In this document: in pieces, positions 1-56,412 of the stretch
Layout: each line of letters begins with the position of its first letter
How positions within the stretch are numbered: position 1 is the stretch's first letter
NCBI GenBank assembly: GCA_015488335.1
Contig: WFNZ01000054.1
Location: forward strand, 1 to 56,412
Direction: 5' to 3'
DNA: 56,412 nucleotides
Source of the DNA: Thermovibrio sp.
GTDB taxonomy: Bacteria; Aquificota; Aquificia; Desulfurobacteriales; Desulfurobacteriaceae
The notes under the pieces: model-generated
Databases searched by the model: none
What the model saw: the letters and a program-made list of their open reading frames with translations, nothing else
What the model was told of the DNA's origin: nothing
Program-made: the position numbers and the translations under genes

Positions 1-735
1 GCATTTGCACACTTCATGCTCCTTAAACCCTCAACCGATATTGTTGAGGGCCACAGGGCAACAACGATAGAGATTGAGGCCAAATTCACCCACCCAATGG
101 AGGGCGGACCCAACATGCCCTTTAAGATCCTTGATAGTGGAGTAGTGGTTAACGGCCACAGAGAGAAGCTCCACTGGAAAAAGGTGATGATTCCGGCTAT
201 GAAAGGATCAAAAAAACTTGTTCCAATGTATAAGGCTGAGTTTAAACTGAGAAGGCCTGGAGTTTACAAGTTCTACATCTACCCAAGTGCCTACTTTGAA
301 CCTGCAGAGGAGCAGTTTATCCAGCAGGTGACTAAAGTTGAGGTTGAGGGATTTGGAATGGAAGAGGGCTGGAACAAGCCCATAGGTCTTAAGGCTGAAA
401 TTGTACCTCTGACAAGGCCTTTTGGACTCTGGGAAGGTAACACTTTCAGGGGAAGGGTCTACTTTAACGGGAAACCTGCAGCAAACGTAAGGGTTGAGAT
501 TGAATACCTTAACACAACCGGAGTAAAGGTTCCTGCAGACGCCTTTGTTACTCAGGTGGTAAGAACAGATAAGGACGGCTACTTTGAATACACAATTCCG
601 TGGGCAGGATGGTGGGGATTCTCTGCAATCGGTTACGGTGGTAAGAAGAGGTATAAAGACGGAAAGCTCTACCCGGTAGAACTTGACGCCGTTATGTGGG
701 TTAAGGCCTATCCCAAACCTGAAGGGGTGAAGTGA
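1..735 (+). CDS. DUF4198 periplasmic protein, NikK-like nickel-binding component (5' partial)
   Basis: The reading frame is open from the first base, and the visible protein begins Ala-Phe-Ala-His-Phe. This looks like the end of a signal peptide (AxA cleavage site) followed by the mature N-terminus, so the true start lies upstream of the window. The body is beta-rich and contains the HPMEGGPNMPF-type segment typical of DUF4198 proteins. These are periplasmic proteins often encoded with nickel/cobalt ECF transporters, where they are called NikK. The stop overlaps the start of the NikM/CbiM gene (TGATG), which places it in the importer operon. Nickel binding through the mature N-terminal His is inference from the family. 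Confidence 0.75.
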   Translation, partial: AFAHFMLLKPSTDIVEGHRATTIEIEAKFTHPMEGGPNMPFKILDSGVVVNGHREKLHWKKVMIPAMKGSKKLVPMYKAEFKLRRPGVYKFYIYPSAYFEPAEEQFIQQVTKVEVEGFGMEEGWNKPIGLKAEIVPLTRPFGLWEGNTFRGRVYFNGKPAANVRVEIEYLNTTGVKVPADAFVTQVVRTDKDGYFEYTIPWAGWWGFSAIGYGGKKRYKDGKLYPVELDAVMWVKAYPKPEGVK

Positions 736-1331
736 TGCATATCTCAGAGGGAGTTCTTCCAGGTTGGTGTCTGATAACCGGTTGGGTTTTAACTTCTGCA
801 GGCCTTTATGTAGGCCTTAAGTCTATAAACGGTAGGAAGATTCCACGGACAGCCCTTCTTTCTGCAGTTTTCTTTGTTGCTTCTCTGATTCACGTTCCTA
901 TAGGGGTGACAAGTGTCCACCTACTTCTCAATGGCCTTGCAGGTGCCCTCCTGGGCTGGGCGGTATTCCCGGCCCTCTTTGTCGCACTTCTCTTTCAGGC
1001 TCTCCTTTTTCAGTTTGGAGGGATAACTGTTTTAGGGGTAAATACGTTTAACATGGCCTTTCCCGGCGTCGTTGCCTACTACGTTGTTAAACCTCTTTTG
1101 AAGAAGGGGACTACAGGCTCTTTAATAGCGGCGGGGGTTCTGGCGGCCCTGATAGGTGTGTTTCTGGCGGCCACTTTCGTCAGTGCAGAGCTTATGAGTG
1201 TAGGGAGCTCCTTCACAAAAACGGCAGAGCTGGCATTCCTTGCCCACATTCCCGTTGCGGCGGTTGAGATGGTAATAAACTCCTTTGTTTTCCTCTACCT
1301 TAAAAAGAGCGGAATTCCCCTGGAGGTTTAG
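735..1331 (+). CDS. nikM: NikM/CbiM-type ECF transporter substrate-binding membrane protein
   Basis: Integral membrane S component of a nickel or cobalt ECF-type importer, with about six hydrophobic segments. I chose the ATG at 735 over the in-frame GTG at 732 because it gives the N-terminus Met-His-Ile-Ser-Glu-Gly. In this family His2 follows the initiator Met and helps coordinate the metal. The sequence continues with the usual LPGW stretch and ends after a last hydrophobic helix. It overlaps the stop of the DUF4198 gene by one base and is followed after 2 bases by the NikL-like gene. The DUF4198 and NikL neighbours favour nickel over cobalt, and no cobalamin genes are visible. Confidence 0.85.
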   Translation: MHISEGVLPGWCLITGWVLTSAGLYVGLKSINGRKIPRTALLSAVFFVASLIHVPIGVTSVHLLLNGLAGALLGWAVFPALFVALLFQALLFQFGGITVLGVNTFNMAFPGVVAYYVVKPLLKKGTTGSLIAAGVLAALIGVFLAATFVSAELMSVGSSFTKTAELAFLAHIPVAAVEMVINSFVFLYLKKSGIPLEV

Positions 1332-1333
1332 TT

Positions 1334-1927
1334 ATGAAAAAGCTTTTAGTTTTTGTCTTCTCCTTTTTATTTGTTTTAACAGCTCAGTCCTTTGCCCATA
1401 AAATATCGGCATTTGTTGACGTTGAAGACGGTAACGTCTCCCTCGTTTCCTACTTCAGCGACGGAACTCCTGCAAAGAACGCTAAGGTAACGGTTTACGA
1501 CTCTAAGGGAAACGTTGTCCTGACGGGAAGAACAAACAAAGAGGGTGAATTTGACTTCAAGATTAAGAAGAGCGGAAAGTATAAGGCCGTTGTTCTGGCG
1601 GAACTCGGCCACAGGGCGGTTGTTAACTTTACAGTGGGAACTCCTGCCACTTCTTCAAGGAGTAAGACTTCTCAGAGTGCCGGAACAAAAACAGCTGTGC
1701 AGAAACAGTCTAAACCCAGTGCTCCGTCGCTTTCAGAGGAGGAGTTCAGAAAAGTTCTGAGGGAGGAGCTCCGCCCCATTCACAGGGAGCTCCTCAAAAT
1801 TGAGGAAGCTCAGAGCTCTATCTCCTACAAGGACGTTATTGGAGGCCTTGGCTGGATATTGGGTATATTTGGAGCTGCTATGTTTGGATACTGCTACAGA
1901 AGGAGAGAAGGTGGAGACGCCTCTTAA
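1334..1927 (+). CDS. nikL: NikL-like accessory component of nickel importer
   Basis: A 197-residue exported protein. An N-terminal signal peptide (residues 1-21) ends Ser-Phe-Ala, and the mature protein would begin His-Lys-Ile, so once more there is a His at the mature N-terminus. Residues 22-100 form a beta-sandwich of carboxypeptidase-regulatory/DUF4198 character. A Ser/Thr/Lys-rich linker and a charged helix follow. A C-terminal membrane helix (about residues 168-187) ends in Tyr-Arg-Arg-Arg. This layout and its place between nikM and cbiQ match NikL, an extra subunit of NikMQO transporters. The gene overlaps cbiQ by 17 bases. Function is assigned from context and architecture. Confidence 0.7.
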   Translation: MKKLLVFVFSFLFVLTAQSFAHKISAFVDVEDGNVSLVSYFSDGTPAKNAKVTVYDSKGNVVLTGRTNKEGEFDFKIKKSGKYKAVVLAELGHRAVVNFTVGTPATSSRSKTSQSAGTKTAVQKQSKPSAPSLSEEEFRKVLREELRPIHRELLKIEEAQSSISYKDVIGGLGWILGIFGAAMFGYCYRRREGGDAS

Positions 1928-2606
1928 CGGAGAGGGACTGTTAAGCCGTTTAGACCCGAGGGTTAAAATAGTTCTCTTTCTTGTCCTTGCCTGGACGGTT
2001 GCCCTTGCCGGCAACCTGCTCCAGGTCTTTGCCTTTCTTCCCCTTGCCCTCCTCTTTTACGCAACGGCCTACAGGAAAACGGCAACCATACTGAAACTCC
2101 TCCTCTTTGCAGACTTTTTTCTCCTCTTTGTTGTTCTTACCCAGCTCTTCTTGGGCTCTCCCTACGAGGGAGTTTTAATCTTCTTTAAATCAACGGTTAT
2201 TGTTCTCTTCTCCCTGTTGCTACTTACCACCTCTTCCGTTTTTGACCTCCTCCACGCACTCCACCATCTAAAAGTCCCAAATAAACTTCTCCAGATAACT
2301 TTCTTCTTCTACAGATACCTCTTTACAGTGAAAGATCAGCTTCAACTTGCAGAGAAGTCTGCAAAATCAAGGGGATTTATACCTAAAACTTCAATTCAAA
2401 CTTACAAAACATACGCTTACTTTATGGGAAATCTTCTGTTAAAGAGCTATTTTAAGTCTGAAAACGTCTATAAAGCCCTGATTTCAAGGGGATTTAAGGG
2501 ATACTTCCCCGTATTCAGGCACTTTGAACTGGGAAAGCTTGATGTCATTTTTGCGCTTTTCACAATTATCTACTGGGGAGTTGCAGTTTGGAGATTCTAT
2601 CTGTAG
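1911..2606 (+). CDS. cbiQ: CbiQ/NikQ energy-coupling factor transmembrane (T) protein
   Basis: The T component that links the metal-binding subunit to the ATPase. It carries Leu-Asp-Pro-Arg-Val-Lys near the N-terminus, a hallmark of CbiQ proteins, then several hydrophobic helices and the conserved A-K-S-R-G-F and S-R-G-F-K-G coupling motifs near residues 140-195. I start it at GTG 1911, preceded by AGGAGAG. This gives a 231-residue protein of normal length. Upstream in-frame sequence lies inside nikL and would add a non-homologous extension. It overlaps nikL by 17 bases and cbiO by 19, suggesting translational coupling. Confidence 0.85.
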   Translation: METPLNGEGLLSRLDPRVKIVLFLVLAWTVALAGNLLQVFAFLPLALLFYATAYRKTATILKLLLFADFFLLFVVLTQLFLGSPYEGVLIFFKSTVIVLFSLLLLTTSSVFDLLHALHHLKVPNKLLQITFFFYRYLFTVKDQLQLAEKSAKSRGFIPKTSIQTYKTYAYFMGNLLLKSYFKSENVYKALISRGFKGYFPVFRHFELGKLDVIFALFTIIYWGVAVWRFYL

Positions 2607-3229
2607 AGAACTTAAGGGTTAAACTTGAAAACAGGGAAGTTTTAAGGAGAGTCAATTTTTCCTTGAAAGATGGAGAGAAAGTTTTTATAACAGGTCCAAA
2701 CGGCGCCGGGAAAACGACTTTCCTTGAAACCCTCATGGGGTTTGTTCCGTTTGAAGGAAAAATCTCATTTAAGGGAAACGAGCTTAAGAGTGAAGATGAC
2801 TTCAGCGTTTTAAGGGGAAGGATGGGATACGTTTTCCAGAACCCAGACGACCAGCTCTTTGCCCCAACCGTTGAAGAGGAGCTGGCCTTTGCTCCACTTG
2901 TTAAGGGATTGAAGAGGGAGCAGGTTAAGGAGATTGTTGAGAGAACCCTTAAGGAGTTTGAGATAGAACACCTGAGGGAGAAGCCCACGTATAAGCTGTC
3001 TGGCGGTGAGAAGAGGATTGTCTCTGTGGCCTGCGTTGTTACTATGGATCCTGAGGTGATTCTTTTAGACGAACCGACAACGGGGCTTGACAGGAACAAG
3101 TGGGAGAAATTAGTTGAGTTCTTTGAGAGGACGGGGAGCTCCCTCATTATCGTAACCCACGACACAAAACTCATGAAAAGGCTGGGCTGGAAGAGGCTTG
3201 TAATGGAAAACGGGGAGCTCCGGGAGTAA
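2588..3229 (+). CDS. cbiO: CbiO/NikO energy-coupling factor ATPase
   Basis: ABC ATPase that powers the metal importer. Visible motifs are Walker A GPNGAGKTT (about residues 37-45), the Q-loop VFQNPDDQLF typical of ECF ATPases, the signature LSGGEKR, Walker B VILLDEPT and the switch His in THDTK. The protein is 213 residues, shorter than the usual 240-280, because the C-terminal extension after the switch region is minimal. The start is a TTG inside the end of cbiQ with GGGGAG about 8 bases upstream. It is the last gene of the importer operon. Confidence 0.85.
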   Translation: MEILSVENLRVKLENREVLRRVNFSLKDGEKVFITGPNGAGKTTFLETLMGFVPFEGKISFKGNELKSEDDFSVLRGRMGYVFQNPDDQLFAPTVEEELAFAPLVKGLKREQVKEIVERTLKEFEIEHLREKPTYKLSGGEKRIVSVACVVTMDPEVILLDEPTTGLDRNKWEKLVEFFERTGSSLIIVTHDTKLMKRLGWKRLVMENGELRE

Positions 3230-3230
3230 A

Positions 3231-3250
3231 GGCAGCCCGAAAGGGCTACC
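3231..3250. terminator. Hairpin between converging cbiO and lon
   Basis: An inverted repeat (GGCAGCCC, loop GAAA, GGGCTACC, one mismatch) lies directly after the cbiO stop and before the stop of lon on the opposite strand. There is no long T run on either side, only TTT on the minus strand. It may act as a weak bidirectional terminator or a 3'-end stabiliser. Confidence 0.45.
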
Positions 3251-3260
3251 AGAAAGGAAG

Positions 3261-5693
3261 TTATTTTGACGTGGCCTTTTCTTTAGTTTTGGATTTACCT
3301 CTTGACTTTTTCCTGCCTTTCTCCTCTGGGTAGAGGGCTATTTCAAAGACCGGCTCAACTCTGTTAACGAATATGAGCTCAATTTTCTTCTTAGCCTCCT
3401 CGGGGAGCTCCTCCATAACCTCCTGTCTGTTCTTCTCAGGAAGGATAACCTTTTTGGCTCCATACCTCAGGGCTGCAAGTATCTTCTCTTTAAGGCCGCC
3501 AACGGGAAGGACTTTTCCGCCTAGAGTTATCTCTCCTGTCATTGCAACTTCCTTCTTAACTTTCCTGCCTGTAAGGGCAGAGAGCATCGCCGTTGCAATT
3601 GTTATTCCGGCCGATGGGCCGTCTTTGGGAATGGCTCCGGCAGGAACGTGGACGTGGATGTCAATCTTTCCAAAGTCCTGCTTTATGTTGTACTTATCTG
3701 CGTTGGCCTTTATGAACCCAAGGGCTGCCTGGGCGGATTCTTTCATAACGTCGCCCAGCCTTCCTGTAAGGATGAGCCTTCCAGAGCCTTTGGTTACTAC
3801 AGCTTCAATGAAGAGAACGTCTCCACCGACGGGAGTCCAGGCAAGGCCCGTTGCAACTCCGACTTCGTCTTCGCCGAGCTCAAGCTCCGGGATGAACTTG
3901 GGAGCTCCCAGTATCTTCTCAACCATCTTCTTTGTAATTCTGTATTTCTTCTCCTTACCTTCGCTTATCCAGAGGGCGACCTTCCTGCAGATGGCGGCAA
4001 TTCTCCTGTCAAGGTTCCTGACTCCTGCCTCCCTAGTGTAGTGGCGGATGATGTGGAGAAGTGCTGAGTCTGTAAACTCAATGTCCTTTTCCGTCAGTGC
4101 GTGGTTCTTCATCTGTTTCGGAACGATGTACCTCTTTGCTATCTGGAGCTTTTCATACTCTGTGTAGCCGGGAATGTTGAGGACTTCTAACCTGTCGTAG
4201 AGGGGTTCCGGGATTGTGTGGGGAGTGTTTGCCGTTGCGATGAAGAGGACTTCGGAGAGGTCAAAGGGGTGGTTTATGTAGTTGTCAACGAACTCCCTGT
4301 TCTGTTCGGGGTCTAAAACTTCTAAGAGGGCTGCAGCCGGGTCTCCCCTGAAGTCAGATGCCATCTTGTCTATTTCATCAAGGAGGATAACAGGGTTTTT
4401 TGTTCCAGCCTTTCTGAGAGCCTGGATGATCTTCCCTGGCATTGCGCCAACGTAGGTTCTCCTGTGGCCTCTTATCTCAGCCTCGTCCCTAACGCCGCCC
4501 AGTGAAATCCTTACAAACTTCCTTCCAAGAGCTCTTGCTATAGACCTTGCAAGTGAGGTCTTTCCAACACCCGGGGGGCCTACAAAACAGATCGTAGGCT
4601 GTTTTACCTCTTTTACTTTCTTCTTCCTCTTTTTGATGAGGGATTTAACGGCAAGATACTCAAGTATCCTGTTTTTAACCTTTTCAAGGTCGTAGTGGTC
4701 TTCGTCTAATATCTTCCTTGCCCTCTCTATGTCTAACTTGTCACGGGTTCTCTTAGACCAGGGGAGCTCTATCATCCACTCAAGCCACGTCCTTAAAACG
4801 GCGGCCTCGGCAGACTCAGGGTGCATCTTCTCAAGTCGGGCAAGCTCCTTTAAAACGGCCTCTTCAACCTCCTTGGGCATTTTTGCTTTTTTAATCTTTT
4901 CCCTGTACTCCTCTATCTCTTTGCTTCTCTCCTCTTCCTCTCCAAGCTCCTTCCTTATGGCCTTCAGCTGCTGCCTGAGGAAATACTCCTTCTGCTCCTT
5001 CTCCATAGACTCACGGGCCTTTGCCCTTATTAGCTCCTGAACTTCTAAGACCTTTATCTCGTGCTCCAACTTCTCGCTAACCTTCTTGAGCCTCTCTATC
5101 GGGTCAACGGTTGATAGGAGGTCTATGGCCTCTTCAGTTGATAGGTCTAACTGGGCTGCTATGAGGTCTGCAAGTCTTCCAGGGTCTTCAATTGACCTTA
5201 AAATGGCAACCATGTCGGGGGGAATCTGTTTCCCAAGGGCAACAACCCTTTCAAGCTGATCTTTTACCAGTTTTACAAGAGCTTCCTCTTCAATGCTCTG
5301 GGGTCTGTATTCCGGTTCAAGAACGTGCTGGAGTTTTGCCTTGAACAGACCGTCTTCCCTTCTCAGTTCTTCAATCTTTGCCCTTCCAAGGCCCTGAACC
5401 AGAATTTTTACCCGGCCGTCGCCCATCTTCATAGCCTTCAGTATCACGGCGACGGTTCCGTAGTCGTAGAGGTCTTCTCTTGTAGGTTCCTCTATCTCCT
5501 TGTTCTTCTGTGTGGCTAAAAAGATGAGCTTGTGCTCCCTTAAAGCCTCCTCAACGGCGTTTAAAGAGAACGGCCTTCCAACAAACAGGGGAGCTATCAT
5601 CATTGGGAAGACGACAACGTCCCGCAGGGGTAAAACGGGGAGCTCCTCTGGAAGCTGTGGTTGATTTATCGGATCGTTAACCATCTCCGCCAT
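3261..5693 (-). CDS. lon: ATP-dependent Lon protease
   Basis: Cytoplasmic ATP-dependent serine protease that degrades damaged and regulatory proteins. The 810-residue protein has the full Lon layout. It has an N-terminal substrate-binding LON domain ([13 protein letters not shown] near residue 18) and a long coiled-coil. The AAA+ module has Walker A GPPGVGKT near residue 370 and Walker B DEIDKM. The C-terminal protease domain has the catalytic Ser in KDGPSAGIT (about residue 693), with the partner Lys downstream in a [10 protein letters not shown] segment. The C-terminus is a Lys-rich tail. The start lies 17 bases inside the end of galU, so the two genes are probably co-transcribed. Confidence 0.97.
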
Positions 5694-6567
5694 CTTTCAT
5701 CTCCTTTTTAACTCTTTTTTTCAGGAATTTGAGGAACGGTTCCCTCAAATCCTCTCTCATAAGTGCAAAGTCAACAGTGGCTTGAAGGAAACCCAACTTA
5801 TCTCCTGTATCGTAACGGCTAACCTTTAAAATCCTACCATAGATAGCCTCTCTGCTGTTAAGAAGCTGAATGGCATCTGTAAGCTGTATCTCTCCGCCTC
5901 TTCCAGGGGGTGTTTTCCTGAGGGCGTCAAAGATACCGGGGGTCAGAACGTACCTTCCGGCAATTGCAAGGTTTGACGGAGCTTCTTCTCTACGGGGCTT
6001 CTCAACTAACTCATCAAGTTTTAGGACTTCCTCGTCAACCTCTTTTCCGCCAACTATTCCGTACTTCTCAACTTCCTCTTCGGGAACCCTCTGGAGACCA
6101 ATTACAGAACATCTGAACCTGTTGTAAACCTCTATCAGCTGTCTTATGGCAGGGGGTTCTGAAACCATAACGTCGTCACCAAGGAGAACGGCAAAGGGCT
6201 CGTTTCCAACAGCCGGTTCTGCCGTAAGGATAGCGTGTCCAAGGCCTAAAGGCTCTTTCTGCCTTATGTAGATAAAGTCTGCCATGTCAGGAATTTCCCT
6301 GACGATTTTGAGGAGCTCCTCCTTCCCCTTCTCCTCAAGGTTCCTCTCAAGCTCTAAGTTCCTGTCAAAGTGGTCTTCTATTGCCCTTTTGTGCCTTCCT
6401 GTAACAAAGATTATCTGTTTTATCCCGGCGGCAACAGCCTCTTCAACTATGTACTGAATAACCGGTTTATCAACTAAGGGAAGCATCTCTTTTGGCTGTG
6501 CCTTTGTTGCCGGCAGAAACCTCGTTCCAAGACCTGCTACTGGAATGACAGCCTTTCTTACAGTCAT
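5677..6567 (-). CDS. galU: UTP-glucose-1-phosphate uridylyltransferase
   Basis: Makes UDP-glucose from UTP and glucose-1-phosphate for cell-surface polysaccharide synthesis. The 296-residue length and the N-terminal nucleotide-binding signature [18 protein letters not shown] followed by [11 protein letters not shown] are diagnostic of bacterial GalU. Further conserved stretches are [24 protein letters not shown] and the GDD of LLGDDV. A GGGAGAGGG ribosome-binding sequence precedes the ATG. It is followed by lon with a 17-base overlap and preceded by the RlmI-like gene, all on the minus strand. Confidence 0.95.
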
Positions 6568-6585
6568 TATCCCTCTCCCTTTTTA

Positions 6586-7788
6586 TTACTTTATTTCCCA
6601 GGGAAACCTCCTGGCAAAGATGCATTTCAGGTACCTTGATTCGGGAATCTGGAGGACAAACGGGTGATCTTTAGCCTGGTAGGTTGTGTATAGAACCTTT
6701 AAAGGTGTTCTCGTGTCAAAGGCTGCGGAGGTCAGTATCTCCTCTAAAATCGGTGGTGTTATGTGGTGAGAGCAGGAGCAAACGACTATACTTCCGCCCG
6801 GTTTCAGCATCTTTAGGCCTCTTAAGAAGAGTTCCTTATAACCCCTCTTTGCCTGTTCAACAACTTTTCTGCTCTTTGCAAAGGCAGGAGGGTCTATGAC
6901 TATTGAGTCAAACTTCTCTCCTCTTTCAGCCATTGATTTCAAGAGCTTAAAGGCATCTCCCTTAACAAATTTGAACCTGTCGGCAACGCCGTTGAGTTCC
7001 GCGTTTTCTCTGGCAAGGTCTAAAGCGAGCTGAGAGCTATCAAGGGCAACAACTTCTCCAGCTTTTCCTATAACGGCAGCATGGATTCCAAACCCTCCAA
7101 GGTGGCAGAAGGCGTCTAAAACCCTATCTCCCTCTTTCACGAACTCTCTGGCAAAGAGGAGCTTGTTTTCCCTCTGATCTAAGAAGTATCCAGTCTTCTG
7201 GCCACCAACTATCTGAACGTTGAACTTTATGCCGTTCTCAAGGATAACCACCCTTTCCGGAATATCGCCGTACAACGGTTGCTCAACCAAGGGCAGCCCT
7301 TCGAGCTCTCTCGTCTGAACTGTTGATTTTTCGTAAATACCTTTCGGTTTAACTACTTCAACGAGAGCTCTAACAACGGTATCTTTAAGGATTTCCATTC
7401 CCAGAGTTGTTACCTGAACAACCAAATACCCGTTGTAGTAGTCAACTATGAGTCCGGGAAGGTAGTCGGCCTCTGAGTGGATTAGTCTGAAGGCTGTGCA
7501 GTTTTCCGGAACGATCTCTTTTCTGTAGGCGAAGGCTTCTGAAATCCTCCTGACGAAGAAGTCGTAGTCTATCTCTTCCTCTTTTTTAAAGGTCAATATT
7601 CTTATTGCTATGTAGCTGTCGGGGTTAATGTATCCTTTTGCCAGAAAGGCTCCCCTGTAGTCTCTGACTATACAGATTTCTCCCGGCCTTGGTCTTCTTG
7701 AGTAAGAGAGTATCTCATTTTTGTATATCCAAGGATGGAAACCTTTTATCCTTTTCTCTTTCCCTTTTTTAATTGAGACTTGAAGCAT
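6586..7788 (-). CDS. rlmI: RlmI-like 23S rRNA (cytosine-C5)-methyltransferase
   Basis: A 400-residue protein with an N-terminal PUA RNA-binding domain (about residues 1-75, with the GFHPWIYKNEI stretch). A central domain and a class I SAM-dependent methyltransferase domain follow. Motif I is VLDAFCHLGGFGIHAA near residue 225, motif IV is DPPAFAKSR, and a Cys-containing SCSHH motif VI is seen further on. This architecture is that of the RlmI/YccW family, which makes m5C1962 in 23S rRNA in E. coli. The exact target here is inferred. It starts 1 base after the next minus-strand gene ends, so it is likely in the same transcript. Confidence 0.85.
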   Translation of the reverse strand: MLQVSIKKGKEKRIKGFHPWIYKNEILSYSRRPRPGEICIVRDYRGAFLAKGYINPDSYIAIRILTFKKEEEIDYDFFVRRISEAFAYRKEIVPENCTAFRLIHSEADYLPGLIVDYYNGYLVVQVTTLGMEILKDTVVRALVEVVKPKGIYEKSTVQTRELEGLPLVEQPLYGDIPERVVILENGIKFNVQIVGGQKTGYFLDQRENKLLFAREFVKEGDRVLDAFCHLGGFGIHAAVIGKAGEVVALDSSQLALDLARENAELNGVADRFKFVKGDAFKLLKSMAERGEKFDSIVIDPPAFAKSRKVVEQAKRGYKELFLRGLKMLKPGGSIVVCSCSHHITPPILEEILTSAAFDTRTPLKVLYTTYQAKDHPFVLQIPESRYLKCIFARRFPWEIK

Positions 7789-7789
7789 C

Positions 7790-8911
7790 TTACCTCCTGA
7801 GGAGAGCTCCCGGCATCATCCTTAAGTACTTTTTGAAACTCTCTCTGTAGGAAATTCTACCTGAGAGGAGCTCCGAGGTAAGCTGTGCCACTTCCTTAGA
7901 GCGTTTCAATACAAAGAAATTTAGTCCTTTAAGAGAGAAAAAGAGTTTTCCTACTATACGAGCCCATTTAAACTCTTCTCCAAAAAGCGAGTTGATTGCC
8001 GTTTCATAGCTACTCAAACGGCTCAGTTCTCCAGTTTTAAAGAACTGTCTTACAACTCCTGCAGCAACTGTTCCACTTTTTACAGCGTAGTAGATACCCT
8101 CCCCGGTTAACGGATCAACTAACCCTCCGGCGTCTCCGAGGAAGAGAATGTGAGGCCTGTAAACGTCGTTCTGGCTTTTCCCTGCCGGAATGGGGAAGCC
8201 GGAGCTCCACGTCTCTTTCCCCGTTAAGCCGTGTTTTCTGTTGAACTGCGAAAGGATTTCCCTAAGGGATGCTGTTACTTTCTTAGACTTAAACTCACCG
8301 ATTCCTGTTGTTACTACATCTCCCTTTGGAAATGCCCAGTAGTAACCCCACTTAAAACCTGTAAAGTCTATTATCAGTTCCTCTCTGGAGTTCTCAACGT
8401 ACGATTCGTATGTAAAACCTATCTCCCTTTTAATTCCCAATTGTCTGGCTATTCTGCTGTTGACTCCGCTTGCAACCAGTAAGACTTTAACTCTATAGCT
8501 GTCCTTTGTTGTGTTAAGGATAACACCGTCAATGTCTTTTTCTACGGTTAAGGCTGTCTCTCCAAGGTGTATATCAAAATGAGAGTGGTTTAATGAGTTA
8601 AACAGGAATGCGTCAAGTTCCTCTCTCTGAGTTAAGTAGGTAAGAACCGTAGTGTAAGAGAGGACAGCTAAACTTTCTTTGTTGTACAGGATAAACCGGT
8701 TGATCCGTTTTCTTACAACAGAGTCAACTTCAGGGAAAAACTCCTTCAGAATTTCATAAGCTTTAGGAGTCAAGCCACCAGCACAAGGTTTTTTCCTGGG
8801 AAAAGAAGATGCACTTTCAATAGCAAGAACCTTAAGGCCGGAACCCTCTAAAACCTTAAGCGCTGAAACACCAGCAGGCCCCAGGCCTACAACTGCCACG
8901 TCGTAAACCAT
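7790..8911 (-). CDS. Geranylgeranyl reductase family FAD-dependent oxidoreductase
   Basis: A 373-residue flavoprotein. It has an N-terminal Rossmann dinucleotide motif (VAVVGLGPAGVSAL), the KPCAGGLTP stretch that is characteristic of the geranylgeranyl reductase family, and the second FAD-binding motif FLGDAGGLVDPLTGEGIYYA. Family members saturate isoprenoid chains of lipids or quinones, or are uncharacterised oxidoreductases. A thermophile with menaquinone could use it to reduce the quinone side chain, but the substrate cannot be told from sequence. It lies between carA and the RlmI-like gene on the minus strand. Confidence 0.75.
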   Translation of the reverse strand: MVYDVAVVGLGPAGVSALKVLEGSGLKVLAIESASSFPRKKPCAGGLTPKAYEILKEFFPEVDSVVRKRINRFILYNKESLAVLSYTTVLTYLTQREELDAFLFNSLNHSHFDIHLGETALTVEKDIDGVILNTTKDSYRVKVLLVASGVNSRIARQLGIKREIGFTYESYVENSREELIIDFTGFKWGYYWAFPKGDVVTTGIGEFKSKKVTASLREILSQFNRKHGLTGKETWSSGFPIPAGKSQNDVYRPHILFLGDAGGLVDPLTGEGIYYAVKSGTVAAGVVRQFFKTGELSRLSSYETAINSLFGEEFKWARIVGKLFFSLKGLNFFVLKRSKEVAQLTSELLSGRISYRESFKKYLRMMPGALLRR

Positions 8912-8939
8912 TTCCCCCGTCCTTTTTATTCTAATGTTA

Positions 8940-10079
8940 TTAACGGCCTTTATAATCAGCGATTAGCTTTTCAAACTCTCTAAACAGGTAGCGTGAGTCG
9001 TGGGGTCCGGGGGAGCTCTCCGGGTGGTACTGAACAGTAAAAAGTGGCTTGACTTTGTGCTTCAACCCCTCAACCGTTCCGTCGTTAAGAGAGTGGTGGG
9101 TAACTTCTAAGTCGTCTGGAATTGTAGACTCATCAACAGCAAAGCCGTGGTTCTGGGCTGTTATCTCAACCCTGCCGGTCTTCCTGTTCTTAACAGGCTG
9201 ATTCGCTCCCCTGTGGCCGAACTTAAGTTTATAGGTAGATGCTCCCATTGCAAGGGCTGTAAGCTGATGCCCCAAACAGATGCCGAAAATGGGTTTTTTG
9301 TACGTTGCAATAAGGTATTTAATGGTTTCTATGGCATAAGTTACGGCTGCCGGGTCACCGGGACCGCAGGAAAGGAATATTCCATCCGGGTTCATTTTCA
9401 AAATGTCTTCCGGCGGTGTGTGGGCTGGAACAACAATCGGTTTAATACCAACGTCAATTAAGTTCCTCAAGATGTTGTACCTGATTCCAAAGTCTAAGAC
9501 TACAACGGAATATTTAAAGTCTCTTCTTTCAGGGTATCCCTCTCCCAACTTCCAGGTTCCTAAATTCCACTCGTAGGGCTCTTTACAGGTTACTTCGTCC
9601 ACAAGGTTTAACCCTTCCATTGGGGGAATGGAGCGCGCCTTTGAAATAAGACTGTCAACGTCTAAATCAACAGTTGAAATAACCCCTCTCATTGTTCCTG
9701 CACTTCTCAGTTTCTTTGTAAGTTCCCTTGTATCTATTTCACAGATACCGACAACCCCGTACTCTTTTAAGTAGTCCTCAAACGACTTCTCTGCTCTCCA
9801 GTTAGAGTAAATCTCAGATATCTCCTTAACTATAAAACCCTCAGCTTTAGGGCCGTCAGATTCAACGTCCTCTCTGTTTGCTCCAACGTTTCCTATTAAA
9901 GGGCAGGTCATCGTTACTATCTGTCCCTTAAACGACGGGTCTGTTATTATCTCCTGATAACCGGTCATTGATGTAGTAAAAACAACTTCTCCGGCCGTTT
10001 CCCCTTCTGCCCCGAAGCTGAAACCTTCGTAGTACGTGCCGTCTTCTAAAGCCAGTATAGCCTTTTTTCGATTTAACAT
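8940..10079 (-). CDS. carA: Carbamoyl phosphate synthase small subunit
   Basis: Glutaminase subunit that supplies ammonia to CarB for carbamoyl phosphate synthesis (arginine and pyrimidines). The 379-residue protein has the CarA N-terminal domain (LALEDGTYYEG, then VVFTTSMTGYQE). The C-terminal class I glutamine amidotransferase domain carries the nucleophile in GICLGHQ and the catalytic His and Glu in QYHPESSPGPHDS. carB is not in the window. The gene is divergent from the ZnuA-like gene across an 85-base AT-rich spacer that presumably holds both promoters. Confidence 0.95.
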   Translation of the reverse strand: MLNRKKAILALEDGTYYEGFSFGAEGETAGEVVFTTSMTGYQEIITDPSFKGQIVTMTCPLIGNVGANREDVESDGPKAEGFIVKEISEIYSNWRAEKSFEDYLKEYGVVGICEIDTRELTKKLRSAGTMRGVISTVDLDVDSLISKARSIPPMEGLNLVDEVTCKEPYEWNLGTWKLGEGYPERRDFKYSVVVLDFGIRYNILRNLIDVGIKPIVVPAHTPPEDILKMNPDGIFLSCGPGDPAAVTYAIETIKYLIATYKKPIFGICLGHQLTALAMGASTYKLKFGHRGANQPVKNRKTGRVEITAQNHGFAVDESTIPDDLEVTHHSLNDGTVEGLKHKVKPLFTVQYHPESSPGPHDSRYLFREFEKLIADYKGR

Positions 10080-10164
10080 CTTTAACCCCGGCTAAACCTT
10101 TCAAATTCTGAAGTTAGCGCTTATTATATACTACCGGTATTAACAAAAACCTGCGGAGGTTCAT

Positions 10165-10995
10165 ATGTTCAGGTTCTTAGCTGTTATCTTTTCGCTCCTC
10201 TTTATTGCCAGTTGCCTTTCTGAAAACAGTAAGAAGCCTCTCATAGTGACAACTCTGCCTGTCTGGAAAAGTGTTGCTGAATACATAGGTGGAAGAGATT
10301 TCCGTTATTACTCAATCCTTAAAGGTGGAGAATCTCCTCACACTTATGAACCAAAACCTTCTGACATAAAGAGGGAAAAAGAGGCTTCTTTAATTATTGT
10401 TCACGGATTGGGGCTTGATGACTGGGCTTTAAAGGGTGTAGATAGGGAGAAGGTGCTTGACCTTGGGGAGCTCTTTGCAAAGAAGTATCCTGTTGTTAAA
10501 CAGCCCGGATACCACCTTTGGATGAACCCTGTTCTTATGGAGGATGTCTACTTTGAAGTTGCTGAGAGGATGGTTGAGTTCTATCCGAAAAGAGAAACCT
10601 ACTACAAGAAAAGGGCTGAAGACTATGCTGCAATGATTGATCAGATGATAAACAGGATTGACAGTTGTTTGAAAGGAGTAAAGACGAAAGCTGTAGTTAT
10701 TTACCATCCGGTCTGGAAACCTCTTCTTGAAACTTTTGGAATCAAAGTTATAGAGATTGCCAGAACTCCTGAAGAACAGGTAACTCCAGAGAGACTGAAG
10801 GAAGTTATTGAAGAAGCAAAAAGAGCCGGTGCTAAAGTGGTTATAGGCGAAACATTCTCAGACAGAAAAGTTCCCAGATTGATTGCTAAAGAGATAGGTG
10901 GGAAAGTTCTTGTTCTAAACCCTCTACCTACGGACAATTATGTTATAGCTCTCTCAAACTGGGGAGAGAAAATTTGTAGTGTTATGAAGGAGTAA
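10165..10995 (+). CDS. ZnuA-like metal-binding lipoprotein
   Basis: Cluster A-I solute-binding protein of a zinc or manganese ABC importer. A short signal peptide ends in a lipobox (Phe-Ile-Ala-Ser-Cys17), so it is a lipoprotein. Candidate metal ligands are His in GESPHTYEP, His in YHLWMNP, His in IYHPVW and the acidic residue in IGETFSD. The His-rich loop of classical ZnuA is absent, so zinc versus manganese is open. The cognate permease and ATPase are not adjacent: the next gene is a glutamine amidotransferase 3 bases downstream. The ATG is preceded by GGAGG. Confidence 0.8.
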   Translation: MFRFLAVIFSLLFIASCLSENSKKPLIVTTLPVWKSVAEYIGGRDFRYYSILKGGESPHTYEPKPSDIKREKEASLIIVHGLGLDDWALKGVDREKVLDLGELFAKKYPVVKQPGYHLWMNPVLMEDVYFEVAERMVEFYPKRETYYKKRAEDYAAMIDQMINRIDSCLKGVKTKAVVIYHPVWKPLLETFGIKVIEIARTPEEQVTPERLKEVIEEAKRAGAKVVIGETFSDRKVPRLIAKEIGGKVLVLNPLPTDNYVIALSNWGEKICSVMKE

Positions 10996-10998
10996 GGG

Positions 10999-11568
10999 AT
11001 GATTCTGATGATTGATAACTATGACTCGTTTACCTACAACGTTGTCCAATACTTCGGAAAACTGGGTGCAGATATTGAGGTTTACAGGAACGACAAGATA
11101 ACAATAGACGAGATAGAAAGAAAGAAACCGGAAGCCCTTGTGATTTCTCCGGGGCCATGTACTCCTAAAGAGGCGGGAATTTCTGTTGAGGCGATAAGGC
11201 GCTTTGCAGGGAAACTGCCCATTTTGGGAATTTGTTTAGGCCACCAGTCTATAGGCTTTGCCTTTGGGGCAAAAATAAGAAGAGCTAAAAAACTCATGCA
11301 CGGAAAGGCTTCACTGATTCACCACGATGAGAAATACCTCTTTGATGGGATGAAAAACCCGTTTTCTGCAATAAGGTATCATTCTTTGGTTATTGATAGG
11401 GAAACACTGCCGGAAGTTTTTGAGATAACGGCGGAGAGTGAAGACGACAGGGAGATAATGGGAATAAGACACAGAGAGTTCCCAATTTTCGGTGTTCAGT
11501 TCCACCCGGAGTCAATCCTGACAGAGGATGGAATAAAGATAATTGAGAATTTTCTTAATCAGATATGA
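10999..11568 (+). CDS. trpG: Anthranilate/aminodeoxychorismate synthase glutamine amidotransferase
   Basis: A 189-residue class I glutamine amidotransferase that delivers ammonia to TrpE or PabB. It begins with the family signature MIDNYDSFTYNVVQYF. It has the oxyanion SPGPCTP loop, the nucleophile in GICLGHQ, and the catalytic His-Glu pair in QFHPES. In many bacteria one protein serves both tryptophan and folate synthesis, and no trpE or pabB is in the window, so trpG and pabA cannot be told apart. The stop overlaps the lpxB start (ATGA). Confidence 0.92.
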   Translation: MILMIDNYDSFTYNVVQYFGKLGADIEVYRNDKITIDEIERKKPEALVISPGPCTPKEAGISVEAIRRFAGKLPILGICLGHQSIGFAFGAKIRRAKKLMHGKASLIHHDEKYLFDGMKNPFSAIRYHSLVIDRETLPEVFEITAESEDDREIMGIRHREFPIFGVQFHPESILTEDGIKIIENFLNQI

Positions 11569-12638
11569 AAAAGATACTGATAGTAACGGGGGAGCTCTCC
11601 GGCTTCCTCTACGCAGAAGAGGTTGTGAAGGAGCTCCCTCAAAACTTCAAAGTCTACGGCGTTTTCCTGAAAGAGATTCCTGGAGCTGAGAGGATTTACG
11701 ACTCTAAGGAGCTCCTTGCCTTCGGCCTCTTTGAGGTTCTTGGGAAACTTCCAAAAATACTAAAGGGAAAGAGGGTTATTACCAATTTCCTTGAAAGAGA
11801 AAAGCCCGATGCCGTTCTCCTCATAGACTTTCCCGGCTTCAACCTGAAGATAGCAAAGGAGGCAAAGAAAAGGGGAACAAAGGTTTTCTACTTCATCCCA
11901 CCTAAACTCTGGGCGTGGGGAAAGTGGAGGGCAAAACAGCTGAGGGAGTTTACAGACAGAGTTTTCGTCATCTTTCCATTTGAGGAGGAGTTTTACAGGA
12001 GTTTAGGGATAAACGCAGAGTTTGTTGGGAACCCCCTTGTTGACATCGTTAAACCTGAAGTGAGTAAAGAGGAGTTTTTAAAGGAATTTGGTTTAAACGG
12101 CAATTTCTTCGCCCTTCTTCCAGGGAGCAGGCCAACAGAGATTAAGTACCTTTTAGAACCTCTAAAGGACTTTGCAGAGAGTTTTGGGGGAAACTGGCTG
12201 ATTCCCGTTGCAGAGAGCGTTAGGGAACTTTTTAAAGGTTTTAAATCGGAAAACATAAAGCTAATTCCTGAAAACAGGCGCTACAGCTTGATGGCCTACG
12301 CTGAAGCAGGAGTTGTTGCTTCCGGAACTGCCTCTTTAGAGGCTGCTCTTTTAGGACTTCCACACGCTGTTGTCTATAAACTGAACCCGTTAACTTTTGC
12401 CGTTGCGAAGAGGGTTGTTAAACTACCCTACGTTTCACTTCCGAACCTGATTGCAGGAAAGGAAGTTGTGCCGGAGCTCCTTCAAAACAGAGTAAACAGA
12501 GAAGAGCTGTGGCACACATTTGAGCTTGTCCTTAAGAATAGAGAAAGGATGAGGGAGCTCCTTCAGAAAGATGTAAAGTCAAAGCTGAAAGGGGGAGCCG
12601 TAAAACGGGTTGTTGAGAGGATAACAGAGGAGGTCTGA
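11565..12638 (+). CDS. lpxB: Lipid-A-disaccharide synthase
   Basis: GT19 glycosyltransferase that joins UDP-2,3-diacylglucosamine and lipid X in lipid A synthesis at the inner membrane, so the organism makes lipopolysaccharide. The 357-residue protein shows VTGELSG at the N-terminus, the DFPGFNLKIAK motif, the YFIPPKLWAWGKWR stretch, the FVGNPLVD motif, LLPGSRPTEI, and the C-terminal SGTASLEAALLG and VVYKLNPL segments. All are typical of LpxB. It overlaps the preceding amidotransferase by 4 bases and the following methyltransferase by 1 base. Confidence 0.95.
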   Translation: MKKILIVTGELSGFLYAEEVVKELPQNFKVYGVFLKEIPGAERIYDSKELLAFGLFEVLGKLPKILKGKRVITNFLEREKPDAVLLIDFPGFNLKIAKEAKKRGTKVFYFIPPKLWAWGKWRAKQLREFTDRVFVIFPFEEEFYRSLGINAEFVGNPLVDIVKPEVSKEEFLKEFGLNGNFFALLPGSRPTEIKYLLEPLKDFAESFGGNWLIPVAESVRELFKGFKSENIKLIPENRRYSLMAYAEAGVVASGTASLEAALLGLPHAVVYKLNPLTFAVAKRVVKLPYVSLPNLIAGKEVVPELLQNRVNREELWHTFELVLKNRERMRELLQKDVKSKLKGGAVKRVVERITEEV

Positions 12639-13735
12639 TGGAGCTCTTTGCAGTTTCGCAGCCGGGATTGGAGGAGATAACGGCTGAAGAGTTAAAGGAG
12701 CTTGGAATAGAGGGAAAAGTAGTTCCCGGCGGCGTTGAGTTTGAGGGGAGTTTAAGGGAAATCTACTTAACGAACTTGTGGCTGAGGAGTGCAAACAGGG
12801 TTCTTCTGAGGCTCTGCCGGTTTAAGGCAAAACACTTTGCAGAGCTTGTCAGAAAGGCGGCAAAGTGCAGCTGGGAGAACTATATAACAGAAGACCTGCC
12901 CATAAAGGTTCGGGCAACCTCTAAACACTCTAAACTCTACCACACAAAGGCTATAGAGGAGAGGATTTTAAGGGCAATAAAGGAGAGGTTAGGCTTTGAG
13001 CCAAAGAGGGCAAAGTATGAGGACGAGGGAACCAGCGTAATCGTCCGATTTGAGAACGATATCTGCACGATAAGTGTTAACACATCGGGAGCTCCCCTTC
13101 ACAAACGGGGCTACAGGGTCTGTGAGGTTGAGGCACCTCTTCGGGAAAACCTCGCTGCTGCAGTGGTTCTGTTTTCCGGCTGGAAAGGAGAAGCTCCATT
13201 AATTGACCCTTTCTGCGGCTCCGGAACAATTCCAATAGAGGCCTCTTTTGTTGCTTTAAACATTCCGCCGGGAAGGAACAGGAAGTTTGCCTTTATGGAG
13301 TGGAGGAACTTTGATGGAAAGCTATGGGGGGAGCTCCTCAAAGAGGCAGACCAAAAGAGGAAAAGGGTAAACGTTCCCATTTTGGGTTTTGACATAGACC
13401 CTGAAGCCGTTGAGTGTTCTGTTAAGAATTCAGAAAAGGCTGGAGTTTCAGAGGTTGTTCAGTTTAAAAACCTCTCATTTCCGGAAATCTACTACGAAAA
13501 GGCCGTTATAGTTACAAATCCCCCCTACGGCGTAAGGCTTCCCAAAAGGCAGGTAGAAACCCTTTACTCAATGCTGGGAGATTGGGCAGCCCGCCACTTC
13601 AAGGAGGCTGAGATTTACTTTTTATCTCCTAACAGAAAACTTGCAGAGAGGGTTGGTGAAAGGGCAGAGCTCCTCACCTACTTCTCTAACGGCGGCATCA
13701 CTGTTGGACTCTACAGAGTAGCCTATATTTCCTGA
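12638..13735 (+). CDS. THUMP-domain RNA N2-guanine methyltransferase (RlmL/Trm14-like)
   Basis: A 365-residue RNA methyltransferase. Residues 1-60 form an N-terminal ferredoxin-like part, residues about 45-160 a THUMP domain (with the GAPLHKRGYR motif after it), and the C-terminal half a class I SAM fold. Motif I is DPFCGSGTIPIEA and the catalytic motif IV is TNPPYGVRL, as in N2-guanine methyltransferases of the RlmL N-terminal/Trm14 group. It lacks the second methyltransferase domain of E. coli RlmKL. The target may be 23S rRNA m2G2445 or a tRNA. The start overlaps the lpxB stop (TGATG). Confidence 0.85.
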   Translation: MELFAVSQPGLEEITAEELKELGIEGKVVPGGVEFEGSLREIYLTNLWLRSANRVLLRLCRFKAKHFAELVRKAAKCSWENYITEDLPIKVRATSKHSKLYHTKAIEERILRAIKERLGFEPKRAKYEDEGTSVIVRFENDICTISVNTSGAPLHKRGYRVCEVEAPLRENLAAAVVLFSGWKGEAPLIDPFCGSGTIPIEASFVALNIPPGRNRKFAFMEWRNFDGKLWGELLKEADQKRKRVNVPILGFDIDPEAVECSVKNSEKAGVSEVVQFKNLSFPEIYYEKAVIVTNPPYGVRLPKRQVETLYSMLGDWAARHFKEAEIYFLSPNRKLAERVGERAELLTYFSNGGITVGLYRVAYIS

Positions 13736-13769
13736 TGAAACTTAATGAAACTTATCGGGAGGTATCTGG

Positions 13770-14880
13770 ATGATTGAGAAAGTTCAGGAGCTCTCTGAAG
13801 AGATTAAACGCCTAAAAGAGAGGTATCAAGAGATAAGGGGGTATTTTTGACATAGAGGGGATGAAGAGGGAGCTCTCTGAGATTGAAGAGGAGATGTCCT
13901 CTCCAGACTTCTGGAACGACACACAGAGAGCCCAGAAGCTCTCACAGGAGAGAAACAGGATAGAAGCTCAGCTCAACGCCTTTTCATCCGTTGAACAGAA
14001 GATTGAGGACTCAGAGGTTCTCATAGAGATGGCTGAGGAAGAGGGAGACGAGGAGCTCCTTAAGGAAGCCGAAGAGAACCTCAAAGAGGTGGAGAAAGAG
14101 CTCAACGACCTTGAAGTCAAGAAAGTTCTCTCTGGCGAGTACGACAAGAACAATGCAATAGTAACTATCCACGCAGGGGCTGGAGGAACAGAGTCCTGCG
14201 ACTGGGCAGAGATGCTAATGAGGATGTACTTAAGGTGGGCTGAGAAGAAGGGTTTTGAAGTTGAAATATTAGACCTTCAGGAGAACGAAGAGGCCGGAAT
14301 AAAGAGCACAACACTTCTGATAAAGGGTCCTTACGCTTATGGTCTTCTAAAGTCTGAACACGGGACCCACAGGCTTGTAAGAATCTCTCCCTTTGACGCC
14401 AACGCCCGCCGCCACACCTCTTTCAGCGGGGTGATAGTCGTTCCGGAAATAGACGACGAAGTAGAAATTGAAATTAGAGATGAGGATATAAGGATAGACA
14501 CCTACAGGGCTTCAGGTGCAGGCGGTCAGCACGTTAACAAAACAGACTCTGCAGTTCGTATTACACACATTCCAACGGGAATTGTTGTCACCTGCCAGAG
14601 CGAGAGGTCTCAGATACAGAACCGCCAGAGGGCAATGAAAATTCTAAAGGCAAGGCTCTACGAACTTGAGATGAGAAAGAGAGAGGAAAAATTAGCTGAG
14701 GCAAAAGGGGAACACAAGAGTATTGCCTGGGGGAACCAGATACGCTCGTACGTTTTCCAGCCCTACCAGATGGTTAAAGACCACAGAACCGGTGTTGAAA
14801 CTTCAAACGTAAACGCCGTAATGGACGGAGAGATAGACCAGTTCATAGAGGCCTACCTCAAACAGAAGGCCCGGCAGTAG
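13770..14880 (+). CDS. prfB: Peptide chain release factor 2 with programmed +1 frameshift
   Basis: RF2 recognises UAA and UGA. A zero-frame start at ATG 13770 runs 26 codons to an in-frame TGA at 13848-13850. Ribosomes must shift +1 so that GAC at 13849 is read next, and the frame is then open to 14880 (join 13770..13847, 13849..14880, about 369 residues). The fused protein has the [13 protein letters not shown] stretch with the SPF tripeptide anticodon, and the catalytic GGQ in [11 protein letters not shown]. Without the first 26 codons the N-terminus would be truncated. RF2 thus autoregulates, since low RF2 allows more shifting. It is followed by a terminator. Confidence 0.96.
13836..13851 (+). 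promoter_or_regulatory. prfB recoding (frameshift) signal
   Basis: The sequence AGGGGGTATTTTTGAC contains an internal Shine-Dalgarno-like AGGGGG, the slippery codon TTT and the stop TGA followed by C. This is the classical RF2 arrangement (E. coli has AGGGGGTATCTTTGAC), including the exact distance between the Shine-Dalgarno-like element and the shift site. Confidence 0.95.
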
Positions 14881-14890
14881 CCGGCCTTTT
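14868..14890 (+). terminator. Rho-independent terminator of prfB
   Basis: GGCCCGGC, loop AGTA, GCCGGCC with one bulged base, followed by TTTT. The prfB stop codon TAG sits in the loop/stem junction. It separates prfB from the promoter of the cytochrome gene. Confidence 0.75.
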
Positions 14891-14978
14891 CCACTTTCCT
14901 TTAATATTCCGTAAGCCTTCTATAAAAACTTTTTTATTTTCTGACCATTCGGAATTTATTATCTATTTATGATAAATC

Positions 14979-15006
14979 TTGATATTTAGAAAATAAGAGA
15001 TAATAT
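14979..15006 (+). promoter_or_regulatory. Sigma70-type promoter of the multiheme cytochrome
   Basis: TTGATA (14979-14984), a 16-base spacer and TAATAT (15001-15006) lie in an AT-rich leader of about 150 bases, 34 bases before the cytochrome start. This is the clearest promoter in the window. A TTATC...GATAA inverted repeat lies just upstream (about 14957-14974) and might be an operator. Confidence 0.65.
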
Positions 15007-15039
15007 AAGTTCTGTAAAACGCATCTTTAACGGGAGGAA

Positions 15040-18000
15040 ATGATGAAAGGGAGGCGATGGAAATTTACTCTTTCAGCCGGAACTTTGTTCCTTTTAGGGC
15101 TGTCGGCTCAGGGTTTTTCTCACCCGCTGGTGCCCCTCAAAGACATCAACGGTAAACCTATCTCTGAAACCCTTGATACTTCAAACAAAATTACCATCGG
15201 CGGAAAGACCTACGTTGCAGGAAACCCTGTAAGCTGGGAAGTTACCTGTGGTGCCTGCCACAAGGAGATTACAGGAGACGTAAGCACAGGGTTACACTCC
15301 CCCGGTCCTATCCACGCTGCCTACCACATAGGCAGGGGCTGGGAGGAGATGTCAGACTCTTTCGGTGCCGACAGAGTGAGGAAAGGGATTGACTGGAGGA
15401 AATTCCTCAGGTCTTTAGGCGACGACGGTGCCTGGTGACCACCTTCATACCGCCAGTTGGCGGCTAAACACCCCGCAGACGACCCAGGCCTTGCCCCAGA
15501 CATAAACAACGGCATTGACTACAGGGGTAAAGTAGCCTACGACATGGACATGGGAACCCCTGATAAGGTCTTTACCTGTGCCTCCTGCCACTCCGGTGGA
15601 ATTATGACTTTTGACAGGGATACAGGTAAGAGGCACGACGAGATTGAGAGCTGGGACGATACAAAAGATGGAACAGGTTTCTACTCAAAGGCTTCATATA
15701 CAGACAGTGAAGTTGATGGTGATCTCTTCTCCTACACTCCAGATGAGGAATCCCGGGGTTACATAGGGATGCCCCACAAGTTCAACTGGAAGAAGTCCGG
15801 CGTTCTTGATACAGACTGTCTCCTCTGTCACTCTGATAGATCTCTGGCCGAGAAAGAGAAATTAGTTGTTAAAACGGCAAACGGCTGGAGTGCTGCAAAC
15901 CCAACTCCAGCAAATCCAAGGGTGTTTGTATTTGTTAAGAAAGACCCAACCGGAAAGGTTGTTGAAATCTCAATGGGATTCCCGCCTCAGCTGACTCAGG
16001 ATGAGGCCCAGAAGGGTTACACAATAGACTCTGCAGCGTTCTACTCAGATCCACTTGAGAGGCTTGTTGCTGTTTACTACGGAGATGTTATTCAGAAGGT
16101 TATCGGAGCGGAGCTCCAGAACTCTAACGTTGACCCCAGCACACTCAACCAGCAGCAGATGATGGCAATCCAGAGCTTCACAATCGGCGTTATTACAGGC
16201 TACCTGAAGCACGGAATGACGACTGGATTCACAATTCCATACTCACAGCTTAAACAGAAGATAGGAGTTGACCTTAAAGACTTCACCTACAACGACTCAG
16301 ACTTCAACAACAGGCTTTCAGGATTCTTCGGTCAGTTCTACTTAGACATCGGAGCTCCTAACTTCTCAGCTCGCGACTACCTGAGAAACGCCTTCTACGA
16401 GTCAACAACAGAGGGTCAGCCCTACGTTGGAGCCGGTTTCTTTGTAAGGGCAGCATCTCCTCAGAACAACTACTCCTACAACCCGATGAAAGATACAGAT
16501 AAAACTGCTCCCTTTGTGAGGCTTGCAAGGGCAGGCCACTTCTACGGCTGGTCTGCAACGGGAACACTAATGGCAATAGCAGACCCCAACGACCCCAGCA
16601 AGCCTTTAGCCTTTGTAAGGCTTGAGAAACAGAAAGATGGAACCTTTAAAGCCGTTGCCTACTATGCAGCAGATGCTGACCTTGATAATGTGAAACTTCC
16701 CATCCTTGAAACAGACGGCCACTACACATTAATCAAACCCGATCCAGATACCCAAACTGACGGTGTTTCTGTTTCTCACCGGGGAGATAGCGACAAAGAC
16801 CTCTCTCTCATGTGTGCACAGTGCCACTTTGCAGTTCCAGATACAGAGAACAGGTGGACAGTTGACGGAAAACACACGTTCCCGAGCTGGTACGTCCGCC
16901 GTGGAATTATCGGCCTTGGAGCAGACGTTGTTAAGAGGGCTGCCGTCTGTGCTCCAGATGAGAGGCAGAACGACCCCAGCGTAGCTCCCATAGCAATTAC
17001 TCCAGACGGTGAAATGGCCAAATACAACAGCATGCAGGATGCCCAAAGTGTTACTCAGGGCCTTCCCGTTGGATACGACGTCCACATGGCCAAAGACGGT
17101 GGAAATCTCTCCTGCCTCTCCTGCCACGGACAGGACAACCTATCTGAAGAGGAAAGAGAACATCACAATCCACACAACTTCCTCAAAGGTAACGACTCAG
17201 CCGGCGAGGTTATGCCTGCACTTGACTACAACCCCTCTGTTAGAACCTGTACGAGCTGCCACTGGGGAACAGACGCTAACGCTGCAAAAGCCCACGAGGC
17301 ATGGTTCGGACCGGCAGCGGGAGCCCACATCTCTGCTATAGAGTGTCAGGTCTGCCACATTCCGTATAAGACCTACTGGACATTCAGGTTCTTTGACGAC
17401 AGCCTTGGATACGTCAACCAGTTTGACGACAGGCTGATGAAGTTTGATAAGTCAACTGGAACCGTTTACCAGTTCCCGCCTGAGTGGGCAATTCCAGCCT
17501 TCGGCCCAACTCCAACCTACGGCCTCAACTTCTCCTACGTTATTGCTCAAACGAGCGACGACGGAAAGGATACCGTTCTGCCGATTACAAGCATAGATAT
17601 GGATCCGTACAGAGCCCTCATGAGGGTCGGAAACAGCCAGTTTGGACTGTGGGAGATTAAGCCAGGTCTCTTCCCGTGGCGCTGGGCACCGGCAATTATT
17701 AAACGCTGGACTATAGACGACAAAGGAAATCCTGTTCTAAAGGCTGGACTTATCAGTCCGATTCAGGTCTTCACCTGGGTTGACGCTTCAACCGGCAGAG
17801 CTCTCTTCACAAGAGAGATGAACATGGCAATAGACGGCGTGGCCTACGACTCAAACGGTAAGCCTTTAGGCCGTTCAACGATTGACCCTGAAGATCCCGA
17901 TAAGAGCGTTCCAGGCTTAACGATTGACCCGAAAACTGGAAAGATCGCCTTTAAAATCCACTACATTGACGGCAACCCTGGTGGACTGCCAGACTACATA

Positions 18001-19461
18001 GACGATGACGATGGAGACATGGTTCCCGAGATAAGCACAGATGCTGAATACGAAGCCCTGAAAACTGCTCTAAAACAGGTTCTTGACCATGAAGACCCGG
18101 GCCATCCACACAACCCTGTTATTATGACCTTTATGGCACCCTTTGGAGTTGACCACGGAGTTCTTCCAGCAGAGTACGCATTGGGTTCCCAGAGGTCAGG
18201 TCCACTCTCCTGTAACGCCTGCCACAACCCCGATGAGAGCAAAAACAGGCTCAGCCCTGCAGTCTGGAAAGGAGACGAGACTGCAGGTAGGGAAGTTACG
18301 CTTACTGTTAGAGCTCTCCCTGAGCTTGCCATTAAGGAGTCTCAGGATAACCACGCCTGGTTCTTGCCTAAGGGAACGAAGGTTGAGGACGGTAAGTTTG
18401 TCATTACCCAGGGAGCTCTCTGCCGCGTAGAATCCGTTAAAGTTGAAAGCAAGGATTATGCCGGATTCTTCCTGGTAACTCCAGACGGAACAGTTACAGG
18501 TCCCAACTGGGATGAGATCTCCGTTTCCGTTCAACCTGGAACTGTTGACACGCCAACGGCCATAAAAGTTGAGAAAGTGGAAGAGCCCTCTGTTGAAGAG
18601 TCTGCCCTCTCAGCTGCCAAATCTTCAGGAATTGGAACTCCCGTTTTGGCAACGGAAATCTACGATATTCACACAAAAACAGACAGCTTTAACGAGCCTG
18701 TGACCTTTACAGTTAAATACGATCCATCTAAAGTAACCGGTAAGATTGTTGTTCTTGCAAGTGAAGACGGTAAGAGCTGGAGCGTTGTAACAACCGGAAC
18801 TGTTGACCCCAACAACCCATACGTGACCTTTGCAAGGACAAAACTGAGCTACTTTGCTATAGCTGGAGAGGCTCCATCTGCCAACAACTTTAACGTTGTT
18901 CTTCCAGAGAGTGAGCAGGTTAACGCACAGGGTAACAGCGGAACAGTAAAAGTTAACCTTAGTGGAAAAGAAATTACCATTACTGTTAATACCAGGAGTG
19001 CCAACATTGAAGGACCGGCACCGGAAGATGCGGTTAAGGAAGTTGCTCAGAAGAATAAGATAGCTAAGGTCATTGCCCACATCTCTGTAGTTCCCGAATC
19101 TGATACATTTACGGTAACCTTCACAGGACTCTCTGCCGACGTTGTTAAGTCTGCAACTGTTGCAACAGATAGGGGAACAGTTACAAATGTTTCCCGTGAT
19201 ATAACAAACGGAAAGATAACTGCAACGGTTTCCCTTACAACGAGGGCTACCACAAATGAACCTGTTACAGTTGTTGTAGGTGAACCTCTAACATCTGTTG
19301 CTCCAGTTGAAACCACTACCACTACAGAAAACGGTGGTGGCGGTGGAGGCGGATGTTCTATTGCTCCTGAAACTGCTCCAGCTTCCGGGTTCGCAAGCTT
19401 CCTGACGATGCTTTCAGGTATTGCAGGTCTCTTTATCGGAAGGAGAAGGAAGAAGAACTAA
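15040..19461 (+). CDS. Octaheme c-type cytochrome, probable selenoprotein (in-frame TGA at 15436)
   Basis: Exported protein of 1473 residues if TGA at 15436-15438 is read as selenocysteine (residue 133). Both sides of the TGA are in one frame. Upstream are a start with GGAGG, a signal peptide (to about Ser27) and the first heme motif, CGACH at 70-74. Downstream are seven more: CASCH, CLLCH, CAQCH, CLSCH, CTSCH, CQVCH and CNACH. The C-terminal third is heme-free and beta-rich, like surface modules. It ends in a Gly7-Cys segment (Cys1439), a hydrophobic helix and a basic tail, resembling CTERM sorting signals. The downstream part lacks a credible start (TTG 15457 has no Shine-Dalgarno sequence), arguing against two genes. 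Its own promoter and terminator flank it. It probably acts in periplasmic or surface electron transfer, and the substrate is unknown. Alternatives are a nonsense-mutated pseudogene or a sequence error. Confidence 0.8.
15436..15463 (+). promoter_or_regulatory. bSECIS-like stem-loop directly after in-frame TGA
   Basis: TGA at 15436-15438 is followed by a perfect 5-bp GC stem, CCGCC (15450-15454) and GGCGG (15459-15463), closing the loop AGTT. The loop begins 17 bases after the TGA and has G in its second position. From memory, the bacterial SECIS consensus needs an upper stem of at least 4 bp, a small apical loop with a G among its first two bases, and about 16-37 bases from UGA to loop. All three are met. 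Confidence 0.65.
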
Positions 19462-19464
19462 TTT

Positions 19465-19489
19465 AAAGGGGGCTCCGTGCCCCCTTTTT
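19465..19489. terminator. Strong bidirectional terminator
   Basis: AAAGGGGGC, loop TCCGT, GCCCCCTTT followed by TTTTT, a 9-bp stem right after the cytochrome stop. Read on the minus strand it also ends the small membrane protein transcript, with a T-rich tail (TTTAAATT). Confidence 0.9.
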
Positions 19490-19637
19490 ATTTTTCAGAT
19501 AGAATTGCAAGAACGTAAACGACAAAGGCAGCAACAAAGAGGAGAACGATAAGCCACCAGGTAGCCTTAAATACGAAACGTTTCCAGTCCTTCTTTTTGC
19601 TCCGTTCTCTGTAGTAATCCCTGTCGTAAATTCCCAT
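19488..19637 (-). CDS. 49-residue membrane protein with GIYDRDYYR N-terminus
   Basis: A short gene (150 bases). The protein starts Met-Gly-Ile-Tyr-Asp-Arg-Asp-Tyr-Tyr-Arg, continues with a basic stretch (residues 11-25), has one membrane helix (about residues 26-46) and ends Ser-Glu-Lys. The ATG overlaps the cysS stop codon (TAATG), so it is probably translationally coupled to cysS, and the shared terminator lies immediately downstream. The G-x-YDRDYYR motif occurs, in my recollection, at the N-terminus of some small proteins and rhomboid-type membrane proteins of other bacteria. The function is unknown. The basic segment next to the helix suggests the N-terminus stays in the cytoplasm. Confidence 0.7.
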   Translation of the reverse strand: MGIYDRDYYRERSKKKDWKRFVFKATWWLIVLLFVAAFVVYVLAILSEK

Positions 19638-21055
19638 TACAGCCTCTTATAGATTGTTCCCGTAGGTAAGTCTTCAAGGGCGATTCCAAGCTCTTTTAGT
19701 CTATCCCTTATCATATCGGCAAGCTGAAACTCCTTTTTCTTTCGGAGCTCCCCCCTCACCTCTATAAGGAGCTCTATCAGCTTATCCTCTAAACCGGTAT
19801 CCTTCTCCCTCTCCAATCTAAATCCTAATATTCTCAGGGCGTTTTCAACAAACTCAACAGCTTCTCTGAAGGAGAGCTTTTCCTCTTTCGTTATCCTGCC
19901 TTCCTTTAAAGCTCTGTCCTTTAGAAGGTTTGCCCTCTTCACGAGCTCAAAGAGAGCTCCCAGCGCCTTTGCCGTGTTGAAGTCGTCGTCCATGGCAGAC
20001 TCAAACATTTTTCTGTACTCGCCAACGGAGATAGGTTCACCCTCTCCCTCAAATTCTTCAATTCCGTCAATGGCTTTAAGGGAATCTAAGAAGTTGATGA
20101 GCCTTTTGAGAGCTCTCTCTGAATCCTCCAACCTCTCAAAGGAGAAGTCAATGGGGCTCCTGTAGTGGGTTGAGAGGAGGAAGAACCTTAGAACGTCTGG
20201 AGAGAACCTTTCCAGTATCTCCTTTATAGTGAAGAAGTTACCTAAAGATTTGCTCATCTTCTCTTTGTTGACCATAACAAAACCATTGTGAACCCAGTAG
20301 CGAGCAAAGGTTTTCCCGGTATAGCTCTCAGACTGGGCAATCTCGTTCTCGTGGTGGGGGAAGATGAGGTCTAATCCTCCCCCGTGGATGTCCATCGTTT
20401 CACCTAAGTACTTCATAGACATGACGGAACACTCAATGTGCCACCCCGGTCTTCCAACTCCCCAGGGAGACTCCCAGCCCGGCTCTTCCTCCTTGCTTTT
20501 CTTCCAGAGGGCAAAGTCCAGCGGATCTTTCTTGTTTTCTCCCGGCTCAATGCGGGCGCCGGCGCGGAGCTCCTCAATATTCCTCTTAGAGAGCTTCCCG
20601 TACTCAGGAAACTTCTTAACCGAAAAATAGACATCCCCACCGGCCTCGTAAGCGTAGCCTTTTTCAATGAGGCCGTCTATCATCTCAATAATTTCCCTTA
20701 TGTGCTCTGTAACCCTTGGCTTGTAGGTGGGCTCCTTAACGTTGAGGGCTCTCATATCCTCTTCGTAAGAGGCGATGTACTTCTCAGCAACCTCCTTCCA
20801 GCTTATCCCCTCCTCTTTTGCCCTCTTTATTATCTTGTCGTCAACGTCTGTATAGTTCCGAACGTAGATAACCTTGTATCCCCTGTACTCAAGCCACTTC
20901 CTTATAACGTCAAAAACCACTGCGCTCCTTGCGTGGCCTATGTGGGCGTGGTCGTAAACCGTTGGGCCACAGACGTACATTTTAACCGTTTTATTCTCTA
21001 AAGGTTTGAACTCTTCCTTTTCACCGCTCATCGTGTTGGTGATGTAAATCATCAT
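19637..21055 (-). CDS. cysS: Cysteinyl-tRNA synthetase
   Basis: Class I aminoacyl-tRNA synthetase that charges tRNA-Cys. The 472-residue protein shows the zinc Cys in MYVCGPTVYDHAHIGHARS (with the HIGH motif HIGH itself), the WHIECSVMS and HHENEIAQSE zinc-site segments and the KMSKSLGN loop. The length is typical. The start has a GGAGGGCG ribosome-binding sequence, and two successive ATG codons make the exact first residue ambiguous. It is divergent from mazG, with 59 bases between. Confidence 0.97.
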   Translation of the reverse strand: MMIYITNTMSGEKEEFKPLENKTVKMYVCGPTVYDHAHIGHARSAVVFDVIRKWLEYRGYKVIYVRNYTDVDDKIIKRAKEEGISWKEVAEKYIASYEEDMRALNVKEPTYKPRVTEHIREIIEMIDGLIEKGYAYEAGGDVYFSVKKFPEYGKLSKRNIEELRAGARIEPGENKKDPLDFALWKKSKEEEPGWESPWGVGRPGWHIECSVMSMKYLGETMDIHGGGLDLIFPHHENEIAQSESYTGKTFARYWVHNGFVMVNKEKMSKSLGNFFTIKEILERFSPDVLRFFLLSTHYRSPIDFSFERLEDSERALKRLINFLDSLKAIDGIEEFEGEGEPISVGEYRKMFESAMDDDFNTAKALGALFELVKRANLLKDRALKEGRITKEEKLSFREAVEFVENALRILGFRLEREKDTGLEDKLIELLIEVRGELRKKKEFQLADMIRDRLKELGIALEDLPTGTIYKRL

Positions 21056-21114
21056 CGCCCTCCGGCGTAAATTTCAACGATTATATATAAAGCCCTTTAC
21101 AAGGAGGAAGAAAG

Positions 21115-21897
21115 TTGAGCGATAAGAAGTGCAGTTTTGAGGATTTAGTGAAGATTATGGAAAAACTCCGCTCGCCGGAAGGTTGCCCGTGGGACAGGAA
21201 ACAGACCCACGAGAGTCTGCTTCCCTACCTTTTAGAGGAGACTTACGAGGTTATTGATGCAGTAAAGAAAGGAAACGACGAAGAGCTGAAGGAGGAGCTG
21301 GGGGATTTGCTTCTTCAGGTAGTTTTCCACTCCCAGATTGCAAAGGAGAGAGGAGCTTTTGATATTAAAGATGTGGTTGATGCAATATCTAAGAAGCTTA
21401 TCCACAGACATCCCCACGTTTTTGGAGGCAGGGAAGACATAAAAACGGCTGAAGATGTGAACAGGGAGTGGGAGAGGCTCAAAGAGAAAGAGGGAAAGAA
21501 GAAAGAGTCTTTCCTTGACGGGATTCCAGAGTCTATGCCGGCTCTGGAGAGAGCCTATAAACTCCAGAAGAGGGCAGCGAAGGTCGGTTTTGACTGGGAA
21601 AACTTTGAAGGAATTAAGGAGAAGCTGATTGAGGAGCTCTCCGAGATAGAAGCGGAGCTGAAAAGAGGCAATAGAGAAAAGCTTGAAGAGGAGGTGGGTG
21701 ATTTACTCTTTATGGCCGTTAACCTTGCCCGCTTCTTGGGTATTCACCCGGAGATTGCACTGAGGAGGGCCAACGAGAAGTTTGAGAGGCGGTTCCGCCA
21801 CATAGAGAAGAGAGCCAAAGAGATGGGAAAAAGCCTTGAGGAGATGACCCTTGACGAGATGGAAGCCCTCTGGCAGGAGGCCAAAGAGAGGGAGTAG
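21115..21897 (+). CDS. mazG: Nucleoside triphosphate pyrophosphohydrolase MazG
   Basis: Hydrolyses NTPs to NMP and pyrophosphate, a house-cleaning and stringent-response modulating enzyme. The 260-residue protein has two tandem MazG domains. The N-terminal one starts with LRSPEGCPWDRKQTHESL and contains EELGDLLLQVVFH with the metal-binding acidic residues. The second has EEVGDLLFMAVNLAR. The start is a TTG with AGGAGG upstream. The next gene lies 33 bases downstream. Confidence 0.93.
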   Translation: MSDKKCSFEDLVKIMEKLRSPEGCPWDRKQTHESLLPYLLEETYEVIDAVKKGNDEELKEELGDLLLQVVFHSQIAKERGAFDIKDVVDAISKKLIHRHPHVFGGREDIKTAEDVNREWERLKEKEGKKKESFLDGIPESMPALERAYKLQKRAAKVGFDWENFEGIKEKLIEELSEIEAELKRGNREKLEEEVGDLLFMAVNLARFLGIHPEIALRRANEKFERRFRHIEKRAKEMGKSLEEMTLDEMEALWQEAKERE

Positions 21898-21930
21898 TGA
21901 TAAGATTTTCTAAAACTTTTGGAGGAGACA

Positions 21931-22425
21931 ATGCCCCTTTTCAGGAAAGTTCTATACCCAACAGACTTTTCAGACCTTGCAGAGATTGCAAAGAAATACG
22001 TTATAAAGCTTAAAGAAGCTGGGACAAAGGAAGTTGTCCTTCTCCACGTTATTCACCCTTTAGAGTTCTCACTTCCACAGTTTGACGACCCTTTCGCCTT
22101 AGACGTTGCAACCATCTACGCTCACATTCCAGAAATTGAGAAGGCAATCCTTGATAACCACGAGAAGGTGTTAAAGGAAATTGAAAAAGAGCTCCGCTCC
22201 CACGGGTTTGAGGTAAAGAGGATTATGACCGTTGGAGATCCAAAAGACGAAATCGTTAGAGTTGCAGAAGAGGAAAAGGTTAACGTTATCGTAATCGGCT
22301 ACCACGGTAAGGGGCTTTTAGAGAGAATCCTTGAGATGGGAAGCACGGCTAAAGCTGTAATAAAGAAGGCAAAGTGCCCCGTTCTTGTAGTTAAGAAGGT
22401 GGAGGAGGCCGATGGGAAGGATTAA
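21931..22425 (+). CDS. Universal stress protein (UspA family)
   Basis: A 164-residue single-domain USP. The N-terminus FRKVLYPTDFSDLAE is typical. An ATP-binding-like C-terminal motif G-x2-G-x9-G-S is present as GYHGKGLLERILEMGSTAKAVIKKAKCPVLVV, so the protein probably binds ATP. I start it at ATG 21931 with GGAGG 5 bases upstream, not at an in-frame TTG 12 bases before that overlaps the ribosome-binding sequence. The stop overlaps mtnA by 14 bases. The physiological role is not deducible. Confidence 0.85.
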   Translation: MPLFRKVLYPTDFSDLAEIAKKYVIKLKEAGTKEVVLLHVIHPLEFSLPQFDDPFALDVATIYAHIPEIEKAILDNHEKVLKEIEKELRSHGFEVKRIMTVGDPKDEIVRVAEEEKVNVIVIGYHGKGLLERILEMGSTAKAVIKKAKCPVLVVKKVEEADGKD

Positions 22426-23473
22426 GGACATAAGGCCTTTAAAGTGGACAGGAGAGAGCCTTCTGCTTTTAGACCAGAGAAAGCTCCCCTTAAAGGAGGA
22501 GTGGGTTGAGTGCAGAACCTACGAGTGCGTTGCAAGGGCGATTGAGGATATGGTTGTTAGGGGAGCTCCCGCCATCGGCGTTGTTGCCGCATACGGCGTT
22601 GTTCTGGGAGCAAAGGAGCTGAAGGAAAAGGTAAACAGCTACGTTGACTTTAAGGCAAAGCTTGAGCTGATAATAAATAGGCTGGCGGCAACAAGGCCAA
22701 CGGCAGTTAACCTCTTCTGGGCTCTAAAGAGGATGAGGAAGATAGTTGAGGCCGGCCAGACGATAGATGACATAGTTGCAGCCCTTGAGACAGAAGCTGT
22801 AAACATAGAGAGGCAGGACGTTGAGACCAACAGGAAGATAGGGTTTTACGGTGCGGAGCTCCTCTCCTCCCGTGAGGTCATTCTTACCCACTGCAACACG
22901 GGAGCCCTTGCAACAGCAGGGTATGGAACAGCTTTAGGAGTTGTTAGAGCCGCCGTTGAGATGGGAAAGGAGATAACCGTTTACGTTGACGAAACCCGCC
23001 CCTACCTTCAGGGGGCAAGGCTTACTGCGTGGGAGCTCCAGCAGGAGGGAATTCCCTACTACCTGATAACTGACAACATGGCCGGCTGGTTCATGTCTTT
23101 AGGTGAAATAACCTGCATAATCGTTGGAGCAGATAGAATTGCAAGGAACGGAGACACGGCAAACAAAATAGGAACCTACTCCCTCTCTGTTCTTGCGAAA
23201 GAGCACGGAATTCCTTTTTATATAGCTGCTCCAACCTCAACCTTTGACCTTTCCATCTCAAGCGGTGTTGAAATTCCGATAGAGGAGAGGAACCCAGAGG
23301 AAGTCCTCTACTGCCACTGTAAAGACTGCCGAATTGCTCCCTACGGCGCAAAAGTGAAAAACCCCGCTTTTGACGTAACACCCCACGAGAACATAACTGG
23401 AATAATCACCGAAAAGGGAGTGATAACGTCTCCAAACGAGGAGAACATCGTTGAATTCTTCTCAAAAGCGTAA
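22412..23473 (+). CDS. mtnA: Methylthioribose-1-phosphate isomerase
   Basis: Converts methylthioribose-1-phosphate to methylthioribulose-1-phosphate in methionine salvage. The 353-residue protein belongs to the eIF2B-like MtnA family. It has VRGAPAIGVVAAYG near the N-terminus, the THCNTGALATAGYGTALGVVR motif with the catalytic Cys, the DETRPYLQGARLTAWEL stretch, and GADRIARNGDTANKIGTYSL with the catalytic Asp. No other salvage genes are nearby. Its stop lies within gspK, which starts 23 bases earlier. Confidence 0.93.
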   Translation: MGRIKDIRPLKWTGESLLLLDQRKLPLKEEWVECRTYECVARAIEDMVVRGAPAIGVVAAYGVVLGAKELKEKVNSYVDFKAKLELIINRLAATRPTAVNLFWALKRMRKIVEAGQTIDDIVAALETEAVNIERQDVETNRKIGFYGAELLSSREVILTHCNTGALATAGYGTALGVVRAAVEMGKEITVYVDETRPYLQGARLTAWELQQEGIPYYLITDNMAGWFMSLGEITCIIVGADRIARNGDTANKIGTYSLSVLAKEHGIPFYIAAPTSTFDLSISSGVEIPIEERNPEEVLYCHCKDCRIAPYGAKVKNPAFDVTPHENITGIITEKGVITSPNEENIVEFFSKA

Positions 23474-24320
23474 GGGAATCGTCCTCTTTTTAGTTCTTTC
23501 CATAATGGCAGCAGTTGCTGCCTTCCTCTTTTCGGTTTTTTACCTCTCAAACACAACCTATCAGAAAACGGAAGGGCTGAAAGACTACACCACAGCCTAC
23601 CATGCCGCTGTTTCAGCCGTGAAAATAGCCCTCAAATACCTGAGGCAGGACAACAACGGATTTGACGGTAAGGGAGACGACTGGGCAGAGCCTATAGCCT
23701 ACAACTACAGGGGAATCTTTATTTCCATAAGGATAAATGACGAGTGTGGAAAGTTTAACGTTAACAAACTGACACTTCCCCTATACTACAGAATAGGGAA
23801 AAGGCTCTTTGAGGATTTGGGAAAACCGGAAGTTGTGGATGCCATAAAAGACTGGATTGACGGTGATGATATTCCTTCTCCTTTCGGAGCTGAAAAGGAC
23901 TACTACGAATCTATGGGCTACAGGCCGTCAAACAGGCCTATGAAGAGTTTAGGGGAACTTCTCTATGTTAAAGGAATAGATGAGAAAACGTTTAAGAAAA
24001 TTGAACCTTACATCACAGTTTACGGAAACGGGAAGGTAAACGTAAACTCTGCTCCGAAAAAGGTTTTAGTAGCCCTTTCAGACAGAATGAGCGACGAGGC
24101 TGCCAATAGTATAATTGAAGCGCGACCTATAAAGAAGCTTGAGGCACTTAGGGAGCTCCCTGGGATAGACCAGGAGCTCTACTACGAGATACTGCCACTT
24201 ATAACCAACAGGTGCAACTACTTCAGGATAACTGTAACAGCTTCCTACGGGAGCTCTACGGTAAGTTTGGTTGCTTACACCACCAGGAACAGAATTTTAG
24301 AGTGGAAGGTCGTTGAATGA
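23451..24320 (+). CDS. gspK: Type II secretion system protein GspK
   Basis: Minor pseudopilin expected at the tip of the type II secretion pseudopilus. Residues 1-30 have a prepilin-like leader (KRKG followed by a hydrophobic helix). A periplasmic alpha domain of helix-hairpin-helix character contains FNVNKLTLP and NVNSAPKKVL, hallmark GspK segments. Two internal repeats ending in LGELLYVKGI and LREALRELPGI-like text are visible. The start is a TTG inside mtnA. It is the first of a K-L-M-N block. Confidence 0.85.
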   Translation: MNSSQKRKGIVLFLVLSIMAAVAAFLFSVFYLSNTTYQKTEGLKDYTTAYHAAVSAVKIALKYLRQDNNGFDGKGDDWAEPIAYNYRGIFISIRINDECGKFNVNKLTLPLYYRIGKRLFEDLGKPEVVDAIKDWIDGDDIPSPFGAEKDYYESMGYRPSNRPMKSLGELLYVKGIDEKTFKKIEPYITVYGNGKVNVNSAPKKVLVALSDRMSDEAANSIIEARPIKKLEALRELPGIDQELYYEILPLITNRCNYFRITVTASYGSSTVSLVAYTTRNRILEWKVVE

Positions 24321-25549
24321 TAGGTGTTGACTGGGGGAGCTCCACCGTCAAGTGGTTTGACGGAAAAAACTTTGGAACGGGAATTCCTGAAGGCAGGAGT
24401 TTTACAGTCGGAATATCATCTTCCCAGCTGCTGGTTAAAAGTTCCTTCTATCCTATATGTTCAGGGAGTAAACTGAAAAAGCTCATACTGAACGACGTTG
24501 CAACAGACCTTTCTGTTGAACCGGAGGAGCTCTCTGTAGCTTTCTGTCAGACCGAGAAGTTGGAAAGAGGGTGCAACTTCCTCATTTTTGTTGAGAAGAG
24601 GGAGAGGTTAAGGGAGCTCCCCGAAGAGATATTGTCAAAATCCCAGGTAACAGTTGATGTTTTGGGTGGTATTTCAGCAGCTCTCACCCTTTCAGAAACC
24701 TTTACTCTGATAGATGCGGGAAGTAAAAAAGTTGCAGTAGCTATCGTAAAAGATGGAAAAGTTGAGAGATTAGAAGTACTGAGGGGAGGTTACGCTTACC
24801 ACCTGAATAGCGGTGAACTCTTTTCCCTAATAGAGGAAGTGGTTCAAGGAACGGTTTTCCTTACAGGTGGAGGGGCACTCTCTGAAGAATTTAAAAAAGA
24901 ACTCTCAAAAGTAGTTTCCTTTACAGTTCCCGAATTAGAACTTTTTGGTAGAGAAACTCCCCTCTACTTTAACGCTTACGGTCTCTACAACTTCAGGAAA
25001 AGCCCCTGTAAAGCCTTCTTCAAGAGTTTCTCTTTCCTCTCTCAAGACTTTTTAAAAGAGAAAAAGAGGCTTCTCTTCGTAGGAGGAGCGGTTGGGCTTT
25101 CCCTTTTAGCTATAACCGGGGGACTTTTCTTCAACTACCTGTCTGTTAAGAGAGATTACTATTTGGAAAAGAAAGCCTTTAAAAAAGAGCTCTCAAAAAT
25201 TGCTGGTGGGGAGCTCATCGCTCCAGAGATACAGATTCCAGAAAAACTGAACAGCTATAGGGATCTTGCCGACTTCCTTAAGATAAACGAGCCCCCTCTC
25301 CTTTACTACATAAACGGCATCTCAAACTCTGTTGTGAAGGGGGTAAAAGTTCTCGCCGTTGAGGGAACCCTCTCCTCAGGTTCCTTTACGGTAAAGGGAA
25401 GGGCAGATAAAGACAGCTCTCTAAAAGCGTTTGTTGATAACCTCAGGCGCTATTTTAAAAAGGTTGCTATCTCCTCAACGAAAAGTACAGGTGGAAGGAT
25501 TAGCTTTACAATCAGAGCAGAGGTAGGAAGTGGAGATAAACAATCTTAA
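24317..25549 (+). CDS. gspL: Type II secretion system protein GspL
   Basis: Inner-membrane assembly-platform protein that links the cytoplasmic GspE ATPase to the pseudopilus. The N-terminal half (to about residue 240) has an actin-like ASKHA fold, with GVDWGSSTVKWFDG and TLIDAGSKKVAVAI phosphate-loop-like motifs. One membrane helix lies near residues 254-276. A periplasmic ferredoxin-like domain follows at the C-terminus. Position between gspK and gspM and a length of 410 residues support the call. The start overlaps gspK by 4 bases. Confidence 0.8.
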   Translation: MIGVDWGSSTVKWFDGKNFGTGIPEGRSFTVGISSSQLLVKSSFYPICSGSKLKKLILNDVATDLSVEPEELSVAFCQTEKLERGCNFLIFVEKRERLRELPEEILSKSQVTVDVLGGISAALTLSETFTLIDAGSKKVAVAIVKDGKVERLEVLRGGYAYHLNSGELFSLIEEVVQGTVFLTGGGALSEEFKKELSKVVSFTVPELELFGRETPLYFNAYGLYNFRKSPCKAFFKSFSFLSQDFLKEKKRLLFVGGAVGLSLLAITGGLFFNYLSVKRDYYLEKKAFKKELSKIAGGELIAPEIQIPEKLNSYRDLADFLKINEPPLLYYINGISNSVVKGVKVLAVEGTLSSGSFTVKGRADKDSSLKAFVDNLRRYFKKVAISSTKSTGGRISFTIRAEVGSGDKQS

Positions 25550-26090
25550 GGAGGTATTCCTTAATTACTTCTCTTCCCTTTCAGAAAGGGAAAAGAGGGT
25601 TGTTCTAATTGGTATTCCCCTTTTGGTTCTCATACTCTACACTTTTGCAGTTATCGTTCCTTTGGAGACTTTAAAGGGAAGCTACGATAGGAAGAAAGAG
25701 ATTGTCAGAGAGAAGTTTGTAAAGCTTGAGCCTGAGATAAAGGAGTTTATCTGTCTGAAAAGGGAGATAGAGCCCGTTGAAGAGAAACTGAAAAGGGGAG
25801 AGAAACTTGACGTCTCTTCCTATATCCAGTCGGTTGGGAGAATGGTTGGGCTTAACATAAAGAACGTTAAGGTTATGCCGGGAGAGGTAAAGAACGGATA
25901 CGAAAGGGACATTGTTACTGTAACTTTTAAAGAGGCAGAGATAAACAGAGTAGCACGGCTCATTTCGGTTCTTGAAAGGGGTTCTTACTACTTTAAAGCT
26001 GACGGGATAACTGTAACAGACTACGACGAAAACGGCTTGGTTTCAGGAAAAGTTACCCTCTTCTTCTACAGGAGGAGCAGTGAAAGTTAA
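25530..26090 (+). CDS. gspM: Type II secretion system protein GspM
   Basis: A 186-residue bitopic protein. It has a short cytoplasmic N-terminus, the LSEREKRVVLIG motif that precedes the membrane helix in GspM, a helix at about residues 24-44, a coiled coil and a periplasmic ferredoxin-like domain. GspM partners GspL in the assembly platform. The start is a GTG 20 bases inside gspL, and the end overlaps gspN by 11 bases, so the genes are translationally linked. Confidence 0.75.
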   Translation: MEINNLKEVFLNYFSSLSEREKRVVLIGIPLLVLILYTFAVIVPLETLKGSYDRKKEIVREKFVKLEPEIKEFICLKREIEPVEEKLKRGEKLDVSSYIQSVGRMVGLNIKNVKVMPGEVKNGYERDIVTVTFKEAEINRVARLISVLERGSYYFKADGITVTDYDENGLVSGKVTLFFYRRSSES

Positions 26091-26820
26091 GAGAGCTCTC
26101 CTTCTCGTTCTCATTTTCCTCGTTTCTTTCCTCTTTTCTCTCTACCTTACTTTTCCTTTTGACAGAATTGCTAAGGAAATCCTGTTTGAGAAAGGGCTTC
26201 ACCCTGCAAAGGTCTCTTTCCACCACTTTCCGCCAAAGCTTATTATAGGGGAGCTCCCCTACGGTAACGTTACGCTGAAGAACGTTTCAATTTCACCCGT
26301 CTCTTTCAGCAAGTTTAAGGTTAGCTCCGAGCTCTGCGGTGGCCATTTGAACGCCGTTTTTAGCTATCCTGTTAAAAATTTAACCTTTAAGTTGGAGGAT
26401 CTTAAGCTTTCTCTTTGCCCTTTAAATCTGGAACAGGCAGATCTAAATGGAACCGTTGAGGGTGCTGGGAACTTAACCTTTAATGAAAAACACCTGACGG
26501 GAGGAAAAGGGGAGTTTGAGCTTTCTAACGTTAACCTGAAAGATGTCAACTTCGGCCTTTTTTCCTTTAAGGAACTTAACTTGGGGGATGGGAAGATTAA
26601 GTATAGTGTTAATCCAAAAGATTACGTGAAGATTAGAGGAGAACTTAAAGGTAAAGATGCTGAATTAGCTGTAAAGGGAAGTATAAGTTACAATCCCCAA
26701 AACCATATGAACTCCTATGTTAACCTTGTCTTCTCAGTGAGTATGAAGAGCGGAAAATTTGCCGGTCAGAAATTCAACTTCACCGTCAGGGGAAACATTA
26801 ACTCTTTAAGGTTCTACTGA
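26080..26820 (+). CDS. gspN: Type II secretion system protein GspN
   Basis: A 246-residue protein with an N-terminal membrane helix (residues 5-25), then FPFDRIAKEIL and a long beta-rich periplasmic part with repeats of the LKDVNFGLFSFKELNL kind, as in GspN and AsmA-like proteins. GspN is a dispensable component of some type II systems. Position directly after gspM is the main evidence. The start is GTG with GGAGGAG upstream. The stop overlaps the ruvA start (TGATG). Confidence 0.7.
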   Translation: MKVKRALLLVLIFLVSFLFSLYLTFPFDRIAKEILFEKGLHPAKVSFHHFPPKLIIGELPYGNVTLKNVSISPVSFSKFKVSSELCGGHLNAVFSYPVKNLTFKLEDLKLSLCPLNLEQADLNGTVEGAGNLTFNEKHLTGGKGEFELSNVNLKDVNFGLFSFKELNLGDGKIKYSVNPKDYVKIRGELKGKDAELAVKGSISYNPQNHMNSYVNLVFSVSMKSGKFAGQKFNFTVRGNINSLRFY

Positions 26821-27386
26821 TGGTTGATTTCCTGAAGGGTAAGGTTTTTAAAAAGTACGGAAACGCCCTTTCACTCCTGTGTGGATTTGTGGGGTTTAGG
26901 GTTTTTGTTCCAGTCTCTTTTTTGGATGAAGTTAAAGAAGGGGATGAGGTTGAGCTCTTCACTGAGCTTATAGTTCCCCCTGAAGGGGCGCCGGCTCTTT
27001 ACGGCTTCAGAAGCGAAGAGGAGAGGGATCTTTTTAGAGAACTGGTAAAGGTTCCAAAGGTTGGAAGTAAAGTAGCCCTTTCTATTCTGTCTCACATGGA
27101 ACCGGAAGAGTTTAAAAGGGCGATCTCTGATGGAGACGTGGAATCCCTGTCCAGAGTTCCAGGGCTTGGGAAGAAACTTTCAGAGAGGATAGTTTCGGAG
27201 CTCCGTCCCAAATTGGAAGAGGAGAGGATAAAGCGGGTTCCAGCGGAACTCTACGAGGTTTTAACCTCTTTAGGCTACAAAAAGAGTGAGATAAACAGAG
27301 CCCTGAAAGGCATAAATTTAGATGGGCTGAGTATTAACGAGGCTGTGAAGTTGGTACTTAAACGCCTTTCAGGGAGCAGGTTTTGA
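26820..27386 (+). CDS. ruvA: Holliday junction helicase subunit RuvA
   Basis: Binds the four-way junction and loads RuvB. The 188-residue protein has an N-terminal OB-fold (MVDFLKGKVF), tandem helix-hairpin-helix motifs (KVPKVGSKVALSIL and LSRVPGLGKKLSERIV) and a C-terminal domain III (ALKGINLDGLSINEAVKLVLKRL) that contacts RuvB. All three domains are present. It directly precedes ruvB with a 4-base overlap, the standard order, but ruvC is not adjacent. Confidence 0.95.
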   Translation: MVDFLKGKVFKKYGNALSLLCGFVGFRVFVPVSFLDEVKEGDEVELFTELIVPPEGAPALYGFRSEEERDLFRELVKVPKVGSKVALSILSHMEPEEFKRAISDGDVESLSRVPGLGKKLSERIVSELRPKLEEERIKRVPAELYEVLTSLGYKKSEINRALKGINLDGLSINEAVKLVLKRLSGSRF

Positions 27387-28333
27387 TAGAGAGACCAAAA
27401 AGTTTTGATGAGTTCTTAGGTCAGGAGCAGGTCAAAAGGCTCTTAAAGGTTGCAGTTGAGTCTGCAAAGAAGAGGGGAGAGCCTTTAGACCACGTCCTCT
27501 TCTACGGCCCGCCGGGAACTGGAAAGACCACCCTTTCCCACATAATAGCAAACGAAATGGGAGCTGAGATAAAGGTTGTTGCCGCTCCAACAATTGAGAG
27601 GAAAGGAGACCTGTTGGGCCTTTTGATGAGCCTCAACGAGGGGGACGTTCTCTTTATAGACGAGATCCACAGACTCAACAGGGCAGTTGAGGAAACCCTC
27701 TACTCTGCAATGGAGGATTTCAAGGTTGACGTTGTTACAGGGAGCTCCCGGGCAACAGCCGTAACCATAGAACTTCCTCCCTTCACCCTTATAGGGGCAA
27801 CAACGAGGCTCAACCTTCTGACTCCCCCGCTCCGTTCCCGCTTCGGGCTGGTTTGCAGGTTAGAGCTCTACTCAGTTCCCGAGCTGATAAAAGTTGCTGA
27901 AGCCGTAAGCAGGAAATTAGAGCTGAAAATAGATGAAGAGGGGCTGGAGCTCCTTGCCCGTTGCGGAAGGGGAACCCCGAGAATCCTCATCCAGATCCTT
28001 AAAAGGGTAAGGGACTACGCCGTTGTCCACGGCTGGGAAACCGTTGACAGAGAGAAAGCCGAGAGAGTCCTGAAAGAGCTGGGAATAGACTCCTACGGAC
28101 TTGACAGGCTTGACAGGAAAATCCTTGAGACAATTGCGGAGAAGTTCAAAGGGGGCCCCGTAGGCCTCAACACCCTTGCAACAGTTCTAAAGGAAGACGT
28201 AGAGACCATAGAAAATGTCCACGAGCCCTACCTGATAGAGATGGGATTTCTAGTCAGAACCCCAAGGGGAAGGAAGATAACAGAGAGGGGCCTTGAGGCA
28301 ATAGGAAAACCCTCTCAACCCCTTCTTCTCTAA
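27383..28333 (+). CDS. ruvB: Holliday junction branch migration ATPase RuvB
   Basis: AAA+ motor for branch migration. The 316-residue protein shows RPKSFDEFLGQEQVK, Walker A GPPGTGKTT, Walker B LFIDEIHRL, the sensor/arginine segment IGATTRLNLLTPPLRSRFG and a winged-helix C-terminus. The start is a TTG that overlaps the ruvA stop. The stop TAA overlaps the stop of the convergent serA by 3 bases (CTAA region), so the two transcripts must run into each other. Confidence 0.97.
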   Translation: MIERPKSFDEFLGQEQVKRLLKVAVESAKKRGEPLDHVLFYGPPGTGKTTLSHIIANEMGAEIKVVAAPTIERKGDLLGLLMSLNEGDVLFIDEIHRLNRAVEETLYSAMEDFKVDVVTGSSRATAVTIELPPFTLIGATTRLNLLTPPLRSRFGLVCRLELYSVPELIKVAEAVSRKLELKIDEEGLELLARCGRGTPRILIQILKRVRDYAVVHGWETVDREKAERVLKELGIDSYGLDRLDRKILETIAEKFKGGPVGLNTLATVLKEDVETIENVHEPYLIEMGFLVRTPRGRKITERGLEAIGKPSQPLLL

Positions 28334-29931
28334 AGGTTTATCTGCTTAACCTCTAAAATCTCTGGAATTTCGTTAATCTCTTTGAGAGCTTCCTCTGGAA
28401 CGTCGTCGTCAACAAGGATTACTCCCTTGGCCTCTTTCCCCTTCTCAGTTCTTCCAAGCTGGAAGCCCGCAATGTTCACGCTGTACTTACCCAAGATTGA
28501 GCCCAGCTTCCCGATAACTCCCGGAACGTCAAAGTTCCTTATGAGGAGGAGTTTCCCTTCAGGGGTCAGGTCAAAGAGGAACCCGTTAATCTCAACAATT
28601 TTGGGGAAGGTATCGTCCATAACCGTTCCGGCCACAGTAAACTCCTCTCCGTCCCTTCCTCTGCAGACAACCCTTATAAGTTTCTTAAAGTTAACTCCTT
28701 CAGACCTCTTAACTTCTGTTATAGAAATCCCTTTCTCTTTAGCAAGGAACGGAGCGTTTATCAGGTTTACAGGAATGTCAACAACCTTCTGGAGGAATCC
28801 CTTTAAAAAGGCAGTTGTTAAAGGTTTTGTATCCTCTCCAAGGTCTCCTCTGAACTCTAAAACCAGCTCTTTTGCCCTTGAGCAGGCAACCTGAACGGCA
28901 AAAAGTCCAAGCTTTTCTGCAAGCTCCATAAATGGCTTTAAAACTTTAGCGGCAGCCGTATCTTCAAAGGGAGCGTTAACGGCAAACTCAACTTCCTCTC
29001 CCCTCAGTGCCGCAAGAACCTGATTGGCAATTATCACAGCAACGTTCGTCTGAGACTCGTAGGTGTTTGCCCCTATGTGGGGAGTAACAACGATGTTTGG
29101 GGCATCTAAAAGAATGTTCTCTGTTGCAGGTTCTTTCGTGAAAACGTCAACGGCTGCAGCTCTCACTTTCCCGCTTACAAGGGCTTCGTATAGGTCTTTT
29201 TCGTTTATTATTCCTCCCCTTGCGATGTTTAGAAGGATCACGCCGTCCTTCATTTTCTCAATTTCTCTTTTTGTGATCATGTTCCTTGTCTCGTCTGTAA
29301 GGGGAGTGTGGACAGTTATGATGTCTGAACGCCTCAAGAGTTCGTCAAGTTCATCAACAAGCTCAACCCCAAGCCTTTCGGCCTTTTCCCTCTTTATGTA
29401 GGGGTCGTAGGCGATAACTTTCATATCAAAAGCCTTAGCCCTTATTCCAACCCTTGAACCGATACGGCCGAAACCGATTATTCCGAGGGTTTTCCCCGCA
29501 AGCTCAACCCCCATAAACTTCTTCCTCTCCCACTTCCTCTCTTCCTTTAAGGATTTGTGGGCGTAGGGGATGAGCCTTGCAGCAGCTATCATCATTCCCA
29601 TCGTGTGTTCAGTTGCAGCTAAGGTGTTCCCGGTAGGTGCGTTAACAACCAAAATTCCCCTTCTGGACGCTGCTTCAAGGTCTATGTTGTCAACTCCAAC
29701 ACCAGCCCTTCCAACAACCTTCAGCTTCTTTCCCCTCTCAAGGAGCTCCTCCGTAACCGGCGTCCCGCTCCTTGTGATGAGGGCGTCATACTCGGGGATA
29801 ATTTCAAGTATCTTCTCAAAGTTCCTGAAGAGCTCTGGGTCGTAGGTGAGCTCAACGTCCGGCTGTTTCCTGAGGAGCTCTATTCCTGCATCTGCTATGT
29901 GTTCTGTTATCAAAACCTTAAACTTTGACAC
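28330..29931 (-). CDS. serA: D-3-phosphoglycerate dehydrogenase
   Basis: First step of serine biosynthesis. The 533-residue protein is the long SerA type. Substrate and NAD domains contain the [13 protein letters not shown] Rossmann motif, the catalytic Arg in NIARGG, Glu, and His in TPHIGANT. An intervening (ASB) domain follows, then a C-terminal ACT domain (about residues 455-533, [17 protein letters not shown]) for serine feedback. It is convergent with ruvB. Its start faces the accessory region, with about 350 bases between. Confidence 0.96.
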
Positions 29932-30017
29932 TTCTAAACCTCCAGAAATTGCTGTTTAGTTTACGGTTTTACTGAAGGAGAATTATAGACTAAGGGGATT
30001 TCAAACTTGATAAAGAT

Positions 30018-30039
30018 TTCCCAGCCCTACGGCTGGGAA
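30018..30039. repeat. Perfect 9-bp stem-loop
   Basis: TTCCCAGCC (30018-30026), loop CTAC, GGCTGGGAA (30031-30039). There is no T run on either side, so it is not a simple terminator. Possible readings are a serA leader structure, a repeat family of the genome, or a remnant hairpin of an IS200/IS605-type end. Confidence 0.5.
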
Positions 30040-30109
30040 CGGGGAAGGTGCAAAGTGTTGAGGGCACGATGGGTATCGAAAGAATAAATCAAGGTTCTAA
30101 GCTGAAACT

Positions 30110-30136
30110 ACCGTTAAAAATTCAACGGTTGTTTTT
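30110..30136 (+). terminator. Hairpin with T-rich tail upstream of the island operon
   Basis: ACCGTT (30110-30115) and AACGGT (30124-30129) can pair over an 8-base loop, followed by TGTTTTT. The right arm is part of the motif TTCAACGGTT, which recurs at 30213. It could be a weak terminator or the distal copy of an operator. Confidence 0.35.
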
Positions 30137-30195
30137 CTTATGGTTTTTATAAGTCCTAAGTAAATTAACAACTTTGGGGGTTCTTAAATTTTCAG

Positions 30196-30249
30196 CAGTT
30201 AACTGTTGAGTTTTCAACGGTTTTGTTTAAAAAGTATCCGGTGTATTAT
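30196..30249 (+). promoter_or_regulatory. Candidate promoter with operator-like inverted repeats
   Basis: CAGTTAACTG (30196-30205) is a perfect palindrome. It overlaps the inverted repeat AACTGTTGA (30201-30209) and TCAACGGTT (30214-30222), which has one mismatch. Immediately after come TTGTTT (30223-30228), a 15-base spacer and TATTAT (30244-30249), with translation starting at 30278. The arrangement suggests a repressible promoter. Confidence 0.4.
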
Positions 30250-30277
30250 GAGGTTAGAAGTTAATACAGGAGGAGAA

Positions 30278-31822
30278 ATGAAAAAGGATCTGATTTCAGA
30301 CTATGAGCGAACAGTAGAAGAAGTTAAAAATACCTTGAAGATATGCTCATTAGAAAAAGTGAAGAATATTTTTGAGGAATGCTTATCACGAATAGTTGAG
30401 GATGTTTCTAAAAACTGCTCAGTGGAAGATGTAGAAAAGATTTTAGAAAAATGTTCATTAGAAAAAGCTAAATATGTTTGTTTAAAAGGAAAGGTTAGAG
30501 CTGTTTTAGAAGGATGTTTATCAGCAAAGCTAAAAAGCATTTCTGGTAATATCTCAGTAGAAGAAATTAAGGAAATTTTGGAAAGTTGTTTAGAATCGGC
30601 AGAACAAGAAGAAATATCTTTGTCAATAATTAAAGGTTTATCGAAAATTATTTGGAGATCTGATAATTATCCGCTAATAATTCTTCCTGAACTCTATTCA
30701 GATAGCGAAGAAACTTATGCGATTAAAATAGAGGAGGCATTAGAGCTTCTTTGGTCTAAATATATATCGCTGGAATTTAAACCAAATGAAATACTATTTG
30801 TTCCGTTAGCTGCATCAGGAATTATCTGCAAAGTTTTAACCCAATTTTTAGAAAGTAATAACTATCCATCTGAATCTCTTTTAAGAGATTTACAGAAGAT
30901 AGATCTGCTTTCCTTAAAAACTTTTATCCTTTTATTAAAAGAAACAAAAATTCAATTTGGCATTCTGGTTATATCTCCTGAGTGCACACCTGAAATAGAA
31001 GAGTTGAAAATAATAGAAGCGGCGTCAACAGTTTTTTACTTAGATAATGGAATAAATCTGCTTTTAGTAAGTGGAGAAATTTTTAGAAAGCTGTTAAAAA
31101 ACCCTGATGCAGGAAATTTAAAATCCTTTCATTTAAGGGGAAGTGATTTATATAGGGGTTTGCTGACCTTTACTAAAACTTTTCCATTTCCCGGTGAGAC
31201 TCTAAAGCTTTTTCGGATCATAGACTCGCCGCTTTCAAGAAAAGTTCCTCCAAAAACTGTTTTTCCTCCTGATATACCAATGAGAAAAGTTGGAATGAAC
31301 CAGCTTAAAGCTTCCTATGTTACCTTAGAAGACCTTAAGAGGGGAGATAAAGTAGTAGATGAAGATGAAAAAAAGTTAATATGGAATGGAGTAAGTAAGA
31401 AACAGCTCTTAGATTCTCCAGCCATTCGGAGAAATGACATTCTCATTACTATAAAGAGGAAAACCAACTTCAATGTTGCTTTCATATGTGAAAAGACTCC
31501 TGAAACAGACCGGGAAATCTTCATTGCAAAGCCGGATATGGCAATAATTCGTCTCAATCCAGAAGAATTTTCAGCTAAGGAGATAGAAAACTTCTTTAAA
31601 CTGCTGATGGCGGAGTTTAAAACTTTCCCATCAAATAACAATCCTGCTAAGAAGACTTTAAACATAAATATTTTGAGGAACGTTGTGGGGGAACTTGTTG
31701 TTGATGAAACTTTCAGGAAGTTTCTTAGAGAGGAAAACTTAGAAAAACTAATGGTAGATGGAAGAAAAATCCTTAAAGGAAAACTTTTGAAATATTTAAA
31801 TGCTTCTTCTTTAAGGGCTTAA
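30278..31822 (+). CDS. Unknown 514-residue protein, Cys-rich helical repeats and possible HsdS-like C-terminus
   Basis: The start is ATG 30278 with GGAGGAG upstream, giving 514 residues. Residues about 15-105 contain four degenerate helical repeats built on C-S-(L/V)-E-x-(V/A)-x-x-I-(F/L)-E-x-C, unusually rich in Cys. The middle (about 120-340) has no motif I can name. The C-terminal part (about 350-465) has SYVTLEDLKRGD, then RRNDILITIKRKTN, then AIIRLNPEEFSAKEI. This spacing resembles target recognition domains of type I specificity subunits, so DNA or protein recognition is a guess. Low GC and the 21-base gap to the HslU-like gene indicate one operon. No methylase motif is intact. Function unknown. 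Confidence 0.6.
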   Translation: MKKDLISDYERTVEEVKNTLKICSLEKVKNIFEECLSRIVEDVSKNCSVEDVEKILEKCSLEKAKYVCLKGKVRAVLEGCLSAKLKSISGNISVEEIKEILESCLESAEQEEISLSIIKGLSKIIWRSDNYPLIILPELYSDSEETYAIKIEEALELLWSKYISLEFKPNEILFVPLAASGIICKVLTQFLESNNYPSESLLRDLQKIDLLSLKTFILLLKETKIQFGILVISPECTPEIEELKIIEAASTVFYLDNGINLLLVSGEIFRKLLKNPDAGNLKSFHLRGSDLYRGLLTFTKTFPFPGETLKLFRIIDSPLSRKVPPKTVFPPDIPMRKVGMNQLKASYVTLEDLKRGDKVVDEDEKKLIWNGVSKKQLLDSPAIRRNDILITIKRKTNFNVAFICEKTPETDREIFIAKPDMAIIRLNPEEFSAKEIENFFKLLMAEFKTFPSNNNPAKKTLNINILRNVVGELVVDETFRKFLREENLEKLMVDGRKILKGKLLKYLNASSLRA

Positions 31823-31843
31823 TTCTAAGAGTAGGAGGTGGTT

Positions 31844-33406
31844 ATGCTTGCTTTTGCGAGTGAAATTTTAACCAAAAAGTTGAGCAGATTAATTATAGGT
31901 CAGGAGTCAGCTATTGAGTCTGTAATTTTGGCTGTATGTGAAAACTTTGAAGCATATGCTTCTGGAAGGTCGGAGAAGGTTAATAACATATTGTTGATGG
32001 GGCCAACGGGAAGTGGTAAAACAGAAATGTCAAGAAAATTAAGCATAGTTTTAAAAGTTCCTTTTGTTAAAGTTACAATAGCCGATTATACTCTGACGGG
32101 TTATCATGGAAGAGACCCTCAAGAAATTGCAACTGTTGATTTTAAAGAGGTTTTAACAGAAGAGCACTGTAAAAGGATAAATGAATACGGAAACAGGTTC
32201 TTTTTCCATAAAAAAACCGTTGAAGTTTTAAAATCCTTAGATATTCCACCTTTGAGATATAAAATAGCACTGGAGTTTTTATCAGCTACAGTTTTTCTTG
32301 AACAGGAAGAAGTTATAGAGGAAATATTCTCAAAATACGGCACGGGAGCAGAGATTAAAAATGCAATAAAAGATGCCATTTATGTTTTGAATGAGATAAA
32401 GGAAAGTTTTAAAACGTTAAAACCAGATAGTATTGACTTTAAAAAGTTTAGGGAAAAACCGTTTGGTATAATATTTATTGATGAGATTGATAAAATACTG
32501 ATTAAAGAAAGAAATGATGGAGTTTCTTTTTACCGTCCGCTTCAAAATTTTATGCTTACTATGATTGAAGGTGCTGTTGTGACGTCGGAAAATGGTGATT
32601 ATGGTAGAGCTCAAATTGACACTTCACACATTACTTTCATTCTTGCAGGGGCTTTCTCTGAACATTCTCCCGATGAGTTTATCCCTGAGCTTAAAGGTAG
32701 GCTTAATGTTAAAGTAAGAATCAAAGAACTTGAATTTGAAGATTATCTTAAGATTGCCAATCTTCAGAAATTTGATATTCCGGAAGTAGTGAAGGATAAG
32801 CTGGTAGTTGTTGAACCGACCGCTGCCATAGAGATTGCCAGAATTTGTGAAGAATTGAACGGAAGGGAATATCTTGGAGCTCGGAGATTAAAGGAGATAG
32901 TTTCTAAGGTGAATAGAGCGATTAATAGAGAATTAAGAAGCGGCAGCTCTTTTCCGATAGTTGTGGATGGAAATTTTGTTAGGTGGGCTGTTTCCTTTGA
33001 ACCGCCTTGTGAAGAAATTCTCTTCACCAGGTCTAATATGAATTGTGAAGCTATTTCATCCTCTAATTCTAAGAGGATATCCGAGTTGAAAGTAAAAGAA
33101 CATATAAACGATAGTTTGATTAAAGAACTTGTTTCTTATTATGAGAAAATGTTGAGGGAACAAGAGGGTAAATTAGAACGAGAGCACATCTTAAATTCTG
33201 TTATTGGAACGCATCTGAGAAAGAGAGATTCAAAAGGAAAAACAGTTTTGGAGTATTTAATAGAAAAGGGAGTTATAAAAGCGATAGATAAAACCACGAG
33301 CAGATGGTTAAAGAGGAATTTTGAAAAAAAGACTCTTAAACGGATTTTGAAGAGGGTTAATATAGTTGAAGATGAGTTTCCTGAAGATATGCTTTTTGAA
33401 ATTTAA
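31844..33406 (+). CDS. HslU-like AAA+ unfoldase with novel C-terminal extension
   Basis: A 520-residue ATPase. The start is ATG 31844 with AGGAGG. Motifs place it nearest HslU/ClpX: GQESAIESVI, Walker A GPTGSGKTE (53-61), pore loop GYHGRDPQEI (86-95; HslU has GYVGRD), Walker B FIDEIDKI (211-218), the ILAGAFSEHSPDEFIPELKGRLNV stretch (sensor 1 and arginine finger) and sensor 2 GARRLKEI (345-352). Residues about 100-205 replace the HslU I-domain with unrelated sequence. Residues about 400-520 are an extra helical, charged domain, and the C-terminus does not match the HslU tail that activates HslV. No hslV is near. It probably unfolds or remodels a partner encoded in the operon. Composition is AT-rich. 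Confidence 0.8.
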   Translation: MLAFASEILTKKLSRLIIGQESAIESVILAVCENFEAYASGRSEKVNNILLMGPTGSGKTEMSRKLSIVLKVPFVKVTIADYTLTGYHGRDPQEIATVDFKEVLTEEHCKRINEYGNRFFFHKKTVEVLKSLDIPPLRYKIALEFLSATVFLEQEEVIEEIFSKYGTGAEIKNAIKDAIYVLNEIKESFKTLKPDSIDFKKFREKPFGIIFIDEIDKILIKERNDGVSFYRPLQNFMLTMIEGAVVTSENGDYGRAQIDTSHITFILAGAFSEHSPDEFIPELKGRLNVKVRIKELEFEDYLKIANLQKFDIPEVVKDKLVVVEPTAAIEIARICEELNGREYLGARRLKEIVSKVNRAINRELRSGSSFPIVVDGNFVRWAVSFEPPCEEILFTRSNMNCEAISSSNSKRISELKVKEHINDSLIKELVSYYEKMLREQEGKLEREHILNSVIGTHLRKRDSKGKTVLEYLIEKGVIKAIDKTTSRWLKRNFEKKTLKRILKRVNIVEDEFPEDMLFEI

Positions 33407-33431
33407 ATCTTAGGATTTAGGAGAGATATTA

Positions 33432-33755
33432 ATGGATAAGCGCTACGAATTGCTGGAAGAAAACTTTGATATAGATCTTGACGATCTTGATCCGGAAGAG
33501 ATGAAACAGTTAGTAGAAGCGTTCAGGAGGGGGGAGGAGCTCCCCCCCGATAAAGAAAAATTAGCTAAACAACTCGTTCTTTTTTCGTCAAATTATGAGG
33601 ATTTCAAAGTTGGAAACTTAATGGTTGTAGAGTTTCTTCAAGGGAAAAGGAAAATTATGAAGATACCTGTAATCTTAAGTGAAGAAATGAAGATAGCTAT
33701 TCCTCTTTATTCATTTGAATGTAAGAAGATGAAGAAGAGGAGATTTATAATATAA
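33432..33755 (+). CDS. Small acidic protein of the HslU-like operon
   Basis: A 107-residue protein, not recognised. The N-terminal third is strongly acidic (DIDLDDLDPEE), followed by a helix with RRGEELPPDKEKL. The C-terminal half is beta-like (GNLMVVEFLQG, IPVILSEEMKIAIPL) and ends in a basic stretch, KKMKKRRF. It lies 25 bases after the AAA+ gene and 19 before the next gene, and has a ribosome-binding AGGAG. It contains one of the two GGAGCTCC palindromes found in the island. An adaptor or substrate role for the AAA+ protein is plausible but unproven. Confidence 0.6.
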   Translation: MDKRYELLEENFDIDLDDLDPEEMKQLVEAFRRGEELPPDKEKLAKQLVLFSSNYEDFKVGNLMVVEFLQGKRKIMKIPVILSEEMKIAIPLYSFECKKMKKRRFII

Positions 33756-33774
33756 ACTAATTGAGGAAAGAGTT

Positions 33775-34671
33775 ATGGTTACTTTAAGTCCGTTGCAGAT
33801 TGTATTGGAAAATTGTCCTTTTAGAACAGATATTATGGTGTATGAGAGAAATAAATTCATAGAAGATAAAGAAGATAAATTAGATCATTGTGTTATATTA
33901 GCCATTAATAGTCCAAGCATTGTTTTTTTTAAAGATGAGACGATCTTTGGAATTAAGGATATTAGAACAGCGGTAACTTACAGGTGGAGGAAATTTATAC
34001 CTTTAAGAATAATCCAACCTCTCCGACTAGTAGCTGAAATTGAAGCTTTAGATAAAGGAGAAGTTTCAGATTTATTTGATAAAGTAATTGAAAAACTTGA
34101 GAACGATGACTTCATTCTTTCTGAAAATGAGAGAAAAGTTTTTTTAAAAATTTTCAGAGAGCCATACAACCACTTAAGGGAGATTGAAGAACTATACAAT
34201 AGGATTATATCTTCTAATAAATATATTCTTTCCAAACTGTTTCTTGATCTTATGAGAGATGCGGGAGTTAACTTTGAAATTTCTCCTGTAGCAACGCTTT
34301 TTACGTTAGAGAAACTCAAACTTTCCAACAAACAGAAACTTGCATTACTGTTCTTTACAAATATTAACTGGTATAAGAAAAAGGTAGCACCTATTCTGTT
34401 TCTAAAGGCTATTTCATATTTAAGAGATATTTCTATTGAGGAACTGATTAAAAATACAAGTCCTGTGTTTTGGATTAAGATGAAGAATCATCTTGAAACT
34501 TTTATAGACTTCTATAAAAAGAGGCTTTTTGTTCTTGCCCATATTGGAGAACCCTCTGCTTTTGAAGTGTGTTTTCTAAGTTCTATACTTTCACTAAAAG
34601 AAATTTCCTCAAGAGAAATAGAATGTGTGAAAAAGCTTGTAGATTCTTATAAAAGAGGATGGAACTCGTGA
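33775..34671 (+). CDS. Unknown 298-residue protein of the HslU-like operon
   Basis: A soluble, mostly helical protein without signal peptide or membrane segments. It is not recognised. An N-terminal beta-like region (to about residue 95) precedes a helical region with several Lys/Glu-rich amphipathic helices. It is the last gene of the AT-rich four-gene operon and ends 67 bases before the convergent AbiEii-type toxin gene. GC is near 30 %, far below the core genome. Its function must be inferred with its partners. Confidence 0.55.
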   Translation: MVTLSPLQIVLENCPFRTDIMVYERNKFIEDKEDKLDHCVILAINSPSIVFFKDETIFGIKDIRTAVTYRWRKFIPLRIIQPLRLVAEIEALDKGEVSDLFDKVIEKLENDDFILSENERKVFLKIFREPYNHLREIEELYNRIISSNKYILSKLFLDLMRDAGVNFEISPVATLFTLEKLKLSNKQKLALLFFTNINWYKKKVAPILFLKAISYLRDISIEELIKNTSPVFWIKMKNHLETFIDFYKKRLFVLAHIGEPSAFEVCFLSSILSLKEISSREIECVKKLVDSYKRGWNS

Positions 34672-34693
34672 TGAAAAATAATTTCCTTTAAAG

Positions 34694-34713
34694 TGGAGTA
34701 GAATATTTTAATT
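34694..34713. terminator. Weak hairpin between converging transcripts
   Basis: GTAGAAT, loop ATTTTA, ATTCTGC (one G-T pair) followed by TTTCTG, between the last gene of the HslU-like operon and the toxin gene on the other strand. Confidence 0.3.
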
Positions 34714-34738
34714 CTGCTTTCTGTGACTTCTCTCTTGA

Positions 34739-35416
34739 TTATTCTTTAAAGTCCCTTTTAACTTTCTTAAAGAACTCCATTAGTCTTGTAACAGATGTAA
34801 GCAAACTTACTTCATCAAAAATTGAGCTTGATTTAAACACTTCTTCGTATTCGGGAATAAGGTCATAAATTCTATCTTCTGACTCAAGCAGTTCAAATAA
34901 CTTGAGTTTTAGTTTATAATCCAGTTGCGAATAATAAGTACTTGATATGAAAGCAATATCGTATAAATCCCTTGCCGTTGTTCTTTCCGTAAAAGCCTTA
35001 AGCTTTTGTAAAAACAAATCGTTTATGTTGTATATCTTTAAATTACCTTGAACTTTCTCTAAGGGATATTTGGGCACATAGTTGTTTCTCAGAGAAATTT
35101 CTATTTTAACTTTGTTTACACCAGATTTATCGGTAAGAACAATTCTTTTAACAGTATTAGTGTCCTTTTTAACAAAAACGCTTCCAAGACATTCAAGGCT
35201 TTTTACAATTCCCTTGATATTAATTGGATACGTGCAGTCAAAATCCAAATCCTCAGATATTCTGTCAAGGCCGTAGAACAATATTAAAGCCGTTCCGCCT
35301 TTAAAGATCAAAGGTTTTTCGGACATTTTCTCTAAAATCTTTAAGATTAAATTTAGTTTTTTTTCTTCTCTCTCTCCAAGCTTTTCTTTTAAGGAGTCTA
35401 ATATTTGTAAATTCAT
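34739..35416 (-). CDS. AbiEii/AbiGii family nucleotidyltransferase toxin
   Basis: A 225-residue protein of the DNA polymerase beta-like nucleotidyltransferase fold found in AbiE-type toxin-antitoxin and phage-abortive systems. It has the GGTAL motif (residues 40-44) and an intact Ser-Glu-Asp-Leu-Asp metal-binding motif (54-58), followed by the C-terminal helical region with RTTARDLYDIAFI. I prefer ATG 35416, preceded by GGAGGAG. A further in-frame ATG at 35452 has no such sequence. Its 5' end overlaps the upstream partner by 116 bases. Known AbiEii toxins modify tRNA or nucleotides, and the target here is unknown. Confidence 0.85.
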   Translation of the reverse strand: MNLQILDSLKEKLGEREEKKLNLILKILEKMSEKPLIFKGGTALILFYGLDRISEDLDFDCTYPINIKGIVKSLECLGSVFVKKDTNTVKRIVLTDKSGVNKVKIEISLRNNYVPKYPLEKVQGNLKIYNINDLFLQKLKAFTERTTARDLYDIAFISSTYYSQLDYKLKLKLFELLESEDRIYDLIPEYEEVFKSSSIFDEVSLLTSVTRLMEFFKKVKRDFKE

Positions 35417-35786
35417 AATCTCCTCCGCTATTGTATCTAATCCACTTCTCAAGAATTTCCCTATCTTTTCCTTTTAGGAAGTTTTTAAGTTTTTTCTCAA
35501 CCTGCTCCAAAATTTCTCTTTCTTCTTCGTCTGAAAAGGCTAAATCACTTACTCTTTTGATGGGAACCCTCTTTTCAAACTTGATTTCATAGAGCAGGTA
35601 GTCAAGAAAAGCCCTTACGGGATTGGCAACTTCCTCATCCTTTTCTTTTTTTATCCCGTAATCTCCGCACCAATCCCGAATAAGAGACGGATATTCCCTA
35701 TTAAAGTTAAACGCAAAAGAGTGCCAGTCAGCTCCGTGATAGTTGAGAGCCTCAAGGCCTGTAATGTAGTGCATTTTTCTGTCCAT
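35301..35786 (-). CDS. Antitoxin-like partner of AbiEii (YITGLEALN-type)
   Basis: A 161-residue protein upstream of the toxin. It begins with HYITGLEALN and ADWHSFAF, then a segment containing GDYGI. I recall similar text in short proteins encoded directly upstream of AbiEii toxins in other bacteria, so I call it the likely antitoxin. The last about 38 residues are read from DNA that also encodes the toxin N-terminus in another frame and are unusually basic, so the native stop may have been lost. The start at 35786 has CAGGAG upstream. Confidence 0.6.
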   Translation of the reverse strand: MDRKMHYITGLEALNYHGADWHSFAFNFNREYPSLIRDWCGDYGIKKEKDEEVANPVRAFLDYLLYEIKFEKRVPIKRVSDLAFSDEEEREILEQVEKKLKNFLKGKDREILEKWIRYNSGGDYEFTNIRLLKRKAWRERRKKTKFNLKDFRENVRKTFDL

Positions 35787-35874
35787 TCTACACTCCTGAA
35801 AAATTTTCCCCTCTCAAAATCTATCTGGTTTTTCCTATACGGCAATTAAAGGACTTTTTTCTATTTCTGTTATT

Positions 35875-35895
35875 AAACATGTTTCCAACGTGTTC
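35875..35895. promoter_or_regulatory. Operator-like repeats between divergent toxin-antitoxin operons
   Basis: AAACATGTTT (35875-35884) is a perfect palindrome, and the related AACGTGTT follows 2 bases later (35887-35894). They lie in the 168-base spacer between the divergent pairs, where autoregulatory binding sites are expected. Confidence 0.35.
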
Positions 35896-35954
35896 AGTGT
35901 GTATCTGCGTGCGTGTATATATTTAAAATCGGAGAACCTCAGACAGAGGGAAAA

Positions 35955-36236
35955 ATGGAAAAGCAGAGCATTCTGGAGAAAGAGCTCAAATACAGCTGGG
36001 ATGGGGAAAGGAGCAGGGACATTCTTATAATTAGGCGGATGAACTGGGACGACCCTGTGGAAGTTTACAGAGATTACGGGAAAGAAAAACTCAGGGAGCT
36101 CTACAGAGGAAACTTGCATTTGCTTGATAGGGTAAACAGGTCTTTCTGGAAAGTGATTTTAGGAATAAGCGATGAAGAATATGACAGACTTGCAAAAGAA
36201 AACTTTAGACTTCGTTGTCAAATCTGGCCTTACTGA
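35955..36236 (+). CDS. Antitoxin-like partner of second AbiEii-type protein
   Basis: A 93-residue protein. I start it at ATG 35955, preceded by GAGG; an in-frame ATG at 35913 is less supported. It contains WDDPVEVYRDYGKEKLRELY and LLDRVNRSFWKVILGIS, a pattern I recognise from short proteins preceding AbiEii toxins (a DUF6922-like family, from memory). It overlaps the following gene by 65 bases. Its role as antitoxin is inferred from position and pattern. Confidence 0.6.
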   Translation: MEKQSILEKELKYSWDGERSRDILIIRRMNWDDPVEVYRDYGKEKLRELYRGNLHLLDRVNRSFWKVILGISDEEYDRLAKENFRLRCQIWPY

Positions 36237-36858
36237 GGGGTTTTACCTTGCCGGCGGAACGGCAATTTCATTAAAGTATAGCCACAGGCATTCAGGAGAG
36301 TTTAACTTCTTTGCCCCTAAAATCCCGCAGGGGTTCCGTGGAAAATTAGACCAAGCGTTCAAAGAAGCAGAAAAGAGGGGTTTTGAGGTAAACATAGAAA
36401 CTATCAACCCGAAAGATACGACCTCATTTAAAATTAACGGAGTTAAGTTCACTTTTTCTTACTACCCCTACAGCCTCATCAGACCCCTTGATAAAAGATT
36501 TTCTCCATTACTCCTTGCTTCTGATGAGGACATAATGGCTATGAAAGCAGTAGCCATACTTCAAGGAGGGAAAAAGGAAGATTTTTACGACTTCCAATTC
36601 CTGCTTCAAAGAAAAAGATGGAACCTTGAAAACGTAATCTCTCTGTGCCGAAAGAAATACGACCGTATTTTTGTTCCTTTCTCTTTCATAAAAAGGCTTG
36701 TTTACTTTGAAGAAGCAGAAAAGTCAAACTCTTATCCCGAAGTTGAAGAAAGATGGGAAGAAATTAAGGAATACTTCAAGAAACTCCTGTTGGACTACTT
36801 TTTTGAAAAACTTGATAGCCTTGAAAACAACTCTGAAAATCGTTCTCTTTCACCATAA
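36172..36858 (+). CDS. AbiEii-like protein with altered catalytic motif
   Basis: A 228-residue member of the same nucleotidyltransferase superfamily. GGTA is intact (residues 28-31), but the expected Ser-x-Asp-x-Asp reads Ser41-Gly-Glu43-Phe-Asn45, so both metal-binding Asp residues are changed. DEDIMAMKAVAILQGGKKEDFYD with the conserved Lys is kept. The protein may be a catalytically weak or dead paralogue, or use Glu. It is divergent from the first toxin-antitoxin pair and overlaps its own partner gene. The two toxins share little sequence. Confidence 0.75.
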   Translation: MKNMTDLQKKTLDFVVKSGLTEGFYLAGGTAISLKYSHRHSGEFNFFAPKIPQGFRGKLDQAFKEAEKRGFEVNIETINPKDTTSFKINGVKFTFSYYPYSLIRPLDKRFSPLLLASDEDIMAMKAVAILQGGKKEDFYDFQFLLQRKRWNLENVISLCRKKYDRIFVPFSFIKRLVYFEEAEKSNSYPEVEERWEEIKEYFKKLLLDYFFEKLDSLENNSENRSLSP

Positions 36859-36877
36859 CTTTCCTTTTAGGAACAAA

Positions 36878-36921
36878 AATTTTCTCAAAAAACTTGCAAT
36901 TTTCTCAAAAACGGATATAGA
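36878..36921 (+). promoter_or_regulatory. Candidate promoter with two 14-bp direct repeats
   Basis: AATTTTCTCAAAAA occurs at 36878-36891 and 36898-36911, spaced by exactly 20 bases start to start (two helical turns). The second overlaps a candidate promoter, TTGCAA (36894-36899), 16-base spacer, TATAGA (36916-36921), upstream of the gene at 36963. Confidence 0.4.
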
Positions 36922-36962
36922 ATTTAAATAGAGCCGACTTTTCAAGGCAGGAGGATAGGGAA

Positions 36963-37946
36963 ATGGCCGACGTGAACGAATACAGCCTCAGCGGAGTTGA
37001 GATAAACGGAAAGGTTTACCACAATCCTTACACGAACTTCAGGCACATCTGGTCAGGGCCGCAGGTGTGGATGTGGAACGAGTTCGTAAAAAACCCTGAA
37101 GCTCTTGCAGAATACTTTGAAGAAGGAAGGTGGCCAGCAGGGGCGTGGGAAAACAGAGAAGGAGTCAAGCTTGACTACGAAGTAAGGCAGGACTTTTACC
37201 TGAAACTTGACTATGCTAAACGAGCCCTTGAGATAGCCTACGATGTTAAAAAGATAAGAGAAGAGATGTATGACTGGTTCCTAAAGTTCTGGAGAGCATA
37301 CAAGGAGCCTATTGAGAAAGTCTATCCTCAGTTTGACGACAGGAACTACGCAAACCCTACTCTCCTTGAGAGATTGGCTCAGTGGTGCGCAGATACCGTT
37401 GCTAACACGTTCGTGAAGTACGGGCCTAATGCGTTTTTCGTGTTAGTAAGAGGGATTTTAACAGGAATAGGAATTGATAATAGTTGGATGGAAGCTCTCA
37501 AGAATATGTCGGAAAAACATCCAGAGTTATTAGATTATGAAGAGTTTAGGAAAATTGTGGAAGAAGAATTACCAAAAAGTGATGAGTTGTATACGGAACT
37601 TAAAAGAATCTATATCAAGTGGTTAAATAAATATGACCCAAAGGACAAAATGACTCATGCAAGGCTTGGTTTATTTGGAAATCTCTGGGATGGACTTCAG
37701 GGAAAAACTTATTACATAGTAAAAAATAATTTTTTTAGAGAGCTGGCAGAAGATTTGATTAAATATAATGTAACAACAAAAAACAACTACGATGAACTTT
37801 TTAAAGAACTCCATTGGGCACTTGATTATCTCTGGGAACCTAATCAACATATAGCTCCCTCAGAATACTTCAATGGAACAAGTCATGTAACTTGGGACTA
37901 TATGTATCAACATCAACCGAAAGTAAGTTATTCTTACGGAATATAA
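36963..37946 (+). CDS. Unknown 327-residue protein with two-part base composition
   Basis: Not recognised. There is no signal peptide or clear membrane helix. The N-terminal half is Trp/Tyr-rich (HIWSGPQVWMWNEF, EEGRWPAGAW) and helical after residue 70. The C-terminal half is helical and ends with HQPKVSYSYGI. The DNA changes abruptly near 37440 (about residue 160): five 60-base lines before it average 46 % GC and five after it about 30 %. The gene therefore looks like a fusion of sequences of different origin, as in domain-swapping toxins, but no toxin motif is visible. The ATG follows GGAGGA. Confidence 0.6.
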   Translation: MADVNEYSLSGVEINGKVYHNPYTNFRHIWSGPQVWMWNEFVKNPEALAEYFEEGRWPAGAWENREGVKLDYEVRQDFYLKLDYAKRALEIAYDVKKIREEMYDWFLKFWRAYKEPIEKVYPQFDDRNYANPTLLERLAQWCADTVANTFVKYGPNAFFVLVRGILTGIGIDNSWMEALKNMSEKHPELLDYEEFRKIVEEELPKSDELYTELKRIYIKWLNKYDPKDKMTHARLGLFGNLWDGLQGKTYYIVKNNFFRELAEDLIKYNVTTKNNYDELFKELHWALDYLWEPNQHIAPSEYFNGTSHVTWDYMYQHQPKVSYSYGI

Positions 37947-38017
37947 ATTTCCTATTAAGAATATGCCATAGGAAAATAAAAGCATAGAATTTTCTTTAAA
38001 AGAAAGGAGGATTAATT

Positions 38018-38548
38018 ATGCCTCTTATTGATAAACAAAAAGAGCAAGACCCCCACCCCACTCAACAGAACACGGAGGCTTCTAAAACTTCCGATACGAC
38101 CAAAAAGACCGCAGCTCCCAACAAGTGGACGACGTTTACGGATACAGATGCGAAGATAGCGGGGGCGAAGCGTGAGGTAGAGTTAAATTTTGACAGGTAT
38201 TACAGCGCAGCAAGGCAGAAGGCGAAGGAGTATGAAGAGCTTGCTTTGATGGTTAAAAAGGTTTTTGGGCTCAATCCTTACGTTCCTGAAGAGGACAGGA
38301 TACAGACTGCTCTTTACAGGCTTGGAGCTCCAGAGCTCCTTGAGGCGTACAGGGAGTGCGTGAGGGCGGCCGAGATTGACAGGAAGGGGGCAGTAACTGA
38401 AGACTACTGCACTCAGCTCAAGTGGGACAGGATAAAGCAGGCAATAGACAGGTTAGATAAAGAGATTGACCAGATACTTGGGCGTTCTGGAATGAATGAC
38501 GTGATGTTTTTTGGGCTCAACGGAGTGGCTGAGTTATGGATAAGATAA
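38018..38548 (+). CDS. Unknown 176-residue protein, disordered N-terminus plus helices
   Basis: Not recognised. Residues 1-35 are polar and low-complexity (Thr, Lys, Gln, Pro), and the rest is helical with Ala/Arg/Glu-rich segments (YYSAARQKAKEYEE, AIDRLDKEIDQIL). GC is near 50 %, like the core genome and unlike the flanking sequence, and it carries a GGAGCTCC followed by AGAGCTCC near 38330. The start has AAAGGAGG upstream. It overlaps the next gene by 13 bases. Confidence 0.55.
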   Translation: MPLIDKQKEQDPHPTQQNTEASKTSDTTKKTAAPNKWTTFTDTDAKIAGAKREVELNFDRYYSAARQKAKEYEELALMVKKVFGLNPYVPEEDRIQTALYRLGAPELLEAYRECVRAAEIDRKGAVTEDYCTQLKWDRIKQAIDRLDKEIDQILGRSGMNDVMFFGLNGVAELWIR

Positions 38549-39219
38549 ATCCTTTTGAGGATACTAAAGCCTTTGTTGAAATGGTAAAGCTGAGCAATAT
38601 TGAACCGGATTTAAAACAGATAGCTGTATTTTTCCCAGATGCTTTACTTATTGAAGATGAAGATTACAAAGACCCTGAATTTGGAAAGGGGCTTTTTTGT
38701 CTTATGCATACAGACCCGTACAGATTTTCAAGAATAGTAGAGTGCCATGTGAACAACTATAACGTTCTCGGATACAGGCTGATAAAGGAAAATCAGGCTC
38801 CTGAAGGGAAACTTGTAGGGATGTTCATCCTTTCCATAGCTGTTAAAAATGCTGGTATTGAGTTATTTAATGAGATTCCCCGCCCTGAATACTTTAGAGC
38901 AGTCATAGATACGCTTAAGCATATAAAACTTGATGAAATTGATAGAGCTTTAAAAAGCATAGAACCGCCGCAGGGAGTAAAGGAAGAATTTAAAGAACTT
39001 TTAACACCGTATTTTTACTGGCAGGAGTATAGAAGGAGCTTAGAGGAACTTAAAGGAGAATATGTTTGGGCCTTTCTTGCACATCTTAATTCCATATTAT
39101 CTGCATTTTTCCTGATTTCTTTTCATCAATCTGCTAAATCTTCACAAAAAAAAGAATCTAATGTCATACAACTGCAGGGAAATGTAGGGGAGGTTACCTT
39201 AAAATATTCTAATTCTTGA
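38536..39219 (+). CDS. Unknown 227-residue protein
   Basis: Not recognised. A soluble, mainly helical protein. Residues 177-200 (FLAHLNSILSAFFLISFHQS) are hydrophobic enough for one membrane-associated helix near the C-terminus. The last part (NVIQLQGNVGEVTLKYSNS) is beta-like. The gene is AT-rich again. The 13-base overlap with the preceding gene suggests the two proteins act together, for example as an effector and its neutralising partner, though nothing in the sequence proves this. Confidence 0.5.
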   Translation: MDKINPFEDTKAFVEMVKLSNIEPDLKQIAVFFPDALLIEDEDYKDPEFGKGLFCLMHTDPYRFSRIVECHVNNYNVLGYRLIKENQAPEGKLVGMFILSIAVKNAGIELFNEIPRPEYFRAVIDTLKHIKLDEIDRALKSIEPPQGVKEEFKELLTPYFYWQEYRRSLEELKGEYVWAFLAHLNSILSAFFLISFHQSAKSSQKKESNVIQLQGNVGEVTLKYSNS

Positions 39220-39242
39220 GGAACTTTTTGATTCTGGATTTT

Positions 39243-40436
39243 TTACTGTAAAACTTCAGGAGGAACGACTGCATAAGTTTTTGAAACTTCCCTTGAAAGG
39301 GATTTTATTGCATCTGTTGGAGCAACGTTGGAGAGCTCCTCTATTTTTTCTCCAACTTTTACTTTTATTACTTCATCTCCGTGTGGAGAGTAGTAAGAGT
39401 ATGCAACCTTTGAGGGTTCTACAACCTCAAAGTAGAACTCTGTAGGAAATCCTGCTTTTTCAACTTTTTCTTTGAGCTCTAAAAGGTCAGAGGGTTTGAC
39501 TTCAACCGTTCGGAACAGTTCTCTTCTGACAAACCGTTTTGAAAGGTCGGAAATTACTCTGTCTTTAGCGTTCTGTAGGTTGTATATGGAACAGATGATA
39601 TGGCCGTCTGTAAGTCTGAAAAATTCCTCTATGCTGTTATTCTTAAGGCAGTTTTTCAGGCTCGGATCTATCGGCAGTTCTTCTCCGTTTAAGAGGAGCT
39701 CCCTCATTCTTTTTACAATTTTTTGGAGAAGAACTTGAGCGGAGAGATTTACCTTGTGGAAGTAGACCGTCCAGTACATCTGATACCTTGACATTACATA
39801 GGATTCAAGGGCATTAAAACCTTTGGAGCTCCATACCAGCTCTCCGCTTTCAACTTGGGCGGAAATGAGGATCCGATTCGTATCTATCCTTCCAAAAGAG
39901 ACTCCCGTGTAGAAGGCGTCTCTTTTCAGGTAGTCTAACCTGTCACAGTCTAACTGGCTTGAGACTAACTGGTACTTAAAGGGCTGTTCAGTCTCTTTCC
40001 TCAAAATTTTCTTTGTCTCTGAAATCAGCTCTCTGTCAATTCCCGTTTCTGCTTCCACTATGTCAAGGGCTTTTTGTGTAAGTTCCTCGTGGTTAAAGGG
40101 AAGGATATAACCTTCAAGGGCGTGGGAAAAGGGAGAGTGGCCTAAATCGTGGGTCAGGGCTGCAAGCTTTACAGGTAGTGTTTCATCGTCCGTAAATGTA
40201 TAACCGTTTAATTTCAAGTAATTAAAGGCCTTTTCAACTAACCAGTATACCCCTAAGGAGTGTTGAAACCGGGTATGTTCGGCTCCGGGGTAGACCAGGT
40301 AACAGGGACCCAACTGACGAATGTACCTGAGACGTTGTAGTGGGGAGCTCCTTAAAACTTTGTCAACGGGAGCTCTCCTTTCTACCAGTATAAATTCTTC
40401 GTAAACAGGGTCCATTAACAGTTTATACTTCTTCAC
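39243..40436 (-). CDS. HD-domain phosphohydrolase (dNTPase/SAMHD1-like)
   Basis: A 397-residue HD-superfamily enzyme. Metal ligands are seen as R-F-Q-H-S-L-G (first His), LTHDLGHSPFSHAL (His-Asp), and the downstream Asp in SSQLDCDRLDYLKRDAFYTG. This layout is typical of the dGTPase/SAMHD1-like YdhJ-type family that hydrolyses dNTPs or related nucleotides. The precise substrate is not known. It overlaps the Fur-like gene by 14 bases. Confidence 0.85.
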   Translation of the reverse strand: MKKYKLLMDPVYEEFILVERRAPVDKVLRSSPLQRLRYIRQLGPCYLVYPGAEHTRFQHSLGVYWLVEKAFNYLKLNGYTFTDDETLPVKLAALTHDLGHSPFSHALEGYILPFNHEELTQKALDIVEAETGIDRELISETKKILRKETEQPFKYQLVSSQLDCDRLDYLKRDAFYTGVSFGRIDTNRILISAQVESGELVWSSKGFNALESYVMSRYQMYWTVYFHKVNLSAQVLLQKIVKRMRELLLNGEELPIDPSLKNCLKNNSIEEFFRLTDGHIICSIYNLQNAKDRVISDLSKRFVRRELFRTVEVKPSDLLELKEKVEKAGFPTEFYFEVVEPSKVAYSYYSPHGDEVIKVKVGEKIEELSNVAPTDAIKSLSREVSKTYAVVPPEVLQ

Positions 40437-40851
40437 CTTTACACTCTTTGCAGATTCCGTAGCAGATAGCTGTACAGCTTACAGGTTCCCCTACAGATTC
40501 TACCTCTTTTCTATTTACCTTAGGGATTGTGTCAAGGTCGTATATCTTTCCGCACTTCAGACAGACAAAGTGGCTGTGGGGTTCAACCCTTGCGTCGTAC
40601 CTGACCTTGTCCTTCAAAGTTGGAACCCTCTGAACGAGACCTACAGATTCAAGGCTTGAGAGGGTTCTGTAAACTGTGGTGAGTGAAATTCCCTCTATTT
40701 TGTCCTTCAGCTCCTCAAAAAGTTCTTCTGCTGAAGGGTGGTCGTGCCTTTGGGCAATGGCCTTATAAACGGCAAGCCTTTGGGGAGTTACCTTAAGTCC
40801 AAGAGCCCTTGCCTTTCTCTTAAATTCCTCAACTCTCCTTTCAAGATCCAT
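40423..40851 (-). CDS. Fur family regulator (PerR-like)
   Basis: A 142-residue metal-dependent repressor. The N-terminal winged helix has LKVTPQRLAVYKAI and SLTTVYRTLSSLESVGLV. The C-terminal dimerisation domain has EPHSHFVCLKCGKIYDLD with the regulatory His residues and a first CxxC, and a second CxxC near the end (GICKECKG), so a structural Zn(Cys)4 site is likely. PerR versus Fur cannot be settled by motif alone. It is a candidate regulator of metal or oxidative-stress genes. Confidence 0.85.
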   Translation of the reverse strand: MDLERRVEEFKRKARALGLKVTPQRLAVYKAIAQRHDHPSAEELFEELKDKIEGISLTTVYRTLSSLESVGLVQRVPTLKDKVRYDARVEPHSHFVCLKCGKIYDLDTIPKVNRKEVESVGEPVSCTAICYGICKECKGEEV

Positions 40852-40903
40852 TTTTTACCTCTGCATACTTGTTTTAAGAGCAAACTATTTGTATATGCTT
40901 AAT

Positions 40904-41845
40904 TTATTCCTCAAATCCGAAAAAGTCTCCCACCTTTACCCTGTAGCCTCTTATGAACTCCTCTCCCGATATTTCTTTTTTCCCTTCAGGTTTGAGCCTT
41001 TCAATTTTCAGGGCTCCACTTCCTGTTGCAACTATTAGCTCTCTATCTGCCTTTACCACCTCTCCCGGCTTTCCTATACCTTTAACAGGTTCAGCCTTCA
41101 AAATCTTCAATCTTTTCCCTCTGAACGTTGTATATGCGGAAGGCCATGGGGTAAAGGCTCTTATTTTGTTGAATATCCTTTCTGCGCTCTCGTTCCAGTC
41201 AATTCTCCCCATCTCTTTACTTATCTGGGGGCAGTAGGTAGCTTCCTCCTCTTTCTGGGGAACGGGCTTTAATTTTCCTGAAATATAAAGGGGGAGCGTT
41301 TCAGAAAGGAGCTCCGCTCCTACCTTTGATAGTTTGTCGTGGAGGGTTTGGGCATTGTCCTCTTTCTCTATCTTCACTTTTCTCTGGCTTATTATGTCTC
41401 CGGCGTCAAGCTTGGGAATTACTTTCATTACCGTTACGCCGGTCTCTTTCTCTCCATTAAGGAGTGCCCATTGGATGGGGGAAGCTCCTCTGTACTTGGG
41501 TAGGAGCGAGGCATGAATGTTTATGGTTCCATACTTTGGAAGGTCTAAAAGCCACTTGGGGAGGATCTTACCGTAGGCGGCAACAACTATTACGTCGGGG
41601 TTTATTTCAGAGAGTTTTCTCTTAAGCTCCTCGTTCTCCTTGACATTTTCCGGCTGGTAAACCGGAATTCCTGCCTTTTCAGCAACTACTTTTACAGGGG
41701 GTGGTGTCAATTTCTTTCCCCTGCCTGCAGGTCTGTCGGGCTGGGTGACAACCAGTTTTACATCGTAGCCCTCTTCAATCAGTTTTTTTAGTGGAGGAAC
41801 TGCGAACTCTGGAGTTCCCATAAAAACGACCTTAATCTTTTTCAC
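40904..41845 (-). CDS. fmt: Methionyl-tRNA formyltransferase
   Basis: Formylates initiator Met-tRNA using 10-formyl-THF. It has FMGTPEFAVPPL, the folate site INIHASLLPKYRGASPI with the catalytic Asn-x-His, and the Asp of KLDAGDII, plus a C-terminal OB-like domain. I start it at GTG 41845, preceded by GGAGGT, giving 313 residues. An in-frame ATG 24 bases upstream lies inside the preceding gene and would give a non-homologous extension. It overlaps the Sua5-like gene by 14 bases. Confidence 0.93.
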   Translation of the reverse strand: MKKIKVVFMGTPEFAVPPLKKLIEEGYDVKLVVTQPDRPAGRGKKLTPPPVKVVAEKAGIPVYQPENVKENEELKRKLSEINPDVIVVAAYGKILPKWLLDLPKYGTINIHASLLPKYRGASPIQWALLNGEKETGVTVMKVIPKLDAGDIISQRKVKIEKEDNAQTLHDKLSKVGAELLSETLPLYISGKLKPVPQKEEEATYCPQISKEMGRIDWNESAERIFNKIRAFTPWPSAYTTFRGKRLKILKAEPVKGIGKPGEVVKADRELIVATGSGALKIERLKPEGKKEISGEEFIRGYRVKVGDFFGFEE

Positions 41846-42446
41846 TGAATACCTCCAACAGTTTTTCAAAGGGAAAAGCCCCTTTCCTTAAGAGTTCCGG
41901 TTTTCCCCTCAGCAGAGAGACGAGTGTGGAAGGTCTACCGTAGGTTTTTCCCTCTACACAGAGGGATACCCTGTTTTTAAAGTAGTTGTAACAGTCGGAG
42001 CAGTTCTCTGCCGGTTTTCCACCCTCAGGGTTTGCGCTGGGAGCAAAGAGTGGATGGGAGAGTTCTATAACCTTTAATAAGAATTCATCTTTTGGAACTC
42101 TTATGGCAATATTCCCTCTTCCCGTTATCTCCTTTAGTGGAGAGTTCTCTTTCAGGGGAAGCACAACTGTCAACCTTTCCGGGAAAATTCTGTTGAGTTT
42201 TTCTTTTGTTCCTTCAGGAAAAAGAACTCCTAACTCCTCTGCCCTATCAAGTGAGTTAAAGATAACTATCAGCGGCTTTTCAGGATTTCTCCTTTTAAGC
42301 CTGTAGATTTCTGTAAAAACGGCCTTGGAGAGGGAGCTCCCAATAAGCCCGTAAAGGGTATCTGTAGGAGAACAGACAAGCTTTTCTTCCTTTATAAACT
42401 CTGCCACCAATGGGGCGTTAGACAGTTCTTTCTTAATCCTCTCCAT
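41832..42446 (-). CDS. Sua5/YrdC-type L-threonylcarbamoyladenylate synthase
   Basis: Makes threonylcarbamoyl-AMP for the t6A modification of ANN-decoding tRNAs. The 204-residue protein has the family signatures CSPTDTLYGL near the N-terminus, KRRNPEKPLIVIF, and the C-terminal SAN-(P/x)-E-G-G-K-P segment (APSANPEGGKPA) that binds ATP/threonine. It has the single-domain TsaC length. It overlaps the DUF89 gene by 14 bases and fmt by 14 bases, giving a tRNA-related block. Confidence 0.88.
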   Translation of the reverse strand: MERIKKELSNAPLVAEFIKEEKLVCSPTDTLYGLIGSSLSKAVFTEIYRLKRRNPEKPLIVIFNSLDRAEELGVLFPEGTKEKLNRIFPERLTVVLPLKENSPLKEITGRGNIAIRVPKDEFLLKVIELSHPLFAPSANPEGGKPAENCSDCYNYFKNRVSLCVEGKTYGRPSTLVSLLRGKPELLRKGAFPFEKLLEVFSEKD

Positions 42447-43332
42447 CTTCCTCTTTTATCTCAAGGAGGTGCTTGTTGTAGAGGAAGATTAGATCTCCGA
42501 CGTTGCAGTGGAGCTCCCTTGCAACAGGTTCACACTTTGCTTTCAGTATAAAAAAGATGTCCTTATCGTCTACTCCGTCTAACGTTTCAAAGTTTGCCTG
42601 ACCTTTTGATATAACGAAAAATGCCCTTTCCCAGGCTTTTTTAAACTCATCCGATGCAAACTCAAAGTCAACACCTATGTAGTCCTTTCCTGTTGTTATC
42701 AGTTCGTCTGCAATCTCGTTTGCTCCAGTTTTTACTGCGTCCTCAACGGTTGCATCGTTGAGAATAGGACCTCCTCTAACGGCCAGAATAACTTTCATTC
42801 CTCTCTCTTTTAGCTCTCTTATTAAGAACTTGTCAAAAACTATTTCCCCGGCGTTGTCTGCAACGTAGAGGACCGTTTTCCCGGGAACTAAAAACCGCTC
42901 TAAAATTGCTTCGTCAAAATAGGCAAAGGGGGTTTTAAAGAAGTTCTTTATCTCTTCTTCAAGATCAAAAACGTTTGGAACGGCAAAGTCAATCACGTTT
43001 CCAAGAGCTGCAAGTTTTATGGCAACTGCAAGCCTATCTTCAGCTTTTTCGTAAATCTCTTTCCTGAGCTGAGGTTCAAGCTTAAGGGCTATTGAGTTGT
43101 ATTTATCCTTCAGAACTTTGTATGGATCTTCTACCCCAGACAGTTTCTTGAATATTCTGTGAATGTAAGTCGCGTTGTGGCCGGGGGATTTCTCCGGCTG
43201 AAGGTCTTTGTATATGAACTTTGCAGCTTCTCTTTCAATTTCTATTGTCTTTTCTCTGCTAAGTCCTGCAACTTCAGCAGCTTTCCTTACTTGGTTCAGG
43301 AAGCAAGGGAGGCAGAGCGGATAAACTTTCAT
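42433..43332 (-). CDS. DUF89 / damage-control phosphatase-like protein
   Basis: A 299-residue protein of the DUF89 (ARMT1-like) family of metal-dependent phosphatases that remove damaged or overabundant phosphometabolites. The N-terminal YPLCLPCFLNQ with its CxxC is typical of the microbial type. The metal-site motif DNAGEIVFDKFLI and the later KGQANFETL are clear. A linked metabolite cannot be deduced. Its neighbour purE may only be coincidental. It lies 2 bases downstream of purE. Confidence 0.85.
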   Translation of the reverse strand: MKVYPLCLPCFLNQVRKAAEVAGLSREKTIEIEREAAKFIYKDLQPEKSPGHNATYIHRIFKKLSGVEDPYKVLKDKYNSIALKLEPQLRKEIYEKAEDRLAVAIKLAALGNVIDFAVPNVFDLEEEIKNFFKTPFAYFDEAILERFLVPGKTVLYVADNAGEIVFDKFLIRELKERGMKVILAVRGGPILNDATVEDAVKTGANEIADELITTGKDYIGVDFEFASDEFKKAWERAFFVISKGQANFETLDGVDDKDIFFILKAKCEPVARELHCNVGDLIFLYNKHLLEIKEEDGED

Positions 43333-43334
43333 CG

Positions 43335-43802
43335 TTAACCCTCTAAAACCTTTTTCTTCATCTCTTTTCTGTACTCTTTTAGTTTTTGGCGCAACTCTGT
43401 GTACTTAATCGCCATTATCTCTGCTGCCAGAACGGCTGCGTTCTTTGCTCCTGCCTTTCCGATTGTTACAGTTGCAACGGGGACTCCTCCGGGCATTTGG
43501 ACTATTGAGAGAAGAGAGTCAATGCCTTTTAAAGGGGAAGCGTCAAGAGGAACTCCAATTACAGGAAGGGTAGTTTTTGCTGCTATAACTCCACCAAGGT
43601 GAGCGGCGTATCCTGCGGCAGCGATGATCACGTCGTACTCTTCTTCTGCTCTTTCACAGAAAGAGATAACTTCATCAATTGTTCTGTGGGCAGAAAGGAC
43701 TTTAACGTCGTAAGGGATTCCAAATTCTTCTAAGGTTTTTGTGCAGTTTTCCATTACCGGCATGTCGGATCTGCTTCCCATAATTACGGCAACTTTCTTC
43801 AC
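43335..43802 (-). CDS. purE: N5-carboxyaminoimidazole ribonucleotide mutase
   Basis: Class I PurE of purine biosynthesis, a 155-residue protein with the substrate-binding MGSRSDMPVM near the N-terminus, VLSAHRT, AAAGYAAHLGGVIAAKTTLPVIGVP and MPGGVPVAT. All are conserved. purK is not adjacent. The start overlaps the end of the lipoprotein gene by 4 bases. Confidence 0.96.
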   Translation of the reverse strand: MKKVAVIMGSRSDMPVMENCTKTLEEFGIPYDVKVLSAHRTIDEVISFCERAEEEYDVIIAAAGYAAHLGGVIAAKTTLPVIGVPLDASPLKGIDSLLSIVQMPGGVPVATVTIGKAGAKNAAVLAAEIMAIKYTELRQKLKEYRKEMKKKVLEG

Positions 43803-44671
43803 TTTACCACCTCCGCTTCCACCGGTTTTGATCTGTTTCCGCTTTTGTCAACAGCCCTTATTTCCACCTTTTTGGGGCATTCTGGCAGTGTTAAGTATAT
43901 TCCAGAAGTCATGAAAGTTCTGTTTCCTGCTTTTACGACGTAGTAGATAACGTCTTTAGAAGGTGATGGGTCCCAAACGGCAGTGCAGATTTTTCCTTCT
44001 ATTAGATAGGCGTGGAAAGGCGGGAGAGGTGGAACTCTATCCTCTGGTGTAGCCGGTATCGGTTCTGTTAACTTCCCTTTCAGTTTACCCTTTGAAAAGC
44101 GGAACCGGTAAACGTAAGTCTTTCCATTATTTACTCTGTTATCTATAAACTTTTTTCCTTTGAATTCTGCGTAGGGTTTTAAGAACGGGAATTTCTGGTT
44201 TCTGAATACTTCAACTGTAAATTCGGGATTTGAAACTTTGATTATAACCCTACTGTCTGCACCTTTAACTTGAACTTTGGGAACTTTGTGGAGCGGTTGT
44301 TTCCCTACTATACAGACCGGTTCTGAAGGGGAGCTCCCCCTTCCCTCGTAAATGGCTGAAACGGAATAACACCTTTTTTCTCCCGCTTTTATCGGTTTGT
44401 CAAGAAAGTAATTTTTCTCCGTTTTAACTTTTTCTTTACCGAAGTTTACGTTAACAAGGTATCTAACCCGTTTCGGGTTGGGTAGTTTTCTTCCATCTCT
44501 ATAGGTTTTTACTCTTTTCCAGCTGATGATAGGTCTGTTAAAATCCTGAAAGAGGGTGGTAATTTCCGGAGTTGAAGGTTCTTTGGGAAGTGGAGGTAGC
44601 GGAGCTCCCCTGTGGCCACAGGTAGAAAATGAAAAGAGGAGAGGCAGGGTAATCAGAAAAAACTTTTTCAA
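43799..44671 (-). CDS. Lipoprotein with fibronectin type III-like modules
   Basis: A 290-residue exported lipoprotein. The signal peptide ends with Phe-Ser-Thr-Cys18-Gly, followed by a Pro-rich HRGAPLPPLPKEP stretch common at the mature N-terminus of small lipoproteins. Beta-rich repeats follow, with SVSAIYEGRGSSPSEPV-like fibronectin type III text. This suggests a periplasmic or outer-membrane-anchored structural role, for example in envelope assembly. No specific function can be given. It is divergent from efp. Confidence 0.65.
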   Translation of the reverse strand: MKKFFLITLPLLFSFSTCGHRGAPLPPLPKEPSTPEITTLFQDFNRPIISWKRVKTYRDGRKLPNPKRVRYLVNVNFGKEKVKTEKNYFLDKPIKAGEKRCYSVSAIYEGRGSSPSEPVCIVGKQPLHKVPKVQVKGADSRVIIKVSNPEFTVEVFRNQKFPFLKPYAEFKGKKFIDNRVNNGKTYVYRFRFSKGKLKGKLTEPIPATPEDRVPPLPPFHAYLIEGKICTAVWDPSPSKDVIYYVVKAGNRTFMTSGIYLTLPECPKKVEIRAVDKSGNRSKPVEAEVVK

Positions 44672-44737
44672 AACTCCTCCGGTTAAATTTTGGTTTGCTG
44701 TTATAATTTTCCCAAAACCTTTCCAGGAGGTCTAAAA

Positions 44738-45310
44738 GTGGCTTCTATAGATGTGAACCAAATTGCAAAAGGGATGAAGTTGGAGATAGAGGGAGCTCCC
44801 TACGAAATCATAGACTACCAGCACGTTAAACCGGGAAAAGGACAGGCCTTTGCAAGGATAAAACTGAAAAACCTGAAAACTGGAAATGTTGTTGAAAAGA
44901 CCTACAAAGTGGGCGAAAAGCTCCAGCTTGCCGACTTTGAAGAGAGGGAAATGGAGTATATCTACAACGACGGTGACTACTACTACTTTATGGACTCAAA
45001 AACCTACGAACAGGTAGGAGTTCCTGCTACAGCCCTCGGTGAAAGGGCAAAATTCTTAAAGGAAAACACTCCTGTAATGGTTCAGTTCTACAAGGATGAG
45101 GCAATCTCGGTTAAACTTCCGAAGAGCATCGTTCTTCAGGTTGTAGATACAGAACCGGGCTTTAAGGGAGACACGGTTTCCAACGTTACAAAACCCGCAA
45201 CCCTTGAGACGGGAGCGGTTGTTCAGGTTCCTATGTTCATAAACATTGGAGATATGGTTAGAGTGAACCCAGAAACCGGAGAGTACATAGAAAGGGTAAA
45301 TATTAAGTAG
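44738..45310 (+). CDS. efp: Translation elongation factor P
   Basis: Rescues ribosomes stalled at polyproline. I chose GTG 44738 (AGGAGG 7 bases upstream), giving 190 residues starting VASIDVNQIAKGMK. An ATG further upstream would add a spurious 16-residue leader. The KOW-like N-terminal domain carries HVKPGKGQAF with the Lys that is modified in many bacteria. Two OB domains follow, ending GEYIERVNIK. No EpmA/EpmB homologue is in the window, so modification status is unknown. A TATAAT at 44702-44707 is a possible -10. It leads the accB-accC operon. Confidence 0.95.
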   Translation: MASIDVNQIAKGMKLEIEGAPYEIIDYQHVKPGKGQAFARIKLKNLKTGNVVEKTYKVGEKLQLADFEEREMEYIYNDGDYYYFMDSKTYEQVGVPATALGERAKFLKENTPVMVQFYKDEAISVKLPKSIVLQVVDTEPGFKGDTVSNVTKPATLETGAVVQVPMFINIGDMVRVNPETGEYIERVNIK

Positions 45311-45319
45311 GAGGAACAG

Positions 45320-45757
45320 TTGGCCGATATTGAAAAGGTTAGGGAGCTCCTTAAGAGCCTTGAAAACTCCTCGGTGGAAGAACTTGAGTTAGAGACCGAA
45401 GGGTTAAAAATAAAAGTAAAGTTTAAGAGGGAAGGAGCTTCGGTTCCTATTCCCTCAGAGAGTCCTTTAACCCCTGAACCCTCCCCTGCTGAGGAGAAAG
45501 CACAGCCTGAGGAGAACTATTACGTTGTTGAATCCCCGATGGTAGGGACCTTCTACAGAGCCCCTGCTCCTGGAGCAGAGCCTTTTGTAAAAGAGGGAGA
45601 CTACGTTGAAAAAGGTCAGACCCTATGTATAATTGAAGCCCTCAAAGTGATGAACGAGATTGAGTCGGAAGTTTCTGGAATTGTCAGGAAAATCCTGGTT
45701 GAGAACGGCCACCCTGTTGAGTATGGCCAGCCGCTCTTCTACATAGAACCTAAATAG
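45320..45757 (+). CDS. accB: Acetyl-CoA carboxylase biotin carboxyl carrier protein
   Basis: Carries biotin for fatty acid synthesis. The 145-residue protein has an N-terminal helical part, a Pro/Ala/Glu-rich linker (about residues 50-72), and a C-terminal lipoyl/biotinyl domain. The biotinylation motif is EALKVMNEI (usual EAMKMMNEI), with the target Lys near residue 111. The start is a TTG with GGAGG upstream. It is followed by accC 8 bases downstream. Confidence 0.93.
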
Positions 45758-45765
45758 GATTTTGG

Positions 45766-47115
45766 ATGTTCAGGAAAGTTCTTATTGCCAACAGAGGAGA
45801 AATAGCCGTAAGGATAATAAGGAGCTGCAGGGAGTTAGGTATTAAAACGGTTGCTGTCTATTCAACGGCAGACCGGGAATCGCTCCACGTTTACCTTGCA
45901 GATGAATCTGTCTGTATAGGTGGGCCTCAACCTCAACAGAGTTACTTGAACATACCGGCGGTTATTGCCGCAGCTGAGCTTTCTGGAGCTGATGCTATCC
46001 ATCCCGGTTACGGCTTTCTTTCAGAGAACCCCGGCTTTGCAGAGATATGTAACGCCTGCGGCATAAAGTTTATAGGACCTTCTCCTGAAACAATGATCCT
46101 AATGGGGGATAAGGCAAAGGCGAGGAAAGTGGCCCAAGAGGCAGGTGTTCCCGTTGTTCCGGGAAGTGGAGTTTGCCGTAGCGTTCAGGAAGCACTGAGG
46201 GAAGTTGAAAGGATAGGTCCACCGGTCCTTGTAAAAGCTGCTCACGGTGGCGGTGGAAGGGGGATGAGGCTCATTACCTCTCTCAATGAGGCGGAAACAC
46301 TCATAGCTACTGCAATGGCTGAGGCAGAAGCAGCTTTTGGGAACGGGGAGGTTTACGTTGAAAAGTTTATAGAGGAACCTCGCCACGTTGAAATACAGTT
46401 AATTGCCGATGGCCACGGTAACGTTTACACCTTTGGTGAGAGGGAGTGTTCCCTCCAGAGAAGACACCAGAAAGTTGTTGAAGAAGCCCCCTCTCCTTTT
46501 GTTGATGAAAAACTGAGAGGAGAGCTCTCTAAAGCAGCTAAAAGGCTTGCCGAATATATAAACTACGAGGGTGCTGGAACTGTAGAGTTCTTGGTTGATA
46601 AAGAAAAGAACTTTTACTTTATTGAGATGAATACTCGGATACAGGTTGAACATCCCGTTACAGAAATGGTTACAGGGAAGGACCTTATAGCTCTTCAACT
46701 GAAAGCTGCTGCCGGAGAGAAGCTTGACTTAGATCAAATCAAGCTGAACGGCCACGCCATAGAATTTAGAATAACATGTGAAGATTACACTGAAAACTTT
46801 AAGCCCGTTCCGGGAAAGATAGAGAAACTCCTTCTACCGGGTGGCTTTGGAGTAAGGATAGATACTTACATTTACGAGGGATATTCAGTTCCCGTTTATT
46901 ACGACTCTCTCCTTGGCAAGCTCATAGTCTGGGGAGAGAATAGGGAAGAAGCTATAGAGAGAGGAAAAAGAGCCCTTTTAGAGTTCCTTATAGAAGGGAA
47001 ACTTAAAACGACAATTCCTTTCCACCTTAAGCTTTTAGAAACTGAGCAGTTTAGAGAAGGAAAGTTTAATACCAGAACCCTTGAGGAAGAAATACTGCCT
47101 GGTCTGAAACAGTGA
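45766..47115 (+). CDS. accC: Acetyl-CoA carboxylase biotin carboxylase
   Basis: ATP-grasp enzyme that carboxylates biotin on AccB. The 449-residue protein has the N-terminal [19 protein letters not shown], the ATP-grasp glycine loop [17 protein letters not shown], the [19 protein letters not shown] segment and [18 protein letters not shown] with its catalytic Arg and Glu. All are typical of AccC. It forms a unit with accB and efp. accA and accD are not in the window. Confidence 0.96.
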
Positions 47116-47143
47116 ATCTTTTAAAACAGATTCCGGAGGAAAG

Positions 47144-47656
47144 ATGTCTTCTCAATCAAAGACAGAAAAAGTTAAAATTTGGTTAAAGGAGTACCTTAGC
47201 GAGTTTGGTGAGTATAGTGGAACTTTAGAGGAACTCTCCGGATTAACCGGAGCTTCCCCTTACCTTATAAAGAAAGTTTTAAAGGAACTTGAAGAGGAAG
47301 GTTTTTTAAAGTCTGAGACAAAGAGGGGTAAAGGTCTCCTTATAAGGCTTTGTGAGAAAAAGCCGGAAGAGAAAGAAATTCCGGCTACTGAGGAGGAGAA
47401 AATGGGGGAAGAGAAAGAGGTTCAGAAGAGTGAAGAGAAGAAGGAGAAAAAGGAGAAGAAAAAATCACTTCAGGATACAGTTCTGACCTCTTTGTTGGGA
47501 AAGGACGTAACAGTTTTCCTCATAAGTGGAACACGACTTGAGGGCAAACTTTTAGATTTTGATAACTTCACGTTGGCCATGACTGCTCCAAAGGGAAAGT
47601 CTTTGGTTTATAAGCACGCCGTTGCCACAATTCTCTTTGACGTGGAACAGAAATGA
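47144..47656 (+). CDS. Winged-helix-Hfq fusion protein 1
   Basis: A 170-residue protein with three parts. (1) Residues about 8-68: a winged helix-turn-helix (GEYSGTLEELSGLTGASPYLIKKVLKELEEEGFL). (2) Residues about 71-107: a highly charged Lys/Glu linker. (3) Residues 108-166: an Sm/Hfq domain with SLQDTVLTSLLG, DVTVFLISGTRLEGKL, DFDNFTL and LVYKHAVATI. Proximal-face Gln, Asp, Phe and YKH are kept. Distal-face Tyr25 and Lys31 (E. coli numbering) are Phe and Arg, and the rim arginines are missing. Its stop overlaps the second fusion gene by 4 bases, so they are cotranslated. It presumably is the genome's Hfq-like RNA chaperone, but ordinary hfq elsewhere is not excluded. Confidence 0.85.
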   Translation: MSSQSKTEKVKIWLKEYLSEFGEYSGTLEELSGLTGASPYLIKKVLKELEEEGFLKSETKRGKGLLIRLCEKKPEEKEIPATEEEKMGEEKEVQKSEEKKEKKEKKKSLQDTVLTSLLGKDVTVFLISGTRLEGKLLDFDNFTLAMTAPKGKSLVYKHAVATILFDVEQK

Positions 47657-48150
47657 AAAGGTACAGGACTTTAGAAGAAGCTCAAATTGCCCTAATAGAA
47701 CTCCTTGAGGAGCAGGGAGAGTTCAGAGGAAGTGTTGAGGAGCTTGCTGAGGAGCTCTCTGTTAAATCCGAGCAGATAAAACCTCTTCTTCAAATTCTGA
47801 AATCTTCTGGGGATGTTGTCTACGAGGAAGTTGGTGACGAGATTATTGTTAGACCTGCTACTATGATCTCCTCTTTACTGCCCCCTGTCCTTACGGAGGA
47901 ACAGCAGAGGGAAATTGAAGAGAAGGTTAACTTAGGTTATAAGATTATTGCCTGTTCAACTATGAGAGGAGTCCAGAGCAGGGAGCTCCGCTCCGCCCTG
48001 GGAAAGAGGATTGTAGTCTACTTCAGGAATGGAAGTAAAGTAGAGGGTAAGTTAAAGGGTTTTGATAGATTTTGCTTAAAACTTAAAAATTACCGGGGAA
48101 ACATACTGGCCTATAAACACGCCATATCAACCATCGTTTATAAACCGTAG
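47653..48150 (+). CDS. Winged-helix-Hfq fusion protein 2
   Basis: A 165-residue paralogue of the preceding protein with the same layout. The helix-turn-helix-like N-terminus covers residues about 8-68 (GEFRGSVEELAEELSVKSEQIKPLLQIL). A linker runs to about 106. The Hfq-like domain at 107-163 contains VQSRELRSALG, IVVYFRNGSKVEGKL, GFDRFCLKL and AYKHAISTI. Here the Tyr and Lys equivalent to E. coli Tyr25/Lys31 are present, unlike in protein 1. The two could form mixed rings with different RNA faces. The gene ends inside a convergent gene (13-base overlap). DNA, RNA or protein binding by the N-terminal domain is unknown. Confidence 0.8.
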   Translation: MKRYRTLEEAQIALIELLEEQGEFRGSVEELAEELSVKSEQIKPLLQILKSSGDVVYEEVGDEIIVRPATMISSLLPPVLTEEQQREIEEKVNLGYKIIACSTMRGVQSRELRSALGKRIVVYFRNGSKVEGKLKGFDRFCLKLKNYRGNILAYKHAISTIVYKP

Positions 48151-48785
48151 TTTAAAGAATACCCCTTTGATCTGTGGCTTTTAATCTCAAGTTCCGGACT
48201 AACCCTTTTTAATGTCTTTCTGAGCGTAGATATGTAGACCGGCAGGCTTTCTTCTTTTATTCCCAAGTTGAGGAAGTTTTTAAACTCAACTACCTTTCCA
48301 GGCCTGCTGAAGAGTTTCTTTAAGACCAGAGCTCCCCTATAAGATAGCTGCTCTTTAACTTTTATACTGTTCTCCTCAAAGAGTTCTAACTTTGATTCGG
48401 GAAGTGTGAATGTCAGTTTGACCGTTCTCCCTTTAGGAAGTAAAAGTTTAATATTCTCAAGGCTTTTAACCAGTGCCTTGAGGAAAGATTCAATTGATCT
48501 CTGGTTTCTGCAGATTGTAAATACGTTTTCTCTGTCAAGTTGAAGGTTGTTTTCCTCATCTTCTACAACTAATATTGGTTTTCTCTTTATTCCGTCTATA
48601 ACTATAGACTGAAGAAGATGTTTACTCACTGCATAAACGTCTACTATGGGATTTTCACTTAAACTGCTGCTAAGGTGGAAGTAATTTGTTTGGAGTTTGT
48701 GGTCGCCTATTCTAATCAGCCGAGTTATAATTTCTTTAAGGGAAGTGTCCTGTTGACAAATGCTGATCGTTATCACTTTTTCCAT
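48138..48785 (-). CDS. OmpR/PhoB-type DNA-binding protein without a standard receiver domain
   Basis: A 215-residue protein. The C-terminal part (about residues 125-213) is an OmpR/PhoB winged helix, with GALVLKKLFSRPGKVVEFKNFL, LPVYISTLRKTLKRV and SHRSKGYSLNY at the expected positions. The N-terminal part contains ILVVEDEENN, but at about residue 75 and not at the start, so it is not an ordinary receiver and the phosphorylatable Asp is doubtful. No kinase is adjacent. I start it at ATG 48785 (GAGGGG upstream). It faces the wHTH-Hfq pair and overlaps its end. Confidence 0.75.
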   Translation of the reverse strand: MEKVITISICQQDTSLKEIITRLIRIGDHKLQTNYFHLSSSLSENPIVDVYAVSKHLLQSIVIDGIKRKPILVVEDEENNLQLDRENVFTICRNQRSIESFLKALVKSLENIKLLLPKGRTVKLTFTLPESKLELFEENSIKVKEQLSYRGALVLKKLFSRPGKVVEFKNFLNLGIKEESLPVYISTLRKTLKRVSPELEIKSHRSKGYSLNYGL

Positions 48786-48952
48786 TTTAAGCCCCCTCAT
48801 AGTTTTTGTATAGCTCTTTTATTTGTTGCCTATTCTAACAAAGCTTCTATTCTAATGGATTAATTTTTTTTACTTTAACCCTCAATTCTTCTTTTCTATT
48901 ACACTAAGCTTTAACTGTATAATTGGGTGAAATTTTTACCCCAGGAGACACC

Positions 48953-51073
48953 ATGAAGGAGCTCCTTTCAAAGCTCAACGAACAACAGAAAGAGGCTGTT
49001 CTCTACTTTGAATCTCCCCTTCTCATACTGGCCGGTGCTGGCTCGGGAAAGACCAGGGTTATAACCTACAAAATAGCCTACATGGTGAAGGAGCTCTCCT
49101 TTCCTCCAGAGAGAATTTTAGCAATTACTTTTACAAACAAGGCTGCTCGTGAAATGAGAGAAAGGATTGAGACCCTTTTAGGAAAAGAGGTTCCTGTAGC
49201 CGTTTCAACTTTCCATTCATTCTGCGTTAAACTCTTAAGGGCTCACGCAGGGCGGATTGGCTACAGTCCCAATTTTGTTATTCTTGATACGGAAGATAAG
49301 AGACGGCTCATAAAAGAGGTTCTAAAAGAGCTAAACCTTGACCCGGAACAGTACAGCCCTTCAGCGATTTCTTCGGTTATAAGCAACGTAAAGAACGGTA
49401 TGTTCTCTTTAGAATCTGCAGAAGTTTACTACGAGAAACTGAAACCGGTTTACGACCTCTACAACAGAAAACTCAAAGAACTAAACGCCTTTGATTTTGA
49501 TGACCTTCTGGTCTACGGAAGGGAACTCCTTCTTCAGAAGGATCTTAAAGATTACTACTCCCGTTTCTTCCAGTACGTTTTGATAGATGAGTATCAGGAC
49601 ACAAACAGAATTCAGTATGAAATTGCAAAGTCTTTAACAGAAGATAGGGGAAACATCTGTGTTGTAGGAGATGAAGATCAGTGTATTTATACCTGGAGGG
49701 GGGCAAACATAGACAATATTCTTTCCTTTGAAAGGGATTTTAAAAATGCAAAAGTCATAAAGCTTGAGAAGAACTACAGATGCTCTAAGACCATTCTTGA
49801 GGCGGCAAACGCTGTAATTGAAAACAACAGACTTAGGAAGGGTAAACGACTCTATACAGACAATCCCAACGGACATCCCATAGGTCTTTTCAGGGCAGAA
49901 ACCGACCTTGAAGAGGCCATTTTTGTTGCTAAAACCGTTAAAAAACTTATTAACAGAGGATTGAAACCTTCAGATATTGCCGTTTTCTACAGAACCAATG
50001 CCCTTTCCCGAGTTTTTGAAGATGCTCTCAGAAGAGAAGGTATCCCCTACCAGATTGTAGGAGGTGTTAAGTTCTACGAGAGAAAAGAGGTAAAAGATAT
50101 ACTGGCCTACTTAAGGCTTGTCGTTTCAGATTCAGATGTCATTTCTCTCTTCAGGATTTTAAACACACCTAAGAGAGGGCTTGGCAGTGCTGTTGAAGAG
50201 AAGTTGAGAAAAATTGTGGAAAGAGAGAGAAACTGGAACAGGGCTCTTTTAGAGTTAAAAGAGCAGCTCAGAATGGAAAAGCAGAGGAGGGCTGTTGAGG
50301 AGCTCCGCACCACCCTTTTAACACTGAAGGAGAAATTGGGGGAGCTCCCACCCTATGACTTTGTAAAGTTTATAACCGTTTCAACCGGATATAAAGAGTT
50401 CATTAAAAAGGAGTTTCCTGACGACTGCGAGCAGAGGCTTGAGAACGTGGAAGAGCTTGGCAACACCCTTCAGGAGTTTTCAGAGAGGAGTTCTCTCAAG
50501 GGAGAAGAGCTCTACTTAGAGTTTATCTCCACTCTAACCCTCTCTTCTGATCAGGATGAACTTGAAGAGAGCGACAGAGTTACCCTTATGACCGTTCATG
50601 CCTCAAAAGGCCTTGAATTCCCCGTGGTTTTCGTAACCGGTCTTGAAGAGGGAACTTTTCCCCACGTGAAATCCTCAGAAACCAGCAGTGAGATTGAAGA
50701 AGAAAGGCGCCTCTTCTACGTTGCTATAACGAGAGCTAAGAAACAGCTGTTCCTCTCTTACTCAAAGAGGCGACGCCTCTTTGGTAGTTACAGACCCATG
50801 AAACCTTCAAGATTTGTCTCTGAGATTCCATCCCACCTGATAAGAGAGGTTGAGAGGCGTTCAGAAAGGGAAGGTCGGTTAAACGGTTCCTCTCCAAAAC
50901 CTGCAGAAGAGCCTGTAAGGGATAAAGCCCCTAAAATTGTTTTTCACAAGAAGTTTGGTAAAGGAGTTGTTAAGAGGGTTGAAGGCTCTGGAGAGAGCGC
51001 AAAGGTTACCGCCTTCTTCGCCAACTATGGTGAAAAGACGATAATTATGAAATTCCTAAAAGTTCTCGGTTAG
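48953..51073 (+). CDS. UvrD/PcrA-type superfamily 1 DNA helicase
   Basis: A 3'-5' helicase for repair and replication-transcription conflict. It has the Q motif (LNEQQKEAV), Walker A GAGSGKT, TFTNKAAREMRERI, the DEYQDTN box, GDEDQCIYTWRGA, NYRC and VTLMTVHASKGLEFPVVFV, all standard for UvrD/PcrA. The C-terminus (HKKFGKGVVKRVEG, about residues 660-706) matches the PcrA RNA polymerase-binding Tudor domain. The start is ATG 48953, preceded by AGGAG, giving 706 residues; an in-frame TTG 30 bases upstream is less likely. Confidence 0.93.
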   Translation: MKELLSKLNEQQKEAVLYFESPLLILAGAGSGKTRVITYKIAYMVKELSFPPERILAITFTNKAAREMRERIETLLGKEVPVAVSTFHSFCVKLLRAHAGRIGYSPNFVILDTEDKRRLIKEVLKELNLDPEQYSPSAISSVISNVKNGMFSLESAEVYYEKLKPVYDLYNRKLKELNAFDFDDLLVYGRELLLQKDLKDYYSRFFQYVLIDEYQDTNRIQYEIAKSLTEDRGNICVVGDEDQCIYTWRGANIDNILSFERDFKNAKVIKLEKNYRCSKTILEAANAVIENNRLRKGKRLYTDNPNGHPIGLFRAETDLEEAIFVAKTVKKLINRGLKPSDIAVFYRTNALSRVFEDALRREGIPYQIVGGVKFYERKEVKDILAYLRLVVSDSDVISLFRILNTPKRGLGSAVEEKLRKIVERERNWNRALLELKEQLRMEKQRRAVEELRTTLLTLKEKLGELPPYDFVKFITVSTGYKEFIKKEFPDDCEQRLENVEELGNTLQEFSERSSLKGEELYLEFISTLTLSSDQDELEESDRVTLMTVHASKGLEFPVVFVTGLEEGTFPHVKSSETSSEIEEERRLFYVAITRAKKQLFLSYSKRRRLFGSYRPMKPSRFVSEIPSHLIREVERRSEREGRLNGSSPKPAEEPVRDKAPKIVFHKKFGKGVVKRVEGSGESAKVTAFFANYGEKTIIMKFLKVLG

Positions 51074-51082
51074 GAGGTTGCC

Positions 51083-52234
51083 TTGAAGCCTATAAAGAGA
51101 AGACTTCTCACCCCCGGGCCAACGATGGTTCCAGAGAGGGTTCTTGAAGCCCTTTCCCGTCCTACCCTCTACCACAGGTCTCCTGAGTTTAAAGAGATTT
51201 TCCTTGAGACCAGGAAGCTTCTTGGGAAAATCATGAGGACAGAGGGAGAAGTTCTTATACTTACTTCTTCTGGAACAGGAGCAATGGAGGCTGCCGTTGC
51301 TAACCTCTTTAACCCGGGAGACAGCGCTGTAGTTGTTGTTGGCGGAAAGTTTGGTCAGAGGTGGGAGGAACTGTGTAGAACCCACGGCGTAAACCCGATA
51401 GTTGTAAACGTTGAATGGGGAAGGGCTGTTGACCCTGCAGAAGTTGAGAGAGCTCTTTCTGAAAACCCTGGCGTTAAGGGAGTTCTCATCCAGATATGCG
51501 AAACTTCTACGGGAACCGTTCACGACGTTAAGGAGATAGGAAAAATTCTCAGGAACTTCCCTGACGTTCTTTTAGTGGCCGACGGAATAACCGCTTATGG
51601 CGTCTATGACATTCCCACAGATGAGTGGGGAATAGACGTTGCAATTACAGGTTCTCAGAAAGCCCTCATGACCCCACCCGGGCTTGCCGTCATAACCCTC
51701 AACGAAAAGGCGGTTAACAGACTTGTTGAAAAACCCAGAACCTACTACTTCAACCTGAAAAAAGAGATAAAGCAACAGAAAAAAGGGCAAACGGCCTACA
51801 CAACGGCCACGAACCTTGTTGTTGCCCTTAATGAAGCGCTAAAAATGATTCTTAAAGAAGGTATTGAAAACGTTGCAAAGCGTCATGCTATCCTTGCAGA
51901 GGCTACAAGGGCTGGAGTGAAGGCGATGGGGTTGGAGCTCCTCTCATACAGCCCGGCAAATGGCGTAACGGCAGTCCTTGCACCTGAAGGCATTAACGGT
52001 CAGGATGTTGTGAAGATAGCCAGGGAGAGGTACGGGATAACCATAGCCGGCGGTCAGGAACACCTGAAGGGCAAAATCTTCCGCCTCTCCCATATGGGCT
52101 ACGTAGACCAGTTTGATGTTCTAACCGGCCTTGAAGTTACAGAGCTTGCACTGAAAGAGTTGGGCTACAGCAAGTTCAAATTTGGAGACTCCGTTAAAGC
52201 GGCAATGGAAGTTTTCTACTCGGCGAATCTGTAG
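51083..52234 (+). CDS. Class V aminotransferase (serine-glyoxylate/alanine-glyoxylate type)
   Basis: PLP enzyme of 383 residues. It begins RRLLTPGPTMVPERVLEAL. It has TSSGTGAMEAAVANLF with the cofactor phosphate loop, the Asp in VADGITAYGV and the Lys in GSQKALMTPPGLAV that binds PLP. In autotrophs such enzymes link serine, glycine and alanine, or act with serA (phosphoserine route) as an alternative to serC. The true substrate is unclear. The start is TTG 51083 with AGGAGG. It follows the helicase by 9 bases. Confidence 0.85.
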   Translation: MKPIKRRLLTPGPTMVPERVLEALSRPTLYHRSPEFKEIFLETRKLLGKIMRTEGEVLILTSSGTGAMEAAVANLFNPGDSAVVVVGGKFGQRWEELCRTHGVNPIVVNVEWGRAVDPAEVERALSENPGVKGVLIQICETSTGTVHDVKEIGKILRNFPDVLLVADGITAYGVYDIPTDEWGIDVAITGSQKALMTPPGLAVITLNEKAVNRLVEKPRTYYFNLKKEIKQQKKGQTAYTTATNLVVALNEALKMILKEGIENVAKRHAILAEATRAGVKAMGLELLSYSPANGVTAVLAPEGINGQDVVKIARERYGITIAGGQEHLKGKIFRLSHMGYVDQFDVLTGLEVTELALKELGYSKFKFGDSVKAAMEVFYSANL

Positions 52235-52269
52235 TATAGTGGTTCTTTAAACAGCTTAAAGGAGAGACT

Positions 52270-52692
52270 ATGAAAAAGTATCGCTACACAGTTGAGTACA
52301 CCCTCACTGCTCCCGATGGAACAGTAATTGACTCTACAGAAGGAAGAGAGCCTTTCTCCTTCACCACAGGCCAGAACGAGGTTATCCCCGGCTTTGAAAA
52401 GGAAGTGTCTCAGATGGAAGAGGGGGAGGAGAAGACCTTTACACTTCAACCTTCAGAGGCCTACGGAGAGAGGAGAGAAGAGCTTGTTGAGACCCTTCCC
52501 CGCCATATGTTTCAGGGAATAGAGCTCCAGAGAGGCCAAACACTTCAGGGAACAACGCCAGAAGGACAGACCTTTTTGGTTAGGGTTGTGGACTTTAACG
52601 ACGAAACCGTAACCATAGATCACAACCACCCACTTGCCGGCGTTCCTTTAACCTTCAGGGTTAAAGTTCTTAAAAAAGAGGAGGTTGCTTAG
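52270..52692 (+). CDS. SlyD-like FKBP-type peptidyl-prolyl isomerase
   Basis: Peptidyl-prolyl isomerase/chaperone of 140 residues. The FKBP part (VEYTLTAPDGTVIDST, GQNEVIPGFEKEV, PSEAYGER) is interrupted by an insert-in-flap segment (PRHMFQGIELQRGQTLQG) as in SlyD. DHNHPLAG is the conserved SlyD signature. The His-rich metal-binding tail of E. coli SlyD is absent. SlyD assists nickel delivery to hydrogenases in E. coli, which may matter in a nickel-importing organism. It overlaps the next gene by one base. Confidence 0.9.
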   Translation: MKKYRYTVEYTLTAPDGTVIDSTEGREPFSFTTGQNEVIPGFEKEVSQMEEGEEKTFTLQPSEAYGERREELVETLPRHMFQGIELQRGQTLQGTTPEGQTFLVRVVDFNDETVTIDHNHPLAGVPLTFRVKVLKKEEVA

Positions 52693-53276
52693 TGGAGACG
52701 GTGGTTGTTTCAGAGGCTCCACAACAGCTTGTTAGTAAGCTCATATTCAACACAGTTGTTCCAAGGCCTATAGCCTGGATAACAACAGTTTCAAAGGTGG
52801 GTAAGGTTAACCTTGCCCCTTTCTCTTTCTTTAACGCTATAACAACAAAACCGCCACTTTTGTTTGTTTCTGTTGGTAAGAGGAAAGACGGCACCTTGAA
52901 GGATACGGCCAGAAATATCCTTGAAACAGAAGAGTTCGTGGTTAACGTTGTTTCAGAGGAGTTCCTTGAGAAGATGCACCTCTCCGGTAAAGATTTTCCC
53001 CCGGAAGTGAGCGAGGCGGAGGAGCTTAACGTTGAACTTGAACCTTCTAAACTTTTAAAACCGCCTAAGGTGAAAAACGTCCCTGCAGCTCTTGAGTGCG
53101 TTCTCAGGGAGCATTTACAGTTAGGGGCAACCCCTATGGATGTCTTTATAGGAGAGGTAGTTGCTGTTCACTACAGCCCGGAGCTCCTTAAAACCCAGAA
53201 AGGTTTGATTGGAAGATTGGGAGGAAAGAGGTACTGTTGCGTTTCCGATGAGATAGACCTTTCGGAGCTCTCTTAA
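52692..53276 (+). CDS. Flavin reductase-like FMN-binding protein
   Basis: A 194-residue protein of the flavin reductase-like, FMN-binding split-barrel family. It has the typical FNTVVPRPIAWITTVSKVGKVNLAPFSFFNAITTKPPLL N-terminus split across residues 18-55 and the C-terminal FIGEVVAVHYSP region. Such proteins reduce free flavin or act as FMN-dependent oxidoreductases, and the partner is unknown. The start is GTG 52692 overlapping the slyD-like stop. A strong terminator follows. Confidence 0.8.
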   Translation: METVVVSEAPQQLVSKLIFNTVVPRPIAWITTVSKVGKVNLAPFSFFNAITTKPPLLFVSVGKRKDGTLKDTARNILETEEFVVNVVSEEFLEKMHLSGKDFPPEVSEAEELNVELEPSKLLKPPKVKNVPAALECVLREHLQLGATPMDVFIGEVVAVHYSPELLKTQKGLIGRLGGKRYCCVSDEIDLSELS

Positions 53277-53281
53277 GAAAT

Positions 53282-53303
53282 GGGGGCAACCGCCCCCGTT
53301 TTA
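53282..53303 (+). terminator. Rho-independent terminator after the flavin reductase gene
   Basis: GGGGGC (53282-53287), loop AACC, GCCCCC (53292-53297) then GTTTTAA. On the opposite strand it can also stop the UbiD-family transcript. Confidence 0.85.
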
Positions 53304-53376
53304 ATAAAGTCAGAGATTTATTCATTATTCTTGGCCATCCATTATTATATGGAAACTTTATTAAGTTTGTCAATAT

Positions 53377-54864
53377 TTAAACTCCCCAGCTCCATGGATT
53401 CTTCTTTTCCGGCGGAGAGGGTAGTCCCAATCTCTCCCATATCCTGTCCACCCTTTTCTTAACCTCAGGATCCATCTCAATGTCCGGCGGCCAATCCCTT
53501 GTAAAACCTTCACTCTTCCACTTCTTAGTTGCGTCAATACCCATTTTGCTTCCGTAAAAGGGCAGGGGTGAAGTGTGGTCAAGGGCGTCAACGGGACCTT
53601 CCGTAAAGATTACATCCCTTTTAGGATCAACGTTGTTTCCCCACCTCCACAAAACCTCTCCTATATCGTGGACGTTTGTATCCTTATCAAAAATTACAAT
53701 GTTCTTCGTGAAGCTCATCTGACCCATTCCCCAGAGGGCAGAAATGACCTTTTTGGCGTGTCCGGGGTAGCGCTTATCTATAGAGATAAAGGCAAAGTTG
53801 TGGAAGACCCCTTCAATGGGAAGGCACATATCAACAATTTCTGGAAGCTGAGTTTTGAGAAGCGGCAGGAATATCCTTTCAGTTGCCTTTCCTATGTAGC
53901 AGTCTTCCATTGGCGGTTTGCCAACTATCGTTGCCGGGTAGATGGGGTCTCTCCTGTGAGTTATGCAGGTAATGTGGAAAACAGGGTAGAAGTCGGGCAG
54001 TGAGTAGTAACCTGTGTGGTCTCCAAAGGGCCCTTCAAAACGGAACTCTTCTGTATCAACGTAGCCTTCTAAAACTATCTCTGCGTTTGCAGGAACCTCA
54101 AGATCAACAGTTTCGCACTTAACCATTTCAACGGCCTTTCCCCTTATAAACCCGGCAAAAACCATCTCATCAACGTCCTCGGGAAGAGGAGCCGTTGCCG
54201 AGTAGATAACTGCCGGGTCGGAGCCTATGGCAACGGCAACGGGAAACCTCTTTATTCCCATTCTCTTTGCTTTCCAGAAGTGTTTTGCTCCAACCTTGTG
54301 CCAGTGCCAGTGCATTCCCGTTGTGTTCTTTGAGTAGACGTGGAGCCTGTACATTCCGCAGTTTCTCTCGCCGGTTTCCGGGTCTTTGGTGAAAACCAGC
54401 GGCAGGGTTATGAACCTCCCGCCGTCTTTAGGCCAGCAAAAGAGTATTGGAAACTTTGAGAGGTCTGGCTCTTTCACTATTACTTCTTTGCAGGGAGCTT
54501 TTTCTCTCTTTACCTCTCTGGGGAAAATATCTGCAATCTTTTTCAGCTCAACCAGCTTTTTCAGCTTATCAATAAAACCCGACGGCTTTTCAGGCTTTAA
54601 GAGTTTTGCTGCCCTTTTCCCTATTGAGTCAGGGTCGTCTTCAAGGGCAAGAACCATCCTTTTATAACTGGCAAATAGGTTTATTGCAACCGGAATTTCC
54701 CTGCCGTCAACGTTCTTAAACAGAAGGGCTGGTCCTCCGGCTTTAACCGTTCTATCTGCAATCTCTGTGATCTCAAGGTAAGAGCTTACGGGGTAGTCAA
54801 TCTCTTTAAGTTCCCCTTCCTGTTTCAGTTTCTGGATAAACTCTCTTAAATCTTTATAGGCCAT
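53377..54864 (-). CDS. UbiD-family decarboxylase (menaquinone/ubiquinone-type)
   Basis: A 495-residue prenyl-FMN-dependent decarboxylase. It begins YKDLREFIQKLKQEGELKEI. It has GGPALLF near residue 43, the MYRLHVYSKNTTGMHWHWHKVG segment, AIGSDPAVIYSATAPLP, the EGYVDTEEFRFEGPFGDHTGYYS region with conserved Glu residues, and the C-terminal EVLWRWGNNVDPKRD. This form is found in menaquinone biosynthesis (classical UbiD or futalosine-route MqnL). Quinone decarboxylation is therefore likely, but substrate is not shown. A ubiX/prenyltransferase gene is not in the window. Confidence 0.88.
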   Translation of the reverse strand: MAYKDLREFIQKLKQEGELKEIDYPVSSYLEITEIADRTVKAGGPALLFKNVDGREIPVAINLFASYKRMVLALEDDPDSIGKRAAKLLKPEKPSGFIDKLKKLVELKKIADIFPREVKREKAPCKEVIVKEPDLSKFPILFCWPKDGGRFITLPLVFTKDPETGERNCGMYRLHVYSKNTTGMHWHWHKVGAKHFWKAKRMGIKRFPVAVAIGSDPAVIYSATAPLPEDVDEMVFAGFIRGKAVEMVKCETVDLEVPANAEIVLEGYVDTEEFRFEGPFGDHTGYYSLPDFYPVFHITCITHRRDPIYPATIVGKPPMEDCYIGKATERIFLPLLKTQLPEIVDMCLPIEGVFHNFAFISIDKRYPGHAKKVISALWGMGQMSFTKNIVIFDKDTNVHDIGEVLWRWGNNVDPKRDVIFTEGPVDALDHTSPLPFYGSKMGIDATKKWKSEGFTRDWPPDIEMDPEVKKRVDRIWERLGLPSPPEKKNPWSWGV

Positions 54865-54887
54865 TATTTACTTCTCCTTTCAATTTT

Positions 54888-54899
54888 GTAGAATTCTAC
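54888..54899. promoter_or_regulatory. 12-bp perfect palindrome between divergent genes
   Basis: GTAGAATTCTAC lies in the 54-base spacer between the UbiD-family gene and the Nif3-like gene. It contains TAGAAT on both strands, so it might be overlapping -10 elements of two divergent promoters or an operator. Confidence 0.35.
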
Positions 54900-54918
54900 C
54901 ACCTTAAGGAGAGAAGAT

Positions 54919-55689
54919 ATGGCTAAGCTAAGTGAAATAACGGCTTTCCTTGAATCCCTGATCCCACCTGAACAGCAGGATAGCTGGGATAACTCAGGCC
55001 TTCAGTTAGGCTGGAGTGAACAGGAAGTTGGTAGGGTTGGCTTTGCTCTATCTGTTTCCCGTGAAGTTGTAGTTGAAGCTAAGAAGAGAGGAATTGACCT
55101 CCTGATAACCCACCATCCCCTAACAATTTCCGGTCTGAAAGTTTTTTCTCCAGACCGCTACCCTCAGAACCTCCTCTTAGAGCTGGTAAAGAACTCCATT
55201 TCCCTCTACGCACTCCACACAAACCTTGACGTTTCGCCTTTTGGACCAACTGCCTTAATCTGTGAATTTCTAAACCTTCAGAGCGTTGAACCTATTACTG
55301 TGAAGCCTCCTTACGGTGCCGTAGGAGTTCTGCCGGAAAAGTGTTCGCAGAGGGAGCTCCTCTCAAAACTCAAAGAGTTCTTACCGAAAGATGTTTTCAG
55401 GGCTGTCAATTACTCTCCAGAGTCTTTAGTTGAGCGTGTAGCCATCTGTTCCGGCAGCGGAGCCTCTTTCATAGACTTGGTCGCTGACAGAGCTGACCTT
55501 TACATCACTGGAGATGTTAAGTACCACGACGCAATGAAGGCAAAAGACCTTGGCCTTACAGTTTTTGACATGGGACACTTTGGAACTGAGAGAATTTTCT
55601 ACAAGAAGCTTAAAAAACTACTTGAAAGTGCTTTCCCGCAGGTAGATTTTATTCTCCTGTCTGAAAACTCCCCCTTTGAGGTGGCCTGA
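54919..55689 (+). CDS. Nif3-like dinuclear metal centre protein
   Basis: A 256-residue member of the Nif3/YqfO/YbgI family, which forms a hexameric toroid with a dinuclear metal site. It has the conserved QDSWDNSGLQLG, DLLITHHPLTISG with two His ligands, ALHTNLDVSPFG, CSGSGASFI, ADLYITGDVKYHDAM, and a C-terminal DMGHFGTERI with His and Glu. It is the short form without the PII-like insert. Its function in bacteria is not established. The ATG follows AAGGAGAGAAG. It overlaps the start region of the next gene. Confidence 0.9.
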   Translation: MAKLSEITAFLESLIPPEQQDSWDNSGLQLGWSEQEVGRVGFALSVSREVVVEAKKRGIDLLITHHPLTISGLKVFSPDRYPQNLLLELVKNSISLYALHTNLDVSPFGPTALICEFLNLQSVEPITVKPPYGAVGVLPEKCSQRELLSKLKEFLPKDVFRAVNYSPESLVERVAICSGSGASFIDLVADRADLYITGDVKYHDAMKAKDLGLTVFDMGHFGTERIFYKKLKKLLESAFPQVDFILLSENSPFEVA

Positions 55690-55690
55690 C

Positions 55691-56404
55691 ATGTTGAACG
55701 AGAAACTGTTAGAAGTTCAGAATAGAGAGATTGAGCTCTTAAGGCTCAAAACGAAACTGAAGGAGCTCCTTAAGGAAAAGGAGACCAAAGAGAAACTCCT
55801 GAAGGAACTTGAGACAAAACTTGAGTCGGCACACAGGAAACTTGAGGAGAAGAAAAAGGAACTTAAAGATCTGAAAGACTTTATCCTCTACAAGCAGGAG
55901 AGAATAGAGGAGCTGAAAGCCCAGAAGGAGAGAGTTAAAAGCAGAAGCGAGTTTAAACAGATACTTCGGCAGATCGCCAAAAACGAAGACGACATAATAA
56001 AGACAAAACAAGAGATAACAAAAGTTGAAGCTGAAGTGGAAACCCTTGCAGACGCCTACAGGAAACTGAAAGAAGAGCTTGCACCCCAGGTTGAGTCTGT
56101 AAGGAGCGAGATTGAAGACCTGGAAGCAGAAGTTGAAAAGCTTGAGAAGAAGATAGAAAAAGTGAGCAGAGATATTGAAGACCTTAAAGAAGGAATACCT
56201 GAAGAGGAGCTCCGCCGATTTGAGGAGCTGAAAGAGAAGTTCAACGGCCTTGTGTTTGCCGACATCTCCTCTGGAGCCTGTGAAGGGTGCGGAATGACAT
56301 TCTCGCCGGCCGAGTTTAAGGAGCTCCTCAAAAACCTTGAACCCGGAAAAACCAAATGCCCTTACTGTGGAAGGTTTATTTACAGTAAAGTGGCAACCAG
56401 ATAG
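55691..56404 (+). CDS. Coiled-coil protein with C-terminal C4 zinc ribbon
   Basis: A 237-residue protein starting at ATG 55691 (GAGGTGG upstream). Residues about 5-185 form a continuous Glu/Lys/Leu-rich coiled coil. The C-terminal region has ACEGCGMTFSP and CPYCGRF, a four-Cys zinc ribbon. This matches the DUF164/C4-type zinc ribbon family, whose members are often encoded directly after Nif3-like proteins and are thought to bind nucleic acids. The gene is complete, with a stop 8 bases before the window ends. Confidence 0.85.
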   Translation: MLNEKLLEVQNREIELLRLKTKLKELLKEKETKEKLLKELETKLESAHRKLEEKKKELKDLKDFILYKQERIEELKAQKERVKSRSEFKQILRQIAKNEDDIIKTKQEITKVEAEVETLADAYRKLKEELAPQVESVRSEIEDLEAEVEKLEKKIEKVSRDIEDLKEGIPEEELRRFEELKEKFNGLVFADISSGACEGCGMTFSPAEFKELLKNLEPGKTKCPYCGRFIYSKVATR

Positions 56405-56412
56405 TTCTGCTC

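Follow-up and report, generated by a model that had tools for sequence, protein, structure and literature searches.

A multiheme cytochrome gene of the thermophilic vent bacterium Thermovibrio sp. (assembly GCA_015488335.1, contig WFNZ01000054.1) carries a single in-frame TGA, which raises the question of whether this codon ends translation, marks a damaged or misread gene, or directs the insertion of selenocysteine (Sec) and, if so, what a selenolate might do among eight hemes. The gene lies in a stretch of 56,412 nucleotides that was analysed as a whole (the window). A sequence-only reading of this DNA had described a multiheme cytochrome split by the TGA at 15436, and had proposed that UGA is read as Sec at residue 133. 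We followed this proposal into the home genome of the window (1.65 Mb, 99% complete) and into homologues, for which 24 genomes from the order and 136 from the phylum were searched. The combined evidence indicates that the gene very probably encodes a true selenoprotein, in which Sec resides in an octaheme cytochrome family resembling OTR (TIGR04315, tetrathionate reductase family octaheme; structure 1SP3, from Shewanella oneidensis).

An octaheme cytochrome gene interrupted by one TGA

The read-through frame extends on the + strand from ATG at 15040 to TAA at 19459-19461 and comprises 1473 codons, of which the TGA at 15436-15438 is the sole interruption, so that the split described earlier was borne out and the TGA falls at residue 133. 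The predicted product begins with a signal-peptide-like N-terminus and contains eight CxxCH motifs, one upstream of the TGA (C70) and seven downstream (C180, C260, C592, C692, C737, C769 and C1058), as had also been noted. Features of the locus are as follows:

15032..15038, + strand: Shine-Dalgarno-like GGGAGGA, directly 5' of the start codon (sequence reading only)
15040..19461, + strand: group A octaheme c-type cytochrome gene, 1473 aa (orthologue alignments, same TGA)
15247..15261, + strand: heme 1 CxxCH, C70-H74, upstream of the predicted Sec (motif and alignment)
15436..15438, + strand: TGA, predicted Sec codon, residue 133 (TGA in every gene of groups A to C; in group D a Ser codon)
15448..15462, + strand: invariant 15-nt SECIS core TACCGCCAGTTGGCG, codons Y137-A141 (codon alignment)
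15450..15463, + strand: SECIS hairpin CCGCC-AGUU-GGCGG, loop at +17..+20 from the TGA (folding, -9.4 kcal/mol)
15577..15591, + strand: heme 2 CxxCH, C180-H184, first after the predicted Sec; counterpart of OTR heme 2 (alignment register)
16933..16935, + strand: Lys632, invariant in groups A-D and OTR-like proteins, aligned with 1SP3 position 153 (Lys)
19339..19458, + strand: C-terminal tail, GGGGGGCS-hydrophobic-RRRKK, JDVT/MYXO-CTERM-like, below cut-off (NF033191 profile)
19465..19487, + strand: terminator-like hairpin and T-run 3' of the stop (sequence)

The gene looks monocistronic, lying between prfA (RF-1) upstream and a convergent cysS downstream. No ext gene occurs among the ten neighbours checked, which include prfA, cysS, lpxB, an rlmL-like gene and carA; no Rfam match in the window exceeded the gathering threshold, and plasmid records returned no homologue. 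The C-terminal tail scored 21.2 bits against the NF033191 cut-off of 27, and a tail of this JDVT/MYXO-CTERM-like kind (GGGGGGCS-hydrophobic-RRKK) is common to the C-termini of all four paralogue groups described below. A surface location is plausible, given the resemblance, at a score below cut-off, of this Gly-rich, Cys-containing tail to surface-sorting signals.

Paralogue groups and the distribution of TGA

Homologues fall into four groups, designated A (which includes the gene under study) through D. Groups A and B were confined to the Desulfurobacteriaceae among the order and phylum genomes searched, occurring in 17 of the 22 genomes of that family, and a scan of genome contigs returned 13 loci, all assigned to Thermovibrio, Desulfurobacterium or Desulfurobacteriaceae. 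TGA occupies one and the same alignment column in 13 loci of group A, 14 of group B and nine of group C. Group A orthologues align over the entire length of the protein or up to residue ~1281, and none has a frameshift or a sense codon at the TGA position, either of which had been named beforehand as evidence against Sec.

Motifs surrounding the codon distinguish the groups. That of the gene under study is GAWUPPSYRQLAAK, and group B, which shares only about 35% identity with group A, has HYGGWUPPSYRQLAAK. A group B copy at C1:20440-25047 (L047, L108) gives the home genome its second Sec octaheme cytochrome, in which both the TGA and the 15-nt core recur unchanged. Group C proteins are shorter (about 800-920 aa; loci L097-L104 and L110), with the motif GMYGKLUPPAYRQLAP, or UAP in L101; no group C gene was found in the home genome, and the group is present in other species of the family. 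Group D, with the motif GGMYNRVSVPHMFHLAP, is represented in the home genome by a copy on C60 (L094) and elsewhere by L095, L096, L105, L107 and L142. In all five group D loci read, Ser stands at the Sec column and a His follows three residues on; the SECIS hairpin is absent from the group and the complete heme set is retained. One search reported two in-frame TAG codons in the group D copy L095 (G004:C19), which may reflect either a pseudogene or a fault of assembly. Of the two residues, Cys and Sec, that the earlier reading had suggested looking for at position 133, the Sec codon is present throughout groups A, B and C, and Cys was found in no homologue of the set searched, the sole paralogue group lacking Sec having Ser instead.

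In a maximum-likelihood tree each group formed a supported clade, with C and D as sisters (95/86). This topology is consistent with an ancestor that carried Sec and a single replacement of it by Ser in D; since the tree is midpoint-rooted and its OTR branch very long, the direction of the change is one that we infer.

A SECIS hairpin conserved at the nucleotide level

The sequence-only reading had recognized a 5-bp GC stem enclosing an AGTT loop that starts 17 bases past the TGA, and had matched it to bacterial SECIS rules. Both observations hold. The stem pairs 15450-15454 with 15459-15463 around the loop at 15455-15458, and in this gene the loop AGUU, the 16-nt spacing and the core hairpin of -9.4 kcal/mol agree with the bSECIS rules set out in PMC13188914. 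In groups A and B the stem is 5 bp; in group C it is 4 bp, because the next base is different.

Conservation of this element extends beyond the protein sequence. Every one of the 36 genes read in groups A, B and C has the same TGA and, starting 9 nt past it, the same 15 nt, TACCGCCAGTTGGCG, which places the hairpin far beyond chance. A codon alignment of 33 genes contains 68 columns of invariant residues, and only the TGA and the five columns Y137-R138-Q139-L140-A141 are restricted to a single codon (TAC CGC CAG TTG GCG for the latter); neighbouring codons vary. Three of these five are rare in the genes concerned (CGC 7.6%, TTG 6.5%, GCG 7.1%), and the probability that one gene would pick all five under its codon usage is 0.0002. 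For the single gene under study, just 0.08% of 5000 synonymous recodings matched the observed hairpin stability.

In favour of a specific element, the 10-nt hairpin core is confined in the home genome to the two Sec cytochromes and one unrelated match on C56 that has no TGA at that spacing. One observation qualifies the folding: when 54-nt segments were folded, the hairpin was not the energy minimum in this gene (-9.8 versus -9.4 kcal/mol) or in L032, L099, L101 and L102.

Selenocysteine machinery in the home genome

All components of Sec insertion that the earlier reading had suggested seeking are encoded in the home genome: SelA (525 bits), SelB (444 bits), SelD (377 bits; itself containing Sec, in SGUG) and a tRNA-Sec with anticodon TCA (81.7 bits). 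The selD locus (L018, G000:C31) has a hairpin of its own, GCCC-GGUC-GGGC, with a loop that begins 18 nt past the TGA. Matches to Fdh-alpha in this genome have no internal stop, and formate dehydrogenase therefore does not explain its Sec system. SelA matches were obtained in all 22 genomes of the Desulfurobacteriaceae and in neither of two genomes from the order's other family; tRNA-Sec was already known from the Desulfurobacteriaceae (PMC4227106). General reassignment of UGA is ruled out, because 11 of the 40 ORFs in the window terminate at TGA. Together with the conserved TGA and the conserved SECIS, the sel genes and tRNA-Sec sustain the proposal that UGA-133 specifies Sec, a decoding that we regard as almost certain from the sequences compared.

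A probable, divergent relative of OTR

The top NCBIfam match of P0002 and of the six group B, C and D proteins shown is TIGR04315, a family matched by all 23 group A and B members; the scores, 26-64 bits (38.7 bits in one case), miss the family threshold of 375, a cut-off that was passed in none of the 136 Aquificota genomes. Closer to the family are octaheme proteins of another genus of the Desulfurobacteriaceae (g3; L152-L154), which score about 190 bits, also below the cut-off, and have no TGA; one of them (L153) has an in-frame TAA. Groups A-D were not found in that genus.

A joint alignment brings all eight CxxCH motifs of groups A-D into register with those of two OTR-like proteins from genus g3. 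Shared by all are H28, K632, H682, H752, H763, H1039 and the His that follows heme 1, including six distal His columns; H712 falls in a gap. The conserved candidate ligands form an OTR-like set of seven His and one Lys. When one OTR-like protein was aligned with 1SP3, the Lys of its GGGDGVK met position 153 and the Cys of its NDYC met position 64. In OTR, heme 2 reportedly has Lys153 of 1SP3 as its distal ligand, as described by Mowat et al. 2004. The title of that paper, as cited in PMC7096707, speaks of novel heme ligation.

Profile comparisons were less uniform. With hhalign, groups C and D matched the OTR-like pair at 99% probability, and A or B against the two OTR-like sequences gave no usable alignment; CxxCH motifs held in common inflate comparisons of this kind. 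Searches of PDB profiles found no real relative with the A1 profile and only weak NrfA matches with the A2 profile (E 0.035 and worse). AlphaFold models of residues 27-1114 (pLDDT 43) and 27-345 (pLDDT 39) were too poor for fold comparison.

We therefore describe the A-D proteins as OTR-like in architecture and not as members of the OTR family, because register and candidate ligands are shared but scores lie far below the cut-off and hhalign of A and B returned nothing usable. Descent from an OTR-like ancestor, with great divergence, is likely. In common with OTR are the eight CxxCH in identical order, a Lys aligned with position 153, the distal His columns, and a non-heme residue between hemes 1 and 2, which is Cys in OTR and Sec in groups A-C. 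The A-D proteins differ in their size, which ranges over about 800-1540 aa where 1SP3 has 443, in their long inserts and surface-type C-terminus and, in groups A-C, in the motif in which Sec is set, WUPPSYRQL or LUPPAYRQL. Pairing Sec133 with the OTR Cys residue by residue was considered and dropped, as the two do not meet in the alignment.

Possible roles of the selenocysteine

From these features a working scheme can be proposed. SelB, Sec-tRNA and the SECIS hairpin just 3' of the codon would decode UGA-133 as Sec, and the resulting octaheme c-type cytochrome would be exported, probably to the cell surface. Sec may be placed near heme 2, because it lies between hemes 1 and 2, in the segment that holds a conserved non-heme Cys in OTR. 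There, at an active-site heme 2, the selenolate might attack or bind a sulfur or selenium compound while the remaining seven hemes supply electrons; it could alternatively shield heme 2 as a displaceable ligand. A selenolate adduct with tetrathionate, polysulfide or selenium oxyanions could form in the manner of TsdA, a thiosulfate dehydrogenase/tetrathionate reductase in which a heme-ligating Cys forms a covalent thiosulfate adduct at the catalytic heme c (PMC5146829). For sulfur chemistry carried out by a Cys side chain at a catalytic heme, TsdA provides a precedent of function; it is a diheme protein and uses Cys, not Sec. A Cys-Sec redox pair in group A is unlikely, since outside CxxCH the group conserves just one further Cys, in the C-terminal tail. 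An earlier candidate, that one heme is left without a conserved distal ligand and Sec fills in, was weakened by the invariant Lys632 aligned with OTR Lys153.

The probable function is that of a reductase at the cell surface, its Sec lying at or close to the active-site heme. That Sec sits at a catalytic heme is a possibility we rate at somewhat less than even. Tentative, and a little less secure again, is the wider proposal that the three Sec paralogues represent a hitherto undescribed class of extracellular heme reductases, using an active-site-heme selenolate to reduce sulfur, selenium or metal compounds, and that in group D Ser took the place of Sec and a possibly heme-capping His was acquired. 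A comparably tentative reading holds that Sec is real but non-catalytic, and that a protein acting purely as an electron conduit would use it to ligate a heme, to support the structure or to bind metal or selenium. An extracellular conduit would suit eight hemes and a surface-type C-terminus in a protein with no known substrate, and group D keeps its heme set intact with Ser in place of Sec and a new His; the Lys aligned with OTR Lys153, however, suggests an OTR-type active heme, and Sec has been retained in groups A, B and C with neither Cys nor any other replacement.

Other readings bear on the codon itself. Sec insertion in general competes with termination, which would count toward a programmed stop/read-through switch yielding a short and a long product, and a candidate TTG start exists 3' of the TGA; UGA might also be read through as another amino acid, such as Trp. 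We consider such outcomes very improbable in view of the complete sel machinery, a hairpin at the right spacing under strong synonymous constraint, and the use of UGA as an ordinary stop elsewhere in the window. A downstream-only product, moreover, would have neither signal peptide nor heme 1 and so would presumably fail to mature as a cytochrome.

The sequence-only reading knew of no such protein with certainty; Sec-containing multiheme cytochromes do have precedents. ExtKL, a Geobacter cytochrome whose gene has an in-frame TGA, was put forward as a selenoprotein in 2007, no SECIS being detected (PMC1914089), and was the subject of later work (PMC5877670); a 2026 review lists ExtKL along with one OTR-family octaheme annotated in GenBank as a selenoprotein, WP_331457571.1 (PMC13188914). 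The latter resembles the present protein in being an octaheme cytochrome with one reported Sec (PMC13188914), and differs, by description, in being filed under TIGR04315, the cut-off of which excludes all Aquificota proteins searched. ExtKL (NF040886; GSU2937-GSU2936) is likewise a multiheme c-type cytochrome with an in-frame TGA, Sec machinery and no known Cys homologues (PMC1914089), and, both being Sec multiheme cytochromes (PMC5877670), the present protein might be assigned to that family and to its Geobacter role in selenite/tellurite reduction. This is slightly less probable still than a switch or another amino acid. At E up to 10 the 23 group A and B members drew no match to NF040886, the ten neighbouring genes checked do not form an extHIJKLMNOPQS-type cluster, none of them being an ext gene, and the five N-terminal hemes and undetected SECIS of ExtKL (PMC1914089) stand against eight hemes, Sec between hemes 1 and 2, and a clear SECIS. 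A nonsense-mutated pseudogene or sequencing error, suggested by nothing more than the in-frame stop, can be dismissed, given that assemblies made independently for 17 species share the identical TGA, as do three paralogue groups, and that the sequence is conserved on either side of it.

Implications

Sec multiheme cytochromes are thus an already known kind, of which the octaheme lineage of the Desulfurobacteriaceae appears to be a newly described variant, prior mention being possible: no description of Sec cytochromes in this family was found in the literature searched, which took in few subscription papers and no preprints. As a well-supported selenoprotein lineage of three paralogue groups, it joins the few Sec multiheme cytochromes known, with a clear SECIS where the 2007 search found none for ExtKL. 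For annotation the consequence is practical, as a gene model ending at the UGA would yield a 132-residue fragment and a remainder devoid of signal peptide. A selenolate in proteins that align by their hemes with a known octaheme enzyme makes the role of Sec beside a heme open to test, and group D, a candidate natural loss of Sec for Ser, offers against groups A-C a natural Sec-to-Ser contrast within one family.

Follow-up and report, generated by a model that had tools for sequence, protein, structure and literature searches.

Tandem genes predicted to encode fusions of a winged helix with an Hfq-type Sm domain in Thermovibrio and its relatives

Introduction

Hfq is usually a small stand-alone protein that assembles into a homohexamer. 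In Thermovibrio sp., two consecutive genes encode proteins (P1 and P2) in which an Hfq-type Sm domain stands behind an additional N-terminal domain, which raises the question of what such proteins are and what they could be doing together. The DNA analyzed here, called the window, is a stretch of 56,412 nt from the forward strand of contig WFNZ01000054.1 (assembly GCA_015488335.1). A preliminary description had proposed that the two proteins form heteromeric rings with divided RNA-binding faces, through which RNA binding could be linked to transcription. Our search of the open-access literature, which left subscription journals largely outside, returned no description of a winged-helix-Hfq fusion. 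Taken as a whole, our analysis suggests that the pair is a regulator of a type not described before, one that would connect RNA binding with transcription or with another nucleic acid; the division of the RNA-binding faces is rejected, and the link to transcription is supported as plausible only.

The gene pair and its surroundings

The open reading frames agree with two tandem genes sharing four bases, as first described, and the spacing between P1 and P2 varies from -4 to about +15 nt among relatives (Table 1). The three genes preceding the pair are ones which we take, from their sequences and established knowledge, to be efp, accB and accC. Inspection by eye of the regions upstream of P1 and of efp showed nothing beyond ribosome-binding sites and a -10-like box, with no operator-like repeat, and an Rfam scan of window positions 40000-56412 gave zero matches. 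On the minus strand, a 220-aa protein (48138-48800) is encoded convergently with P2, the two reading frames sharing 13 nt at their ends; it presents a C-terminal OmpR/PhoB-type winged helix just under the Pfam cut-off (24.4 vs 26.2 bits), no receiver domain was recognized in it, and relatives occur in several genomes of the family.

Table 1. Features of the P1-P2 locus, with positions in the window
Feature	Position	Strand	Evidence
efp, accB, accC, upstream of the pair on the same strand; beside the pair in 7/7 family genera	44690..47115	+	ORFs, synteny
GGAGG ribosome-binding site of gene 1	47135..47139	+	sequence; kept in relatives
Gene 1 (P1), 170 aa: winged helix joined by a charged linker to an Hfq-type Sm domain	47144..47656	+	ORF, Pfam Hfq, AlphaFold2 model, orthologues in family
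P1 winged helix, residues 6-69	47159..47350	+	DSSP on AlphaFold2 model, alignment, joint wHTH profile
P1 linker, disordered, highly charged, residues 72-104	47357..47455	+	pLDDT below 50
P1 Sm domain with YKHA motif, residues 108-165	47465..47638	+	VIA-align to E. coli Hfq, family invariance
Stop/start ATGA overlap of P1 and P2, 4 nt	47653..47656	+	sequence
Gene 2 (P2), 165 aa: acidic winged helix joined by a structured linker to a basic Hfq-type Sm domain	47653..48150	+	ORF, Pfam Hfq and LSM, AlphaFold2 model, orthologues
P2 winged helix, residues 7-68, without basic wing	47671..47856	+	AlphaFold2, structural matches, charges
P2 linker, residues 69-105; helix 82-93, strand 97-101	47857..47967	+	AlphaFold2
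P2 Sm domain, residues 106-163	47968..48141	+	VIA-align to C. crescentus Hfq, charges

Domain identification and predicted folds

Like Hfq (PF17209, including the Aquifex aeolicus protein, 5szd/5sze), P1 and P2 have the Sm fold, the YKHA motif of Sm2 and the proximal uridine pocket. They score 52.6 and 46.3 bits, respectively, with the Pfam Hfq profile (cut-off 27); unlike Hfq, they add an N-terminal winged helix and miss the cut-off of the NCBIfam equivalog TIGR02383 (52.6 and 44.0 bits, both under 61.7). With the archaeal and eukaryotic LSm proteins (PF01423) they share an Sm1 region with a short Leu-x-Gly-Lys turn, and P2 passes the Pfam LSM cut-off of 23.4 (28.3 bits; P1, with 20.0, is below). 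The Hfq profile scores higher for both, and the pair differs from LSm proteins by its Hfq-type YKHA motif and its attached winged helix.

AlphaFold2 models built with 22-23 aligned sequences present, in both proteins, an N-terminal winged helix of the plan a1-b1-a2-a3-b2-b3 with a two-stranded wing, followed by an Sm fold made of a helix and five strands (residues 109-165 in P1 and 109-163 in P2). Both checks that could have refuted the preliminary description, an N-terminal part unlike an HTH and a C-terminal domain without the Sm fold, thus came out in its favour. The 33-residue linker between the domains of P1 is modelled with low confidence. Compared using VIA-align, the Sm domain of P1 matches E. 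coli Hfq (Z 11.3, rmsd 1.3 Å, 60 residues aligned) and that of P2 matches C. crescentus Hfq (Z 9.1, rmsd 1.3 Å, 58 residues aligned). For the winged helix of P2, the structural matches were SelB (Z 9.2), Zalpha (Z 8.8) and MarR-type proteins (Z 8.8). In the structure search with P1, Hfq filled the matches listed and the winged helix gave none among them; the evidence for its fold is the AlphaFold2 model of P1, the sequence profile and homology to the winged helix of P2. A joint wHTH profile of both winged helices found AdcR (E 1.3e-4) and, more weakly, PF0095, PH0061 and MntR, and some P1 winged helices match GntR with E values down to 1.1e-5, the types resembled being GntR, MarR and Crp. Weak winged-helix matches also include the sigma-54 core-binding, TFE and eS25 types. 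A misannotation like that of Borrelia BB0268 (PMC11607428) is ruled out because sequence profile, fold and motif agree in P1 and P2. Both proteins are fusions of a winged helix with an Hfq-type Sm domain, each predicted with good confidence, as first described. As a minor point, the residue directly preceding the Sm domain of P2 (residue 105, 47965-47967) is Arg in the window vs Gly in all other aligned family members (STMRGVQS vs STMGGVQS and variants).

RNA-binding residues of the Sm domains

Gln33 and Gln52 have roles on the distal face of Hfq. On the other faces, the uridine pocket is made of Gln8, Phe42, Lys56 and His57, and annealing is driven by the patch R16-R17-E18-R19 (PMC5379935). 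Tallying these positions in 21 P1 and 20 P2 sequences (E. coli Hfq numbering), we found the proximal pocket invariant in P1 and kept in P2, the sole change being Phe42 to Tyr in two P2. The rim patch (N13, R16, R17, R19) is lost in both proteins, where hydrophobic residues, Gly/Asn and a two-residue deletion take its place, so that the rim loop, unlike that of Hfq, is two residues shorter and without arginines. The distal glutamines are missing as well: Gln33 is replaced by Glu33 in both proteins, and Gln52 by Ser52 in P1 and by Ile, Met or Leu in P2. Judged by these residues, both Sm domains would be Hfq domains of a proximal-only type, having kept the uridine site and lost the rim and distal Gln33/Gln52.

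The preliminary description was right that P1 has lost the rim arginines, but the loss is not peculiar to P1, the patch of P2 being gone too. It also noted that P1 is without the distal Tyr and Lys, and P1 does present Phe25 and Arg31; the ordinary Hfq encoded in this genome has these two residues as well, and they therefore do not constitute a specific loss. As P1 and P2 keep and lose the same sites in all the sequences tallied, the proposal that the pair divides the RNA-binding faces between its members is rejected.

Charge asymmetry and conservation

P1 and P2 differ, in fact, not in RNA face but in how their winged helices and Sm domains are charged. Among the family members tallied, the winged helix and the Sm domain of P1 each carry a net charge of -1 to +3, and those of P2 carry -6 to -8 and +10 to +12, respectively. 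The P1 winged helix, about neutral overall, has a basic wing and a basic recognition helix; Lys44 of the recognition helix and Gly62-Lys63-Gly64 of the wing are invariant in both families that have the pair (see below). From this conservation and the charges, we infer that the P1 winged helix binds DNA or structured RNA.

Within P1, invariant positions in the family number 0 of 35 in the linker and 43 of 58 in the Sm domain, which is the most conserved part within the main family (seven genera). Its identity between genera is 90%, vs 80% for the ordinary Hfq of the same family (from four genera). Because the pair is kept across seven genera, and because dN/dS in the domains, where computable, is about 0.01-0.08, a chance arrangement can be dismissed: the pair is maintained by strong selection.

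Distribution in the Aquificota

We surveyed 136 genomes of the phylum Aquificota, 22 of them Desulfurobacteriaceae, and found the fusion confined to this family and a sister family; its carriers are deep-sea vent bacteria of one order. P1 is present in 21 of the 22 Desulfurobacteriaceae genomes, and P2, like the complete pair, in 20, which bears out the conservation of the two genes in tandem; of the exceptions, one lacks P2 at a contig end (G121) and the other is a genome 62% complete. The gene order efp-accB-accC-P1-P2 was the same in each of the seven genera checked. Both sister-family genomes examined (G113 and G114) have a diverged pair, bringing the total to 22 genomes in two families with differing neighbours. 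There, the pair is flanked by ribulose-phosphate epimerase on one side and on the other by a T4-type RNA ligase, the start of which overlaps or touches P2 (L109 6347-8447; L108 84-2169). In the sister family, the winged helix of P1 shares 46-49% identity with that of the window, and the Sm domains have decayed to 16-25% identity (family averages, G114), with a degenerate RNA pocket.

Most genomes with the pair also keep an ordinary Hfq. That of the window genome was found beside miaA (contig C23, 99 bits), which means that the pair does not replace Hfq. In the two sister-family genomes, no recognizable stand-alone Hfq was detected. The RNA ligase was considered as an obligate partner and discarded, being unlinked to the pair in the window genome and not found in several pair-bearing genomes of the family; the T4-type ligase of the window genome (91 bits) lies on contig C26, 18840-19424.

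Outside the order, the fusion was not found among about 255 sampled genomes of other phyla (some represented by few genomes), phages and plasmids, which gave only Hfq-domain or weak winged-helix matches. One long Hfq frame from outside the phylum (G294) proved to be an Hfq extended by a C-terminal tail, in which nothing pointed to a winged helix. An origin from a phage or mobile element is rejected, since the viral contigs searched contained no relatives of the pair and matches in phages and plasmids were limited to the Hfq domain.

Comparison with known regulators and possible mechanism

PafB and PafC are paired wHTH-WYL proteins in which the WYL domain has an Sm fold, the crystal structure shows one HTH buried, and residues of the Sm-2 loop are reported essential for function (PMC6789036). 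Like these and other wHTH-WYL regulators, P1 and P2 are paired paralogues in which an Sm-fold domain comes after a winged helix, and one of the two winged helices is apparently less suited to binding. In contrast to these regulators, the Sm domain belongs to the Hfq family and not to WYL, the C-terminal WCX extension is absent (only a few residues at most follow the last Sm strand in either protein), and the lineage and the neighbouring genes are unrelated. The WYL family (PF13280) gave no match in P1 or P2 in Pfam scans with an E-value limit of 5, nor is it among the Pfam families listed for all P1 and P2 family members; the two WYL matches of the window genome lie elsewhere. By analogy, the pair is PafBC-like in layout and not a member of the WYL family. 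SelB, whose C-terminal winged helices were the top-ranked structural match of the P2 winged helix (others within 1 Z unit), is an elongation factor and in sequence a weak match at most.

The best explanation, which we hold tentatively, is a PafBC-like and probably heteromeric winged-helix-Sm regulator, whose ring, binding, role and targets are deduced from analogy and residue conservation. P1 and P2 would most likely co-assemble into one heteromeric Sm ring. Since the Sm domains bear the proximal site only, this ring would hold single-stranded RNA rich in U (3' tails or nascent transcripts, for example) but would not perform the rim annealing or the distal A-rich binding of Hfq. In Hfq, the N-terminal helix sits on the proximal side of the ring, and for this reason the winged helices should overlie the sole RNA site that is kept. 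The P1 winged helix, on its flexible linker above the proximal face, would contact DNA or structured RNA; the acidic P2 winged helix is an unlikely nucleic-acid binder and could be an arm with a regulatory or partner role, set against the strongly basic Sm domain of P2. Counting for this explanation are the kept uridine pocket, the invariance of Lys44 and the wing in P1, the charge pattern, the conservation of the pair and the PafBC precedent. Counting against it, the P1 winged helix is near neutral overall, the upstream regions show no operator-like repeat by eye, and the SelB- and Zalpha-like matches of P2 leave room for a winged helix that binds RNA instead of DNA. That RNA binding is the universal function is challenged above all by the decay of the pocket in the sister family: with Sm domains at 16-25% identity and a P1 winged helix kept at 47%, RNA binding is not needed everywhere.

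The same evidence can be read in other ways. The near-invariant pocket, together with the SelB and Zalpha matches of the P2 winged helix, would suit an accessory RNA chaperone, a possible if somewhat doubtful reading in which a second heteromeric Hfq-type ring has SelB-like winged helices as RNA-binding or autoregulatory arms and no role in transcription. The acidic P2 arm facing a basic ring would then work like the acidic C-terminal tips of E. coli Hfq, domains that autoregulate (PMC5606850). Both proteins, however, are devoid of the rim patch and of distal Gln33/Gln52 in the presence of an intact ordinary Hfq, and the sister family preserves the P1 winged helix best while its RNA pocket decays. 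It is rather doubtful that the pair is an RNA-gated transcription regulator, arisen separately from WYL and PafBC, in which the heteromeric ring senses U-rich RNA by its proximal face and controls DNA binding by P1.

A plain pair of DNA-binding transcription factors, with the Sm domains as oligomerization scaffold only, would agree with the GntR/MarR/Crp resemblance of the P1 winged helix and with the persistence of the pair in the sister family after loss of the Sm pocket; we consider it unlikely, because a near-invariant pocket and a P1 Sm domain that is the most conserved part across seven genera go beyond the needs of a scaffold. Still less probable is a tether, in which the winged helices would attach to RNA polymerase, the ribosome or a nuclease and the Hfq-like ring would thereby be positioned there. 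It would account for an acidic P2 winged helix without a basic wing and for the sigma-54 core-binding, TFE and eS25 types among the weak matches, but no partner gene beyond efp-accB-accC is conserved next to the pair, and the neighbours differ in the sister family.

If the PafBC-like explanation holds, Hfq has been recruited family-wide into a transcription-factor-like architecture and duplicated with opposite charges. With the pair, the proposal that the Sm-fold domains of bacterial regulators (WYL) bind RNA could also be put to a concrete test. As a natural proximal-only Hfq, the pair opens to study the contribution of a single RNA-binding face, and in the sister family it has persisted where no stand-alone Hfq is recognizable.

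Origin of the fusions

P1 and P2 can be aligned over nearly their full length, winged helices included, with about 32% identity (E 5.6e-15). Their sequences therefore point to a winged-helix-Hfq fusion that probably arose once and was then duplicated, before the two families split. In a tree of the Sm domains, the main-family fusions stand apart from all stand-alone Hfqs with 87/98 support, on 64 columns of weak resolution, and the decayed sister-family domains fall on long, unreliable branches. An origin from a second stand-alone Hfq, the short paralogue linked to miaA and hflX, is unsupported, the fusions being separate from all stand-alone Hfqs in this weak tree. Other Aquificota often have two stand-alone Hfqs per genome (L110-L116, L087-L093, L006, L016, L055, L058, L062). 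The shorter of the two, 62-73 aa long, frequently neighbours miaA and/or hflX; the longer frequently neighbours an ADP-ribosylglycohydrolase-like gene.
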